Shown: piece after piece, positions 1 through 44,425 of the stretch | How the letters are laid out: each line of letters begins with the position of its first letter | How positions within the stretch are numbered: the first letter of the stretch is position 1 | Origin: Myxococcaceae bacterium | GTDB taxonomy: Bacteria > Myxococcota > Myxococcia > Myxococcales > Myxococcaceae | Reading direction: 5' to 3' | Assembly: GCA_019686135.1 (NCBI GenBank) | Contig: JADGHL010000032.1 | Location: 1 to 44,425 of the forward strand | Length of the DNA: 44,425 nt | Notes under the pieces: model-generated | Database searches by the model: none | Seen by the model: the letters and a program-made list of their open reading frames with translations, nothing else | Told to the model about the DNA's origin: nothing | Translations under genes and position numbers: made by a program

Positions 1-271
1 GGGGCCCCGCCCCGCCCCGGGGCGGGGGGGGGCGGGCGCGGGGCGCGCCGGGGCGTCCACCGGAAGAGGGGCGTTTGGGCGGGGGCCGAGTGCCGGACGG
101 ACGCCGGGGTGCGGCGCCCGCGGCGGGGACCTTGCCGGACGGGCGGGGACGGCGCGGAGGCGGCGCCGGTTCCGACGGGGCGTCGAGGAAGGACGTATCG
201 AGGATGTGGTCGCACCGTGGGCAGATCGCCGTCCCGTCCGCGACCTGGGTGCTGCACTGCGGGCAGTTCAC
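1..271 (-). CDS. zinc-ribbon protein, N-terminal part (runs off left edge)
   Basis: A minus-strand frame opens with GTG at 271 and stays open to the window edge (about 90 codons seen). It starts MNCPQCSTQVADGTAICPRC, two CxxC knuckles (C3/C6 and C17/C20) that form a typical zinc ribbon, followed by DHILDTSFLD and then a Pro/Arg/Gly-rich linker. An AAGGAG Shine-Dalgarno lies 4 bases before the GTG. The zinc ribbon at the extreme N-terminus followed by a disordered linker is common in myxobacterial regulatory or scaffold proteins whose functional domain lies further on; that part is outside the window, so no function is assigned. The gene is divergent from the HEAT/cyclophilin gene. The first 60 bases of the window are almost pure G and C and encode the Pro/Gly-rich linker. 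Confidence 0.75.
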   Translation of the reverse strand, partial: MNCPQCSTQVADGTAICPRCDHILDTSFLDAPSEPAPPPRRPRPSGKVPAAGAAPRRPSGTRPPPKRPSSGGRPGAPRARPPPPRGGAGP

Positions 272-307
272 GAGTCTCCTTCACGCGCCTCGCAGGACGC
301 TCGGCGC

Positions 308-313
308 ATTGTA
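308..313 (-). promoter_or_regulatory. possible -10 box for the zinc-ribbon gene
   Basis: On the minus strand the hexamer reads TACAAT (5 of 6 matches to TATAAT) and would give a leader of about 30 bases before the GTG at 271. I see no good -35 hexamer at 16-18 bases, so this is a weak call. Confidence 0.25.
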
Positions 314-361
314 GCGTCAGGCTCTGGAATCGAGCGGTCTTTTGACCTAAACGCGCGCGCC

Positions 362-2464
362 ATGTCTCTGGCTCGTCGCGTCCTCTGGTCCGTCTGCCTC
401 GTCGTTCTGGCAATCCCGTTCGCCGCCTGCCAGCCGAAGCGCAAGCCGGTGCCCACCGCTGCGCAGCAGAAGGCCGAGACCGCGCCGCCGAGCGAGCTGC
501 AGCAGATCCAGGCGCTGGAGGATCGCCGCGCGCTGTCCAACGGGTTGATCGTACAGTGGTCGCGCTCGCATCCCGATCCGCTGATCCGTGCCCGCGCGCT
601 TCTGGCGCTCGCGCGCGTCCAGAAGCCCTCCACCGCGCAGGCGATCGCCGAGGCGCTCTCGGATCCCGCGCCGCTGCCGCGCTACGAGGCCGCCTTCGCC
701 GCTGGCGAGATGGGAACCTGGGTCCCGGTGCCCGAGGCCACGCGAAAGATGCTGGTGCAGTCGCTGCTCGCCGCCGAGGCGAACGAGGCCGAGCTGCCGG
801 TGAAACTGACCCAGCTCGAGGCGCTCGGGAAGCTCGGCACGCCGGCTGCGGTGGAACGGCTCGCGGATCGGCTGCTGGGGACCGAACCGCAGGTGGCCGC
901 GCGCGCGGCGCTCTCTCTGGGCGTGGCGGCGAAGGCGGGCGCGCAGCTCCCCGGCCGGGTCATCACCGGCACCGCCCCCATGCTCAAGCCCGAGGCCTCG
1001 CCGGGAGAGCGCTTCGGCGCCGCCTACGCGCTGGCGATGAGCAGGCTCCCCGCGGCGCGGCCCGCGCTGTTGCTGTGCGCGCGGGATCCCGAGGCCGAGG
1101 TCCGGCTGTTGTGCGCGCGGGGGCTCGGGGACATCGGCAGCGACACGGATGCGGTGACCCTCCGGCGGCTCCTGGACGATCCCGACTACCGCGTGGTGGT
1201 GGAGGCGACGCGCGCTCTGGCGAAGCTTGCGGGCAGGTGCCGGAGCGGTGCGTGCCCCGCGCTGGGCGCGCTGAGCGATCTGTCTTTCCGGATCGACCGC
1301 CTCGAGCGCGGGGACGTGGCCGGCGGTGCGCAACCGTTGCTGGCGCTCGCGCAGCAGGGCCTGCCGATGTCGGGGCGGCCGCTTCTGGCGTCGCTGCGCG
1401 GCAGGGTGATCGCCGGCGCGGGCAAGGTGCAGGGGCGGCTGAAGGCCGACTTCGCCAACATCGACTGCCGGCTGGCGGCGACGATGGACAAGCAGCAGGG
1501 AAAGCTCGAGGACGTGCTCCTGTGCGGCGGCGGCCTCATCCCGGAAGCGCGGCGGCTGATCCTCGGGCTCAACGAACTCGCCACTGCGCCGGCGAAGGAT
1601 CCCGAGCGCCGCGTCTTGGACGTCGCGCCGTACCTGCGCCACGGCGACAACGGCGTGAAGGCCGCGGCGTTGAACGTGCTGGGTGAGCTGAAGGCGAAGA
1701 GCGCCGCGGATCGGATCCGCCCGCTGATCGACTCCAGCGATCTCATCCTCGCCACGGCCGCCGCTTCGGCCGCGGGCAAGATCGGCGACACCCAGGCGAT
1801 CCCGCAGATCCGCGCGCTGGTGATGAAGACCGCGAAGCTCCCCGAGCTGGCCGGGCCGATCGCGGAGGCATTGGCGAACCTGAACGCGAAGGACGCCGAG
1901 GTCGAGCTTCGGGCGATGCTGCAGAGCCCCTACACGAACCAGCGCCTCGCCGCCGCGCAGGCGCTGACGAAGCTCACCGGGACCAAAGTGGAGGTGCCTG
2001 AAGTGGAGGCGGGGGAGGGGCCGTTCAAGGTGCCGTACGTGCCGAAGAACGCGAAGCTGGTGATCAAGACCGAGAAGGGCGAGATCGAGGTGAAGCTCTA
2101 CGAGGACGCGCCGATGACCGCGGGCAACATCTATCGGCTCGCGCAGCGCGGCTTCTTCCGCAACCTCACCTTCCACCGGGTGGTGCCCGACTTCGTGGTG
2201 CAGGGAGGCGATCCGCGCGGCGACGGAGAGGGCGGCCCGGGCTACACCATCCGCGACGAGATCAACCACCACCCGTACGCCGCGGGCGTGGTGGGCATGG
2301 CGCTGAGCGGGCCGGACACTGGCGGCAGCCAGTTCTTCATCACCACCAGCCCCCAGCCGCACCTCGACGGCCGCTACACCGCGTTCGGGGAGGTGGTGGC
2401 GGGACGGGAAATCGTCCACCAGCTGCTCGAAGGCGACAAGATCCTGGACGTGAGAGCGCAGTAA
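362..2464 (+). CDS. HEAT-repeat / cyclophilin-type peptidyl-prolyl isomerase lipoprotein
   Basis: A 700-residue predicted lipoprotein. The ATG at 362 is chosen because it places a signal peptide at the N-terminus (MSLARRVLWSVCLVVLA, then IPFAAC with C23 as the lipidation site; Phe at -3 is not ideal). Residues of about 50-580 are helical HEAT/PBS-lyase-like repeats (recurring ARALLALARV, AARAALSLGVA, VVVEATRALAKLAG). The last 150 residues are a cyclophilin domain with FHRVVPDFVVQGGDPRGDG, GMALSGPDTGGSQFFIT and LDGRYTAFGEVV; the Arg of FHR and the QFFIT core needed for proline isomerisation are present. It probably acts as an envelope folding chaperone, with HEAT repeats as a client- or partner-binding surface. 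The fusion is inferred from one uninterrupted frame. The cyclophilin assignment is firm; the client is unknown. Confidence 0.93.
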   Translation: MSLARRVLWSVCLVVLAIPFAACQPKRKPVPTAAQQKAETAPPSELQQIQALEDRRALSNGLIVQWSRSHPDPLIRARALLALARVQKPSTAQAIAEALSDPAPLPRYEAAFAAGEMGTWVPVPEATRKMLVQSLLAAEANEAELPVKLTQLEALGKLGTPAAVERLADRLLGTEPQVAARAALSLGVAAKAGAQLPGRVITGTAPMLKPEASPGERFGAAYALAMSRLPAARPALLLCARDPEAEVRLLCARGLGDIGSDTDAVTLRRLLDDPDYRVVVEATRALAKLAGRCRSGACPALGALSDLSFRIDRLERGDVAGGAQPLLALAQQGLPMSGRPLLASLRGRVIAGAGKVQGRLKADFANIDCRLAATMDKQQGKLEDVLLCGGGLIPEARRLILGLNELATAPAKDPERRVLDVAPYLRHGDNGVKAAALNVLGELKAKSAADRIRPLIDSSDLILATAAASAAGKIGDTQAIPQIRALVMKTAKLPELAGPIAEALANLNAKDAEVELRAMLQSPYTNQRLAAAQALTKLTGTKVEVPEVEAGEGPFKVPYVPKNAKLVIKTEKGEIEVKLYEDAPMTAGNIYRLAQRGFFRNLTFHRVVPDFVVQGGDPRGDGEGGPGYTIRDEINHHPYAAGVVGMALSGPDTGGSQFFITTSPQPHLDGRYTAFGEVVAGREIVHQLLEGDKILDVRAQ

Positions 2465-2465
2465 G

Positions 2466-2484
2466 CGCGTCCGGACCGGGCGCG
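2466..2484. terminator. hairpin between convergent genes
   Basis: CGCGTCCG-GAC-CGGGCGCG makes an 8-bp stem with one G-U pair and a 3-base loop. It starts two bases after the TAA of the HEAT/cyclophilin gene and is followed by TT only. The HD-GYP gene ends at 2529 on the other strand, so it could serve either direction. The lack of a U-tract makes it a weak intrinsic terminator. Confidence 0.4.
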
Positions 2485-2528
2485 TTGCGCTCGGCACATA
2501 CGAACGACTCACCAGCCACCACGAACGA

Positions 2529-3656
2529 TTACTGGGCGTTGGCCGCGACTTTGTCCGCGTGTTGCCGCCTGGCGGGCGCGGTGATCGGGCTGCCGAAGCG
2601 TTCGATCTCGGCGCGCTCCATGTCTTCGACCTGGCGCTTGATGCGTTCCCACTCGCTGTCGGGGATCGCGAGGTAGGCCTCGACGATGCGCGGATCGAAC
2701 TGCGTGCCGGCGCAGCGGCGGATCTCCTCCTTCGCGACCGCCAGCGGCTGGCCCTTGCGGTAGGGGCGATCGGAACAGATCGCATCCATCGTGTCCGCCA
2801 CGCTGAAGATCCGCGCGCCGATCACGATGTCCTCGCCCGCAAGCCCCTGCGGGTAGCCCTTGCCGTCCCAGCGCTCCTGGTGCTGGTAGACGATGAGCGA
2901 CGCCTCGTGCAGGTACGGCATCTTGGAGAGCATCCGGTAGCCGAACTCCGGGTGCATCCGCATCTCCACCCACTCTTCGGGGGTGAGCTTGCCCGGCTTG
3001 AGCAGGATCGAATCGCGCACGCCGATCTTGCCGATGTCGTGCAACAGCGCGCCCTGTTCGATCACATCCAGCCGCGGGCCGGTGATCCCCACCTCCTCGG
3101 CGATTCGCCGCGAGTAGAGCGACACGCGCCGGGAGTGCCACTGCGTCTCGGTGTCCCGGTAGTCGAGCGCGGAGATCATCCCGTCGAGCAGCCCGTTCGT
3201 CCGCTCCACGACCAGGCTCTCGAGGTTGCGGTTGAGCTCGGTGAGCACCGCGTTCTTCTCCGCCAGCTCCTTCTGCAGCCGCCGGTTCTCGTTCACCAGG
3301 TGGTAGTGCATCACCGCCTGCTTCACGCACGCCGACAGCTCGGCGAGGGTCCACGGCTTGCCCAGCAGCCGGTAGATCTCTCCGCGGTTCACCGCATCGG
3401 AGGCGACCTTGAAGTCCGCCGCTGCGGTGAGGAGGATCCGCACGGCGTTGGGGTTGGCGGCCCGAAGCACCCCCAACAGCTCGATGCCGTTCATCTGCGG
3501 CATCATGAAGTCGGTGATCACCACGACGAAGTCGCGCTCCGCGGAGGCCGCCACCGGATCGGTGTGCGCCACCACGTCGTAGCCCTCGGCCTTGAGGATG
3601 CGCGTCAGCGCCTGGAGGATCAGCGGGTCGTCGTCGACCAGCAGGATTCGATCCAT
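2529..3656 (-). CDS. response regulator with HD-GYP phosphodiesterase domain
   Basis: A 375-residue two-domain regulator. Residues 1-120 are a CheY-like receiver (acidic pocket D8-D10, phosphoacceptor D49, K100 of the LLGKPW motif). A coiled-coil linker of about 125-155 joins it to an HD-GYP domain with LLHDIGKIG (H206, D207) and ERWDGKGYP (G267-Y268-P269). HD-GYP proteins of this layout (RpfG family) hydrolyse cyclic di-GMP; control by phosphorylation is inferred. The motif before DGKGYP reads HQE instead of the more common HHE (Q260), which removes one potential metal ligand. The start was chosen so that the receiver begins at MDRILLVDDD; no strong ribosome site precedes it. No sensor kinase gene is adjacent. 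It may set the cyclic di-GMP level read by the MshEN proteins at 17850 and 18637, but nothing in the sequence proves this. Confidence 0.92.
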   Translation of the reverse strand: MDRILLVDDDPLILQALTRILKAEGYDVVAHTDPVAASAERDFVVVITDFMMPQMNGIELLGVLRAANPNAVRILLTAAADFKVASDAVNRGEIYRLLGKPWTLAELSACVKQAVMHYHLVNENRRLQKELAEKNAVLTELNRNLESLVVERTNGLLDGMISALDYRDTETQWHSRRVSLYSRRIAEEVGITGPRLDVIEQGALLHDIGKIGVRDSILLKPGKLTPEEWVEMRMHPEFGYRMLSKMPYLHEASLIVYQHQERWDGKGYPQGLAGEDIVIGARIFSVADTMDAICSDRPYRKGQPLAVAKEEIRRCAGTQFDPRIVEAYLAIPDSEWERIKRQVEDMERAEIERFGSPITAPARRQHADKVAANAQ

Positions 3657-3745
3657 GAGGCGGGGGAGATTCGCACATCGCCCGCACAAAGCGAAATGGT
3701 GAACACCGGCCTCCCCGAATACCCCGCGCGTATCTGACTGACGGA

Positions 3746-3775
3746 ATTTTCCCCAATCATCACAGAGAGTTGCAA
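3746..3775 (-). promoter_or_regulatory. possible promoter of the HD-GYP regulator
   Basis: On the minus strand TTGCAA (3770-3775) is followed after 18 bases by GAAAAT (3746-3751), each 4 of 6 to consensus, in the only relatively A/T-rich part of the divergent intergenic region. Weak. Confidence 0.3.
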
Positions 3776-3795
3776 CGCAGCACCCCAGGAGAGGC

Positions 3796-3824
3796 TTGCC
3801 TGCCCAGAGGGTGTCGTCTATTGT
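3796..3824 (+). promoter_or_regulatory. possible sigma-70-type promoter for the 3891-7954 operon
   Basis: TTGCCT at 3796-3801, 17-base spacer, TATTGT at 3819-3824 (each 4 of 6). It predicts transcription from about 3831, a leader of about 60 bases. The 234-bp gap 3657-3890 between the divergent genes holds no other feature I can support. Confidence 0.35.
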
Positions 3825-3890
3825 CCGCCCGATTTGCCCGGCCGGGTCCGGCTTGAGACCCAAGGCCCCGATTTCACGGAGAAATTGCGG

Positions 3891-4895
3891 ATGGGAAACA
3901 CCCCTGGAGGGCCCGTCCCGGTGGTCGTCATGGGCCTGGGTTTCATCGGGCAGGAGGTCGCCCGCGCGGCGCTCGCGTCGCCCGAGGTCGACCTGATTGG
4001 CGCCGTGGATCCCCACCCGCAGCTCGTGGATCGGAAGCTCGCGGATCTGATCGGCGTGACCGCGGCGGGCAGGCTCCGGGTCGCGAAGGATCTGCCCGGC
4101 GCGCTGGGCCGAACCCGGGGCGCGGTGCTGCTGCACGCCACCGGTTCGCGCCTCCCGCTGGTATCCGATCAACTGCTCGAGGCGATCCGGCTCGGCTGCC
4201 ACATCGTGAGCTCCTGCGAGGAGCTGGCGTTCCCGCACCTCAAGCACGACGAGCTCGCGCGCAAGCTGGAGCGGGCCGCGGAGAAGAACGGGGTGACGGT
4301 GCTGGGCACCGGAGTGAATCCCGGGTTCGTGCTCGACCGTCTGGTGGCCACGCTCGCGCAGGCGTGCGGTCCGGTGCGCCACGTCCGCGCCGAACGCGTG
4401 GTGGACGCGCGCAAGCGCCGCGAGGCGCTTCAGCGGAAGATCGGCGCCGGGCTCACCGAGGCGGAGTTCGACGACCTGGTGGAAAAGGACCAGCTCGGGC
4501 ACGTCGGGCTCCTCGAGTCCTGCGCGCTGGCCGCCCTGGGCTGCGGGATCGACTGCGACGACTTCGAAGAGGAGATCACCGCGGTCATCGCTGAGGAGGA
4601 GATCCGCGGCGGCGCCTTCGTGGTGAAGCCGGGGAAGGTGGCGGGGATCCACCAGATGGCGGTCGGCCTGGAGGACGGGCAGGAACGGATCCGGCTGGAT
4701 CTGACGATCGCCATGGGGGCGGAGGCGCCGGGCGATCGGATCGTGGTGGACGCGGACCCCCGCATCGAGATGGAGATCAAAGGTGGCGTGGACGGGGACC
4801 GCGCCACCGCCAACCTGTTGGTGAACGCGGCACCCAGAGTCGCCGCAGCCGAGCCGGGACTGCTCACCGTCCTCGAGCTCCCGGCGGGCCGCTAG
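3891..4895 (+). CDS. DapB-like NAD(P)-binding dehydrogenase (2,4-diaminopentanoate dehydrogenase-like family)
   Basis: A 334-residue protein with an N-terminal Rossmann fold (VVVMGLGFIGQEVARAAL, the GxGxxG dinucleotide site) and the layout of the dihydrodipicolinate reductase N-terminal superfamily: VDLIGAVDPHPQLVDRKL after strand 2, LLHATGSRL, then HIVSSCEELAFP and VTVLGTGVNPGFVLDRL. The C-terminal half lacks the HHR(H)K catalytic motif of true DapB, so it is more like the 2,4-diaminopentanoate dehydrogenase branch, which acts on amine or keto-acid substrates; the substrate here is unknown. The ATG at 3891 is preferred over one at 3834 because it sits just before the Rossmann strand and has GGAG 9 bases upstream. 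It leads a likely operon with two MaoC genes (26-base gap) and an ABC-F gene. Confidence 0.8.
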   Translation: MGNTPGGPVPVVVMGLGFIGQEVARAALASPEVDLIGAVDPHPQLVDRKLADLIGVTAAGRLRVAKDLPGALGRTRGAVLLHATGSRLPLVSDQLLEAIRLGCHIVSSCEELAFPHLKHDELARKLERAAEKNGVTVLGTGVNPGFVLDRLVATLAQACGPVRHVRAERVVDARKRREALQRKIGAGLTEAEFDDLVEKDQLGHVGLLESCALAALGCGIDCDDFEEEITAVIAEEEIRGGAFVVKPGKVAGIHQMAVGLEDGQERIRLDLTIAMGAEAPGDRIVVDADPRIEMEIKGGVDGDRATANLLVNAAPRVAAAEPGLLTVLELPAGR

Positions 4896-4921
4896 GGCCC
4901 GCGCGAAAGAGGGGAAGCGTG

Positions 4922-5374
4922 ATGCTGGACAGGAACGCGATTGGCCGGTCGAGCCCGCCCACCTTGAACGAGGTGGAGAAGGGGGCGATCCGCCGCTTTG
5001 CCGAGGCGATCGGTGACTACAATCCGATCTACTACGACGAGGAGTACGCGCGGGCGTCGGGGTATCCGACGATCGTGGCGCCGCCCACGTTCCCCGCGTC
5101 GTTCCACTCCGCCGCGGATCTCCGCGAGCTGCTCGGGGTGGGGATCAAGAGCCTGCTCCATGCCGAGCAGACCTTTGAATACGAGCGGCCAATCTTCGCC
5201 GGCGACCGGATCTTCGTCGCCACCCGCGTCGCCGACGTCCTGGAGCGGTCGGGGCCCGCGGGCGGCAAGATGGATGTGGCGGTGATCGAAGACGAGGGGC
5301 GCGACGAGGAAGGCACCGTGGTCTTCCGTGCCCGGCGGACCCTGGTGATCCGCGCGCAGAAAGAAGGAGCGTAA
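4922..5374 (+). CDS. MaoC-like hot-dog protein, probable non-catalytic hydratase subunit (HadA-like)
   Basis: A 150-residue single hot-dog domain of the MaoC/FAS1-dehydratase N-terminal type (FAEAIGDYNPIYYDEEYA, then GYPTIVAPPTFPAS). In the hydratase-2 motif GDxNPxH the Asp and Asn are present (D32, N34) but the catalytic His is Tyr (Y37). This is the pattern of partner subunits such as mycobacterial HadA or HadC, which pair with a catalytic HadB. The next gene starts at the base after this stop and keeps the His, so the two probably form a heterodimeric (3R)-hydroxyacyl dehydratase; pairing is inference. A GTG lies directly before the ATG; the ATG is chosen because the GAGGGG ribosome site sits 7 bases upstream of it. 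Confidence 0.87.
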   Translation: MLDRNAIGRSSPPTLNEVEKGAIRRFAEAIGDYNPIYYDEEYARASGYPTIVAPPTFPASFHSAADLRELLGVGIKSLLHAEQTFEYERPIFAGDRIFVATRVADVLERSGPAGGKMDVAVIEDEGRDEEGTVVFRARRTLVIRAQKEGA

Positions 5375-6010
5375 ATGCCCGCGCGAAAGTTGTACTTCGA
5401 GACGGTGCGGGTGGGTGACGAGCTGCCCGCGCTCGCGAAGAGCCCGGTGGACCGGGTGCAGCTCGCCCGCTACGCCGGCGCCTCCGGCGACTTCAACCCG
5501 GTCCACGTCGACGAGCTATACGCCCGGAGCATCGGCATGCCCTCGGTCTACGCGCCGGGGATGCTGGTGATGGGCTTTCTGGGCCAGCTCGTCTCCGACT
5601 GGGCCCGCGGCGCGCAGCTGCGCAAGTACACGGTGAAGTTCGTCAAGATCGTCTGGCCGGGCGACACCGTGGTCTGTAAGGGCCGCGTCACCGACCGCTG
5701 GGGCGAGAACGGTCGCTACTTCGCCGAGATCGACCTGTGGGCGGAGAACCAGAAGGGCGAGCTGGTGATGAAGGGCTCGGCCACCATCCAGATGTTCTAC
5801 TCGCTGGAGGACGAGACCCGGCAGCGCTCCGGCCAGCCGCCGATCATGGTGGACGTCCCGCGCGAGAGCCTGCTCACTGCCGTCCCCGAACCGGCGCCGG
5901 CGCCGCAGACGGTCGCCGCAGCGGCGGACAAGAAGCCTGCGCCCGCGCGGCCGGCCACCCCGGCGGCGAAGAAGCCCTCTGCGAAGGCCGCGGGCACGAA
6001 GAAGAAGTAG
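5375..6010 (+). CDS. MaoC-like (R)-specific enoyl hydratase, catalytic subunit (HadB-like) with basic Ala/Pro/Lys tail
   Basis: A 211-residue protein. Residues 1-150 are a hot-dog domain with the full hydratase-2 motif YAGASGDFNPVHVD (catalytic D39 and H44), so it should hydrate enoyl thioesters or dehydrate 3-hydroxyacyl thioesters. The start ATG abuts the upstream TAA and has AAGGAG as ribosome site inside the preceding gene, indicating translational coupling to the subunit lacking the His. Residues of about 165-211 are low-complexity Ala/Pro/Lys (ends AAGTKKK), unusual for the family and likely disordered; it could bind membrane, nucleic acid or an acidic partner. Whether it serves fatty acid synthesis, degradation or secondary metabolism is not visible. 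Confidence 0.9.
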   Translation: MPARKLYFETVRVGDELPALAKSPVDRVQLARYAGASGDFNPVHVDELYARSIGMPSVYAPGMLVMGFLGQLVSDWARGAQLRKYTVKFVKIVWPGDTVVCKGRVTDRWGENGRYFAEIDLWAENQKGELVMKGSATIQMFYSLEDETRQRSGQPPIMVDVPRESLLTAVPEPAPAPQTVAAAADKKPAPARPATPAAKKPSAKAAGTKKK

Positions 6011-6022
6011 CCCGGCCCGCTC

Positions 6023-7954
6023 GTGACGCTCCTCCGCGCCGCCGACGTCCGCCTCTCCTTCGGCAGCCGTACTCTGTTCGACGGTCTCACCTTCGTGATC
6101 GAAGAGGGTGAGCGGGTGGGGCTGGTCGGCGTCAACGGCTCCGGCAAGTCGACCCTGATGAAGGTCCTCGCCGGGGTGGCGCAGCCGGACTCGGGCGAGC
6201 GGCAGCTGCGCCGCGGCGCCACGGTGACGTACCTGCCGCAGGAGCCGCAGTTTCCTCCCGGCGCCACCGTCGCCTCGGAGCTCACCGTCGCCCACGCGGA
6301 GCTCAAGGCCGCGCTCGATGAGCACGCCGCGCTCTCCGAACGGCTGCAGCACGCAGCGCCGGAGGAACACGAGAAGCTGCTCGGCGAACTGCAGCGGCTC
6401 GCGGATCGGATCGAACGGCTCGGCGGCTGGGACACCGCGCACAAGGCGCGCAAGCTTCTGGACCGGCTGGGCGTGAAGGACTGGGACCGCCCGGTGCAGG
6501 AGCTGTCCGGAGGCGGCCGCAAGCGCGTGGCGATTGCGCGCGCACTGTTGTCGAAGCCGGACCTGCTGCTTCTGGATGAGCCCACCAACCACCTGGACGC
6601 GGACACGGTGGAGTGGCTCGAGGAGGAGCTGGACCAGCTCCCAAGCGCGCTCCTTCTGGTCACCCACGACCGTTACTTCCTCGACGACCTGGTGGACCGG
6701 ATCGTGGAGATCGGTCCGGGCGGCGTGCTCACCTCCTATCCCGGCAACTACGAGGCCTACCTCGAACAGAAGCTGGTCGCGCTGGAGGAGGCGAAGGCGA
6801 AGGAGCACAAGCGCCAGCGGTGGATCGCCCAGGAGGTGGCGTGGCTGCGAAAGGGCGTGGAGGCCCGGCGCACCAAATCGAAGGCGCGGATCGAACGGGC
6901 GCGCCGGCTGCTGAAGGAGCACGGCTTTCAACCGCCGAAGGTGGCCGCGCTGCAGACGGTGGCGGCGCCCAGGCTGGGCACCACGGTGGTGGAGGCGGAG
7001 CACGTCTCGAAGCGCTTCGGCGACCGCAAGGTGCTCGACGATGTGAGCGTCATCATCCAGGGTGGCGATCGGATCGGCATCGTCGGGCCCAACGGCGTGG
7101 GGAAGACCACCTTCCTCCGGGTGATGCTGGGAGAGCTGCCGGCGGACGCAGGCACGGTGACGCTCGGAAAGAGCGTGAAGGTCGCCTACTACGATCAGCA
7201 GCGCGCTCAGCTGGATCCGGAGAAGACCGTCTACGAGTCCGCCTGGCACGACGACTGGGTGACGCTGGGCGACCGCAAGATCCTTCTGCGCGATTACCTG
7301 GACGACCTGCTGTTCCCGGTGCCGATGCAGAAGATGCAGGTCAAGTCGCTCTCCGGCGGCGAACGCAACCGGCTCCTCCTCGCGCGCGTGTTCCTCCAGG
7401 GCGCCAACGTGCTCGTGCTGGACGAACCGACGAACGACCTCGACATCGTCACGCTCAACGTGCTCGAGCAGCTGCTCGCGTCGTTCCGGGGAACCGTGCT
7501 GCTGGTCACCCACGACCGCTACTTCCTCGACAAGGTCGCCACGTCGATCCTCGCCTTCGAAGGCGACGGCAAGGTGGTCCGGTACGAGGGCAATTTCTCC
7601 ATGTACCGGCGCCTCAAGGCACAGGCACAGGCACAGGCCTGGTCCGCCACCCCGCCCGAACGCCGCCGAGAGCCGCCCGCAGTGCGGGACGCCTCCGTGC
7701 CCGTCGCCCCCGCTCCGAAGAAGCCCAGCCGCCTCTCGTACAGGGATCAGCGCGAGCTCGACGGCATGGAGCAGGCCATCGAAGCCGCGGAGGCCCGCAA
7801 GGCGAAGCTCGAGGCCACGCTCAACGACTCGGCCACGTACGCGGATCCGTCGGTAGATGTCGCCCGGCTGTCCGCCGAACTGGAAAAGGCCACGCGCGAG
7901 GTCGACCGCCTCTACGCCCGCTGGCAGGAGCTGCAGACGCTCGCCGGCTTGTGA
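6023..7954 (+). CDS. uup: ABC-F family ATPase, Uup-like
   Basis: A 643-residue soluble protein with two ABC domains and no membrane segments. Domain 1 has Walker A GVNGSGKST (36-44), signature LSGGGRKRV and Walker B LLLLDEPTNHLD; domain 2 has GPNGVGKTT, LSGGERNRL and VLVLDEPTNDLD. The first signature reads LSGGG instead of LSGGE. The inter-domain linker is basic and helical (KSKARIERARRLLKE). The C-terminal 75 residues form the coiled-coil domain (RLSYRDQRELDGMEQAIEAA) that typifies Uup, which acts on ribosomes and branched DNA intermediates; the symbol is by family resemblance. The start is GTG 12 bases after the MaoC gene. A short Gln-Ala repeat at about 7620-7638 precedes the linker to the coiled coil. 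Confidence 0.9.
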   Translation: MTLLRAADVRLSFGSRTLFDGLTFVIEEGERVGLVGVNGSGKSTLMKVLAGVAQPDSGERQLRRGATVTYLPQEPQFPPGATVASELTVAHAELKAALDEHAALSERLQHAAPEEHEKLLGELQRLADRIERLGGWDTAHKARKLLDRLGVKDWDRPVQELSGGGRKRVAIARALLSKPDLLLLDEPTNHLDADTVEWLEEELDQLPSALLLVTHDRYFLDDLVDRIVEIGPGGVLTSYPGNYEAYLEQKLVALEEAKAKEHKRQRWIAQEVAWLRKGVEARRTKSKARIERARRLLKEHGFQPPKVAALQTVAAPRLGTTVVEAEHVSKRFGDRKVLDDVSVIIQGGDRIGIVGPNGVGKTTFLRVMLGELPADAGTVTLGKSVKVAYYDQQRAQLDPEKTVYESAWHDDWVTLGDRKILLRDYLDDLLFPVPMQKMQVKSLSGGERNRLLLARVFLQGANVLVLDEPTNDLDIVTLNVLEQLLASFRGTVLLVTHDRYFLDKVATSILAFEGDGKVVRYEGNFSMYRRLKAQAQAQAWSATPPERRREPPAVRDASVPVAPAPKKPSRLSYRDQRELDGMEQAIEAAEARKAKLEATLNDSATYADPSVDVARLSAELEKATREVDRLYARWQELQTLAGL

Positions 7955-8034
7955 CCGAGCGCGTCAAAACCGCGTTTCTGAAGCCGTGACGGCACGTTCG
8001 GCCCACTCCCGGGTCTCAACGCTATGCGTCAATT

Positions 8035-8053
8035 TGATTTGACTGTCGAATCA
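8035..8053. promoter_or_regulatory. 19-bp operator-like palindrome upstream of the acyl-CoA dehydrogenase
   Basis: TGATTTGACTGTCGAATCA has 9-base arms around a central T with a single mismatched pair. It is an A/T-rich island in GC-rich surroundings and overlaps the -35 hexamer at 8039-8044, as expected for a repressor site. TetR-family regulators often control acyl-CoA dehydrogenase genes, but the cognate regulator is not visible in this window. Confidence 0.5.
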
Positions 8054-8067
8054 GCGAGGCATTACAT
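8039..8067 (+). promoter_or_regulatory. promoter of the acyl-CoA dehydrogenase gene
   Basis: TTGACT (5 of 6) at 8039-8044, 17-base spacer, TTACAT at 8062-8067 (3 of 6). It lies 30 bases upstream of the ATG, with GAAGGAG ribosome site in between, so the leader would be short. The rest of the 142-base gap after the ABC-F gene shows no further feature. Confidence 0.45.
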
Positions 8068-8096
8068 CCAGGGCACGTTCGAAGGAGCACGAGCCC

Positions 8097-9935
8097 ATGT
8101 CCGCAGGCATCAACCGTTACAAGACCGATCTCCGAGATATGCAGTTCACCCTCTTCGAGCAGTTCAAGCTCGGAGAGCTCCTGGGCCAAGCGCCCTTCGA
8201 GGCGTGGGGCCGGGACGAGACGATGGCGGTGCTCGCCGAGACCTACCGCTTCGCGCGGGAGGTGACCGGGCCGCTGAATGCATCCGGTGATCGGGAGGGC
8301 TGCCGCCTGGTCGACGGCGAGGTGAAGACGCCGAAGGGCTACAAGGACGCCTGGGCGAAGCTGAACGAGGCCGGCTTCAAGACCATCTCATTGTCCCCCG
8401 AGCACGGCGGCCAGGGCGCCCCGGCGATGATCCAGGCGCTCGTCGAGGAGATGCTCTCCGGCTCCAACACCGCCTTCAACATGTACGCGGGGCTGTCCTA
8501 TGGGGCCGCGGAGCTGATCTCCGCCTGCGGCACCCGCGAGCAGTTCAACCGCTACTGCCCCAACATGTTCCAGGGCAAGTGGGGCGGCACGATGTGCCTC
8601 ACCGAGCCGCACGCGGGCTCAGACGTGGGCGCGGCGAAGTCCACCGCGAGGAAGAACCCGGACGGGACCTATTCGATCAAGGGCACCAAGATCTTCATCT
8701 CCGGCGGGGACCACGACCTCACCGAGAACATCATCCACCTGGTGCTCGCGCGCATCGAGGGCGCGCCGCCGGGGACCAAGGGGCTCTCGCTCTTCATCGT
8801 CCCCAAGATCCGCGTGAACCCCGACGGCACGCTCGGGCAGCGAAATGACGTCAGCGTCGCGGCGATCGAGCACAAGCTCGGGATCAACGGTTCGGCGACC
8901 TGTCAGCTCAACTTCGGCGAGAACGACGGCTGCATCGGCGAGCTCGTCGGCGGCGCCGAGCACCAGGGCATGTCGCAGATGTTCCGGATGATGAACGGCG
9001 CCCGCATCGCCGTGGGCGTGCAGGGCCTGGCGGTGGCCTCCAGCGCCTACCTCAACGCGCTGGAGTACGCGAAGGAGCGCAAGCAGGGCGCCCACTGGAA
9101 GCAGTGGAAGGACCCGACCGCGCCGAGGGTGGCGATCATCGAGCACGGCGACATCCGGCGGATGCTGCTGGACATGAAGGCGCACGTGGAGGGCATCCGC
9201 GCGCTGATCCTCAAGCTGACGTACCACGTGGACGCGGCCCGGCAGGTGGGCGGCAGCGACGACGAGAAGGCCGCGTACCACAAGGGTCAGGTGGAGCTGC
9301 TCACCCCGCTGGTGAAGGCGTTCTCCTCCGACCAGGCGTTCCGCGTCTGCGAGCTGGCGATCCAGACGTACGGCGGCGCGGGCTACCTCAAGGACTGGCC
9401 GGTGGAGCAGTACCTGCGCGACTCGAAGATCTTCTCCATCTACGAGGGCACCAATCACATCCAGGCGATGGATCTGGTGGGCCGGAAGATGGGCCAGGCC
9501 GGCGGCGCGCACTTCCAGGCGTTCATGGCGGACGTGGCGGGCTTCGTGGAGGCGCACCGCGCGCACCCGGTGTTCGGCGCGGACGTTGAGCGGCTGGCGG
9601 CGGCGCAGGAGGCGGTGATGGCCAGCGCGATGAACCTCTTCGGCTGGTCGCAGTCGGACAAGCTCCACCTGATCCCGCTCGTGGCCAACCGCTTCCTGGA
9701 GATGATGTCGGTGCTGGCGGTGGGTTGGCTGCTTTTGGACGCGGGGGTGATCGCCCACAAGGCGCAGCAGGAGGTCTCCGCCACCCATCCGGACCACGCG
9801 TTCTACGAGGGCAAGCAGGCCTCGGCGAAGTTCTTCGCGCGCACGGTGCTCCCCACCGTCGAACACCATGCAAAGGTGATGGCGCTCGAGGACGACACGC
9901 CGATGACGCTGTCCGAGGCCGCCTTCGGCCAGTAG
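8097..9935 (+). CDS. acyl-CoA dehydrogenase (long form, DmdC-like)
   Basis: A 612-residue flavoprotein of the long acyl-CoA dehydrogenase class, which carries an extra C-terminal domain of about 130 residues and includes 3-methylmercaptopropionyl-CoA dehydrogenase (DmdC). FAD/substrate motif MCLTEPHAGSDVGAAKS is at 166-182, IKGTKIFISGGDHDL at 194-208, and the catalytic base lies in IYEGTNHIQAMDL (E450), as in DmdC-type enzymes. It oxidises an acyl-CoA to the 2-enoyl-CoA, passing electrons to electron-transfer flavoprotein. The actual acyl chain cannot be read from sequence. The start ATG has GAAGGAG about 9 bases upstream. It appears to be expressed on its own, from a promoter overlapped by a palindrome. 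The MaoC hydratase pair upstream could act on its enoyl product, but this is speculative. Confidence 0.95.
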   Translation: MSAGINRYKTDLRDMQFTLFEQFKLGELLGQAPFEAWGRDETMAVLAETYRFAREVTGPLNASGDREGCRLVDGEVKTPKGYKDAWAKLNEAGFKTISLSPEHGGQGAPAMIQALVEEMLSGSNTAFNMYAGLSYGAAELISACGTREQFNRYCPNMFQGKWGGTMCLTEPHAGSDVGAAKSTARKNPDGTYSIKGTKIFISGGDHDLTENIIHLVLARIEGAPPGTKGLSLFIVPKIRVNPDGTLGQRNDVSVAAIEHKLGINGSATCQLNFGENDGCIGELVGGAEHQGMSQMFRMMNGARIAVGVQGLAVASSAYLNALEYAKERKQGAHWKQWKDPTAPRVAIIEHGDIRRMLLDMKAHVEGIRALILKLTYHVDAARQVGGSDDEKAAYHKGQVELLTPLVKAFSSDQAFRVCELAIQTYGGAGYLKDWPVEQYLRDSKIFSIYEGTNHIQAMDLVGRKMGQAGGAHFQAFMADVAGFVEAHRAHPVFGADVERLAAAQEAVMASAMNLFGWSQSDKLHLIPLVANRFLEMMSVLAVGWLLLDAGVIAHKAQQEVSATHPDHAFYEGKQASAKFFARTVLPTVEHHAKVMALEDDTPMTLSEAAFGQ

Positions 9936-9946
9936 AACGCGGCCCC

Positions 9947-10378
9947 ATGACCCACACGTTGAGGACGATCGGCCTCGCTGCTTTCGCGGCGCTCACCTTC
10001 GCCGGCTGCAAGAAGAGCGGACCCACCGGCGCCTGGGTGCTCGACAAGGCGGAGATGAAAGCGGCGGTGAACCGCGACATCGAGAAGCTGCCGAAGGAGC
10101 GCCAACAGATGGCGAAGGCGATGGCCGGAGTCCTCGACGTGCTCGAGGTCCGCCTCGAGCTTCAGGACGGCGGCAAGGCGAAGATGTTCTCGAAGATGCC
10201 CAGCCTCGGCGGCGGCGATCCGAAGATCGGGGAGAAGGAGGGCTCCTGGCGGCAGGAGGGGAACCGGATCATCGTCTCCGCCGCGGACGAGAAGGACGTC
10301 ACCTGCGACCTCGACGGCGCCCGGCTCACCTGCACCGACGGAAAGAGCCCGACGTCGCTGGTGTTCCGCAGGGACTGA
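9947..10378 (+). CDS. small predicted lipoprotein
   Basis: A 143-residue protein with a lipoprotein signal (MTHTLRTIGLAAFAALTFAGC, C21). The mature part is basic and Lys-rich followed by a beta-rich stretch (VRLELQDGGKAKMF, GSWRQEGNRIIVSA, VTCDLDGARLTCTDG), reminiscent of small secreted proteins with a lipocalin-like or beta-sandwich fold in which a value is compared against a threshold-type repeat; I do not recognise a named family. It starts 11 bases after the acyl-CoA dehydrogenase stop, so it may be cotranscribed, and it ends 4 bases from the convergent exbD. Function unknown. Confidence 0.75.
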   Translation: MTHTLRTIGLAAFAALTFAGCKKSGPTGAWVLDKAEMKAAVNRDIEKLPKERQQMAKAMAGVLDVLEVRLELQDGGKAKMFSKMPSLGGGDPKIGEKEGSWRQEGNRIIVSAADEKDVTCDLDGARLTCTDGKSPTSLVFRRD

Positions 10379-10382
10379 GCCG

Positions 10383-10847
10383 CTACGGCGTCTCCGCGCG
10401 AACGCCGATCGCGAGCTGGCCGAGCCCCGCCTTCTTCGCCAGCTCCATCACCTCCACCACCTTGCCGTGGGGCACGCCCTGATCGGCCTGGACGATCACC
10501 AGCGTCTCGGCGTTGTCGGTCTTCGCCTTCTCGAACGCCTGCTTCAGCTCGTCCATGCTGACCACGTTGCCGGAGAGGACCACCCGGCCGTCCTCCAGGA
10601 TCGCCACCGGGAGATCGGTCCGCGAGGCCATCACGTCCGCCGCGTTGCCTTTGGGCAGGTTCACCTTGATTCCGGATCGCGTGCTGCCCGTGGTGTCCGC
10701 GCGGCGGACGATCACCGTGCTGGTCACCATGAAGATGATGAGCAGCACGAGGAAGATGTCGGTGAGCGGGGTGATGTTGATGTCGGCGAACACGCCCTCC
10801 TCGAGGGAGTCGTCGCCGCCCGTGCCCGGGACCTTGCCCATTGCCAT
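10383..10847 (-). CDS. exbD: ExbD/TolR-type proton-channel subunit
   Basis: A 154-residue protein with a short cytoplasmic N-terminus, one membrane helix (about 26-48) and a periplasmic domain. ADINITPLTDIFLVLLIIFM holds the conserved membrane Asp (D30) that carries protons in ExbD/TolR. With the adjacent ExbB homologue it forms a proton-motive-force motor that energises an envelope process such as TonB-dependent import, Tol or gliding-type transport. No tonB, tolA or receptor gene is adjacent, so the driven process is unknown. It starts 3 bases after the exbB stop. Confidence 0.92.
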   Translation of the reverse strand: MAMGKVPGTGGDDSLEEGVFADINITPLTDIFLVLLIIFMVTSTVIVRRADTTGSTRSGIKVNLPKGNAADVMASRTDLPVAILEDGRVVLSGNVVSMDELKQAFEKAKTDNAETLVIVQADQGVPHGKVVEVMELAKKAGLGQLAIGVRAETP

Positions 10848-10850
10848 CGG

Positions 10851-11564
10851 TCAGCTCGCTCCGGAGGTGGTGGCGGCCAGCGGGGTGGGCGCGGAGGCGC
10901 TGCCCTCGTTGGTGGTCGCCGGCGCGGCGGGGCGTTCGCGCAGAAGCTCCACGAACTCCTCGGCCAGAAGCTTCAGCTCCACCGCCACGCGCGCCAGCCG
11001 TGACTGGAAGTAGTTGTAGAGGACCACCGCCTCGACCGCGACCAGGATGCCCGCGGCGGTGGTGATGAGCGCCTCGGAGATCCCGGTCATCACCGCGGCG
11101 GTGCCGCCGGTACCGCCGGCGCCCACGTCTAGGCCGAGGTCCCGGAAGGACCGCATGATCCCCGCCACCGTGCCGAACAGGCCGACGAACGGGGCGGTGG
11201 CGCCGATGGTGCCGAGGATCCACAGGTTGCGCCGCAGCTTCAGGGCCACCTGGGTGCGTTCGCGCTCCACCGCGGCCTCCACGCCGTCTCCGCCGCGGTT
11301 GCGTTCGAAGCGTTCGAAGCCGGCGATGAAGATGTCGGCCGCCAGCGCATCCGACCGTTCGGCCGCGGTGCGCGCCGCTGCCACATCCCCGCGCAAAAGG
11401 TTCTTCCCCACGGCCTCGCCGAGCATGCGCGCCTGGTCGCTGACGCCCCACAGCGCGATCAGCCGTTCGATCGCCACCCCCAGGGCGACCACCGAGCAGG
11501 CCACGATGATGGCCATCGTGAAGCCGCCGAGCTTCAGATAGTGGATGAGATCGCCGACGTTCAT
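10851..11564 (-). CDS. exbB: ExbB/TolQ/MotA-type proton-channel subunit
   Basis: A 237-residue protein with three membrane helices: one near the N-terminus (FTMAIIVACSVVALGVAIER) and two after the cytoplasmic loop (LGTIGATAPFVGLFGTVAGI and ALITTAAGILVAVEAVVLYN), the MotA/TolQ/ExbB fold in which the conserved Thr and Gly residues line the proton path. The C-terminal 30 residues are Ala/Thr/Pro-rich. ATG 11564 (MNVGDLIHYL) is preferred; a GTG at 11576 is possible and adds four residues. It is the first gene of an exbB-exbD pair and is divergent from the lipoprotein at 11638. Confidence 0.92.
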   Translation of the reverse strand: MNVGDLIHYLKLGGFTMAIIVACSVVALGVAIERLIALWGVSDQARMLGEAVGKNLLRGDVAAARTAAERSDALAADIFIAGFERFERNRGGDGVEAAVERERTQVALKLRRNLWILGTIGATAPFVGLFGTVAGIMRSFRDLGLDVGAGGTGGTAAVMTGISEALITTAAGILVAVEAVVLYNYFQSRLARVAVELKLLAEEFVELLRERPAAPATTNEGSASAPTPLAATTSGAS

Positions 11565-11637
11565 CGCGGGCCACACTATGCGTCACCCTCAGAGCGCGCC
11601 AATGGATCTGCGAGCCGTCTGGTAGATAGCCAGCCCG

Positions 11638-12519
11638 ATGAGCATTCTCGCCTGGCGAGCGCGCCCCTTCGTGTTCCTCGCCGCCGGCGCCCTGGCCGCC
11701 GTGCTGTCCGGTTGTCCACCCAGACGCATCGACTTCGGCCCGCGCGGCCGGATCGACGACCCCGAGGCGCTGCTCGAGCTCGTCGCCGAGACCGAAGCGA
11801 CGGTCATTACCCTCGACGGTGAGGCGAAGGTGCACGTCGACGCGCCGGGCGGGAAGGGCGCGTTCTCCATGTTCATGGCGCTGGTGCGCCCCACGTACGT
11901 CCACCTCGAGCCTCTGGACTTCTTCGGCCGCCCGCAGGGCGTGCTGGTGATCAACGAAGACCACTTCGGGCTGTACCAGGCGCAGGACAACCGCTTCTAC
12001 GAAGGCCCGGCCACCGCGGCGAACGTCGCGCGCTTTCTGCCGCTGGCGCTCCCGCCCGCAGAGCTGGTGCGCGTGATGCTGGGGGCGGTCCCGCGGATCC
12101 CGCACGAGCGCGCCGAGCTCGTCCCCGACGAGCGCTGCGCCTGCTACGTGCTCACGCTGCACCACGGCGCCGTCACCCAGCGCCTCGAGGTGCACCCCAG
12201 CCGGTACCGGGTGCTGAAGAGCGAAGTGACCGGAATGCCCGCGTACGATCTCGAGCTCGGGGACCTCGACACGATCCAGGGCATCAGCTTCCCCAGGCGG
12301 ATCACCCTCCGCGCGCCGGCGGCGCAGGTGGAGGTGTCGCTCAGGTACGCGGACGTCACGCTGAACAAGGCGCCGGATCTGACGATGTTCGACACCTCTG
12401 CGCCCGAGGGCGCGGAGATCGTCCCGCTGGATGCGCAGGGGCGCACCGTCTCGCCCGCGACGCCGGCCCCGGCCGGTCCGCCGCTTATGCCGGATGCCCC
12501 GAACCCGGCGTCGCCCTGA
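11638..12519 (+). CDS. predicted outer-membrane lipoprotein, DUF4292/LolB-like
   Basis: A 293-residue protein with a clear lipoprotein signal (FVFLAAGALAAVLSGC, C26). The mature domain starts with an amphipathic helix (DPEALLELVAETEATVITLD) and continues as an antiparallel beta sheet (GEAKVHVDAPGGKGAFSMFM, PTYVHLEPLDFFGRPQGVLV), the pattern of the LolA/LolB lipoprotein-carrier fold and of DUF4292 proteins. It ends in a Pro/Ala-rich tail. A role in handling lipids or lipoproteins in the envelope is plausible by fold only. Divergent from exbB, tail to tail with the oxidoreductase gene (8-base gap). Confidence 0.75.
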   Translation: MSILAWRARPFVFLAAGALAAVLSGCPPRRIDFGPRGRIDDPEALLELVAETEATVITLDGEAKVHVDAPGGKGAFSMFMALVRPTYVHLEPLDFFGRPQGVLVINEDHFGLYQAQDNRFYEGPATAANVARFLPLALPPAELVRVMLGAVPRIPHERAELVPDERCACYVLTLHHGAVTQRLEVHPSRYRVLKSEVTGMPAYDLELGDLDTIQGISFPRRITLRAPAAQVEVSLRYADVTLNKAPDLTMFDTSAPEGAEIVPLDAQGRTVSPATPAPAGPPLMPDAPNPASP

Positions 12520-12527
12520 CGCCCTCT

Positions 12528-13904
12528 TCACGCACCCGGCGCGTGGTGCTCGGGACCGGCCGGCGGGGCAGGGTGGGCGATCTGAGAGATCACCGGGTGC
12601 TCGGCGCGCGCCAGGCGCACCGCGAGGTGCTTGCCGAGCGCGATGAGCGACAACGCCGGCGGCAGGCCCCACGGTTCGGGGATCACCGACGCGTCGCAGA
12701 TGTAGAGGTTCTTAAGCTCGGTCTGCAGGTCCGCGTCGACCACCCGGCCGATCGGCGCGGTGCCGCCGGGGTGGGCGGCGAAGGTCCACGAGTGGAAGAT
12801 CTTCCTCGCGCCGGCGTGCGCGAGGATCGCCTTCGCCCGGTCCGTGCCCTCGGCGAGCCTTTGGCGATCCGCTTCGGAGAGCGGCTTGCGCACGGTGCCG
12901 TTGCGGTTGACACGGCCCTTGAGCTCGTCGCGGATCTTCACCAGCACCATCCCGGTGTGGGGCCACGCCGCGAGGCGATCCACGCGGCCCACCTCGCCGG
13001 CGACCAGCGCATACAGCCACGGCGGCAGCGAGAGATCGGCGAGCAGGTAGCCATCGTCCGGGAAGAGGGCGCCCGCCGTCATGGGCAGCTCCTGGCCATG
13101 CGAGGGTCCGGGGAGCGTGCCGGCGACGGCCACCAGCGGATCGCAGAATAACGTCCGCCCCGCCCGGCGCAGCCCGCTGGCCTGGAGGATCACCGGCGTG
13201 CCCAGGCCTCCGGCGGCGAGGACGATCTTCCGCGCGTACACGGCGCGCGCCCGTCCGCGATAGATGACCTCCACGCTCCGCGCCGTGTGGCGCTTCTTGA
13301 AGACGCGCCGCACCCGCGCGTGGGTGATGAGCGTCGCCCCGCGCGCCACCGCTTCGCTGACGAACACGCGCGCGGTCCACTTCGCGTCATAGGTTGGCGC
13401 GCCATAGGTCCCCATCAGCCGTCCGCCCAGGCGGCTTTGGTTGAGGAACTTCGGCAGCGGCCGCCAGTCGAAGCCCAGGTCGGCCGCGCTCTGCAGGATC
13501 CGCCGCGCGGCCGGGCCGAGCTGAGACGGCGGCAGCGGCGCCACATTGAGCTCGCGCTGGGCTTCTGCCGCGTGCTCGCGCAGATCGATCCCGTAGCGAT
13601 CGAACAGCTCGAAGGGCGGATCCCACGCGGTGCCCCACGAGTAGATGCTGCCGCCGCCCACGGTGATCGCCCGGAGGATCGCCAGCGCCCGTTCGGCGAG
13701 GACGAGGCCGCGGCCCGGCATCCACAGCTCGCGCAGCGCCTGCGCCATCGATCCGGTGATCTTCTGCATCCCGCCGCGCTCGAGGATGAGCACGTTCCAG
13801 CCGCGGCGGGCGAGCTCGCGGGCCACCGTGGCGCCGCCGGGGCCGGTGCCCACCACCACGGCGTCGAAGGTCTGGGACAGATCCGGAAGCGGAGCGCGGC
13901 GCAT
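12528..13904 (-). CDS. GMC-type FAD-dependent oxidoreductase
   Basis: A 458-residue flavoprotein. The N-terminus has the FAD dinucleotide site VVVGTGPGGATVARELARRG (GxGxxG) with ILERGG as the second strand, GGGSIYSWG as the substrate/FAD loop, and IVLAAGGLGTPVILQASGL as the GMC ATG-like loop. The C-terminal domain has SWTFAAHPGGTAPIGRVVDA and LYICDASVIPEPWGLPPALS, matching the GMC C-terminal region, where the His of AAHPGG is near the usual catalytic His. It probably oxidises an alcohol (sterol, glucose or choline-like substrate; unknown). The start was taken at the ATG just before the FAD domain; one at 13934 is in frame and neither has a convincing ribosome site. Confidence 0.85.
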   Translation of the reverse strand: MRRAPLPDLSQTFDAVVVGTGPGGATVARELARRGWNVLILERGGMQKITGSMAQALRELWMPGRGLVLAERALAILRAITVGGGSIYSWGTAWDPPFELFDRYGIDLREHAAEAQRELNVAPLPPSQLGPAARRILQSAADLGFDWRPLPKFLNQSRLGGRLMGTYGAPTYDAKWTARVFVSEAVARGATLITHARVRRVFKKRHTARSVEVIYRGRARAVYARKIVLAAGGLGTPVILQASGLRRAGRTLFCDPLVAVAGTLPGPSHGQELPMTAGALFPDDGYLLADLSLPPWLYALVAGEVGRVDRLAAWPHTGMVLVKIRDELKGRVNRNGTVRKPLSEADRQRLAEGTDRAKAILAHAGARKIFHSWTFAAHPGGTAPIGRVVDADLQTELKNLYICDASVIPEPWGLPPALSLIALGKHLAVRLARAEHPVISQIAHPAPPAGPEHHAPGA

Positions 13905-13948
13905 GCCGCAAACGTTCGTCCGCACCCGCGGCATTGCCAGCGGCGATA

Positions 13949-13967
13949 GGGACGACGTCTTCGTCCC
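13949..13967. promoter_or_regulatory. 7-bp stem-loop between divergent genes
   Basis: GGGACGA-CGTCT-TCGTCCC is a perfect 7-bp inverted repeat with a 5-base loop, 45 bases upstream of the oxidoreductase start. It lies in the 215-base divergent gap 13905-14119, where I see no clear promoter. It could be an operator or a leader hairpin. Confidence 0.3.
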
Positions 13968-14119
13968 AGGGCTCGTTCTGCGGGCGGGGTTGCCGCCGCG
14001 ACCGCGCGGACCGTTTGCAGCCATCCCGGGTGGCCGCCCGGCCGTCCCCCCGCCGCGCGTCCGTGGCCTGGTGGTGTCCCCGGCTTTGTGCCCCGCCGCC
14101 GCAAAGGTAGGGTGACCCC

Positions 14120-15868
14120 GTGGTGCGTCCTCTGGCGTTCGTCCTCACCGCGTGCGTGGTCGCCGCGTCAGGCTGCACGTGCGCGGAGAAGACCGCGCCG
14201 CAGACGCCGACGATCCAGGGGCCGTCGCAGGACTGGCTCGACGGAGCGCTGCCGCCGTCCGTGATGGAGGGGACGCCGAAGCAGGGCGGGACGCTCACCA
14301 TCCGGCTGCAGGCCGAACCGAAGATGCTCAACCGTTTGCACGACGCGGGGCAGGACGCGTGGGCGGTGCGGACGATCGTGGGCCCGGTGGTGGAGACCCT
14401 CTGCGAGCTCGACCGGGACACCGCGCCCCGGTACCGCCTCAAGCCAGTGCTCGCCGAGCGCTGGGAGATCTCCGCGGATCGTCGCACCACCACCTTCCAC
14501 CTCCGCCACGGCGTCACCTTCCACGACGGCCAACCGTTCAGCGCGAAGGACGTCAAGGCCGTGCTGGATGCGATCCGCGATCCGAAGCAACCCACCACAC
14601 GGATGCGAGGCCTGCTCGCCGAGCTCGACGGCTACGAAACGCCGGACCCGTGGACGGTGGTGGTCCACTGGAAGCGGCCCGACTTTCTGGCCACGCGGCA
14701 GCTGGCGACGGTCATCCCGATCTTTCCCGCGAGCGCGCTGGAGGGCGACTTGGACACGCTGGCGATCAACCGCGCGCCGGTGGGCACGGGGCCGTTCCGG
14801 TTCGACAAGTGGGAGTCCGGCCGCGCGATCGAACTGGTGCGCAACGAGACCTACTGGGGAAAGAAGGCGCACGTCGATCGGATCGTCTTCCGCATCGTCA
14901 AGGACGGCACCGTGGCCACCCAGATGTTCGAGCGCGGCGCCTTCGATCTGATGACGGCGATCCCGCCGCACGTGTGGCGCGGGCTGGAGGCGGTGAAGGC
15001 GGAGAACGCCTGGGCGTGGCGGGACTACCACCGGATCCGCTTCCCCGAGAACGCCTACAACTGGATCGGCTTCAACCAGGCGCGGCCGCCCTTCGGGGAC
15101 GTCCGCGTGCGCCGCGCGCTCGCGCAGCTCATCCCTTACGACGCAATCGAAGAGGGCATCTACCTCGGCCTCGAGCCCATCACGACCTGCCCGTTCTACG
15201 CCCTGGGCCCTGCGTGCGATCCTGGGCTGGAGGCGCCCGATTCGCCGCAGCGGCTCCGGTACGATCCTGAAGACGCGAAGGCCCTTCTGGACGCCGCCGG
15301 CTGGAAGGACACCGACGGCGACGGCGTGCGCGACCACGATGGCCGGCCGTTCGACCTCACGTTCCTCATCTACGCCTCGTCGGTGAACCTCGGGAAGCTG
15401 GCGCCGGTGCTGCAGGACGAGTGGCGCAAGGCGGGCATCCGGCTGCACGTGGAGAAGGTGGACTGGGCAGTTTTCACCGAACGGCTGCGGACGCACGCGT
15501 TCGACATGGTGTCGCTCGGGTGGTCCGCGCTGGACGCGGAGGACGACCTCTATTTCAACTTCCACTCGTCGCAGGTGAAGGACGGCACCAACTACGTCTC
15601 CTACGTCAACCCTGAGCTCGATCGGCTCCTGGAGGCCGTACGTGGCGAGCACGACGAACAGCGGCGCATCGCGCTCGAGCGGCAGATCCACCGCCTCGTC
15701 TACCGTGACCAGGTCTACCTGTTCCTCGGCCGCCGCAGCGCGCTGGACGCGGCGAAGAAGACGGTCCACGGGCTGCGCCCGGCGATCAACTGGTACCGCC
15801 TCGCCGATCTCTGGCTGGACGCGCCGGCGCCGCATGCGGAGGCGACCACCCGGGCCACGCCGGACTGA
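14120..15868 (+). CDS. oligopeptide/dipeptide ABC transporter, substrate-binding lipoprotein
   Basis: A 582-residue family 5 extracellular solute-binding protein. A lipoprotein signal (MVRPLAFVLTACVVAASGC) anchors it outside the inner membrane. The family core is evident: GGTLTIRLQAEPKMLNRL, VTFHDGQPFSAKDVKAVLDA, NRAPVGTGPFRFDKWESG and GFNQARPPFGDVRVRRAL. It carries a Ca-binding-like insert DTDGDGVRDHDG near residue 395, seen in some relatives. The GTG start (a second GTG follows) has AGGTAGGG upstream. It heads an importer operon with two permeases directly downstream and two ATPases after a two-gene interruption. The substrate is probably a short peptide, but nickel, sugars or other ligands occur in the family. 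Confidence 0.93.
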   Translation: MVRPLAFVLTACVVAASGCTCAEKTAPQTPTIQGPSQDWLDGALPPSVMEGTPKQGGTLTIRLQAEPKMLNRLHDAGQDAWAVRTIVGPVVETLCELDRDTAPRYRLKPVLAERWEISADRRTTTFHLRHGVTFHDGQPFSAKDVKAVLDAIRDPKQPTTRMRGLLAELDGYETPDPWTVVVHWKRPDFLATRQLATVIPIFPASALEGDLDTLAINRAPVGTGPFRFDKWESGRAIELVRNETYWGKKAHVDRIVFRIVKDGTVATQMFERGAFDLMTAIPPHVWRGLEAVKAENAWAWRDYHRIRFPENAYNWIGFNQARPPFGDVRVRRALAQLIPYDAIEEGIYLGLEPITTCPFYALGPACDPGLEAPDSPQRLRYDPEDAKALLDAAGWKDTDGDGVRDHDGRPFDLTFLIYASSVNLGKLAPVLQDEWRKAGIRLHVEKVDWAVFTERLRTHAFDMVSLGWSALDAEDDLYFNFHSSQVKDGTNYVSYVNPELDRLLEAVRGEHDEQRRIALERQIHRLVYRDQVYLFLGRRSALDAAKKTVHGLRPAINWYRLADLWLDAPAPHAEATTRATPD

Positions 15869-15870
15869 CC

Positions 15871-16857
15871 ATGGGCCGCTACGTCCTGCGCCGCGCGCTG
15901 TTGATGATCCCCACCTTCTTCGGGATCACCCTGCTCACCTTCGCGGTGGCGCAGCTGGCCCCCGGCGATCCGCTCCAGCTCTCGGCGGAAGCGCCCCGAG
16001 CGGGGCAGACGGCTGCGCTCGAGGCGCTGCGGCATCAGCGCGGGCTCGACCGGCCGCTGTGGGTCCAGTACGGGCGCTGGGTCGGACGGGTGCTTTCGCT
16101 CGACTTCGGGCGCTCACTGGAGGACGGACGTCCGGTGCTGGAGAAGGTGGGCGAGGCGCTCCCGCGGACGCTTCTGCTCACCACCCTGGCGCTGTTCCTC
16201 AGCTACCTCATCGCCGTTCCCCTGGGCGCCTGGGCGGCGGTCAGGCGGGACACCTTCGCCGAGCGCGCGGTGACGGTGGTGCTCTTCGTCCTGTACTCGA
16301 TGCCCTCCTTCTGGGTGGCCATAACGCTGTTGTTGGTGCTCTCCGGCGGCCGCGGGTGGGCGGTGTTTCCGCTCCAGGGGCTGACCTCGCCCGGCTTCGA
16401 CCAGCTCTCGCCCGCGGCGAAGGTGGCGGACCTTCTGTGGCATGTGGCGCTGCCCGTGGCGGTGCTCACCTATGGATCGCTGGCCGTGCTCTCCCGGTAC
16501 ATGCGCGGCGCGATGCTGGAGACGCTGCGCAGCGACTTCATCCGCACCGCCCGGGCGAAGGGGCTCGCCGAACGCTCGGTGGTGTTCCGGCACGCGCTGC
16601 GCAACTCGTTGATTCCGATCGTCACGCTGCTCGGGCTCACGCTGCCAGCGCTGGTGGGGGGCAGCGTGATCGTCGAACGCATCTTCGGGATCCCCGGAAT
16701 GGGCGAGCTCGCGTTCGAGTCGATCCTCAACCGCGACTACCCGGTGGTGATGGGCGTCACCACGCTCGTGGCGCTCTTTACCTTGGCGGCGACGCTCTTG
16801 TCGGACGTTCTGACCGCCGCGGTGGATCCGCGCATCGACCTGGAGCGCGCCGGATGA
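15871..16857 (+). CDS. ABC transporter permease, DppB/OppB family
   Basis: A 328-residue inner-membrane protein with six predicted helices. The N-terminus (YVLRRALLMIPTFFGITLLT and APGDP) is diagnostic of DppB/OppB, and the EAA loop (RTARAKGLAERSVVFRHALR) that docks the ATPase is present, as is GSVIVERIFGIPGMG. It starts two bases after the binding-protein stop. It forms the translocation pore with the next gene. Confidence 0.95.
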   Translation: MGRYVLRRALLMIPTFFGITLLTFAVAQLAPGDPLQLSAEAPRAGQTAALEALRHQRGLDRPLWVQYGRWVGRVLSLDFGRSLEDGRPVLEKVGEALPRTLLLTTLALFLSYLIAVPLGAWAAVRRDTFAERAVTVVLFVLYSMPSFWVAITLLLVLSGGRGWAVFPLQGLTSPGFDQLSPAAKVADLLWHVALPVAVLTYGSLAVLSRYMRGAMLETLRSDFIRTARAKGLAERSVVFRHALRNSLIPIVTLLGLTLPALVGGSVIVERIFGIPGMGELAFESILNRDYPVVMGVTTLVALFTLAATLLSDVLTAAVDPRIDLERAG

Positions 16858-17822
16858 GCGGCTGGGGACGGTTCCGTCGGCGCCGCCTGGCGCTGATCGC
16901 GCTGGTGCTCCTGGGCGCCTTCGCCCTGGTCGCGCTGTGCGCGGATCTGATCGCGTCCGACCTGCCGATCGCCGTCCGCGTGGAGGGGCACACGTACGTT
17001 CTTCCCGCGAGGACGCGGCCGCCGGCACTGGCCCACGAGGACATGGCCTCGCTGCGCGCGCGCGCAGAGTGGCTCATCCCACCGCTCTTCGAGCGCGGGC
17101 CCGATCAGCCTCACCTCGACGCGGTCCTCCATCCACCCGGGGCCGACGCGCCGCTTGGCACCGACGAGCTGGGGCGCGACGTGCTGGCGCGCCTCGTCCA
17201 CGGCGCGCGGTTGAGCCTGGTGATCGGGCTGTTGTCGGTCGGGTTGTACGTGTTGATCGGCGTCGTGCTCGGTGCGCTCGCAGGCTGGTTCGGCGGCGTG
17301 GTGGACACCATCGTCTCGCGCGTCACCGAGGTGATGCTCGCCTTCCCGACCTTCTTTCTGGTGCTGGCGATCCTCGGAGTGATGCGCGTCGAGTCGATCG
17401 TCCCGGTGATGGTGGTGATCGGCCTGACCCGCTGGACGGACGTGTCGCGGCTGGTGCGCGGCGAGGTGCTGCGGCTGAAGACCGAGGACTATGTGCAGGC
17501 CAGCCGCGCGCTCGGAGCGCCGCCGATGTGGGTGATCGCCCGCCACCTTCTGCCCAACGCGCTCGGGCCGGTGCTGGTGAACGCCACCTTCGGGATCGCC
17601 GGAGCGATCCTCATCGAAACCGCGCTGTCGTTCCTCGGGTTCGGCGTGCCGCCGCCGCAGGCCTCCTGGGGTGAGCTGTTGACCCAGGCACACCGCTACG
17701 TGACCTGGCCCGGCGCCTGGTGGCTGACTCTTTTTCCGGGCATGGCGATCTTCTTCACTGTCACCGCGCTCAACCTCGTCGGCGAAGGACTGAGAGACGC
17801 GTTCGACCCGCGCCTGCGCTAG
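16854..17822 (+). CDS. ABC transporter permease, DppC/OppC family
   Basis: A 322-residue inner-membrane protein starting in an ATGA overlap with the previous stop. After a first helix (LALIALVLLGAFALVALCAD) comes an about 90-residue periplasmic loop, then PLGTDELGRDVLARLVHGAR, the DppC/OppC signature, the EAA motif (YVQASRALGAPPMWVIARHL) and EGLRDAFDPRLR at the end. The longer first loop resembles the OppC type that contacts the binding protein. The cognate ATPases lie at 19913 and 20953. Confidence 0.95.
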   Translation: MSGWGRFRRRRLALIALVLLGAFALVALCADLIASDLPIAVRVEGHTYVLPARTRPPALAHEDMASLRARAEWLIPPLFERGPDQPHLDAVLHPPGADAPLGTDELGRDVLARLVHGARLSLVIGLLSVGLYVLIGVVLGALAGWFGGVVDTIVSRVTEVMLAFPTFFLVLAILGVMRVESIVPVMVVIGLTRWTDVSRLVRGEVLRLKTEDYVQASRALGAPPMWVIARHLLPNALGPVLVNATFGIAGAILIETALSFLGFGVPPPQASWGELLTQAHRYVTWPGAWWLTLFPGMAIFFTVTALNLVGEGLRDAFDPRLR

Positions 17823-17849
17823 AGTCGCGCCTCACCTTCAAGCACCCAC

Positions 17850-18626
17850 ATGGCAACCATCAAGCTCGGCGATCTGCTCATCAAGGCGAACGTGCTTCAG
17901 GAGGGCCAGCTCAAAGCAGCACTGGCGGAACAACAGAAGTGGGGTGGGCGGCTCGGCGAGATCCTCGTTCGGATGAACCTGATCACCGAAGAGGTCCTGG
18001 TCAAAGCGCTGTCCAGGCAGTTGGGGATCCCCGCGGTGAATCTGGACGCGGTGCAGGGGATCCCGCCGCACGTGAAGGCGAAGCTGCCGGTGGAGATGGC
18101 ACGCGATCTGGTGGCGGTGCCCATCCAGCTCCGCGACGACGGCAAGACGCTCGTGGTGGCGATGGCCGAGCCCCAGAACGTCGAGACGGTGGACATGATC
18201 CGCGCGCGCGCCAACACGCGCGTGATGACCCAGGTCGCCGGGCGGACGGCGATCATGCGCGCCATCGCCCGCTTCTACGAGGGCGAGGCGGACGTCTCCG
18301 ACTTCGAAGGGTCCTTCAAGGTCGTCGACTCGCAGGGCCGCACGGTGGTCAAGAGCCTCAAGGAGATCGAGGCGCAGGCCGGTGCTGCCGTCGCCTCGGC
18401 GGCTGCCGCTCCTGCGTCGCCGCCGCCCGTCGCCTCGCGCGGGCCGGTGTCGCTGAGCGACGTGCCGTCCGTCGGAAAGCGGCCCGCGGAGAACCCGGTG
18501 GAGATCCTGCGCGCGGTGGAGGACGTGCAGCGCAAGGAGGTGGCGGCCATCAAGGCGATGGTCGAGCTTCTGATCGAAAAAGGCGTCTTCTCCCGCGAGG
18601 AGTACCTCGCCAAGGTCAGGCGGTAG
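17850..18626 (+). CDS. stand-alone MshEN-type (GspE/PilB N-terminal) domain protein
   Basis: A 258-residue soluble protein. Residues 5-57 contain two tandem 24-residue motifs of the type [KR]LGxxLxxxxxxxxxxLxxALxxQ (K5 to Q28, R34 to Q57), the cyclic di-GMP-binding motif of MshEN domains; Asn replaces the usual Gly at motif position 10 in both. The rest to about 150 is the GspE_N subdomain (VPIQLRDDGKTLVVAMAEPQ, VDMIRARANTRVMTQVAG). After an Ala/Pro linker, a helical tail (VEILRAVEDVQRKEVAAIKA, then LIEKGVFSREEYLAKVRR) resembles the end of the next gene. No Walker A, no ATPase domain: this is not a pilus motor but a probable nucleotide-sensing adaptor. It sits inside the peptide-importer gene run. 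Confidence 0.82.
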   Translation: MATIKLGDLLIKANVLQEGQLKAALAEQQKWGGRLGEILVRMNLITEEVLVKALSRQLGIPAVNLDAVQGIPPHVKAKLPVEMARDLVAVPIQLRDDGKTLVVAMAEPQNVETVDMIRARANTRVMTQVAGRTAIMRAIARFYEGEADVSDFEGSFKVVDSQGRTVVKSLKEIEAQAGAAVASAAAAPASPPPVASRGPVSLSDVPSVGKRPAENPVEILRAVEDVQRKEVAAIKAMVELLIEKGVFSREEYLAKVRR

Positions 18627-18636
18627 CGGGCGCGCC

Positions 18637-19848
18637 ATGGGCAAGAAGATCGGTGAGCTGCTGATTGAGGCAGGGGTCGCCACGCCCGCGGACCTGGAGG
18701 CGGCGCTGATCGCTCAGCGCGCGAACCCCACCGCGCGGCTGGGGCAGTTGCTCGTGGGGATGAACCGGGGCGTGACCTGGCAGCACGTGGCGCGTGCCCT
18801 GGCGCAGCAGTACGAGCTGCCCTTCATCGAGCTGCCGCAGATCCCGGCCTCGGTGTCCTCGCTGGTGCCGGTGGAGTTCCAGACCGAGCACCGCATCGTC
18901 CCCTTCCAGGTGGAGCGCGACGGCAAGGTGGAGCGCCTCCACCTGGCGATCGCGGATCCCACCAACATGGAGATGGTGGACGAGCTCCGCTTCCAGCTCG
19001 GCAAGCCGGTCCGGATCTTCGTCGCGGCGGAGAACGACATCGACGCGGTGCTGTCCGCGCTGGGCGGCGAGGCGATCGCGGAGCTCGAAGCGGTCGAGGT
19101 GGAGATGGACGACGACGACGGCTCCGACGTGCCGATCGCCGAGGCTCCGCCGGGCGCCGGCGACTGGAGCGATGCGCCTCCGCCGGTGCCGGCGGCCGCG
19201 CTCCCGCCGGAATGGGACCTCTTCGACGCTGGGCCCGCCGCACCGGGTGGCGCGGTGCCGCCGAGCAGCCCGGCCGCTGCGAGCGGAGCGGCGCCGAAAA
19301 CCTCTCCGATGGGCGCTGCGCCCGCGTCGAACGGAGCATCCGCGCCGAGCGTCGCGCCCGCACCTCACGCGGCACCGCCACCGAACGGGCGGCATGCTCC
19401 GGCTGCCGCGCCCATGCCACCCGCGGCGGATCTCGACGCGCTGCTCGGGCAGGCGAGCGCCGCGGCGTCGCCGGTCCAGGACGTCCAGCCGTTGACGCGG
19501 CCCGTGCTTCCACCGCCGCCGGGGCAGCCCAGGCCCGGGACGGCGCAGGTGGCGGAGGTGCTCCGGTTCGAGCCGCCACCGAAAAAGGCCCCGCCCGCGC
19601 CGCCGCCGTCCAACCTCGCGCCGAGTCCGGCTCCGACACCGGCGCCGGCTCCGGCTCCTGCGCTCGACTTCTCCGAAGAGGATCTGGCCATCCTGGAGAA
19701 CCTCGAACGCATGGCGCACGGGGAGGAGCCGACGCTCGAGTCCGCGAAGGTGCGGCCCGCGCAGATGGTAGCGTCTCTCATCCGTCTCCTGATGCGGAAG
19801 GGCGTCATCGCCGAGACGGAGTTCCTCGAAGAGCTCGGCCGGAAGTAG
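18637..19848 (+). CDS. second MshEN-type domain protein with long Pro/Ala linker
   Basis: A 403-residue paralogue of the previous gene, 10 bases downstream. Residues 4-27 ([20 protein letters not shown]) fit the MshEN motif including Gly13; the second motif (R34 on, [12 protein letters not shown]) is less regular, with one extra residue. The GspE_N subdomain follows ([32 protein letters not shown]). Residues 150-340 are disordered Pro/Ala-rich sequence with an acidic start (VEMDDDDG). The C-terminal 60 residues ([20 protein letters not shown], then [20 protein letters not shown]) match the tail of the first paralogue, suggesting a shared docking module. No ATPase motifs. Cyclic di-GMP binding is predicted, not shown. 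Confidence 0.8.
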
Positions 19849-19912
19849 GGAGGCCAGGCTCCGGGAAAATACGGGCCGCCCGGATCCGTTCTGGTACCGT
19901 TGGCGTGCGCCC

Positions 19913-20952
19913 ATGAGCGAGCCGCTCCTCGACATCCGCGACCTGCAGACGCAGTTCAAGACCGAAGAGGGGTCGTTCCTCGCGGTGGACCACGTCTCGT
20001 TCTCCATCCCGCCGGCGGGCACGCTGGGGGTGGTCGGCGAGTCCGGCTGCGGGAAGTCGGTCACCGCGCTCAGCGTGATGCGGCTGGTGGCGGATCCGCC
20101 GGGGCGGATCGTGGGCGGGAGCATCGTCTACCGCGGCACGGATCTGCTGAAGCTCTCCGAAGAGGAGATGCGGAAGATCCGCGGCAACCGGATCTCGATG
20201 ATCTTCCAGGAGCCGATGACCTCGCTGAACCCGGTCTTCACGGTCGGCGAGCAGATCGCCGAAGCGGTCCGGCTCCATCAGCACCTCGACCGCCGCGCCG
20301 CGCGCGCGAAGGCGATCGAAATGCTGCGCAAGGTGGGGATCCCGGCCCCGGAGGCGCGCGTCGACAACTACCCGCACCAGATGTCCGGCGGGATGCGCCA
20401 GCGCGTGATGATCGCGATGGCGCTCTCGTGCAACCCGGACCTTCTGATCGCAGACGAGCCCACCACCGCGCTGGACGTGACCATCCAAGCGCAGATCCTC
20501 GACCTCATCCGCACGCTCCAGAAGGAGCGCCAGATGGCGGTGATGTTGATCACCCACGACCTCGGCGTGGTCGCCGAGACCTGCGACGAGGTGGTGGTGA
20601 TGTACGCGGGCCGCGTGGTGGAGCGCGCTCCGGTGCGGCAGCTGTTCAAGGCGCCGTCGCACCCGTACACGGCGGGGTTGTTGCGGTCGATCCCGTCCTT
20701 CGAGGACGGCAGCGGCCGGGGCGCGCGCGAACGGCTGCGCACCATCCCGGGCATCGTCCCGTCCCTGCGGGCGCTCCCCGCGGGCTGCCGCTTCCGCGAT
20801 CGCTGCGACCGTGCCCTCGAGGTCTGCGCGCGGATCGACCCGCCTCTCCAACAGAAGCGCGACGGCCAGTGGGCCGCCTGTCACAACCCGGTGCCCGTGC
20901 GGGACGGTGCGCACGAGGCCACCCTCACCCCGCCCGCTGCGGCACCCCACGC

Positions 20953-20956
<4 letters not shown>
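19913..20956 (+). CDS. peptide ABC transporter ATP-binding protein, OppD/DppD family
   Basis: A 347-residue ATPase with Walker [10 protein letters not shown]-loop [11 protein letters not shown], signature [10 protein letters not shown], Walker [13 protein letters not shown] and H-loop ITHDLGVV. The C-terminal oligopeptide/dipeptide extension has [12 protein letters not shown] and four Cys ([15 protein letters not shown]), the spacing that binds an iron-sulfur cluster in DppD homologues. It pairs with the next gene to drive the two permeases at 15871 and 16854, although two MshEN genes lie between. Confidence 0.95.
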
Positions 20957-21969
<1,013 letters not shown>

Positions 21970-21971
21970 CC

Positions 21972-22391
21972 GTGTCCTCCCCACCGTTCTGGTTGAGCCA
22001 CCACCCCGAGGCGGAGCTCGCCCGCACCTACCGCCTGGGTGGCGTGCACGTGTGCGCGCGCTGCCTGGGCACGTATCCGGTTCTCTTCTCCGCGATCGCC
22101 CTGCAGATCGCCGTACGCGCGCCGCTTCGGTGGAGGTGGGACGGACTGGTGGCGGTGGGGCTGTTGCTGCCGGCGTTGCTCGATTGGGCGTATGGCAGGT
22201 TCCGTCCGCTCGCTGGCTCCAACGCTTGGCGGACCGGAACCGGTGTGCTCTTGGGCCTTGCGCTCGGCCGGACCCTCTACGTCCATTTTCGTAGCCCGCT
22301 TCCGCTGTGGCTTCTCGTCCAGGCCGCGCTCGTGACAGCGGTGGCGGTGCCTGTCATCGTGCTGCGGCTGAGGCGGCAGGGAAGGGGATAG
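21972..22391 (+). CDS. DUF2085-like membrane protein
   Basis: A 139-residue protein starting at GTG 21972, two bases after the OppF-like stop. It opens with SSPPFWLSHHPEAELARTYR and VHVCARCLGTYPVLF; the His pair and CxxC knuckle at the membrane interface are the hallmark of DUF2085 proteins. Three to four membrane helices follow (LVAVGLLLPALLDWAYG, GTGVLLGLALGRTLYV, LLVQAALVTAVAVPVIVL), with RPLAGSNAWRTGTG matching the family glycine-rich loop. Function unknown. Position suggests cotranscription with the importer, but a role in transport is not supported. Confidence 0.8.
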   Translation: MSSPPFWLSHHPEAELARTYRLGGVHVCARCLGTYPVLFSAIALQIAVRAPLRWRWDGLVAVGLLLPALLDWAYGRFRPLAGSNAWRTGTGVLLGLALGRTLYVHFRSPLPLWLLVQAALVTAVAVPVIVLRLRRQGRG

Positions 22392-22436
22392 ATCGTCTCC
22401 GGCCGCCGTTCGTTGATCCTCCTGCGTGAAGCAGGA

Positions 22437-22453
22437 CCCCTCGTGAGAAGGGG
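22437..22453 (+). promoter_or_regulatory. hairpin that pairs with the sigma-factor ribosome binding site
   Basis: CCCCT (22437-22441) pairs with AGGGG (22449-22453), which is the Shine-Dalgarno directly before the GTG at 22456; the loop is 7 bases. A second hairpin, TCCTGC-GTGAA-GCAGGA, lies just upstream (22420-22436). Together they could lower translation of the sigma factor. No ECF-type auto-promoter (GGAAC and CGTC) was found in the 64-base gap. Confidence 0.35.
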
Positions 22454-22455
22454 GC

Positions 22456-23088
22456 GTGTTGAAGACGGATGTGACAGACGAGGAGCTGATGCTCTCGTTC
22501 CGCGCCGGCGACGCGCGCGCGTTCGAGACGCTCGTCGCCCGCCACCGGACGCCGGTCTTCAACTTCATCCTCCGACTCACGGGCCAGCGCGCCCGCGCCG
22601 AGGACCTGCTTCAGGAGACGTGGTTGAAGGTGGTGCGGGGCGCACAGGACTGGCAGCCGAAGGCCCGGTTCACCACCTGGGTCTACACGATCGCGAGGAA
22701 CCTCTGCGTGGACAGCGCGCGCAAAGAGAGCTACCGCAAGGCGGACTCGCTCGACGCGCCGGTGGCGGCGGGCGGCGACGGCGATGGCCGCGCGCTCGGC
22801 GAAGCGCTCCCCGACATCGGCGGAACCTCTCCCGACCGCGGCGCGTACAACCGGCGGCTGCGACCGCTGATCGAAGCGGCGCTCCAATCTTTGCCGGAGG
22901 AACAGCGGGAGGTGTTCCTGCTGCGCGAATACAGCGGGATCCCGTTCAAGGAGATCGCAGATGTGACCGGCGTCCCGGAGAACACGGTGAAGAGCCGGAT
23001 GCGGTACGCCCTCGAGGGCCTGCGCCGGAAGCTGGCGGAGCTCGGGGTGGACGGAGACATGGCCGAGGAGAGGACGGCACTGGGATGA
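22456..23088 (+). CDS. ECF (RpoE-type) RNA polymerase sigma factor
   Basis: A 210-residue sigma-70 family protein with only regions 2 and 4. Region 2: FETLVARHRTPVFNFILRLT, RAEDLLQETWLKVVRG and FTTWVYTIARNLCVDSARKE. Region 4: LPEEQREVFLLREYSGIPFK and EIADVTGVPENTVKSRMRYA, the helix-turn-helix that reads the -35 element. A linker of about 45 residues between them is Gly/Asp-rich and longer than usual. It starts GTG-TTG with a strong AGGGGG site and overlaps the anti-sigma gene by ATGA, so the pair is translated together. What it regulates is unknown; the pilus operon directly downstream is a candidate. Confidence 0.94.
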   Translation: MLKTDVTDEELMLSFRAGDARAFETLVARHRTPVFNFILRLTGQRARAEDLLQETWLKVVRGAQDWQPKARFTTWVYTIARNLCVDSARKESYRKADSLDAPVAAGGDGDGRALGEALPDIGGTSPDRGAYNRRLRPLIEAALQSLPEEQREVFLLREYSGIPFKEIADVTGVPENTVKSRMRYALEGLRRKLAELGVDGDMAEERTALG

Positions 23089-24488
23089 GCGCGCCAGCGA
23101 CACACGTGGACGATCTGCTCCTCGACTTCGCGTACGGCGAGCTCTCCGAGCGCGAGGCGAAGGCCGTGCAGGCGCACCTGTCGTCGTGCGCTCAGTGCCA
23201 GGCCTCGCTGGACGAGATCCAGGGCGTGCGCCGAGTCATGGCGAAGCTGCCGCCTGCGGAGGCCCCGAAGGACGGGCTCGACTCGCTGTTGGCCTACGCC
23301 GAACAGGCCGCGCGGCGGGTCCAGGCCGGGCCTGCTCCGAAGAAGGCGTGGTGGCGCGCGCTGATCCTCCCATTGGGTGGGGTCACCGCGGCGGCGATCT
23401 TCTTCATCGTCGGCCAGAAGGTGACGAAGGACGAGTCGCTCCGGGAGGCTGCGCACCATGCCGCGGTGGCGAAGGTCTCCGGCGAAACCGCCGACGCCCT
23501 CGCGCCCGCACCGCCGCCTGTGGCGCCTTCGCCCGAGCCCACCGTGCCCGCCGAGAGTGCGGCGAAGGACGAGGCTTTCGCCGCGGTGCCGAAGGACGTT
23601 GCCGCCGCTGAAAGAACGCGGCCGGACGCGAAGGTGTCGATGGCGGGGGCGCCAAAGGGGCGCGTGGCCGAATCGACGCTGGAGGTGCCGAAGAAGAAGG
23701 CGGCGCCGTCGCCATCGATGGACCACCACGTCGCAGGGTTCGGCCCGCCCGGCGGATCTGGATCCATCGGTCTCGCCCAGGCGGGCGATGGATCGGCGGC
23801 GCTCGGCCGAGGTGCGGCTGCACACAGCCGTTCGGCGGGTGGCGCCGGGTTCGACGCCGAGGTGCCCGTGCGAGCCACTGCGCGGATGAAGGCCGACGTG
23901 CCGGCCGTCGCGGACAAGGATGCGAAGGCGGAAGCGATGCCGGCTCCGACGCCCGCCGTGACCGGCACCGCTTCTGCGCCCCGGACGGTGGCCATGGACG
24001 GCCTCCAGGTCGAAGACGCGCTGCCTGCGGCTGCGTCCGAGGCCGAGGTGGACGATCGCGCTGTCCGCGAAGCGCGCGAGGAGCGCAAACCGGCCCTTCG
24101 CGATGCGGAGGCGAAGGCGTTGCTGGATCAGGCGCTGGCGGCGAACCGTGCCCGGAGGTTCGCGGAGGCCATCCGTGCGTGCCAGGCCGTGCTGGCGCTC
24201 TCGGTCGGCGACGCCCGGATCCGGCAGGGCGCGCTCAACGCGCTGTGCGAGGCGCAGTCCGAGCTGTCGGGCGATCTCTCCGCGTGCGAGGTGCTCGTGC
24301 GCGACTATCCCTCCTCGGGCGCGGCGAGCGTCGCGCGGAACCGGATCGCTTCCTTCCGCGCCCGGACCGGGCCCGCCGCCACCGGCGCGCCGGCGCCGCG
24401 GCCGCCGTACGCCACCGAGAAGCGGGCGGCCCAACCTGCGCGCGCCGCGCCGGAAGATGCAGCGGACCCGACGGCCCCGCGGCAATGA
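23085..24488 (+). CDS. membrane anti-sigma factor with zinc-binding domain and TPR-like periplasmic tail
   Basis: A 467-residue protein. Residues 1-50 form a ZAS-type anti-sigma domain (LLLDFAYGELSEREAKAVQA, then H31-x3-C35-x2-C38), which holds the preceding sigma factor. One membrane helix lies at 91-110 (RALILPLGGVTAAAIFFIVG). The periplasmic part has a low-complexity Ala/Pro/Lys region (about 120-330) and ends in a TPR-like helical domain (AKALLDQALAANRARRFAEA, IRACQAVLAL, NALCEAQSELSGDLSACEVL). The size of the outer part suggests it senses something in the envelope or assembles with other proteins. It starts in the ATGA of the sigma stop. The TPR assignment is by pattern. Confidence 0.88.
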   Translation: MSAPATHVDDLLLDFAYGELSEREAKAVQAHLSSCAQCQASLDEIQGVRRVMAKLPPAEAPKDGLDSLLAYAEQAARRVQAGPAPKKAWWRALILPLGGVTAAAIFFIVGQKVTKDESLREAAHHAAVAKVSGETADALAPAPPPVAPSPEPTVPAESAAKDEAFAAVPKDVAAAERTRPDAKVSMAGAPKGRVAESTLEVPKKKAAPSPSMDHHVAGFGPPGGSGSIGLAQAGDGSAALGRGAAAHSRSAGGAGFDAEVPVRATARMKADVPAVADKDAKAEAMPAPTPAVTGTASAPRTVAMDGLQVEDALPAAASEAEVDDRAVREAREERKPALRDAEAKALLDQALAANRARRFAEAIRACQAVLALSVGDARIRQGALNALCEAQSELSGDLSACEVLVRDYPSSGAASVARNRIASFRARTGPAATGAPAPRPPYATEKRAAQPARAAPEDAADPTAPRQ

Positions 24489-24567
24489 GCGGCCGGACCG
24501 TCATCCAGGTGTGCTGACCTGCGCGGGTGTGTGCCGACAAGGCGGCGAGACGGTCCAAATCCGGAAC

Positions 24568-24590
24568 AAGGCTCAGGAAATCCTGACCTT
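24568..24590. promoter_or_regulatory. near-perfect inverted repeat before the pilus operon
   Basis: AAGG-c-TCAGGA / TCCTGA-CCTT: a 10-bp inverted repeat with one bulged C and a two-base centre, 54 bases upstream of the first pilus gene. It has no U-tract so is more likely an operator or leader hairpin than a terminator. The rest of the 155-base gap 24489-24643 shows no clear promoter. Confidence 0.35.
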
Positions 24591-24643
24591 CACGCGGCCA
24601 CGTGACCGATGAACACCCATCCGCATCCGCCGATAATCCTGGC

Positions 24644-25639
24644 ATGGTGAGGTGTCGTACATCGGGGCGGGAGTCCGGGCAGGCGGCCGTTGAGGCGGCG
24701 ATCGTCATGCCGATGATGGTGTTTCTGGTCCTCGGCATCCTCCAGCTCACGATGCTGCAGCAGGCCCGGATCATGACGGAGTACGCGGCCTACAACGCCG
24801 CGCGCGCGGGCATCGTCTGGAACGGGAACAACGAGCGCATGCACGACGCGGCGATCGTCTCGCTGTTGCCCACCATGGGCCGCACCGATTCGCTGGTCAA
24901 ACTGGGTGAGACCTGGGCGTTGCACCAGCTCTACGACACCGCGCTCCGGAAGCTGTCGTGGGGCAGCCCGGTGCCGCAGTCGATCAACGGCTCCAACCTG
25001 CTCGGCTTCATCCGCGTCGACACCATCAACCCCGCGCTCTACACGCCGATCAACTCGATCTGGAAGTTGCCGCCGATTCAGGGAAACACCGGCGTCAACT
25101 GGAAGGAGCTGGACTTCGACGGCCCAGACTCCTACCCGGAGGTGCCGGACCTGGCGCGGCGGATCGGCAAGTTCTTCAAGATCACGATGCCGGACAGCAA
25201 CGAGGAGGAGTACCGCCGCTCGACGGTGCTCACCATCCGCGTCCGCTACTGGTACGAGATGCGCGTTCCGTTCGCGAACTGGATGATCTTCCTGTGCTGG
25301 TACGCCGCGAACGCGGGCGTGAGCCTGAGCGGCGCCTTCGGCAGCGAGCAGATCAACTACTCGCCGGTGGGCGGCGGCGCGAGCATCGTCGGCGGCAACG
25401 GCAACAAGGGCGCGCTCCCGGTGATGGCCACCGGCATCCGCCACAACAAGGGCTACGCCACCGCGTACCAGCCCGAGATGCTGGTGCTCTGGGGGCTGGC
25501 CACCGGGCAGATTCCGCTCATCTCCAGCCTCGTCGGCAAGCGCTACTTCATCCCGCTGACTGCGACCTACAGCATGCGGATGCAGTCGAACTTCCACCGC
25601 AAGTGGATCATGCACCTCAACCCCAGCTGGGGACTCTAA
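24644..25639 (+). CDS. TadE-like pseudopilin with large C-terminal domain
   Basis: A 331-residue protein with a type IVb prepilin-like N-terminus: basic leader MVRCRTSGRESG, cleavage predicted after G12, then QAAVEAAIVMPMMVFLVLGI with Glu at +5, the residue that aligns pilin subunits, and a hydrophobic helix to about residue 35. The remaining 290 residues are a soluble domain without a recognised family; a second hydrophobic stretch (FANWMIFLCWYAANAGVSL) lies near 215. TadE-family pseudopilins are usually about 150-200 residues, so this one is large. The ATG at 24644 is chosen to give a short leader; a GTG at 24602 is also in frame. First gene of the first pilus operon, 4 bases before the next. 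Confidence 0.82.
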   Translation: MVRCRTSGRESGQAAVEAAIVMPMMVFLVLGILQLTMLQQARIMTEYAAYNAARAGIVWNGNNERMHDAAIVSLLPTMGRTDSLVKLGETWALHQLYDTALRKLSWGSPVPQSINGSNLLGFIRVDTINPALYTPINSIWKLPPIQGNTGVNWKELDFDGPDSYPEVPDLARRIGKFFKITMPDSNEEEYRRSTVLTIRVRYWYEMRVPFANWMIFLCWYAANAGVSLSGAFGSEQINYSPVGGGASIVGGNGNKGALPVMATGIRHNKGYATAYQPEMLVLWGLATGQIPLISSLVGKRYFIPLTATYSMRMQSNFHRKWIMHLNPSWGL

Positions 25640-25643
25640 TCCG

Positions 25644-27737
25644 ATGTTGATTTCATCCCTCCGACGCAGCGTCCAGCGCCAGGAAGGGCAGGCCCTCGTG
25701 CTCGCCTGCCTGTGCGTGCTCGCGCTCTCGATCGCGGTGATCACCACCGTCAACCTGGGCCACACCGTTCACGAACGCATCCGGCTGCAGAACAACGCCG
25801 ACGCCGCCGCCTACTCGATGGCCGCCATGGAGGCGCGCGCGTTCAACTTCTACGCGTTCACCAACCGCGCCGAGGCCTCCCACTACGTCTCCGCGATGCA
25901 GTGGCAGTCGATGCTCTCGTTCTTCTTCTTCATGGAGGCGTTCTTCACCGACCTCTTTGGAATCCTGAAGACCTTCAACCCCTGCGGCGGAAAGCGGAAC
26001 TGGTTCTGGACGATCGTCTGTCCCATCCTCGAAGCCATTCCCTACGTCGGCGCGGTGATACGGATCGTCAATCAGATCTTCAACGCGGTGGAGCAGGCGC
26101 TCAAAGCGCTCCAGCGAGGAGTCTTCAAACCCGCCAACGTCGTCGACAACTTCATAGGCACCAAGGTGATCCCCGCGCACCGGATTCTCAACCAGGTGCT
26201 CTCATCCGCGGCGGAGACGGTGATGTACGCGTCGCTCTCTCACGTCTCGCAGATGTCGAAGGACGTGATCGTCGACAACGACTCCAACATCAACCCGACG
26301 TGGGGCGCGGCGATCGCCGGCGTTCTGTCCGGGTGCATGTACGACCGGGCGCACAACCGGGACGTGCTCGGGTCGCCGCTTTCGCCGAAGAACCCGCTCA
26401 GCGTGCTCCCGGTCAACGACACGCGCGAAGACAGCAAGCAGAACCGCGCCAAGCGGACGATGGCGCAGATCGCCAACGCCACGCGCTACGGCTGTGAAGG
26501 CGGCGACAACGGCGGCGCGGGGGCCTGCCCAGAGAAGTTCGTCACCAACCGCGGCCTCGGATCGATCCTCGGGTTCCTCCCCGGCGGCATTCAAAGGTTC
26601 ATGGACGGGTTCCCCAAGTGGGGGCAGACCAAGCTGCTCGGGTTCAGCAAGGCGGACGGGCGCAACACTGCGCCGAACGGCGCCAAGAACTACATCCACC
26701 GCAGCGCCGCCAACCTCCCGCCCAACAGCAACTGGGGCCCGCTCGCCTCCGGCGACAACATGGGGTCGGACGACCTCTACGAGCTCAAGCTGGGGCCGGA
26801 GAAGCTGCTCGGCCTCGTCGACAACCCGTTCGCCTGCAAGGACAACGACAACCCCTACGAGTGCTGGGGCGATCCGCGCATCACCGACAGCAACCGGGGC
26901 GACCAGAAGTTCCGCAACGCGCTCAAGACCAGCATCTGGGCGCTCAACGACCAGGAGCAGGCCTCGCGGATCAAGCGCGGGGGCATCCACTGGCGGCTGC
27001 AGTACGACCGGCCGCACACCTCCTGCCGGAACTTCAACTGCGGCTTCTACCCGCCCTCGGGTGGCTTCGGAAACCCGGTGCGGGACATGGGCCTGAGCAT
27101 GGTCAAGGCCTTCAAGGTCTGCCCGCCCCAGCTCATCTGCATTCCCTTCCAGCCGGGCTTGACCATCTACAAGTACGTCGCCAACGTCCGCCCCGTGCAG
27201 GACGGGAACCACCCGTGGCAGGGCATCGTCCGCTTCCCGCACTTCGAACCGGGGGAGTACTCGCGCAAGTGCCCGGTGCCGGGAAATGCCGCGCTCAACA
27301 ACCCCGCCCGGCGTGATCAGGAGTTCAACCAGCCCTCCACCTGGGTGCTGCTCAACAAGTCGCCCGATCAGCTCAAGAACCTCAACGCGGATCAGAACGG
27401 CGTGACCCGGGCCGGCCCGGCGCAGCTGAACGACTCGGCGAAGATCAAGTTCGCGTTCGGCGCCGGCAACGGCACCGAGCTGGTGCTCGACGACACGCGC
27501 AAGAAGTTCGGCGTGGGGATCTTCTCCACCGAGGGTCTCAACGCCATCTCGCGCGGGCAGGCCTACTACCACCGTCCCGGGAATTGGGCGGAGCAGCCCA
27601 ACTTCTTCAACCCGTTCTGGCGGCCGCGGCTGGCGTCCGTGTACCAGGGCTCGCGGAACGTCGAGCTGCTCGACGACATCATCAACCGGCTGCCCGGACC
27701 GGTGGCCGGCATCCCGCAGAAGATCATCACCCACTAG
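25644..27737 (+). CDS. large TadG-like pilus-associated protein, Cys-rich
   Basis: A 697-residue protein. The N-terminus resembles the TadE/G-like family: short leader MLISSLRRSVQRQEG, then QALVLACLCVLALSIAVITT, and after the helix RIRLQNNADAAAYSMAAMEA, matching the LQNxADAAA motif of TadG proteins. There is no Glu at +5 (Leu instead). The large body (about 600 residues) has at least a dozen Cys (for example FNPCGG, SGCMYD, RYGCEGG, SCRNFNCGF, VCPPQLIC), suggesting disulfide bonds after export. No von Willebrand motif (DxSxS) was seen, unlike many TadG proteins. It could be a tip or cell-contact protein of the pilus; this is inference. Start ATG 4 bases after the TadE-like gene. Confidence 0.83.
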   Translation: MLISSLRRSVQRQEGQALVLACLCVLALSIAVITTVNLGHTVHERIRLQNNADAAAYSMAAMEARAFNFYAFTNRAEASHYVSAMQWQSMLSFFFFMEAFFTDLFGILKTFNPCGGKRNWFWTIVCPILEAIPYVGAVIRIVNQIFNAVEQALKALQRGVFKPANVVDNFIGTKVIPAHRILNQVLSSAAETVMYASLSHVSQMSKDVIVDNDSNINPTWGAAIAGVLSGCMYDRAHNRDVLGSPLSPKNPLSVLPVNDTREDSKQNRAKRTMAQIANATRYGCEGGDNGGAGACPEKFVTNRGLGSILGFLPGGIQRFMDGFPKWGQTKLLGFSKADGRNTAPNGAKNYIHRSAANLPPNSNWGPLASGDNMGSDDLYELKLGPEKLLGLVDNPFACKDNDNPYECWGDPRITDSNRGDQKFRNALKTSIWALNDQEQASRIKRGGIHWRLQYDRPHTSCRNFNCGFYPPSGGFGNPVRDMGLSMVKAFKVCPPQLICIPFQPGLTIYKYVANVRPVQDGNHPWQGIVRFPHFEPGEYSRKCPVPGNAALNNPARRDQEFNQPSTWVLLNKSPDQLKNLNADQNGVTRAGPAQLNDSAKIKFAFGAGNGTELVLDDTRKKFGVGIFSTEGLNAISRGQAYYHRPGNWAEQPNFFNPFWRPRLASVYQGSRNVELLDDIINRLPGPVAGIPQKIITH

Positions 27738-27751
27738 GGAGAGCGCTGGCT

Positions 27752-28936
27752 GTGATTTCACCTGCCCACGACCGCATCCCACGCCGCGTGGCCTTCCGCG
27801 GCGCCGCCACCGTCGAGTTCGCGCTCGTCACGCCGCTTCTGGTGACGATGCTGATGTTCGGGATGTTCCTGACCGACCTTGCGCGCGTGAAGCTGAAGAT
27901 GCAGGAGGCCAGCCGATACGTCACCTGGGAGATGACCAGCTACCTTCTCTCCGACTACGGCGCGAAGGGCCGGCCCGACCACGCCCGCAACTTCAACGAG
28001 GCGCTCGACAAGACGGTGAAGGAGGCGAAGGAGCGCTACAAGGACCTGGACTCGGTGGAGGATGACGCCGGGCCCATGGCGTCCTTCACCTACGGCCCGT
28101 TCGAGGCCACCCTTGAGAACCAGGACGTCCCCTTCGCCAACACCTCGCTCATCCAGTCGCTCCCGGGCGGAGACTTCGCGGCCGACATCATCGGCGCGAT
28201 CAACGGGCCCGCGAACGCGGCGATCGGCTACCTGGGGTTCGACACGAAGGGGCGGATCAAGTCCACCGTGAACATGAGGGTGGACACGCGGCTCTCCGCG
28301 CTGCCCCGGCACTACTACGACACCGGCAGCGGGGCGATGTACCAGAGCGACCACTGGGGCGGGTACGACCTGTCGTCGTTCAACCTCACCTCGAGCCTCA
28401 CCATGGTGGTCAACGACTGGCACCTCGCCGACGGCGGAGACGTGGTCGCACGTGACGGGCGCGCCGGGCGGCACAACAGCGACGGCGTGACCGGCCTTCA
28501 CCGCCAGACCAAGCGCATGGTGCTGCTGGGGCTGGGGGATCTGGTCAGCCGGATCCCGCTGTGGAGCACGATCCAGAACTACCTGCCCTTTCCCCAGCCG
28601 TTGGGGACCTACACGGTCTCGCACAACTACGTGAAGGGGACCGAGTCGCGGAACTGCAACTACACGGACGGGTACAACGGCAAGAAGGGCCTCACCAACC
28701 AGTCCCCCATCCTCCACGAGGATGACCAGGACATGCGGTGCTACGACACCAGCCCCTACCGCGACACCAAGGCCTACGACCAGTCGATGTACCGGCGGAT
28801 CTTCATGGCCCGCGGCGAGTGGTTCATGGGCTGCGAGAACCCAATGGCCGACGACCCGACCATCACCCAGACCTATTCGTCCGACGAGGAGCAGGACAAA
28901 ACCGTCTGCTCCAACAAGCTCGTGCCCCCGCCGTGA
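27752..28936 (+). CDS. TadE-family pseudopilin with long C-terminal domain
   Basis: A 394-residue protein read from GTG 27752. Leader MISPAHDRIPRRVAFRG, predicted cut after G17, then AATVEFALVTPLLVTMLMFG with the Glu at +5 and the TadE motif EFALVTP, followed by KMQEASRYVTWEMTSYLLSD. The rest is a soluble domain with charged helices (ALDKTVKEAKERYKDLDS) and late Cys (NCNYT, RCYD, GCENP, VCSN) that may form disulfides. The ribosome site GGGAG lies close to the TAG of the preceding gene. The next gene starts in a GTGA overlap, so the operon continues. Confidence 0.83.
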   Translation: MISPAHDRIPRRVAFRGAATVEFALVTPLLVTMLMFGMFLTDLARVKLKMQEASRYVTWEMTSYLLSDYGAKGRPDHARNFNEALDKTVKEAKERYKDLDSVEDDAGPMASFTYGPFEATLENQDVPFANTSLIQSLPGGDFAADIIGAINGPANAAIGYLGFDTKGRIKSTVNMRVDTRLSALPRHYYDTGSGAMYQSDHWGGYDLSSFNLTSSLTMVVNDWHLADGGDVVARDGRAGRHNSDGVTGLHRQTKRMVLLGLGDLVSRIPLWSTIQNYLPFPQPLGTYTVSHNYVKGTESRNCNYTDGYNGKKGLTNQSPILHEDDQDMRCYDTSPYRDTKAYDQSMYRRIFMARGEWFMGCENPMADDPTITQTYSSDEEQDKTVCSNKLVPPP

Positions 28937-29703
28937 GAGCCCGCGCCGTCCTCGTTGCCCTCGCGCTCGCCGGCGGGAGCGCGTTCGCCGAACAGCCGCT
29001 GGCCACGTATCCGGGCACGGTGCACACCCGCATCGGCCGGGACCTGGTGATCGGCGGCGAGTACTACCGGATCGCCTACTTCACCACGCCGGATTCGATC
29101 CCGAAGGTGGCGGAGTACTTCTTCCATTATTTCAGCGACCAGGGTTACCCCACCTTCGTGGACGGCGACATCGATCTGGGCGAGGTGATCGTCAGCGCCT
29201 TCTACACGCGCGAAGGACTCGTCCGGTCGGTGGTGCTCAAGGCGCACGACGGCAAGACGCTCGGGTTCACGGTGCTCAAGGACCTGTGGATGCGGGCCGA
29301 CGAGGACGCCGCCGGCGCGGCGCGCGAGGCGCTGGTCCCGCTGGAGGGCGCGCTGCTCAGTGAGGACCTCGCGCACGACGACGGGCAGGGCACCGCGCTG
29401 CAGCGCACGCAGGTGGTGAAGGGGACGCTGGAGAGCGTGCGCCAGGAGCTCGTCCAGCGCCTGTCCTCACGGGGCTTCGTCCTCAACAACGAGACCGCCA
29501 CCAAACTCGACGGCAAGCGCAGCCTGACGCTCGAGCTCGGCCGGCCCGGCGAACAGGTCATCACCTCTCTCACCGCGGTCGATGATGGACTGGTCGGTGT
29601 GTACCAGACGTGGATCGGCTCCGACCGGCCGGACGCGGTGCCCAACGACCGCGCGGTGGAGCAGCTCCGCCAGAAGATGGAACAGGAGAAGGTGGAGCGA
29701 TGA
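28933..29703 (+). CDS. secreted protein of unknown family with two similar domains
   Basis: A 256-residue protein with signal peptide MRARAVLVALALAGGSAFA. The start GTG overlaps the previous stop. The mature part looks like two related units: one around IPKVAEYFFHYFSDQGYPTF and VIVSAFYTREGLVRSVVLKA, the other around LESVRQELVQRLSSRGFVLN and QVITSLTAVDDGLVGVYQTW; both run helix, then [DS]xGY/F-type turn, then two strands. A coiled-coil-like end (RAVEQLRQKMEQEKVER) follows. I do not recognise the family. Its place in the pilus operon suggests a periplasmic assembly or anchoring role. Confidence 0.78.
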   Translation: MRARAVLVALALAGGSAFAEQPLATYPGTVHTRIGRDLVIGGEYYRIAYFTTPDSIPKVAEYFFHYFSDQGYPTFVDGDIDLGEVIVSAFYTREGLVRSVVLKAHDGKTLGFTVLKDLWMRADEDAAGAAREALVPLEGALLSEDLAHDDGQGTALQRTQVVKGTLESVRQELVQRLSSRGFVLNNETATKLDGKRSLTLELGRPGEQVITSLTAVDDGLVGVYQTWIGSDRPDAVPNDRAVEQLRQKMEQEKVER

Positions 29704-30524
29704 TCCGTTCCCTTCTCATCGTCATCGCGGTCCTGCTGCCGCTCGCGGCGGCGCCGGCGCGAGCGCAAAGCGTGGAGCACCTCACCACGCTGCTTCGGCA
29801 CATGGCCGGCGGCGTGGCGGACGCGAGCGTCGGCGACTGGGTCACCTACCGGGTGTCGGGCGGCCCGGACGGGCGGATCTCCTTCTGGCGCGCGGCGGTG
29901 GTGGGGCACGAGACCGACCGTTTCGGCCGCGAGGCGCTGTGGGTAGAGATCGAGATGGGGCTCCACGAGAAGATGGTGGCGCCGCTCTTCCAGACCCGCA
30001 TCCTCGTGGCGACGAAGGCGGAGGAGGGTAGGCCGGCGATCACCCGCATGTACATGGCGTGGGGCGCGGAGAAGGTCCGCGAGCTGGACGACGCGGCGGT
30101 GGCGAAGATGACCTCGCCGTCCCAGCTCGAGAGCCCCGACGACGAGCCGAAGGGCGATCCGTCGTACATCCGCGTCGGCGTCGGCGGCGAGAAGCGGCTG
30201 ATGACCCTGGCCGGGACGGTGACGGCCGTCCCCACCGAGGTGCGCTACGGCACCACGGTGGTCAAGCGGATCTGGATGAGCCGGGAGATCCCGCTCATGC
30301 ACCTGGCGAAGCTGGAGGTCCCGCCCATCGATTACGCGATCGAGATCCGCGACTATGGGCGGGACGCGAAGCCGAGGATGATCCTCCCGGTGGACGGCGT
30401 GCCGAAGCTGTCCTTCGAGGGCGGCGGGCCCTTCCAGGGGACGACGCTGTTCCCCGCGCAGGTGAACGAGGCCATCCGGAAAGAGCGCGAGAATCTGCAA
30501 CGAGGTGAAGCCGATGCGCACTGA
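29700..30524 (+). CDS. secreted protein of unknown family in the pilus operon
   Basis: A 274-residue protein with signal peptide MIRSLLIVIAVLLPLAAAPARA. It starts in an ATGA overlap. The mature domain is beta-rich (VGDWVTYRVSGGPDGRISFW, ALWVEIEMGLHEKMVAPLFQ, VTAVPTEVRYGTTVVKRIWM) and ends with PKLSFEGGGPFQGTTLFPAQ. The VGDWVxYR opening is seen in several secreted deltaproteobacterial proteins of unknown function. It may be a periplasmic partner of the pilus. Its last 11 bases overlap the small pilin gene. Confidence 0.78.
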   Translation: MIRSLLIVIAVLLPLAAAPARAQSVEHLTTLLRHMAGGVADASVGDWVTYRVSGGPDGRISFWRAAVVGHETDRFGREALWVEIEMGLHEKMVAPLFQTRILVATKAEEGRPAITRMYMAWGAEKVRELDDAAVAKMTSPSQLESPDDEPKGDPSYIRVGVGGEKRLMTLAGTVTAVPTEVRYGTTVVKRIWMSREIPLMHLAKLEVPPIDYAIEIRDYGRDAKPRMILPVDGVPKLSFEGGGPFQGTTLFPAQVNEAIRKERENLQRGEADAH

Positions 30525-30753
30525 GAGCGTGAAGCGGCGGCACAAGCGCCGGCGCGGGCAGGCGATGCTCGAGTACTCGATGCTCAACTGGGTGCTGGTG
30601 GTCGCCCTGGTGCTCGGGATGAGCGTGCGGATGATCCCCGCGCCGGACGGCAGCGGCGGCGGACGCCCGATGAACGTGATCGAGCTCTTCCTCCGGGCGT
30701 ACCAGGTCTATTACGACTCCTTCTACTTCGTGCTGAACCTGCCGTTCCCGTGA
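30514..30753 (+). CDS. Flp-like type IVb pilin candidate (79 residues)
   Basis: A very small protein with a strongly basic leader (MRTESVKRRHKRRRG, cut after G15), then QAMLEYSMLNWVLVVALVLG. The Glu at +5 and Tyr at +6 match the G-xxxx-EY hallmark of Flp/type IVb prepilins. About 64 mature residues is close to Flp size. It ends in MNVIELFLRAYQVYYDSFYF, an amphipathic aromatic helix. The ATG at 30514 is favoured over a GTG at 30505 because AGGTGA sits 5 bases upstream. It overlaps the preceding gene by 11 bases and the next by GTGA. Likely the major filament subunit of this locus, or else a TadE/F-like minor pilin. Confidence 0.75.
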   Translation: MRTESVKRRHKRRRGQAMLEYSMLNWVLVVALVLGMSVRMIPAPDGSGGGRPMNVIELFLRAYQVYYDSFYFVLNLPFP

Positions 30754-31514
30754 GCGCCGCGCAGAGCGCGCGCGTCCCCGAACGCGCGACCGGGGTCCGG
30801 GTGGTGTTCGCGGTGGTGTTCCTGTGCATCGCCGCGGTGGGGTTGGTCTCCGCGTGGCCGGAGGTCGAGCACCTCGCGTTTGCGCTCGGGCATCCGTTCC
30901 ACTCGGGCGCGCCGCCGCGGCCGGTGGCGCTCTTCGGCGTGGGCGTGGTCCTCGCCGCCGGGCTGGGCGTGCTGGTGACGTTGTTGCGCGGGCGCGAGGT
31001 CCCGCTCTGGCTCTCCGCCGGCGTGCTCGTGGGCGCCGCTTTGTGCCTCGTGGGCACCGCCGGGGAGACGCCGGCGGGCCGCAGCTGGGCGGCGGCGGAC
31101 ACCGCGCTCGTGAACGTCGGTTCGAAGCTGCAGCGCCAGATGGTGGACCGGCTTCAGACGACAGGGACGGTCCCCACCTCCGCGGACGCCTGGAGCGAGG
31201 CGCTCAGCGCGATCGCTCCCGGACCGTCGCTCGCGCGCACGCGGTCGTTCGCGCAGCTCCCGTACACCATCCGCGTGCAGCGAACCGGCGATCCGCTCCC
31301 CACCGATCTGAGACCCGGTGAGCTCATCGTCGAGGTGGCACCGCTGGGCGAGGCGTTTCGCATCCACATGGTGGGCTTCGACCGGAAGGGGCAGGTGGCG
31401 CTGCTCACCGACGACCAAGGCCGCGAGGTCGTGCTCACCGGCGCCTTCAATCCGGAGCTTCGCCCCGCCGCGTCTGGCCCGCCGTCGCCGGTATTTCCGC
31501 CGCCACACCCCTGA
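30750..31514 (+). CDS. membrane protein of unknown function, last gene of the first pilus operon
   Basis: A 254-residue protein starting in a GTGA overlap. Three membrane helices are predicted near 17-35, 59-79 and 86-103, followed by a soluble domain (WAAADTALVNVGSKLQRQMV, GELIVEVAPLGEAFRIHMVG, GQVALLTDDQGREVVLTGAF) and a Pro-rich end. No family recognised. By position it may be an inner-membrane accessory of the pilus. The next gene is 184 bases downstream under a separate promoter. Confidence 0.75.
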   Translation: MSAAQSARVPERATGVRVVFAVVFLCIAAVGLVSAWPEVEHLAFALGHPFHSGAPPRPVALFGVGVVLAAGLGVLVTLLRGREVPLWLSAGVLVGAALCLVGTAGETPAGRSWAAADTALVNVGSKLQRQMVDRLQTTGTVPTSADAWSEALSAIAPGPSLARTRSFAQLPYTIRVQRTGDPLPTDLRPGELIVEVAPLGEAFRIHMVGFDRKGQVALLTDDQGREVVLTGAFNPELRPAASGPPSPVFPPPHP

Positions 31515-31556
31515 TCAGACGGTCACCCGGCGGCTCCGTTCAGGGTGTGCGTTGCT

Positions 31557-31586
31557 TTGACACATCTCATGGCCGCCAAGTACATT
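31557..31586 (+). promoter_or_regulatory. sigma-70-type promoter of the cpaB-tadBC-FHA operon
   Basis: TTGACA (perfect -35) at 31557-31562, 18-base spacer, TACATT (4 of 6) at 31581-31586. It predicts transcription from about 31593, leaving a leader of about 105 bases before cpaB. It is the clearest promoter in the window. Confidence 0.6.
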
Positions 31587-31594
31587 GCCCGAGG

Positions 31595-31616
31595 GTTGAA
31601 GCTCCCCGGTTTCAAC
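31595..31616 (+). promoter_or_regulatory. hairpin at the start of the cpaB leader
   Basis: GTTGAA (31595-31600) and TTCAAC (31611-31616) form a 6-bp stem with a 10-base loop, beginning within a few bases of the predicted transcript start. It could protect the transcript end or be a regulator site. I do not recognise a cyclic di-GMP riboswitch in this leader. Confidence 0.35.
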
Positions 31617-31698
31617 ACAATTCCCTGTCGCACCATCGACACCAAGGCCCGCTCCCACGGACGCGGGATCTGCGCGCGCTTCCTGGAGGTTTCGCGTA

Positions 31699-32517
31699 AT
31701 GCTCAAGGGTAAGACCCCGCTCGTCGTCGCCCTCGTCCTCGGGCTTCTCGCCGGCGTCGTGGCGTATTCGGCCATCAAGAAGAAGGAGAACGACGTCCGC
31801 AAGGGATGGAACCTCGTCCCGGTGGTGGTGGCCTCCCAGGACATCCCCGAGGGGACGGTCGTCACCTTCGACATGATCTCCCAGCGGTCGGTCCCCGAGC
31901 AGTTCGTCACCTCGTCGGTGGTGAAGCCGGAATCCGCCTCGTACATCCTGAACCAGAAGGTGCTCGTGCCGCTGCAGGCCGGCGATCCGCTGCTGTGGTC
32001 GCAGTTCGAGACCACCAAGGCCGCCGAGCGCCTCTCCACCAAGGTGCAGAAGAAGACCCGCGCGGTCACCATCGAAGCGTCCACCACGGCGTCGGTGGGC
32101 GGGTGGGTGCGCCCCAACGATCACGTCGACGTGATCGGCACCTTCCGCGATCCTCAGACCAACGAGAACGTGGCGGTGACCCTGCTGCAGAACGTGATCG
32201 TGCTGGCCACGGGCAAGATCACCGGCACCACCAACGTGAACCTGATCCCCGAGAACCAGCGCGACTACTCGACGGTGTCGCTGCTCGTGATCCCCGAGGA
32301 GGCGGAGATCCTGGTGCTGGCCAGCGAGCTGGGCTCGCTCACGCTCACGCTGCGCAACGAGGACGACACCGATCTGATCGAGGACCGCGGCCGCGCCACC
32401 ATCCAGACCCTGCTCTCCGGCGAGCGCACCCGCGTGCTCGAGGCGCGCCGCCGCGAGATCATCACGGTCATCCGCGGCAACGCCTCGGGGACCTCCGCCG
32501 CGGACACCCCCAAGTAG
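31699..32517 (+). CDS. cpaB: CpaB/RcpC-type pilus assembly protein
   Basis: A 272-residue protein with an N-terminal membrane anchor (PLVVALVLGLLAGVVAYSAI), a SAF-like domain (VPVVVASQDIPEGTVVTFDM) and the RcpC/CpaB domain (KKTRAVTIEASTTASVGGWV, RPNDHVDVIGTF, TLLQNVIVLATG, VSLLVIPEEAEILVLASELG). CpaB proteins connect the Tad inner-membrane platform with the secretin and stabilise the periplasmic channel. A GGAGG site precedes the ATG. In standard tad loci cpaB is followed by the secretin, TadZ and TadA genes; here tadB follows directly after 65 bases. First gene of the second pilus operon. Confidence 0.94.
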   Translation: MLKGKTPLVVALVLGLLAGVVAYSAIKKKENDVRKGWNLVPVVVASQDIPEGTVVTFDMISQRSVPEQFVTSSVVKPESASYILNQKVLVPLQAGDPLLWSQFETTKAAERLSTKVQKKTRAVTIEASTTASVGGWVRPNDHVDVIGTFRDPQTNENVAVTLLQNVIVLATGKITGTTNVNLIPENQRDYSTVSLLVIPEEAEILVLASELGSLTLTLRNEDDTDLIEDRGRATIQTLLSGERTRVLEARRREIITVIRGNASGTSAADTPK

Positions 32518-32582
32518 CCGCACCGGGGACCGTGCATGAGTCCTGCGCCACCGCCCAACGAACAATGAGGTACGGCTAAGAC

Positions 32583-33428
32583 ATGCTCGCGGGAATCGTT
32601 CTCCTCCTCGTCACCGGCTCGGTCTTCTTCTTCAGCCTCGTGATCTTCGGGGTGCTGTCGAAGGCGTACGAGCAGTACCAGGAGCGCTACGTCGTCAAGT
32701 CGATGAACGACTTGAGCGACATGTTCCTGTTCATCGACCCGCGGCAGATGCTGGTCCTGAACATCGCCTGCATGTGCCTCCTCGGGATCCTCTCGTGGGT
32801 GCTGTTCAACCCGCTCCTCGCGGTGGCGGCCACGATCTTCGGCTTCTTCCTGCCGATGATCCTCGTGAAGTACTACCGCAAGCGGCGGATCAAGAAATTC
32901 AACACCCAGCTGGTGGACGCGCTCCAGGCGATGGCCAACGCCTTCAAGGCCGGCCTCACGTTCCCGCAGGCGATCGAGCACGTGGCCCGCGAGGCCTACC
33001 CGCCGCTGTCGCAGGAGTTCGGGCTGTTCGTCAAAGAGGTGAAGCTGGGCGTCCCGCTCGAGGAGGCGCTGGTCAACATGGGCCGGCGGGTGGGGTCGGA
33101 CGACCTGGAGCTGGTGGTGATCTCCACCAACATCGCCCGCGCGCTCGGCGGCAACATGGCGGAGATGTTCGAGACCATCTCCAACACCATCCGCGAGCGT
33201 TTCCGCCTGGAGGGGAAGATCGACGCCTTGACCTCCCAGGGGCGCCTGCAGGGGTGGATCGTCGCGGCGATGCCGCTGGTGCTCGGGCTGGTCCTCAACC
33301 AGATGCGTCCGGACCTGATGCAGCCGATGCTCGACCACTGGTTCGGCTACGTGCTGGTGGTGCTGGTCGCGATCATGGAGGCGCTCGGGATCTTCATCAT
33401 CCGGCGCATCGTCAACATCGACATCTGA
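32583..33428 (+). CDS. tadB: TadB-type inner-membrane platform protein
   Basis: A 281-residue type II secretion F-domain protein. N-terminal helix (IVLLLVTGSVFFFSLVIFG), a helical pair (LVLNIACMCLLGILSWVLFN and PLLAVAATIFGFFLPMILVK), the cytoplasmic F domain (LVDALQAMANAFKAGLTFPQ, LGVPLEEALVNMGRRVGSDD, NIARALGGNMAEMFETISNT) and two C-terminal helices. TadB and TadC form the platform on which the TadA ATPase acts. Length and layout are normal. Ten bases separate it from tadC. Confidence 0.95.
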   Translation: MLAGIVLLLVTGSVFFFSLVIFGVLSKAYEQYQERYVVKSMNDLSDMFLFIDPRQMLVLNIACMCLLGILSWVLFNPLLAVAATIFGFFLPMILVKYYRKRRIKKFNTQLVDALQAMANAFKAGLTFPQAIEHVAREAYPPLSQEFGLFVKEVKLGVPLEEALVNMGRRVGSDDLELVVISTNIARALGGNMAEMFETISNTIRERFRLEGKIDALTSQGRLQGWIVAAMPLVLGLVLNQMRPDLMQPMLDHWFGYVLVVLVAIMEALGIFIIRRIVNIDI

Positions 33429-33438
33429 GGACGCGCAC

Positions 33439-34341
33439 GTGACTCAAACCGGTCCCGACATCGTCTTCCTGATCCTGTCCAGCGGCGCGGTCCTGCTGTG
33501 CGTCGGCGCGGTCACCTTCCTGGGTGTCGGCCTGTACGAGAACATTCTGGCCCGCTTCATCCACGAGGTCCGCGACGAATCCGCCGGCGGCGTGAAGGGC
33601 GCCGGGTCGGTCTTCATCCGCCGGCTCGGGTCGATGAACCGGCGCTTCATGTGGCCGAGCTTCGAAGCGAAGATGCGCCGGACGCTGATCAAGGCCGGCG
33701 AACCCAAGGGCTATGCGCCCGAGGACATCCTCGCGCTGCAGGAGGTGGGCGCCGTCCTCGGTCTGTTCGGCGGGTTGATCATCGCCAACGGGCTCGGACA
33801 GAACCTGCTGTGGTCGATCGCCGGCGCGATCGGCGGTGCGTTTTACCCGCGCATCTGGGTCAACGACCAGGTGAATAAGCGGCACCTGCAGATCAGCCGT
33901 GCCCTGCCGTATTCGCTGGACCTGTTGACCCTCTCCGTGGAGGCGGGCCTCGACTTCACCGCCGCTTTGTCCAAGGTCGTAGAGAAGGGCAAACCGGGGC
34001 CGCTTCGGGACGAGCTGCAGCTGGTGCTCAAGCAGCTCAAGATGGGCAAGACGCGCGAAGAGGCGCTCAAGTCGATGATTGTCCGCGTCGATTTGCCTGC
34101 CCTTACCACCTTCGTCACCGCGCTGATCCAGGCGGACAAGATGGGCACAAGCCTGGGCAAGGTGCTCCGCATCCAGTCCACTCAGATGCGCATCGAGCGC
34201 ACACAGCGTGCCGAGAAGCTGGCCAACGAGGCGCCGGTGAAGATGCTGTTTCCGCTGATCGCCTGCATCTTCCCCACGGTCTTCATGGTCCTGTTCGGTC
34301 CGATCGTGTTCGCGCTGATGTTCACGAACGCAACGGGGTAG
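33439..34341 (+). CDS. tadC: TadC-type inner-membrane platform protein
   Basis: A 300-residue partner of TadB, GTG start. It has the same F-domain plan: N-terminal helix (IVFLILSSGAVLLCVGAVTF), AVLGLFGGLIIANGLGQNLL, the cytoplasmic domain LPYSLDLLTLSVEAGLDFTA, MGKTREEALKSMIVRVDLPA, LIQADKMGTSLGKVLRIQST, and a final helix pair around LFPLIACIFPTVFMVLFGPI. The TAG stop lies 4 bases before the predicted CTG start of the FHA gene. Confidence 0.95.
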   Translation: MTQTGPDIVFLILSSGAVLLCVGAVTFLGVGLYENILARFIHEVRDESAGGVKGAGSVFIRRLGSMNRRFMWPSFEAKMRRTLIKAGEPKGYAPEDILALQEVGAVLGLFGGLIIANGLGQNLLWSIAGAIGGAFYPRIWVNDQVNKRHLQISRALPYSLDLLTLSVEAGLDFTAALSKVVEKGKPGPLRDELQLVLKQLKMGKTREEALKSMIVRVDLPALTTFVTALIQADKMGTSLGKVLRIQSTQMRIERTQRAEKLANEAPVKMLFPLIACIFPTVFMVLFGPIVFALMFTNATG

Positions 34342-34345
34342 CACT

Positions 34346-35932
34346 CTGGGGTTCCAGCTCACCATCACTGCAGGGCTGGGCGAGGGGAAGTCCTTCACCT
34401 TCGACCAGCAGGAGACACGGATCGGGCGGACGTCGGACAACGACGTGGTGCTCTTCGATCCCGGTGTGTCCCGAAAGCACGCACGCCTGTTCCAGAAGGA
34501 CGGCCAGGTCTTCGTGGAGGACGCCGGCTCGTCCAACGGGACCCGGGTCAACGGCGAGGTCATCCAGGGCGCGCGCGCGCTGAACAACGGGGACAGCATC
34601 ACGCTCGGGCCGGTCGTGTTCTCCTTCCAGTTGATCGATCCGCTGGCCGAACAGGTGGCGGGACAGGAGACGCGGATTGTCAACCGCCAGACCGTGCTCC
34701 CCCAAGACCGCAAGGTCAGCGACGCGGAGATGGCGGCGGCGGTGCACCAGCCCACGCGCGGCATGAGCGCGAAGGCGCTCAAGGAGGAGCTGGAGAAGTT
34801 CCGCGCCGAGCAGGCCCAGGCGGGGGCCAACCCCAACCGGGGCGGGGACACGGCGATCAAGCCGCAGCCAGTGAAGAACGCGCTGGCCCGTTCGGACGAT
34901 GACGGGCTCGCGCCCGATCCGCAGGACGATACCGTGCCGCGCAGGCCCCGGCCGCTCGCGCGGCCCAACTCCTCCGCCCCAGCGCTCACCGCCGCCGAAC
35001 GGGCGCGCCTGAGGCGGCAGGCGGGCGACTCGCTGGCGGGGCAGATCCGCTACAACCTCGCGCAGATGGATCCGAAGACCCGGGCGATCACCCTGGGCGT
35101 CGTGGGGATCCTCGCGCTGGGGGCGATCGGCGGGCTGTATGCGCTGTTCCGGCCGGCGTCCGAGAACACCGGGCCGGTGGGGCCCGAACCGGACCGGCTC
35201 TCCGTGCAGGTCGTGCAGGACAGCTTCGGCCTGGGCCCGGGTGTCACCTGGGAGCGGCCGGACATGAAGGTGTTCGACTTCGAGTTCGCCACGCCCACCC
35301 GCGCGGTGGTGGTGCTCCACTACCAGTCGCGCGACATCTCCGAGAAAGAGGTGGCGGTGATCCTCAACGGCATCGAGCAGGGCTTCGTGCCCGCCGACGT
35401 GGCAGGCGCGCCGGACCGGGAGATCGAACAGGTGCTGCAGGTCTCCGCGCTCAAGCGCAACCAGCGCAACCAGATCATCTTCGACAACGTGAAGAACCCG
35501 CCGGGGGAGGAGCCCTGGCAGATCTCCAACATCTGGATCGAAGTGGTGCCGATCCCCGAGCTCTCCGCCGAAGAGACCATCCGCAGCGCCCAGGAGTACG
35601 CCACCCGGGCGAACATGTACGTGGAGCGCCGCGAGGTGGCGTCCGAGAACCTGTTCCTTGCCTGGAAGAGCTACCGCAACGCGTGGATCGCGCTCGAGTC
35701 GCTCGACCAGAAGCCCGAGCTCTACGAGACGGTGCGCTTTCAGATGAACGCCCTCAAGAAGGAGCTGGACCAGCTGTGTGGCCGGTTGATGCTGGACGCC
35801 GAACGGGCCATTCAGCTCAAGAACCGGACGCACGCCCGGCAGACGCTCGAAGACGTTCCGAGGTACTTCCCTACCAGCGAACATCGCTGCCACAATCTGG
35901 CCCGGCAGAAGATGGTCGAGTACGACCTGTAG
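34346..35932 (+). CDS. FHA-domain membrane protein, apparent CTG start
   Basis: A 528-residue protein (if read from CTG 34346). Residues 1-100 form a forkhead-associated domain (FQLTITAG, RIGRTSDN, GVSRKHARLF, SSNGTRVNG; R28, S42, H45, N64 bind phosphothreonine in the family). No ATG, GTG or TTG occurs in frame between the stop-limited frame opening (34319) and GTG 34445, and starting at 34445 would delete R28 and the first strands. CTG 34346 has GGGG 7 bases upstream and gives a full domain. A linker with charged and Pro-rich parts leads to one membrane helix (about 247-269, AITLGVVGILALGAIGGLYA). The outer 250 residues are beta-rich, then helical (YVERREVASENLFLAWKSYR). Probably a phosphorylation-responsive scaffold of the Tad machine. 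Confidence 0.82.
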   Translation: MGFQLTITAGLGEGKSFTFDQQETRIGRTSDNDVVLFDPGVSRKHARLFQKDGQVFVEDAGSSNGTRVNGEVIQGARALNNGDSITLGPVVFSFQLIDPLAEQVAGQETRIVNRQTVLPQDRKVSDAEMAAAVHQPTRGMSAKALKEELEKFRAEQAQAGANPNRGGDTAIKPQPVKNALARSDDDGLAPDPQDDTVPRRPRPLARPNSSAPALTAAERARLRRQAGDSLAGQIRYNLAQMDPKTRAITLGVVGILALGAIGGLYALFRPASENTGPVGPEPDRLSVQVVQDSFGLGPGVTWERPDMKVFDFEFATPTRAVVVLHYQSRDISEKEVAVILNGIEQGFVPADVAGAPDREIEQVLQVSALKRNQRNQIIFDNVKNPPGEEPWQISNIWIEVVPIPELSAEETIRSAQEYATRANMYVERREVASENLFLAWKSYRNAWIALESLDQKPELYETVRFQMNALKKELDQLCGRLMLDAERAIQLKNRTHARQTLEDVPRYFPTSEHRCHNLARQKMVEYDL

Positions 35933-35962
35933 TTCTTCCTCTCACTCTCGCGCGGGACCCCT

Positions 35963-37717
35963 ATGCCCGATCAGTCGCCACCCGCACGCCGCCGTCCGAC
36001 TTCCGCGGCTGCGCAATCGGTCAACCGGCCACCTCTGCGGCCGGGCGGCACCCCTCACGCGGCCGTCGCCGAAGCGCCGCTCCCGGAGTCCGGCGCGAAG
36101 CTGGTCTGCACCGCCGGTCCGCGGACGGGGACCGAGTTCCCGCTGTCCGGCGACGAGGAGATCATCATCGGCCGGGCCACGGACATCGCGATCTCCATCC
36201 CGGACACCTCGGTGTCGCGGCGGCACTGCAGCGTGCGCCCCGTGGGCGGCGGCTGGATGATCTCCGATCTCGGATCGGGGAACGGGACCCTGGTCAACGG
36301 CGAGCGGATCGAAGCGGAGACGGCGCTGAGGAACGGTGACGTCATCACCATCGGCGACACCGAGCTGACCTTCCAGGACATCGGCGACGTCACCGACCGC
36401 CGGCCGATCCCCACGCGGCGGCCGGGGGCGGGACGCCCCGGTGCTCCGCCTCCGCGGCGGAGCGTCGCCGGCCGTCCGGACGTGCGCGCACGGCTGTCGC
36501 GCAGCGGCGCGCCGGCGATGGACCCCGCGAAAAAGCGGAAGATGATGATCATCGGCGGGGTGGTGTTCGGGGTGGTGCTGATCGGCCTCATCGGACTGAA
36601 GGTGATGGCCCATCGGCGCAGCGTCCTCGAAGCGGAGCAGCGCGCCGCCCAGGAGGCCCGCCGCCGCGAGCTGGGCAACATCTCGCAGGAGGGCAAGAAC
36701 CTCGTCCGCGAGGGGAAGTGGGCGGAGGCGAAGGCGAAGTTCGAGGAGATCGCGCAGATCGCTCCGGACTACCCGGGCGTGCAGGACTACATCGCCCGCG
36801 CGAACATCGAGATCCCCAACCAGCAGCACCTGATCGCCGCGGAGAAGGCGCTGTCGGAGAACAAGCTCGCCGAGGCCTACGCCGAGCTCAAGCAGGTGAC
36901 CTCCGACACGCAGCAGTTTAAGCAGCGCGACGAGTTGAAGGCGAAGCTGGACAGTCTGCTCCGGCAGCGGCTCAAGGACGTGCCCGGCCTTCTGGCCACG
37001 GTGGGCGAGAAGGAGCAGCGCCGCGCTGCCTACAACGAGGTGATTGCGATCACCACCGACATCCTCAAGGTGGACCCGGAGAACTCGGATGCGGATCGCT
37101 TCAAGAAGCAGGCGGAGGAGGCGATCCTCGATCTGGACAAGCCGGTGGTGGTGGCCCAGGGCCCGGCACCCAAGCCCTGGGAGCCGGTGGTCTCGCGGTT
37201 CGCGGCCGGCGACATGACGGGCGCGCTGGCGATCGCCGACGAGTGCGCCCGCAAGGACAAGACCTGCCGGCGCAAGGCGAAGGACATCCGCGAGTTCATG
37301 GGGCTGTACAAGCGTGTCGAGGAGCTGGACGCGCGCGGGCTGAACCGCCTGCTCACGCTGGACGGGGACATCTCCGAGGGGCGCGGCAGCCCCATGGGCA
37401 CCAACGCCGGAAAGCGCGCCGCCAACATGTTCTACAAGAACGCGTCCGCCGCGAAGGCCGCCGGCCAGTGGGGCAGCGCGATCAGCTGGGCGCAGAAGAC
37501 GCTCAAGGCGGACCCGTCGCACCAGGGCGCGAAGGCGATCGTCGACGAGGTGCGCAGCAAGGCGAAGGACGAGTATCTGCGCTGCTACCAGATGAAGGAC
37601 ACCCAGCCCGACGAGGCGCTGACCTGCTTCAAGGGCGTGCTCCAGATGTGCGCGCAGGGTGACGAGACCTGGGTCAAGACCAAGGCCCGCATCGAGGCCC
37701 TCGAAGAGGCGCGATGA
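35963..37717 (+). CDS. FHA-domain membrane protein with TPR-like periplasmic domain
   Basis: A 584-residue protein. After a 40-residue Pro/Arg-rich start, residues 45-140 are an FHA domain (IIIGRATDIAISIPDTSVSR, R71, S85, H88, N107, N112 in the GSGNGTLVNGERI region). A basic Pro/Arg linker precedes a single membrane helix (194-215, MMIIGGVVFGVVLIGLIGLK). The remaining 370 residues are helical repeats of TPR type (GKNLVREGKWAEAKAKFEEI, AEKALSENKLAEAYAELKQV, AAGQWGSAISWAQKTLKADP). Cytoplasmic FHA plus outer TPR matches a signal-responsive assembly factor. No strong ribosome site precedes the ATG. Its stop overlaps the xseA start (ATGA), tying DNA repair gene expression to this operon. Confidence 0.88.
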   Translation: MPDQSPPARRRPTSAAAQSVNRPPLRPGGTPHAAVAEAPLPESGAKLVCTAGPRTGTEFPLSGDEEIIIGRATDIAISIPDTSVSRRHCSVRPVGGGWMISDLGSGNGTLVNGERIEAETALRNGDVITIGDTELTFQDIGDVTDRRPIPTRRPGAGRPGAPPPRRSVAGRPDVRARLSRSGAPAMDPAKKRKMMIIGGVVFGVVLIGLIGLKVMAHRRSVLEAEQRAAQEARRRELGNISQEGKNLVREGKWAEAKAKFEEIAQIAPDYPGVQDYIARANIEIPNQQHLIAAEKALSENKLAEAYAELKQVTSDTQQFKQRDELKAKLDSLLRQRLKDVPGLLATVGEKEQRRAAYNEVIAITTDILKVDPENSDADRFKKQAEEAILDLDKPVVVAQGPAPKPWEPVVSRFAAGDMTGALAIADECARKDKTCRRKAKDIREFMGLYKRVEELDARGLNRLLTLDGDISEGRGSPMGTNAGKRAANMFYKNASAAKAAGQWGSAISWAQKTLKADPSHQGAKAIVDEVRSKAKDEYLRCYQMKDTQPDEALTCFKGVLQMCAQGDETWVKTKARIEALEEAR

Positions 37718-39429
37718 AGAAGCGCGGCGCCGCCTCGCAGGGCGACCTCTTCGAAAGCCTTGCGGCCGCGCCCGCCCCCGTGCCGTCGCCGGTGGACGCC
37801 GGGGCCAGCTCGCCCCGTCCCGCCGAGCGCCCCCGGGTCCCGCAGCCTGTGCTGGTCACCGCGCCACCGGCTGCGCCGGATACGCATGCGCGGTCCGCGC
37901 TGCAGCCGCTGCCGCCGAAGCCGCAGAAGGTGGTGCTCACCGTCGGGCAGCTCACACGGCAGATCAAGGACACGCTCGAGCGCGGCTTCCCCATGGTCAC
38001 GGTGCGGGGCGAGGTGAGCGGGTTCCGCGGCCCCAACGTGCGCGGGCACCTGTACTTCGCGCTCAAGGATCAGGACGCCTGCATCGACGCGCGGATCTGG
38101 GCGTCGCTGGCGAGCCGGATGAAGTTCAAGCTCCGCGACGGCCTGGAGGTGGTCGTCGACGGGAGCGTGGACGTCTACGAACCGCAGGGCCGGTACTCGT
38201 TGATCGTCCAGCGGATCGAACCTGCGGGCGAGGGCGCGCTGGCGCTGGCCTTCCAGCAGCTCAAAGAGCGCCTGATGGCGGAGGGGCTGTTCGGCGAACG
38301 GCGGCTGCGGCCGCCCCGGCCGGTGCCGTTCCTCCCCCGGCGGATCGGTGTGGTGACGAGCGTGACCGGGGCGGCGCTCAGGGACTTTCTGCGCGTCCTG
38401 CACGGGCGGCACCCGCGGCTGCCGGTGCTGGTGGCGGACGCGCGGGTGCAGGGCGACGGCGCGGCGATGGAGGTGGTCCGGGCGATCGAGCGGCTGGGCA
38501 GGGCGGACGTGGACGTCATCGTGGTCACCCGCGGCGGCGGTTCGATCGAGGACCTCTGGACCTTCAACGACGAGCGGGTGGCGCGGGCGATCTTCGCCTC
38601 GCCCGTCCCGGTGGTCTCCGCGATCGGCCACGAGGTGGACTTTACCATCGCCGACTTCGTCGCCGACCTGCGCGCGCCCACGCCGTCGGCGGCGGCGGAG
38701 CGGCTGGCCCCGGTGCTGCGCGATCTCGAGCTGATGCTGCGCACCCACGAGGGGCGGCTGCGCAAGGCGATCGAACGGCGGCTGCTGGAGGCGCGGCAGC
38801 AGCTGAGTGTGGCGCGCGGGCGGATGGGCGATCCGCGGCGGATGATCGGCCAGAAGCGGCTGCACCTGAGCGCGCAGGCCGAGCGGGCGGCGCGGTGTGC
38901 GCGAGCTGCGGTGCGTCGCCGGCGCGAACATCTCCAGAGCCTCTCGTCACGGCTGGCGCGTCAGCACCCGCGCACCCGGCTCGCCCACAACCGGCAGGAG
39001 CTCCTCAAGCTGGCCGAACGGCTCCGCGCCGCGGTGCGCGGGCGGCTCGGGAAGGAGCGCCAGGCGTTGGCGAAGCTGGCCCTGTCGGTCGAGCGCGCCT
39101 CGCCGGCGCCGAAGCTGGAGGCGCAGCGGCGGCTCCTCTCCGACCGAGCGGCGCGGGTGCAGGCGGCCGTGCGCGAGCAGCTGGCCACGGAGCGGGGCGC
39201 GCTGCACGGGCTCGCCCAGAAGCTGGACGCCATGAGCCCGCTGGCGGTGCTCGCGCGCGGCTACTCGGTCACCTTCCGGAGCGCGGATGAGCACGTGGTG
39301 CGCAGCGCCTCGGAGGTGAAGCCCGGGGACGCGCTGACGATCCGCCTTTCGCCCGGGGGCTGCACCACGCTGGCGGAGTGCGAGTCCATCGACGCCACGG
39401 TGACCGGCGTCCGCGGCGGCGGGACGTAA
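37714..39429 (+). CDS. xseA: exodeoxyribonuclease VII large subunit
   Basis: A 571-residue nuclease subunit, longer than the usual 400-460. The conserved core begins at about residue 75: VGQLTRQIKDTLERGFPMVT and VRGEVSGFRGPNVRGHLYFA (OB fold), FLPRRIGVVTSVTGAALRDF, VIVVTRGGGSIEDLWTFNDE, VVSAIGHEVDFTIADFVADL (catalytic region), and LARGYSVTF near the C-terminus. Residues 1-75 are an added Pro/Ala-rich extension starting MKKRGAASQGDLFESL. The middle is a long helical coiled coil. With XseB it degrades single-stranded DNA to short oligonucleotides in repair. Start overlaps the FHA/TPR gene stop. Confidence 0.95.
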   Translation: MKKRGAASQGDLFESLAAAPAPVPSPVDAGASSPRPAERPRVPQPVLVTAPPAAPDTHARSALQPLPPKPQKVVLTVGQLTRQIKDTLERGFPMVTVRGEVSGFRGPNVRGHLYFALKDQDACIDARIWASLASRMKFKLRDGLEVVVDGSVDVYEPQGRYSLIVQRIEPAGEGALALAFQQLKERLMAEGLFGERRLRPPRPVPFLPRRIGVVTSVTGAALRDFLRVLHGRHPRLPVLVADARVQGDGAAMEVVRAIERLGRADVDVIVVTRGGGSIEDLWTFNDERVARAIFASPVPVVSAIGHEVDFTIADFVADLRAPTPSAAAERLAPVLRDLELMLRTHEGRLRKAIERRLLEARQQLSVARGRMGDPRRMIGQKRLHLSAQAERAARCARAAVRRRREHLQSLSSRLARQHPRTRLAHNRQELLKLAERLRAAVRGRLGKERQALAKLALSVERASPAPKLEAQRRLLSDRAARVQAAVREQLATERGALHGLAQKLDAMSPLAVLARGYSVTFRSADEHVVRSASEVKPGDALTIRLSPGGCTTLAECESIDATVTGVRGGGT

Positions 39430-39468
39430 GGCGCAGCGGGCGGAGTGCACACGGGATGCGGGCAGAGG

Positions 39469-39488
39469 CGGCGGCCGTCCGGCCGCCG
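39469..39488 (+). terminator. 9-bp GC hairpin between xseA and xseB
   Basis: CGGCGGCCG-TC-CGGCCGCCG, a perfect inverted repeat in the 116-base gap after xseA. A TTTT run lies about 22 bases downstream (39511-39514), too far for a standard intrinsic terminator, so it could also be an RNA-stabilising hairpin. Confidence 0.35.
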
Positions 39489-39545
39489 GAGCTTGCGGTG
39501 GCTTCGGGGCTTTTGCGCGTGGGGGCGGTCCATTAGGGTGCGCGC

Positions 39546-39884
39546 GTGGCGAAGGAACAGAAGACCGAGACGTACGCCGAGGTGGTGCAGAAGCTCGAGG
39601 AGGTCGTGATGCGCCTCGAGACGGGGAAGCTGTCGCTGGAGGACTCCCTGCAGGCCTTCGAGGAAGGCATCGGGCTGGTCCGGCGCGGCGAGGCGCTGCT
39701 CGGGGAGGCGGAGAAGCGGATCGAGCAATTGCTCGAGGCGGGCGGAGAGCTGAAGGCTGTCCCTCTGGAGTTGCCGCCCACCGGGCCCCAGGGTGGATCG
39801 CCTGCAGCGCGGCCCGCGCAGCGAACGCCCGCGCCCCATGCGCCCACGCCGCCGCCACCGGAGGACGACGACGTCCCGTTCTGA
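39546..39884 (+). CDS. xseB: exodeoxyribonuclease VII small subunit
   Basis: A 112-residue protein; the first 75 residues are the standard XseB fold (TYAEVVQKLEEVVMRLETGK, LSLEDSLQAFEEGIGLVRRG, EALLGEAEKRIEQLLE). The last 37 residues are a Pro-rich extension ending PEDDDVPF, an acidic-hydrophobic tail of the kind that binds single-stranded DNA-binding protein (SSB-tail-like DDDxPF). XseB binds XseA as a multimer. GTG start; 116 bases after xseA. Confidence 0.93.
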   Translation: MAKEQKTETYAEVVQKLEEVVMRLETGKLSLEDSLQAFEEGIGLVRRGEALLGEAEKRIEQLLEAGGELKAVPLELPPTGPQGGSPAARPAQRTPAPHAPTPPPPEDDDVPF

Positions 39885-39924
39885 GGCTCGAGCGCCTGGC
39901 GGACGAGCGGGTGGGCCGTAGCGC

Positions 39925-39941
39925 TCGCCGCAGCGCGGCGA
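39925..39941. terminator. 7-bp hairpin after xseB
   Basis: TCGCCGC-AGC-GCGGCGA, perfect 7-bp stem with 3-base loop, in the 72-base gap between xseB and the response regulator, followed by TAAAG. It may end xseB transcription in part or sit in the regulator leader. Confidence 0.3.
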
Positions 39942-39956
39942 TAAAGACCGTCGACG

Positions 39957-40364
39957 ATGGAAGCGGACGTCTCTGCACCGCGGGTGATCATCGTCGACGA
40001 CGACCGTGAGACGCGGAACATGCTGGCCACGCTCCTGCAGTCGGAGGGGTTCCACGTCCTGCAGGCGGCCAATGGCCTGAAGCTGATTTCAATCCTCCAC
40101 GCCGATCATCCGGACGTGATCGTGCTCGACGTGAACCTGTCGTGGATCGACGGGTTCGAGCTGTGCAGGTCGGTGAAGGCGAACGAGGAGTACCGCGACA
40201 TCCCGGTGGTGTTTCTCTCCGGCCGCACCAGCCACGAGGACGTCGAGCGCGGGATGTCGATGGGTGCGGTGGAGTACTTCCGCAAGCCGGTGGACTTCGA
40301 GGCGTTCGCCGCCCGGCTGCGCGAGATCGTCGCCACCCGTCGCAGGGCGGCGGATGGGAGCTGA
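39957..40364 (+). CDS. single-domain response regulator (CheY-like)
   Basis: A 135-residue receiver with no output domain: acidic pocket D14-D16 (VIIVDDDRETR), phosphoacceptor D58 (VIVLDVNLSW), S88 (VVFLSGR) and K110 (YFRKPVDF). It would act as a diffusible phospho-signal or phosphorelay element. No kinase is adjacent. It lies between xseB and ispA, a position not usual in this conserved cluster, and ends 4 bases before ispA, so it is likely cotranscribed. No clear ribosome site. Confidence 0.92.
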   Translation: MEADVSAPRVIIVDDDRETRNMLATLLQSEGFHVLQAANGLKLISILHADHPDVIVLDVNLSWIDGFELCRSVKANEEYRDIPVVFLSGRTSHEDVERGMSMGAVEYFRKPVDFEAFAARLREIVATRRRAADGS

Positions 40365-40368
40365 AGGC

Positions 40369-41265
40369 ATGGCGGAGGGGTTCTCCCTGGAGGGATGGTT
40401 GGCGGCGCAGAAGGCGCGCGTCGAAGCGCTGCTCGCGAACCGGTTGGAGCGGCTGCGCGCGCAGACCCCACCGCGGCTGTTCGAGGCGATGGGGTACTCG
40501 CTGCTCGACGGTGGCAAGAGGCTGCGCCCGGTCCTGTGCCTCGCCTTCGCGGAGGCGGTGTCCGGGCAGACCGGCGGCGGAGGTGCGGTGGCGGAGGACG
40601 CGGCCTGCGCGCTCGAGTACGTGCACACCTACTCCCTGGTCCACGACGATCTGCCCGCGATGGACGACGACGCGCTCCGGCGCGGCCGGCCGACGAACCA
40701 CAAGGTCTACGGCGAGGCACTCGCGATCCTCGCGGGCGATGCGCTGTTGACCGAAGCCTTCGCGCTCGCCGCCGGCGGGTCCGAGCCGGTGCGCGCCGCG
40801 CTTGTCCTCGAGCTGGCGCGCGGTGCGGGCGCGGCGGGCATGGTGGGCGGCCAGGTTCTGGACATCGCCGAGGATCGCCCCGCGGCGCTGGACTATCTGA
40901 CCCGGCTGCACCGGCTGAAGACCGGGGCGCTGATCCGCGCCGCGTGCCGGATGGGCGCGGTCGCAGGCGGCGGCGGTGCTCGCGAGCTGGAGATCGCCGA
41001 TCGCTACGGCGACGCGGTGGGGCTGGCCTTTCAGATCGCCGACGACGTGCTGGATGTCACCGCCACGGCGGCGGAGCTGGGTAAGCCCACCGGGGCGGAC
41101 GCGGCGGCCGGGCGGTTCACGTATCCAGCGGTGGTCGGCCTCGAGCGGGCACGGCAGCTGGCGCAGGAGGAGATTTCCCGCGCGTTGTCGGCGGTGAAGC
41201 CGCTGGAGCCCGGGGACGGGCCACTCGCCGCGCTGGCGCGGTACGCGGTCGAGCGGACGGTATGA
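40369..41265 (+). CDS. ispA: polyprenyl diphosphate synthase (farnesyl diphosphate synthase type)
   Basis: A 298-residue trans-prenyltransferase. The first Asp-rich motif is HDDLPAMDDD (D93, D94 and D99, with the two-residue insertion typical of bacterial farnesyl synthases), the second FQIADDVLDV (D225, D226, D229), and GGKRLRP at 48-54 binds isopentenyl diphosphate. It condenses isopentenyl and allylic diphosphates to C15 (possibly C20). The ATG at 40369 has GGGAG 8 bases upstream; its stop overlaps the repeat ORF start by ATGA. It works in the same isoprenoid pathway as the dxs gene downstream. Confidence 0.95.
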   Translation: MAEGFSLEGWLAAQKARVEALLANRLERLRAQTPPRLFEAMGYSLLDGGKRLRPVLCLAFAEAVSGQTGGGGAVAEDAACALEYVHTYSLVHDDLPAMDDDALRRGRPTNHKVYGEALAILAGDALLTEAFALAAGGSEPVRAALVLELARGAGAAGMVGGQVLDIAEDRPAALDYLTRLHRLKTGALIRAACRMGAVAGGGGARELEIADRYGDAVGLAFQIADDVLDVTATAAELGKPTGADAAAGRFTYPAVVGLERARQLAQEEISRALSAVKPLEPGDGPLAALARYAVERTV

Positions 41266-42038
41266 GGCGGTGCATTCGAGGCTCCGCGCGAAGCAGCGCG
41301 GTCTCGCGCGGACTGTTGCGTTGGGCGCGTGGCGGACGATTGCGAGCGATCGGCGAGCAGGCACCGCAGGCGGGCTCCAGCGCCTCGATGCATGGGGCGC
41401 CCGGCGGCGGGTTGCGCGCAATCGGTGAGCAGGCGCTACGGTTGGACTTGCGCGCGGTGGCACGTGCGGGGACGTGCGGCGGATTGCAGGCAATCGGTGA
41501 GCAGACACCGCGCGTGCACCCGGGTGTAGCGGCGCGTATGGCCCCGGCCGGCGGTGTGCAGGTCGTCAGCGAGCGGACGCCGCGGTTGGACTTGCGCGTC
41601 GTGGCGCGTGCGGCGCCGGCCGGCGGATTGCGGGCGTTCGGTGTGCAGACACCGCGGGTGGATTTGAGCGTGGTGGCGCGTGCGGCGTCGGCCGGCGGAT
41701 TGCGGGCGTTCGGTGTGCAGACACCGCGGGTGGATTTGAGCGTGGCGGGGCGTGTGGCGTCGGCCGGCGGATTGCGGACGTTCGGTGTGCAGACACCGCG
41801 GGTGGATTGGAGCGTGGTGGCGCGTGCGGCGTCGGCCGGCAAAGTGTGGGCAGCCAGCGAGCAGCAGCAGCGGATGGACCTTCGTGTGACGGCGCGTGAA
41901 GCGCCCGGCGGTGTGTGTCTTTTCGATCTGCAGCACCGGGGAGTCCCCTCCTGCGCGGCGGCTCATCGGGCGCCGGATGGCTTGCAGCGAGCGATCAACG
42001 CCGCAGTGTTTCGGGCTCGTGGAGGGCGCGGCGCGTGA
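41262..42038 (+). CDS. tandem-repeat ORF between ispA and dxs
   Basis: A 258-residue reading frame. It starts in an ATGA overlap with ispA and its TGA overlaps the GTG start of dxs, so it fills the gap exactly. The core is eight to nine 24-residue repeats (consensus AGGLRAFGVQTPRVDLSVVA, then RAAS), with no signal peptide, membrane helix or known domain. Leucine codons are often TTG and other rare-in-context codons (ACA, CGT, GGT) appear, unlike its neighbours. The repeats are also open in other frames and on the minus strand, so protein expression is uncertain. It could be a repeat expansion in a spacer kept in frame for translational coupling, or a real basic repeat protein. Confidence 0.4.
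   Translation: MRRCIRGSARSSAVSRGLLRWARGGRLRAIGEQAPQAGSSASMHGAPGGGLRAIGEQALRLDLRAVARAGTCGGLQAIGEQTPRVHPGVAARMAPAGGVQVVSERTPRLDLRVVARAAPAGGLRAFGVQTPRVDLSVVARAASAGGLRAFGVQTPRVDLSVAGRVASAGGLRTFGVQTPRVDWSVVARAASAGKVWAASEQQQRMDLRVTAREAPGGVCLFDLQHRGVPSCAAAHRAPDGLQRAINAAVFRARGGRGA
41331..41978. repeat. 72-bp minisatellite, 8-9 tandem units
   Basis: Units start at 41331, 41403, 41475, 41547, 41619, 41691, 41763, 41835 and a degenerate one at 41907. Those at 41619, 41691 and 41763 are nearly identical; flanking units diverge progressively, the pattern of expansion from the centre. The unit length is a multiple of three and the array contains no stop codon in several frames. No inverted or mobile-element ends were seen. 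Confidence 0.9.
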
Positions 42039-43774
42039 GCAGCATCCTCTCCCGTATTCAGGAGCCGGCCGACGTCCGGGCGCTCTCGGAGGCGGATCTG
42101 GCGCCGCTGTGCGCGGAGCTCCGTGAAGAGATCATCCGCGTCTGCGGGAAGGTGGGCGGCCACCTCGGGGCGTCGCTGGGGGCGGTGGAGCTGATCGTCG
42201 CGCTGCACCGGGTCTTCAAGTCCCCGGTCGATCGGATCGTCTTCGACGTGGGCCACCAGGCCTACGCGCACAAGCTGCTCACCGGAAGGCTTTCGGCCAT
42301 CGACACGCTCCGCCAGGAGGGTGGGATCGCTCCATTCCCGGATCCGGCAGAGAGCCGGCACGATGCCTTTCAGACCGGCCACGCCTGCACCGCGGTGAGC
42401 GTGGCGCTCGGGATGCTGGAGGCGAAGCGCCTGCGCCGGGAGGACGGCCACGCGGTGGCGGTGATCGGCGACGGATCGCTCACCGGCGGGCTCACTTTCG
42501 AGGGGCTCAACAACGCCGCGACCGCGCGCGCGCCGCTGGTGGTGGTGCTCAACGACAACGGGATGTCGATCTCCGTCAACGTGGGCGCCGTCTCCCGCAT
42601 GCTCCGCGGGCCCGAGGCGCGCGCGTTCTTCGAGTCGCTCGGCTTCACGTACCTGGGGCCCATCGACGGGCACGATCTGCGCGCGCTGATCGACGCCTTC
42701 CGCGAGGCGCGGCGGGCGCGCCGGCCGATCGTCGTGCACGTCCGCACGGAGAAGGGGAAGGGCTTCGCCGAGGCCGAGGGAGATCCGCATACCCGCGGGC
42801 ACGCGATGGGGCCGTACGAGTGGCGGGACGGGAAGTTGGTGCGCTCGCGCGGTGGCCAGCAGACCTTCAGCGAGGCCTTCGCGGCGGCCCTGGGCGAAGC
42901 GATGGCCCGTGACGAGCGCGTCGTCGCGGTCACGCCGGCGATGCTGGAGGGCTCGGCGCTCGTTGGGCTTGCCCGCCACTTCCCGGAGCGGGTCTTCGAC
43001 GTGGGCATCGCCGAACAGCACGCCGTCACCTTCAGCGCCGGGCTCGCCGCCCAGGGGATGCGGCCGGTGTGCGCGATCTACTCGACGTTCCTGCAGCGCG
43101 CGGTGGATCAGGTCATTCACGACGTTTGTCTGGCGAAGCTGCCGGTCATCTTCGCGGTGGATCGCGCCGGGCTGGTGGGCGCGGACGGCGCCACGCACCA
43201 GGGCGCGTTCGACGTGGCGCTGCTCCGGCCAATCCCCCACCTCACTCTCGCCGCGCCGGTGTTCGGGGAGGACTGTGGGCCGCTGCTCGACGCCGCTCTG
43301 CGCACCGAGACGGGGGCGTGGGCGATCCGCTTCCCGCGGCTCACAATCCCCCGTGTGCCGCCAGGCATCCAGATCGACCCTGCGCCGCGCGGCGCGCGGT
43401 GGCTCCGCCGCGTCGAACGCCCCATCGCCACCGTCATCACCCTGGGCACGATGGGGCTGGCGGCGCTCGAGGCGGTGGAAGGGCGCGACGACGTCGCAGT
43501 GCTCGACGCGCGGTTCGTGACGCCGCTGGATGCGGAGGCGATCCGCGAGGCGGCCCGGACGGGGGCGGTGCTCACGGTGGAGGAGGGGACCACCCACGGC
43601 GGACTGGGGAGCGCGGTGCTGGAGCTCCTTTGCGCCGAGCGCCTCTCGCCGCGCGTGCGGATGCTGGGGCTGCCCGACACCTTCGTCCGCCACGGGGACG
43701 CGCGCGCTCAGCGGGCACGGCTCGGGCTGGACGCCGCCGGGATCCGCGCCGCGCTGGAGCAGTTGGCGTCGTGA
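42035..43774 (+). CDS. dxs: 1-deoxy-D-xylulose-5-phosphate synthase
   Basis: A 579-residue thiamine-diphosphate enzyme that condenses pyruvate and glyceraldehyde 3-phosphate, the first step of the methylerythritol phosphate isoprenoid pathway. Motifs: GGHLGASLGAVELIVALH, FDVGHQAYAHKLLTGR, thiamine site GDGSLTGGLTFEGLNNA (GDG 145-147) with NDNGMSIS, and catalytic GIAEQHAVTFSAG (E327). It is about 40 residues shorter than the E. coli enzyme, mainly in the middle linker. GTG 42035 is chosen because GGAGGG lies upstream and the family start (SSILSRIQEPADVRAL) follows; the frame is open further upstream only through the repeats. Coupled to tlyA by GTGA. Confidence 0.97.
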   Translation: MSSILSRIQEPADVRALSEADLAPLCAELREEIIRVCGKVGGHLGASLGAVELIVALHRVFKSPVDRIVFDVGHQAYAHKLLTGRLSAIDTLRQEGGIAPFPDPAESRHDAFQTGHACTAVSVALGMLEAKRLRREDGHAVAVIGDGSLTGGLTFEGLNNAATARAPLVVVLNDNGMSISVNVGAVSRMLRGPEARAFFESLGFTYLGPIDGHDLRALIDAFREARRARRPIVVHVRTEKGKGFAEAEGDPHTRGHAMGPYEWRDGKLVRSRGGQQTFSEAFAAALGEAMARDERVVAVTPAMLEGSALVGLARHFPERVFDVGIAEQHAVTFSAGLAAQGMRPVCAIYSTFLQRAVDQVIHDVCLAKLPVIFAVDRAGLVGADGATHQGAFDVALLRPIPHLTLAAPVFGEDCGPLLDAALRTETGAWAIRFPRLTIPRVPPGIQIDPAPRGARWLRRVERPIATVITLGTMGLAALEAVEGRDDVAVLDARFVTPLDAEAIREAARTGAVLTVEEGTTHGGLGSAVLELLCAERLSPRVRMLGLPDTFVRHGDARAQRARLGLDAAGIRAALEQLAS

Positions 43775-44425
43775 GCATCAGGGTTCCTAAGAAGCGGCTG
43801 GACGTGCTGGTGGTGGAACGCGGGCTCGCCGAATCCCGCGCGCGGGCGCAGGCGTTGATCCTCGCCGGCCAGGTGATCGCCGGCGATCAGCGCGTGGACA
43901 AGCCGGGGCACCTCGTCCCAGAAGACGTGGAGCTCCGGCTCAAGGGCGAGGTGCTGCCGTACGTCTCCCGGGGCGGGCTCAAGCTCAAAGCCGCGCTCGA
44001 CCACTTCGGGCTGAAGGTGGCGGGCGCCATCGCCGCGGACATCGGCGCCAGCACCGGCGGGTTCACCGACTGCCTGCTCCAGGAGGGGGCCGCCCGCGTG
44101 CACGCCATCGACGTGGGCTACGGCCAACTGCACGAGAAGCTGCGAAAAGATCCGCGGGTCATCTCGCGCGAGCGGGTGAACGCGCGCTACCTCACCGACG
44201 CGGATCTCCCCGAACCGGTGGACGTGGTGGTGATCGACGTGAGCTTCATCTCGCTCACCCAGGTGCTCCCCTCGGTGCTGCCGAAGCTGAAGCCCGGCGG
44301 GCTCCTGGTCGCACTGGTCAAGCCTCAGTTCGAGGTCGGCCGCGAACGCGTGGGCAAGGGCGGGGTGGTGCGCGATCCGGCTGCGCGCGCGGAGGCGATC
44401 GACAAGGTGCGCGCCTTCGTGGGGG
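43771..44425 (+). CDS. tlyA: TlyA-family rRNA 2'-O-methyltransferase (partial, right edge)
   Basis: The frame opens with GTG in the dxs stop and runs to the window end (218 codons seen of about 250-270). An N-terminal S4 RNA-binding domain (RLDVLVVERGLAESRARAQA, LILAGQVIAGDQRVDKPG) is followed by YVSRGGLKLKAALDHF and a Rossmann methyltransferase domain (AADIGASTGGFTDCLLQEGA for S-adenosylmethionine, AIDVGYGQLHEKLRKDPRV, VVVIDVSFISLTQVLPSVLP, LVKPQFEVGRERVGKGG). TlyA methylates 16S and 23S rRNA (often called hemolysin A in older annotation). Position after dxs is conserved in many bacteria. Confidence 0.95.
   Translation, partial: MSIRVPKKRLDVLVVERGLAESRARAQALILAGQVIAGDQRVDKPGHLVPEDVELRLKGEVLPYVSRGGLKLKAALDHFGLKVAGAIAADIGASTGGFTDCLLQEGAARVHAIDVGYGQLHEKLRKDPRVISRERVNARYLTDADLPEPVDVVVIDVSFISLTQVLPSVLPKLKPGGLLVALVKPQFEVGRERVGKGGVVRDPAARAEAIDKVRAFVG

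Follow-up and report, generated by a model that had tools for sequence, protein, structure and literature searches.

The usual place of the MshEN domain is the N-terminal end of ATPases that serve type IV pili or type II secretion. The closest described system is V. cholerae MshE, whose MshEN domain has been crystallized with cyclic di-GMP (c-di-GMP; PDB 5htl) and carries tandem 24-residue motifs with a spacer of about five residues (PMC5013675). ATPase-free MshEN proteins are also an already known kind; for example, M. xanthus FrgA and P. aeruginosa PA3740 join the domain to uncharacterised regions without a motor ATPase, and the residue changes found in XpsE were those that abolished c-di-GMP binding (PMC5013675). 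M. xanthus has 17-22 MshEN genes, most of which are uncharacterised (PMC8844925, PMC5013675). The Tad-like Kil system of M. xanthus is a contact-dependent prey-killing machine (PMC8460266, PMC12075869), and its authors proposed that conserved genes of the kil clusters encode a signalling cascade acting upstream of it (PMC8460266). There is no mention of c-di-GMP in PMC8460266 or PMC12075869; in the open-access literature, no paper joining c-di-GMP, the Kil system, Myxococcus and predation was found, and none on MXAN_4662-4668. The Opp/Dpp peptide ABC importers (NCBIfam Opp4B/Opp4C, PRK11308) are composed of an SBP_bac_5 binding protein, two BPD permeases and two ATPases with oligo_HPY domains.

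The window (the whole stretch of 44,425 nucleotides that was analysed) contains two adjacent MshEN genes on the plus strand, both with ATG starts. MshEN protein 1 ("MshA-like", 258 aa) is encoded at 17850-18626, 27 nt after the OppC gene, and MshEN protein 2 ("MshB-like", 403 aa) at 18637-19848, ending 64 nt before the OppD gene. The original prediction described them as an ATPase-less MshEN pair within a peptide-importer operon, with a common C-terminal helical tail, and the profile and structure searches bear this out. The Pfam MshEN profile PF05157 (curated cut-off 23.1 bits) matched protein 1 with E 8.7e-14 and 51.7 bits, and protein 2 with E 2.8e-18 and 66.1 bits; the NCBIfam profile NF053729 ("MshE-related c-di-GMP domain", cut-off 38 bits) scored 65.0 and 42.0 bits, respectively. 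The profile search returned no T2SSE/ATPase domain for either protein, in agreement with the predicted absence of Walker motifs, so neither belongs to the PilB/GspE/MshE motor ATPases.

In protein 1 the MshEN domain (residues 5-146) is followed by a disordered linker (about 148-212) and C-terminal helices (216-243 and 249-257); in protein 2 the domain (4-146) is followed by a Pro/Ala-rich linker and helices 347-360, 374-387 and 393-402. The AlphaFold2 models gave pLDDT values of about 90-97 for both MshEN cores and disordered linkers, and both models end in a short helical hairpin. Foldseek placed 5htl among the top matches, with rmsd of 2.1 Å for protein 1 and 2.9 Å for protein 2 over about 140 columns; PilF GSPII domains were also among them. 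The predicted folds of both proteins are thus those of MshEN domains. Compared with V. cholerae MshE, the pair lacks the ATPase domain and has a linker and C-terminal hairpin instead, the genes are paired, and motif position 10 is often not Gly. Compared with FrgA and PA3740, by description and not by sequence, the proteins differ in being paired and in being syntenic with importer and Tad genes. A SHOCT assignment for the hairpin was dropped, as all matches were sub-threshold. The protein-2 orthologues range from 254 to about 1190 aa, and the length differences lie almost entirely in the low-complexity linker.

Motif analysis, using the definition in PMC5013675, located two 24-residue c-di-GMP-type motifs in protein 1 (17862-18020; residues 5-28 and 34-57, five-residue spacer). 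This stretch reads KLGDLLIKANVLQEGQLKAALAEQ-QKWGG-RLGEILVRMNLITEEVLVKALSRQ and follows the tandem RLGxx..LxxxLxxQ pattern fully, with Lys/Arg at position 1. The two motifs of protein 2 (18646-18810; residues 4-27 and 34-58) follow it with some departures: motif-1 position 2 is Ile instead of Leu, the spacer has six residues, the motif-2 hairpin contains one extra residue, and motif-2 position 17 is Val. The tandem motifs claimed for each protein are therefore present, complete in the first and modified in the second. Of 74 distinct protein-1 orthologues, nearly all retain R/K-L-G and L-L-Q in the two motifs (Gly 3, Leu 21 and Gln 24 in 70-73 of the 74). The protein-2 orthologues are looser, with Leu/Ile at position 2 and Leu/Val/Ile at position 17; the motif-1 Gln is replaced in 5 of 28, the losses falling in some Myxococcaceae.

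The Asn at motif position 10 had been singled out as a departure from the usual Gly. This does not hold for the family: most of the 74 protein-1 sequences have Asn, Lys, Ser or Glu there (at motif 1, Asn in 35 and Gly in only 15), and the alignment also showed Asn in PilB proteins, including the PilB of the host genome itself. The Asn is thus no oddity, and as a family-wide trait it was rejected as a sign of lost binding. The MshEN heads might nevertheless have lost c-di-GMP binding and, like that of XpsE, keep a purely structural role as protein-interaction modules; this could be argued from the scarcity of Gly at position 10 in protein 1, from the Ile, Val and inserted residue of protein 2, and from the missing motif-1 Gln in some of its orthologues. 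Such a loss seems improbable, however, given the near invariance of the other protein-1 motif residues and the Asn shared with PilB proteins; and none of the XpsE-type changes occurs in the pair. Judged by these residues, protein 1 likely binds c-di-GMP, and protein 2 plausibly does so too.

The genes around the pair encode one Opp-type ABC importer. Upstream are the peptide-binding protein (SBP_bac_5, 14120-15868, with an N-terminal lipobox), the OppB-type permease (15871-16857) and the OppC-type permease (16857-17822), all assigned by profile matches; downstream are the OppD-type (19913-20956) and OppF-type (20956-21969) ATPases, with intact Walker A/B and signature motifs. All are on the plus strand with gaps of at most 64 nt, so the pair does separate the permease from the ATPase genes of one importer, as had been proposed. 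The other Opp operons of the host genome and its relatives resemble the Opp/Dpp systems in being uninterrupted; whereas the window set is interrupted by the two MshEN genes. A promoter and terminator scan gave signals no better than chance. Further upstream lies a gene for a putative DUF4292 lipoprotein (11638-12519, plus strand); few upstream neighbours of the pair are as widely conserved. Between this DUF4292 gene and the binding-protein gene, the minus strand carries a gene for a GMC-type oxidoreductase (12528-14024), which was not seen there in the relatives examined; an ExbB/ExbD pair (10383-11576, minus strand) upstream of DUF4292 is conserved in f1.

Conservation was surveyed by single-genome and phylum searches, named genome contigs and gene surroundings, with the families given by code (f1, which is Myxococcaceae/Archangiaceae judged by how its relatives are named, is the family of the window genome). 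The MshEN pair is conserved across Myxococcota. The insertion also recurs in relatives: the order permeases, pair, ATPases was found in f1, f4, f8 and f10, in f2 as far as the contig end, and, with only one MshEN gene, in genome G040 of f6. In Myxococcus, Corallococcus, Archangium, Hyalangium, Pyxidicoccus and their kin (f1), and in f3, f9, f19 and f24, the pair is followed by OppD-OppF; whereas the SBP, OppB and OppC genes are absent from the locus. OppD comes directly after the pair in f1, f3, f4, f8, f9, f10, f19 and f24; in f29 it follows the second MshEN gene, and in f6 the single one. About ten families in total have OppD-OppF downstream of the pair, and a strong OppD orthologue on the contig of the pair is always within 6 kb downstream (46 of 46 genomes). 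In MAG.188, a complete importer is immediately followed by one lone MshEN gene.

The pair and the importer are not gained and lost together. No importer genes are near the pair in f7, f12, f13 and f22, nor near the single MshEN gene of the f6 genome G046. Conversely, G008 (L165, G008:C15) has DUF4292-OppD-OppF-DUF2085-sigma-TadE-TadG in order, without the MshEN pair and without permease genes; and one f1 contig (L129) has the SBP, OppB and OppC genes and the pair, with no OppD or OppF before the sigma gene. On the protein-1 tree, at least six changes are needed to account for the presence of the permease genes, and six for that of OppDF. The pair was absent from the f5 genomes tested, which also had no close OppB, OppD or CpaB matches at the thresholds used. 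The proposal of a c-di-GMP sensor pair tied to peptide uptake therefore stands in part. The OppD-OppF adjacency and the recurrent split importer support a tie; however, the tie is not exclusive, since the pair persists without SBP-OppB-OppC in the cultured Myxococcaceae or without the whole importer in four families, and G008 retains OppD-OppF without the pair.

These exceptions bear on another explanation, in which the pair functions on its own with partners encoded elsewhere, as other myxobacterial MshEN proteins do; the genes for the importer, DUF4292, the sigma factor and Tad would then be long-standing neighbours or belong to a common regulon, without being direct partners. Every neighbour is individually dispensable, and in f12 and f22 both OppDF and the Tad genes are missing from the surroundings of the pair. 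The host genome contains 14 MshEN regions, several of them ATPase-free with a similar tail and amid unrelated genes; the many MshEN genes of M. xanthus are consistent with this. On the other hand, the adjacency to OppDF or Tad genes recurs across Myxococcota classes, beyond the informal expectation for neutral neighbours. An independent role is possible, and ranks a close third among the readings of the pair.

The original prediction also offered adaptors for other machinery, such as a pilus motor; the Tad cluster downstream of OppF was absent from it, and this Tad/Kil context is the most useful addition to the earlier finding. The array runs beyond OppF: every gene between 14120 and 37717 has the same orientation, and no gap exceeds about 180 nt. 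It continues with a DUF2085 membrane protein (21972-22391), an ECF-type sigma factor (22456-23088, profile match) and a zf-HC2 protein (23085-24488), probably an anti-sigma factor. Then follow a TadE-like minor pilin (24602-25639) at the KilM position of M. xanthus kil cluster II, a Tad/TadG-like minor pilin (25644-27737) at the KilN position, and a TadE-like protein (27584-28936, true start probably later than 27584) at the KilL position. An 82-aa Flp-pilin-like protein (30505-30753, no Pfam match) is at the KilK position and CpaB/RcpC (31699-32517) at the KilB position, followed by TadB-like (32583-33428) and TadC-like (33439-34341) T2SSF platform proteins and two FHA-domain proteins (34445-37717), of which the second (35963-37717) contains TPR and the first spans 34445-35932. 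The conserved myxobacterial locus thus sets peptide import beside a Tad/Kil pilus.

Region 24602-37717 matches kil cluster II (MXAN_4648-4661) and, judged by gene content and order, would be its counterpart. If the Flp-like gene is taken as KilK (MXAN_4655), the count along the cluster assigns KilL, KilN and KilM (4658-4660) to the three Tad minor-pilin genes; by such counting, the MshEN pair would be expected slightly past MXAN_4661, at a distance of a few genes. The window cluster shares the TadE/TadG minor pilins, Flp, CpaB, TadB, TadC and FHA proteins with the M. xanthus Kil system, with the FHA-ATPase encoded separately (PMC8460266, PMC12075869). The only FHA-T2SSE (Kil-type) ATPase of the host genome is on another contig (G000:C225, L240), which suggests that the split kil arrangement probably holds there too. 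The published kil cluster II is delimited near the Tad genes; whereas the window array reaches on to the pair and the importer. In Archangium-type genomes (L219 of G007, L115), the TadE-TadG-...-Flp block runs in the opposite direction to CpaB-TadB-TadC.

Because the array continues into this cluster, the pilus-adaptor alternative gains weight. The pair might be a c-di-GMP sensor that is separate from the machine it serves, the Tad/Kil prey-killing pilus, and that controls its assembly or activity in trans: the FHA domain of the Kil-type ATPase would stand where MshEN normally sits, and the pair would supply the missing input. The sole FHA-T2SSE ATPase of the host indeed has no MshEN domain. 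In 55 of the 56 genomes with both on one contig, including those of f7 and f13, CpaB follows the pair on the same strand at a distance of 2.5-14.5 kb. Tad genes are linked to the pair in f1, f3, f4, f7, f8 and f13 (another class of Myxococcota), and to the single gene of G046 in f6; f7, f13 and G046 have them without any importer. However, the pair is not confined to genomes with Tad genes, as no CpaB match at E 1e-25 was found in the pair-bearing genomes of f12 (G061), f19, f22 and f24. CpaB is elsewhere in the genome in f9 and in G040 of f6, several families have CpaB but no pair at the thresholds used, and in G008 Tad genes occur in the absence of the pair. Control of the Tad/Kil pilus is possible, in second place among the readings. 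For the activation of Kil by prey contact, the likely c-di-GMP receptors in the same array provide a testable candidate input.

Overall, the most likely reading of the gene and protein comparisons is a pair of c-di-GMP adaptors whose target is a machine encoded nearby, either OppDF or Kil/Tad. If one target must be named, OppD-OppF, encoded directly after the pair, would tentatively be the first choice. The proteins would be cytoplasmic c-di-GMP receptors and act in trans as adaptors, in which the MshEN head senses the nucleotide, the linker is flexible and the C-terminal helical hairpin serves for docking or oligomerisation. Binding of c-di-GMP may alter the engagement of OppDF by the hairpin and so gate ATP-driven peptide import, possibly extending to permeases encoded elsewhere without their own ATPases. 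This choice is based on the retained site residues without XpsE-type losses, and on OppDF being nearer to the pair than the Tad genes and linked in more families; the lone MshEN gene after the importer of MAG.188 is also consistent with it. Against it are the families that keep the MshEN gene(s) without OppDF, the OppDF of G008 without the pair, and the host paralogues with a similar hairpin near unrelated genes. A coupled feeding module, in which the pair switches both Kil/Tad killing and OppDF prey-peptide uptake under coordination by c-di-GMP, is unlikely. The pair, which is present in experimentally tractable Myxococcus strains, is nevertheless a candidate c-di-GMP input to the Kil machine, the importer or both; if so, trans-acting MshEN proteins might link c-di-GMP to Tad pili or peptide importers.

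The pair and OppDF stay together after the loss of SBP-OppB-OppC, and four genomes whose pair locus has OppDF only (L266, L268, L271, L273) possess separate SBP-OppB-OppC sets without OppD or OppF nearby. The OppDF beside the pair could therefore serve these sets in trans, which further favours OppDF as the target. The distance comparisons among 24 f1 genomes, which ignore kinship, were a mixed and weak test. The protein-2 hairpin evolves faster where OppDF does, in one clade only, which is in favour of OppDF; whereas the MshEN heads show no such acceleration, and the pair distances agree slightly better with CpaB/TadB than with OppD. Because these tests are weak, and because families occur with either, both or neither machine, the OppDF, Kil/Tad and independent readings were rated nearly equal.

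The OppD and OppF of one lineage (L046, L048-L050, L056, L058, L253) are only about 33-47% identical to those of the window, with Walker A intact, and those of the lineage without permease genes about 66-78%. Degeneration of OppD/OppF as the cause of the divergence in Archangiaceae MAGs was ruled out by the presence of Walker A. The apparent lack of any permease for OppDF in Archangium/Corallococcus-type genomes is partly explained by the separate ATPase-less sets. Another SBP-OppB-OppC set without adjacent ATPase genes is located at L169 (G000:C8).
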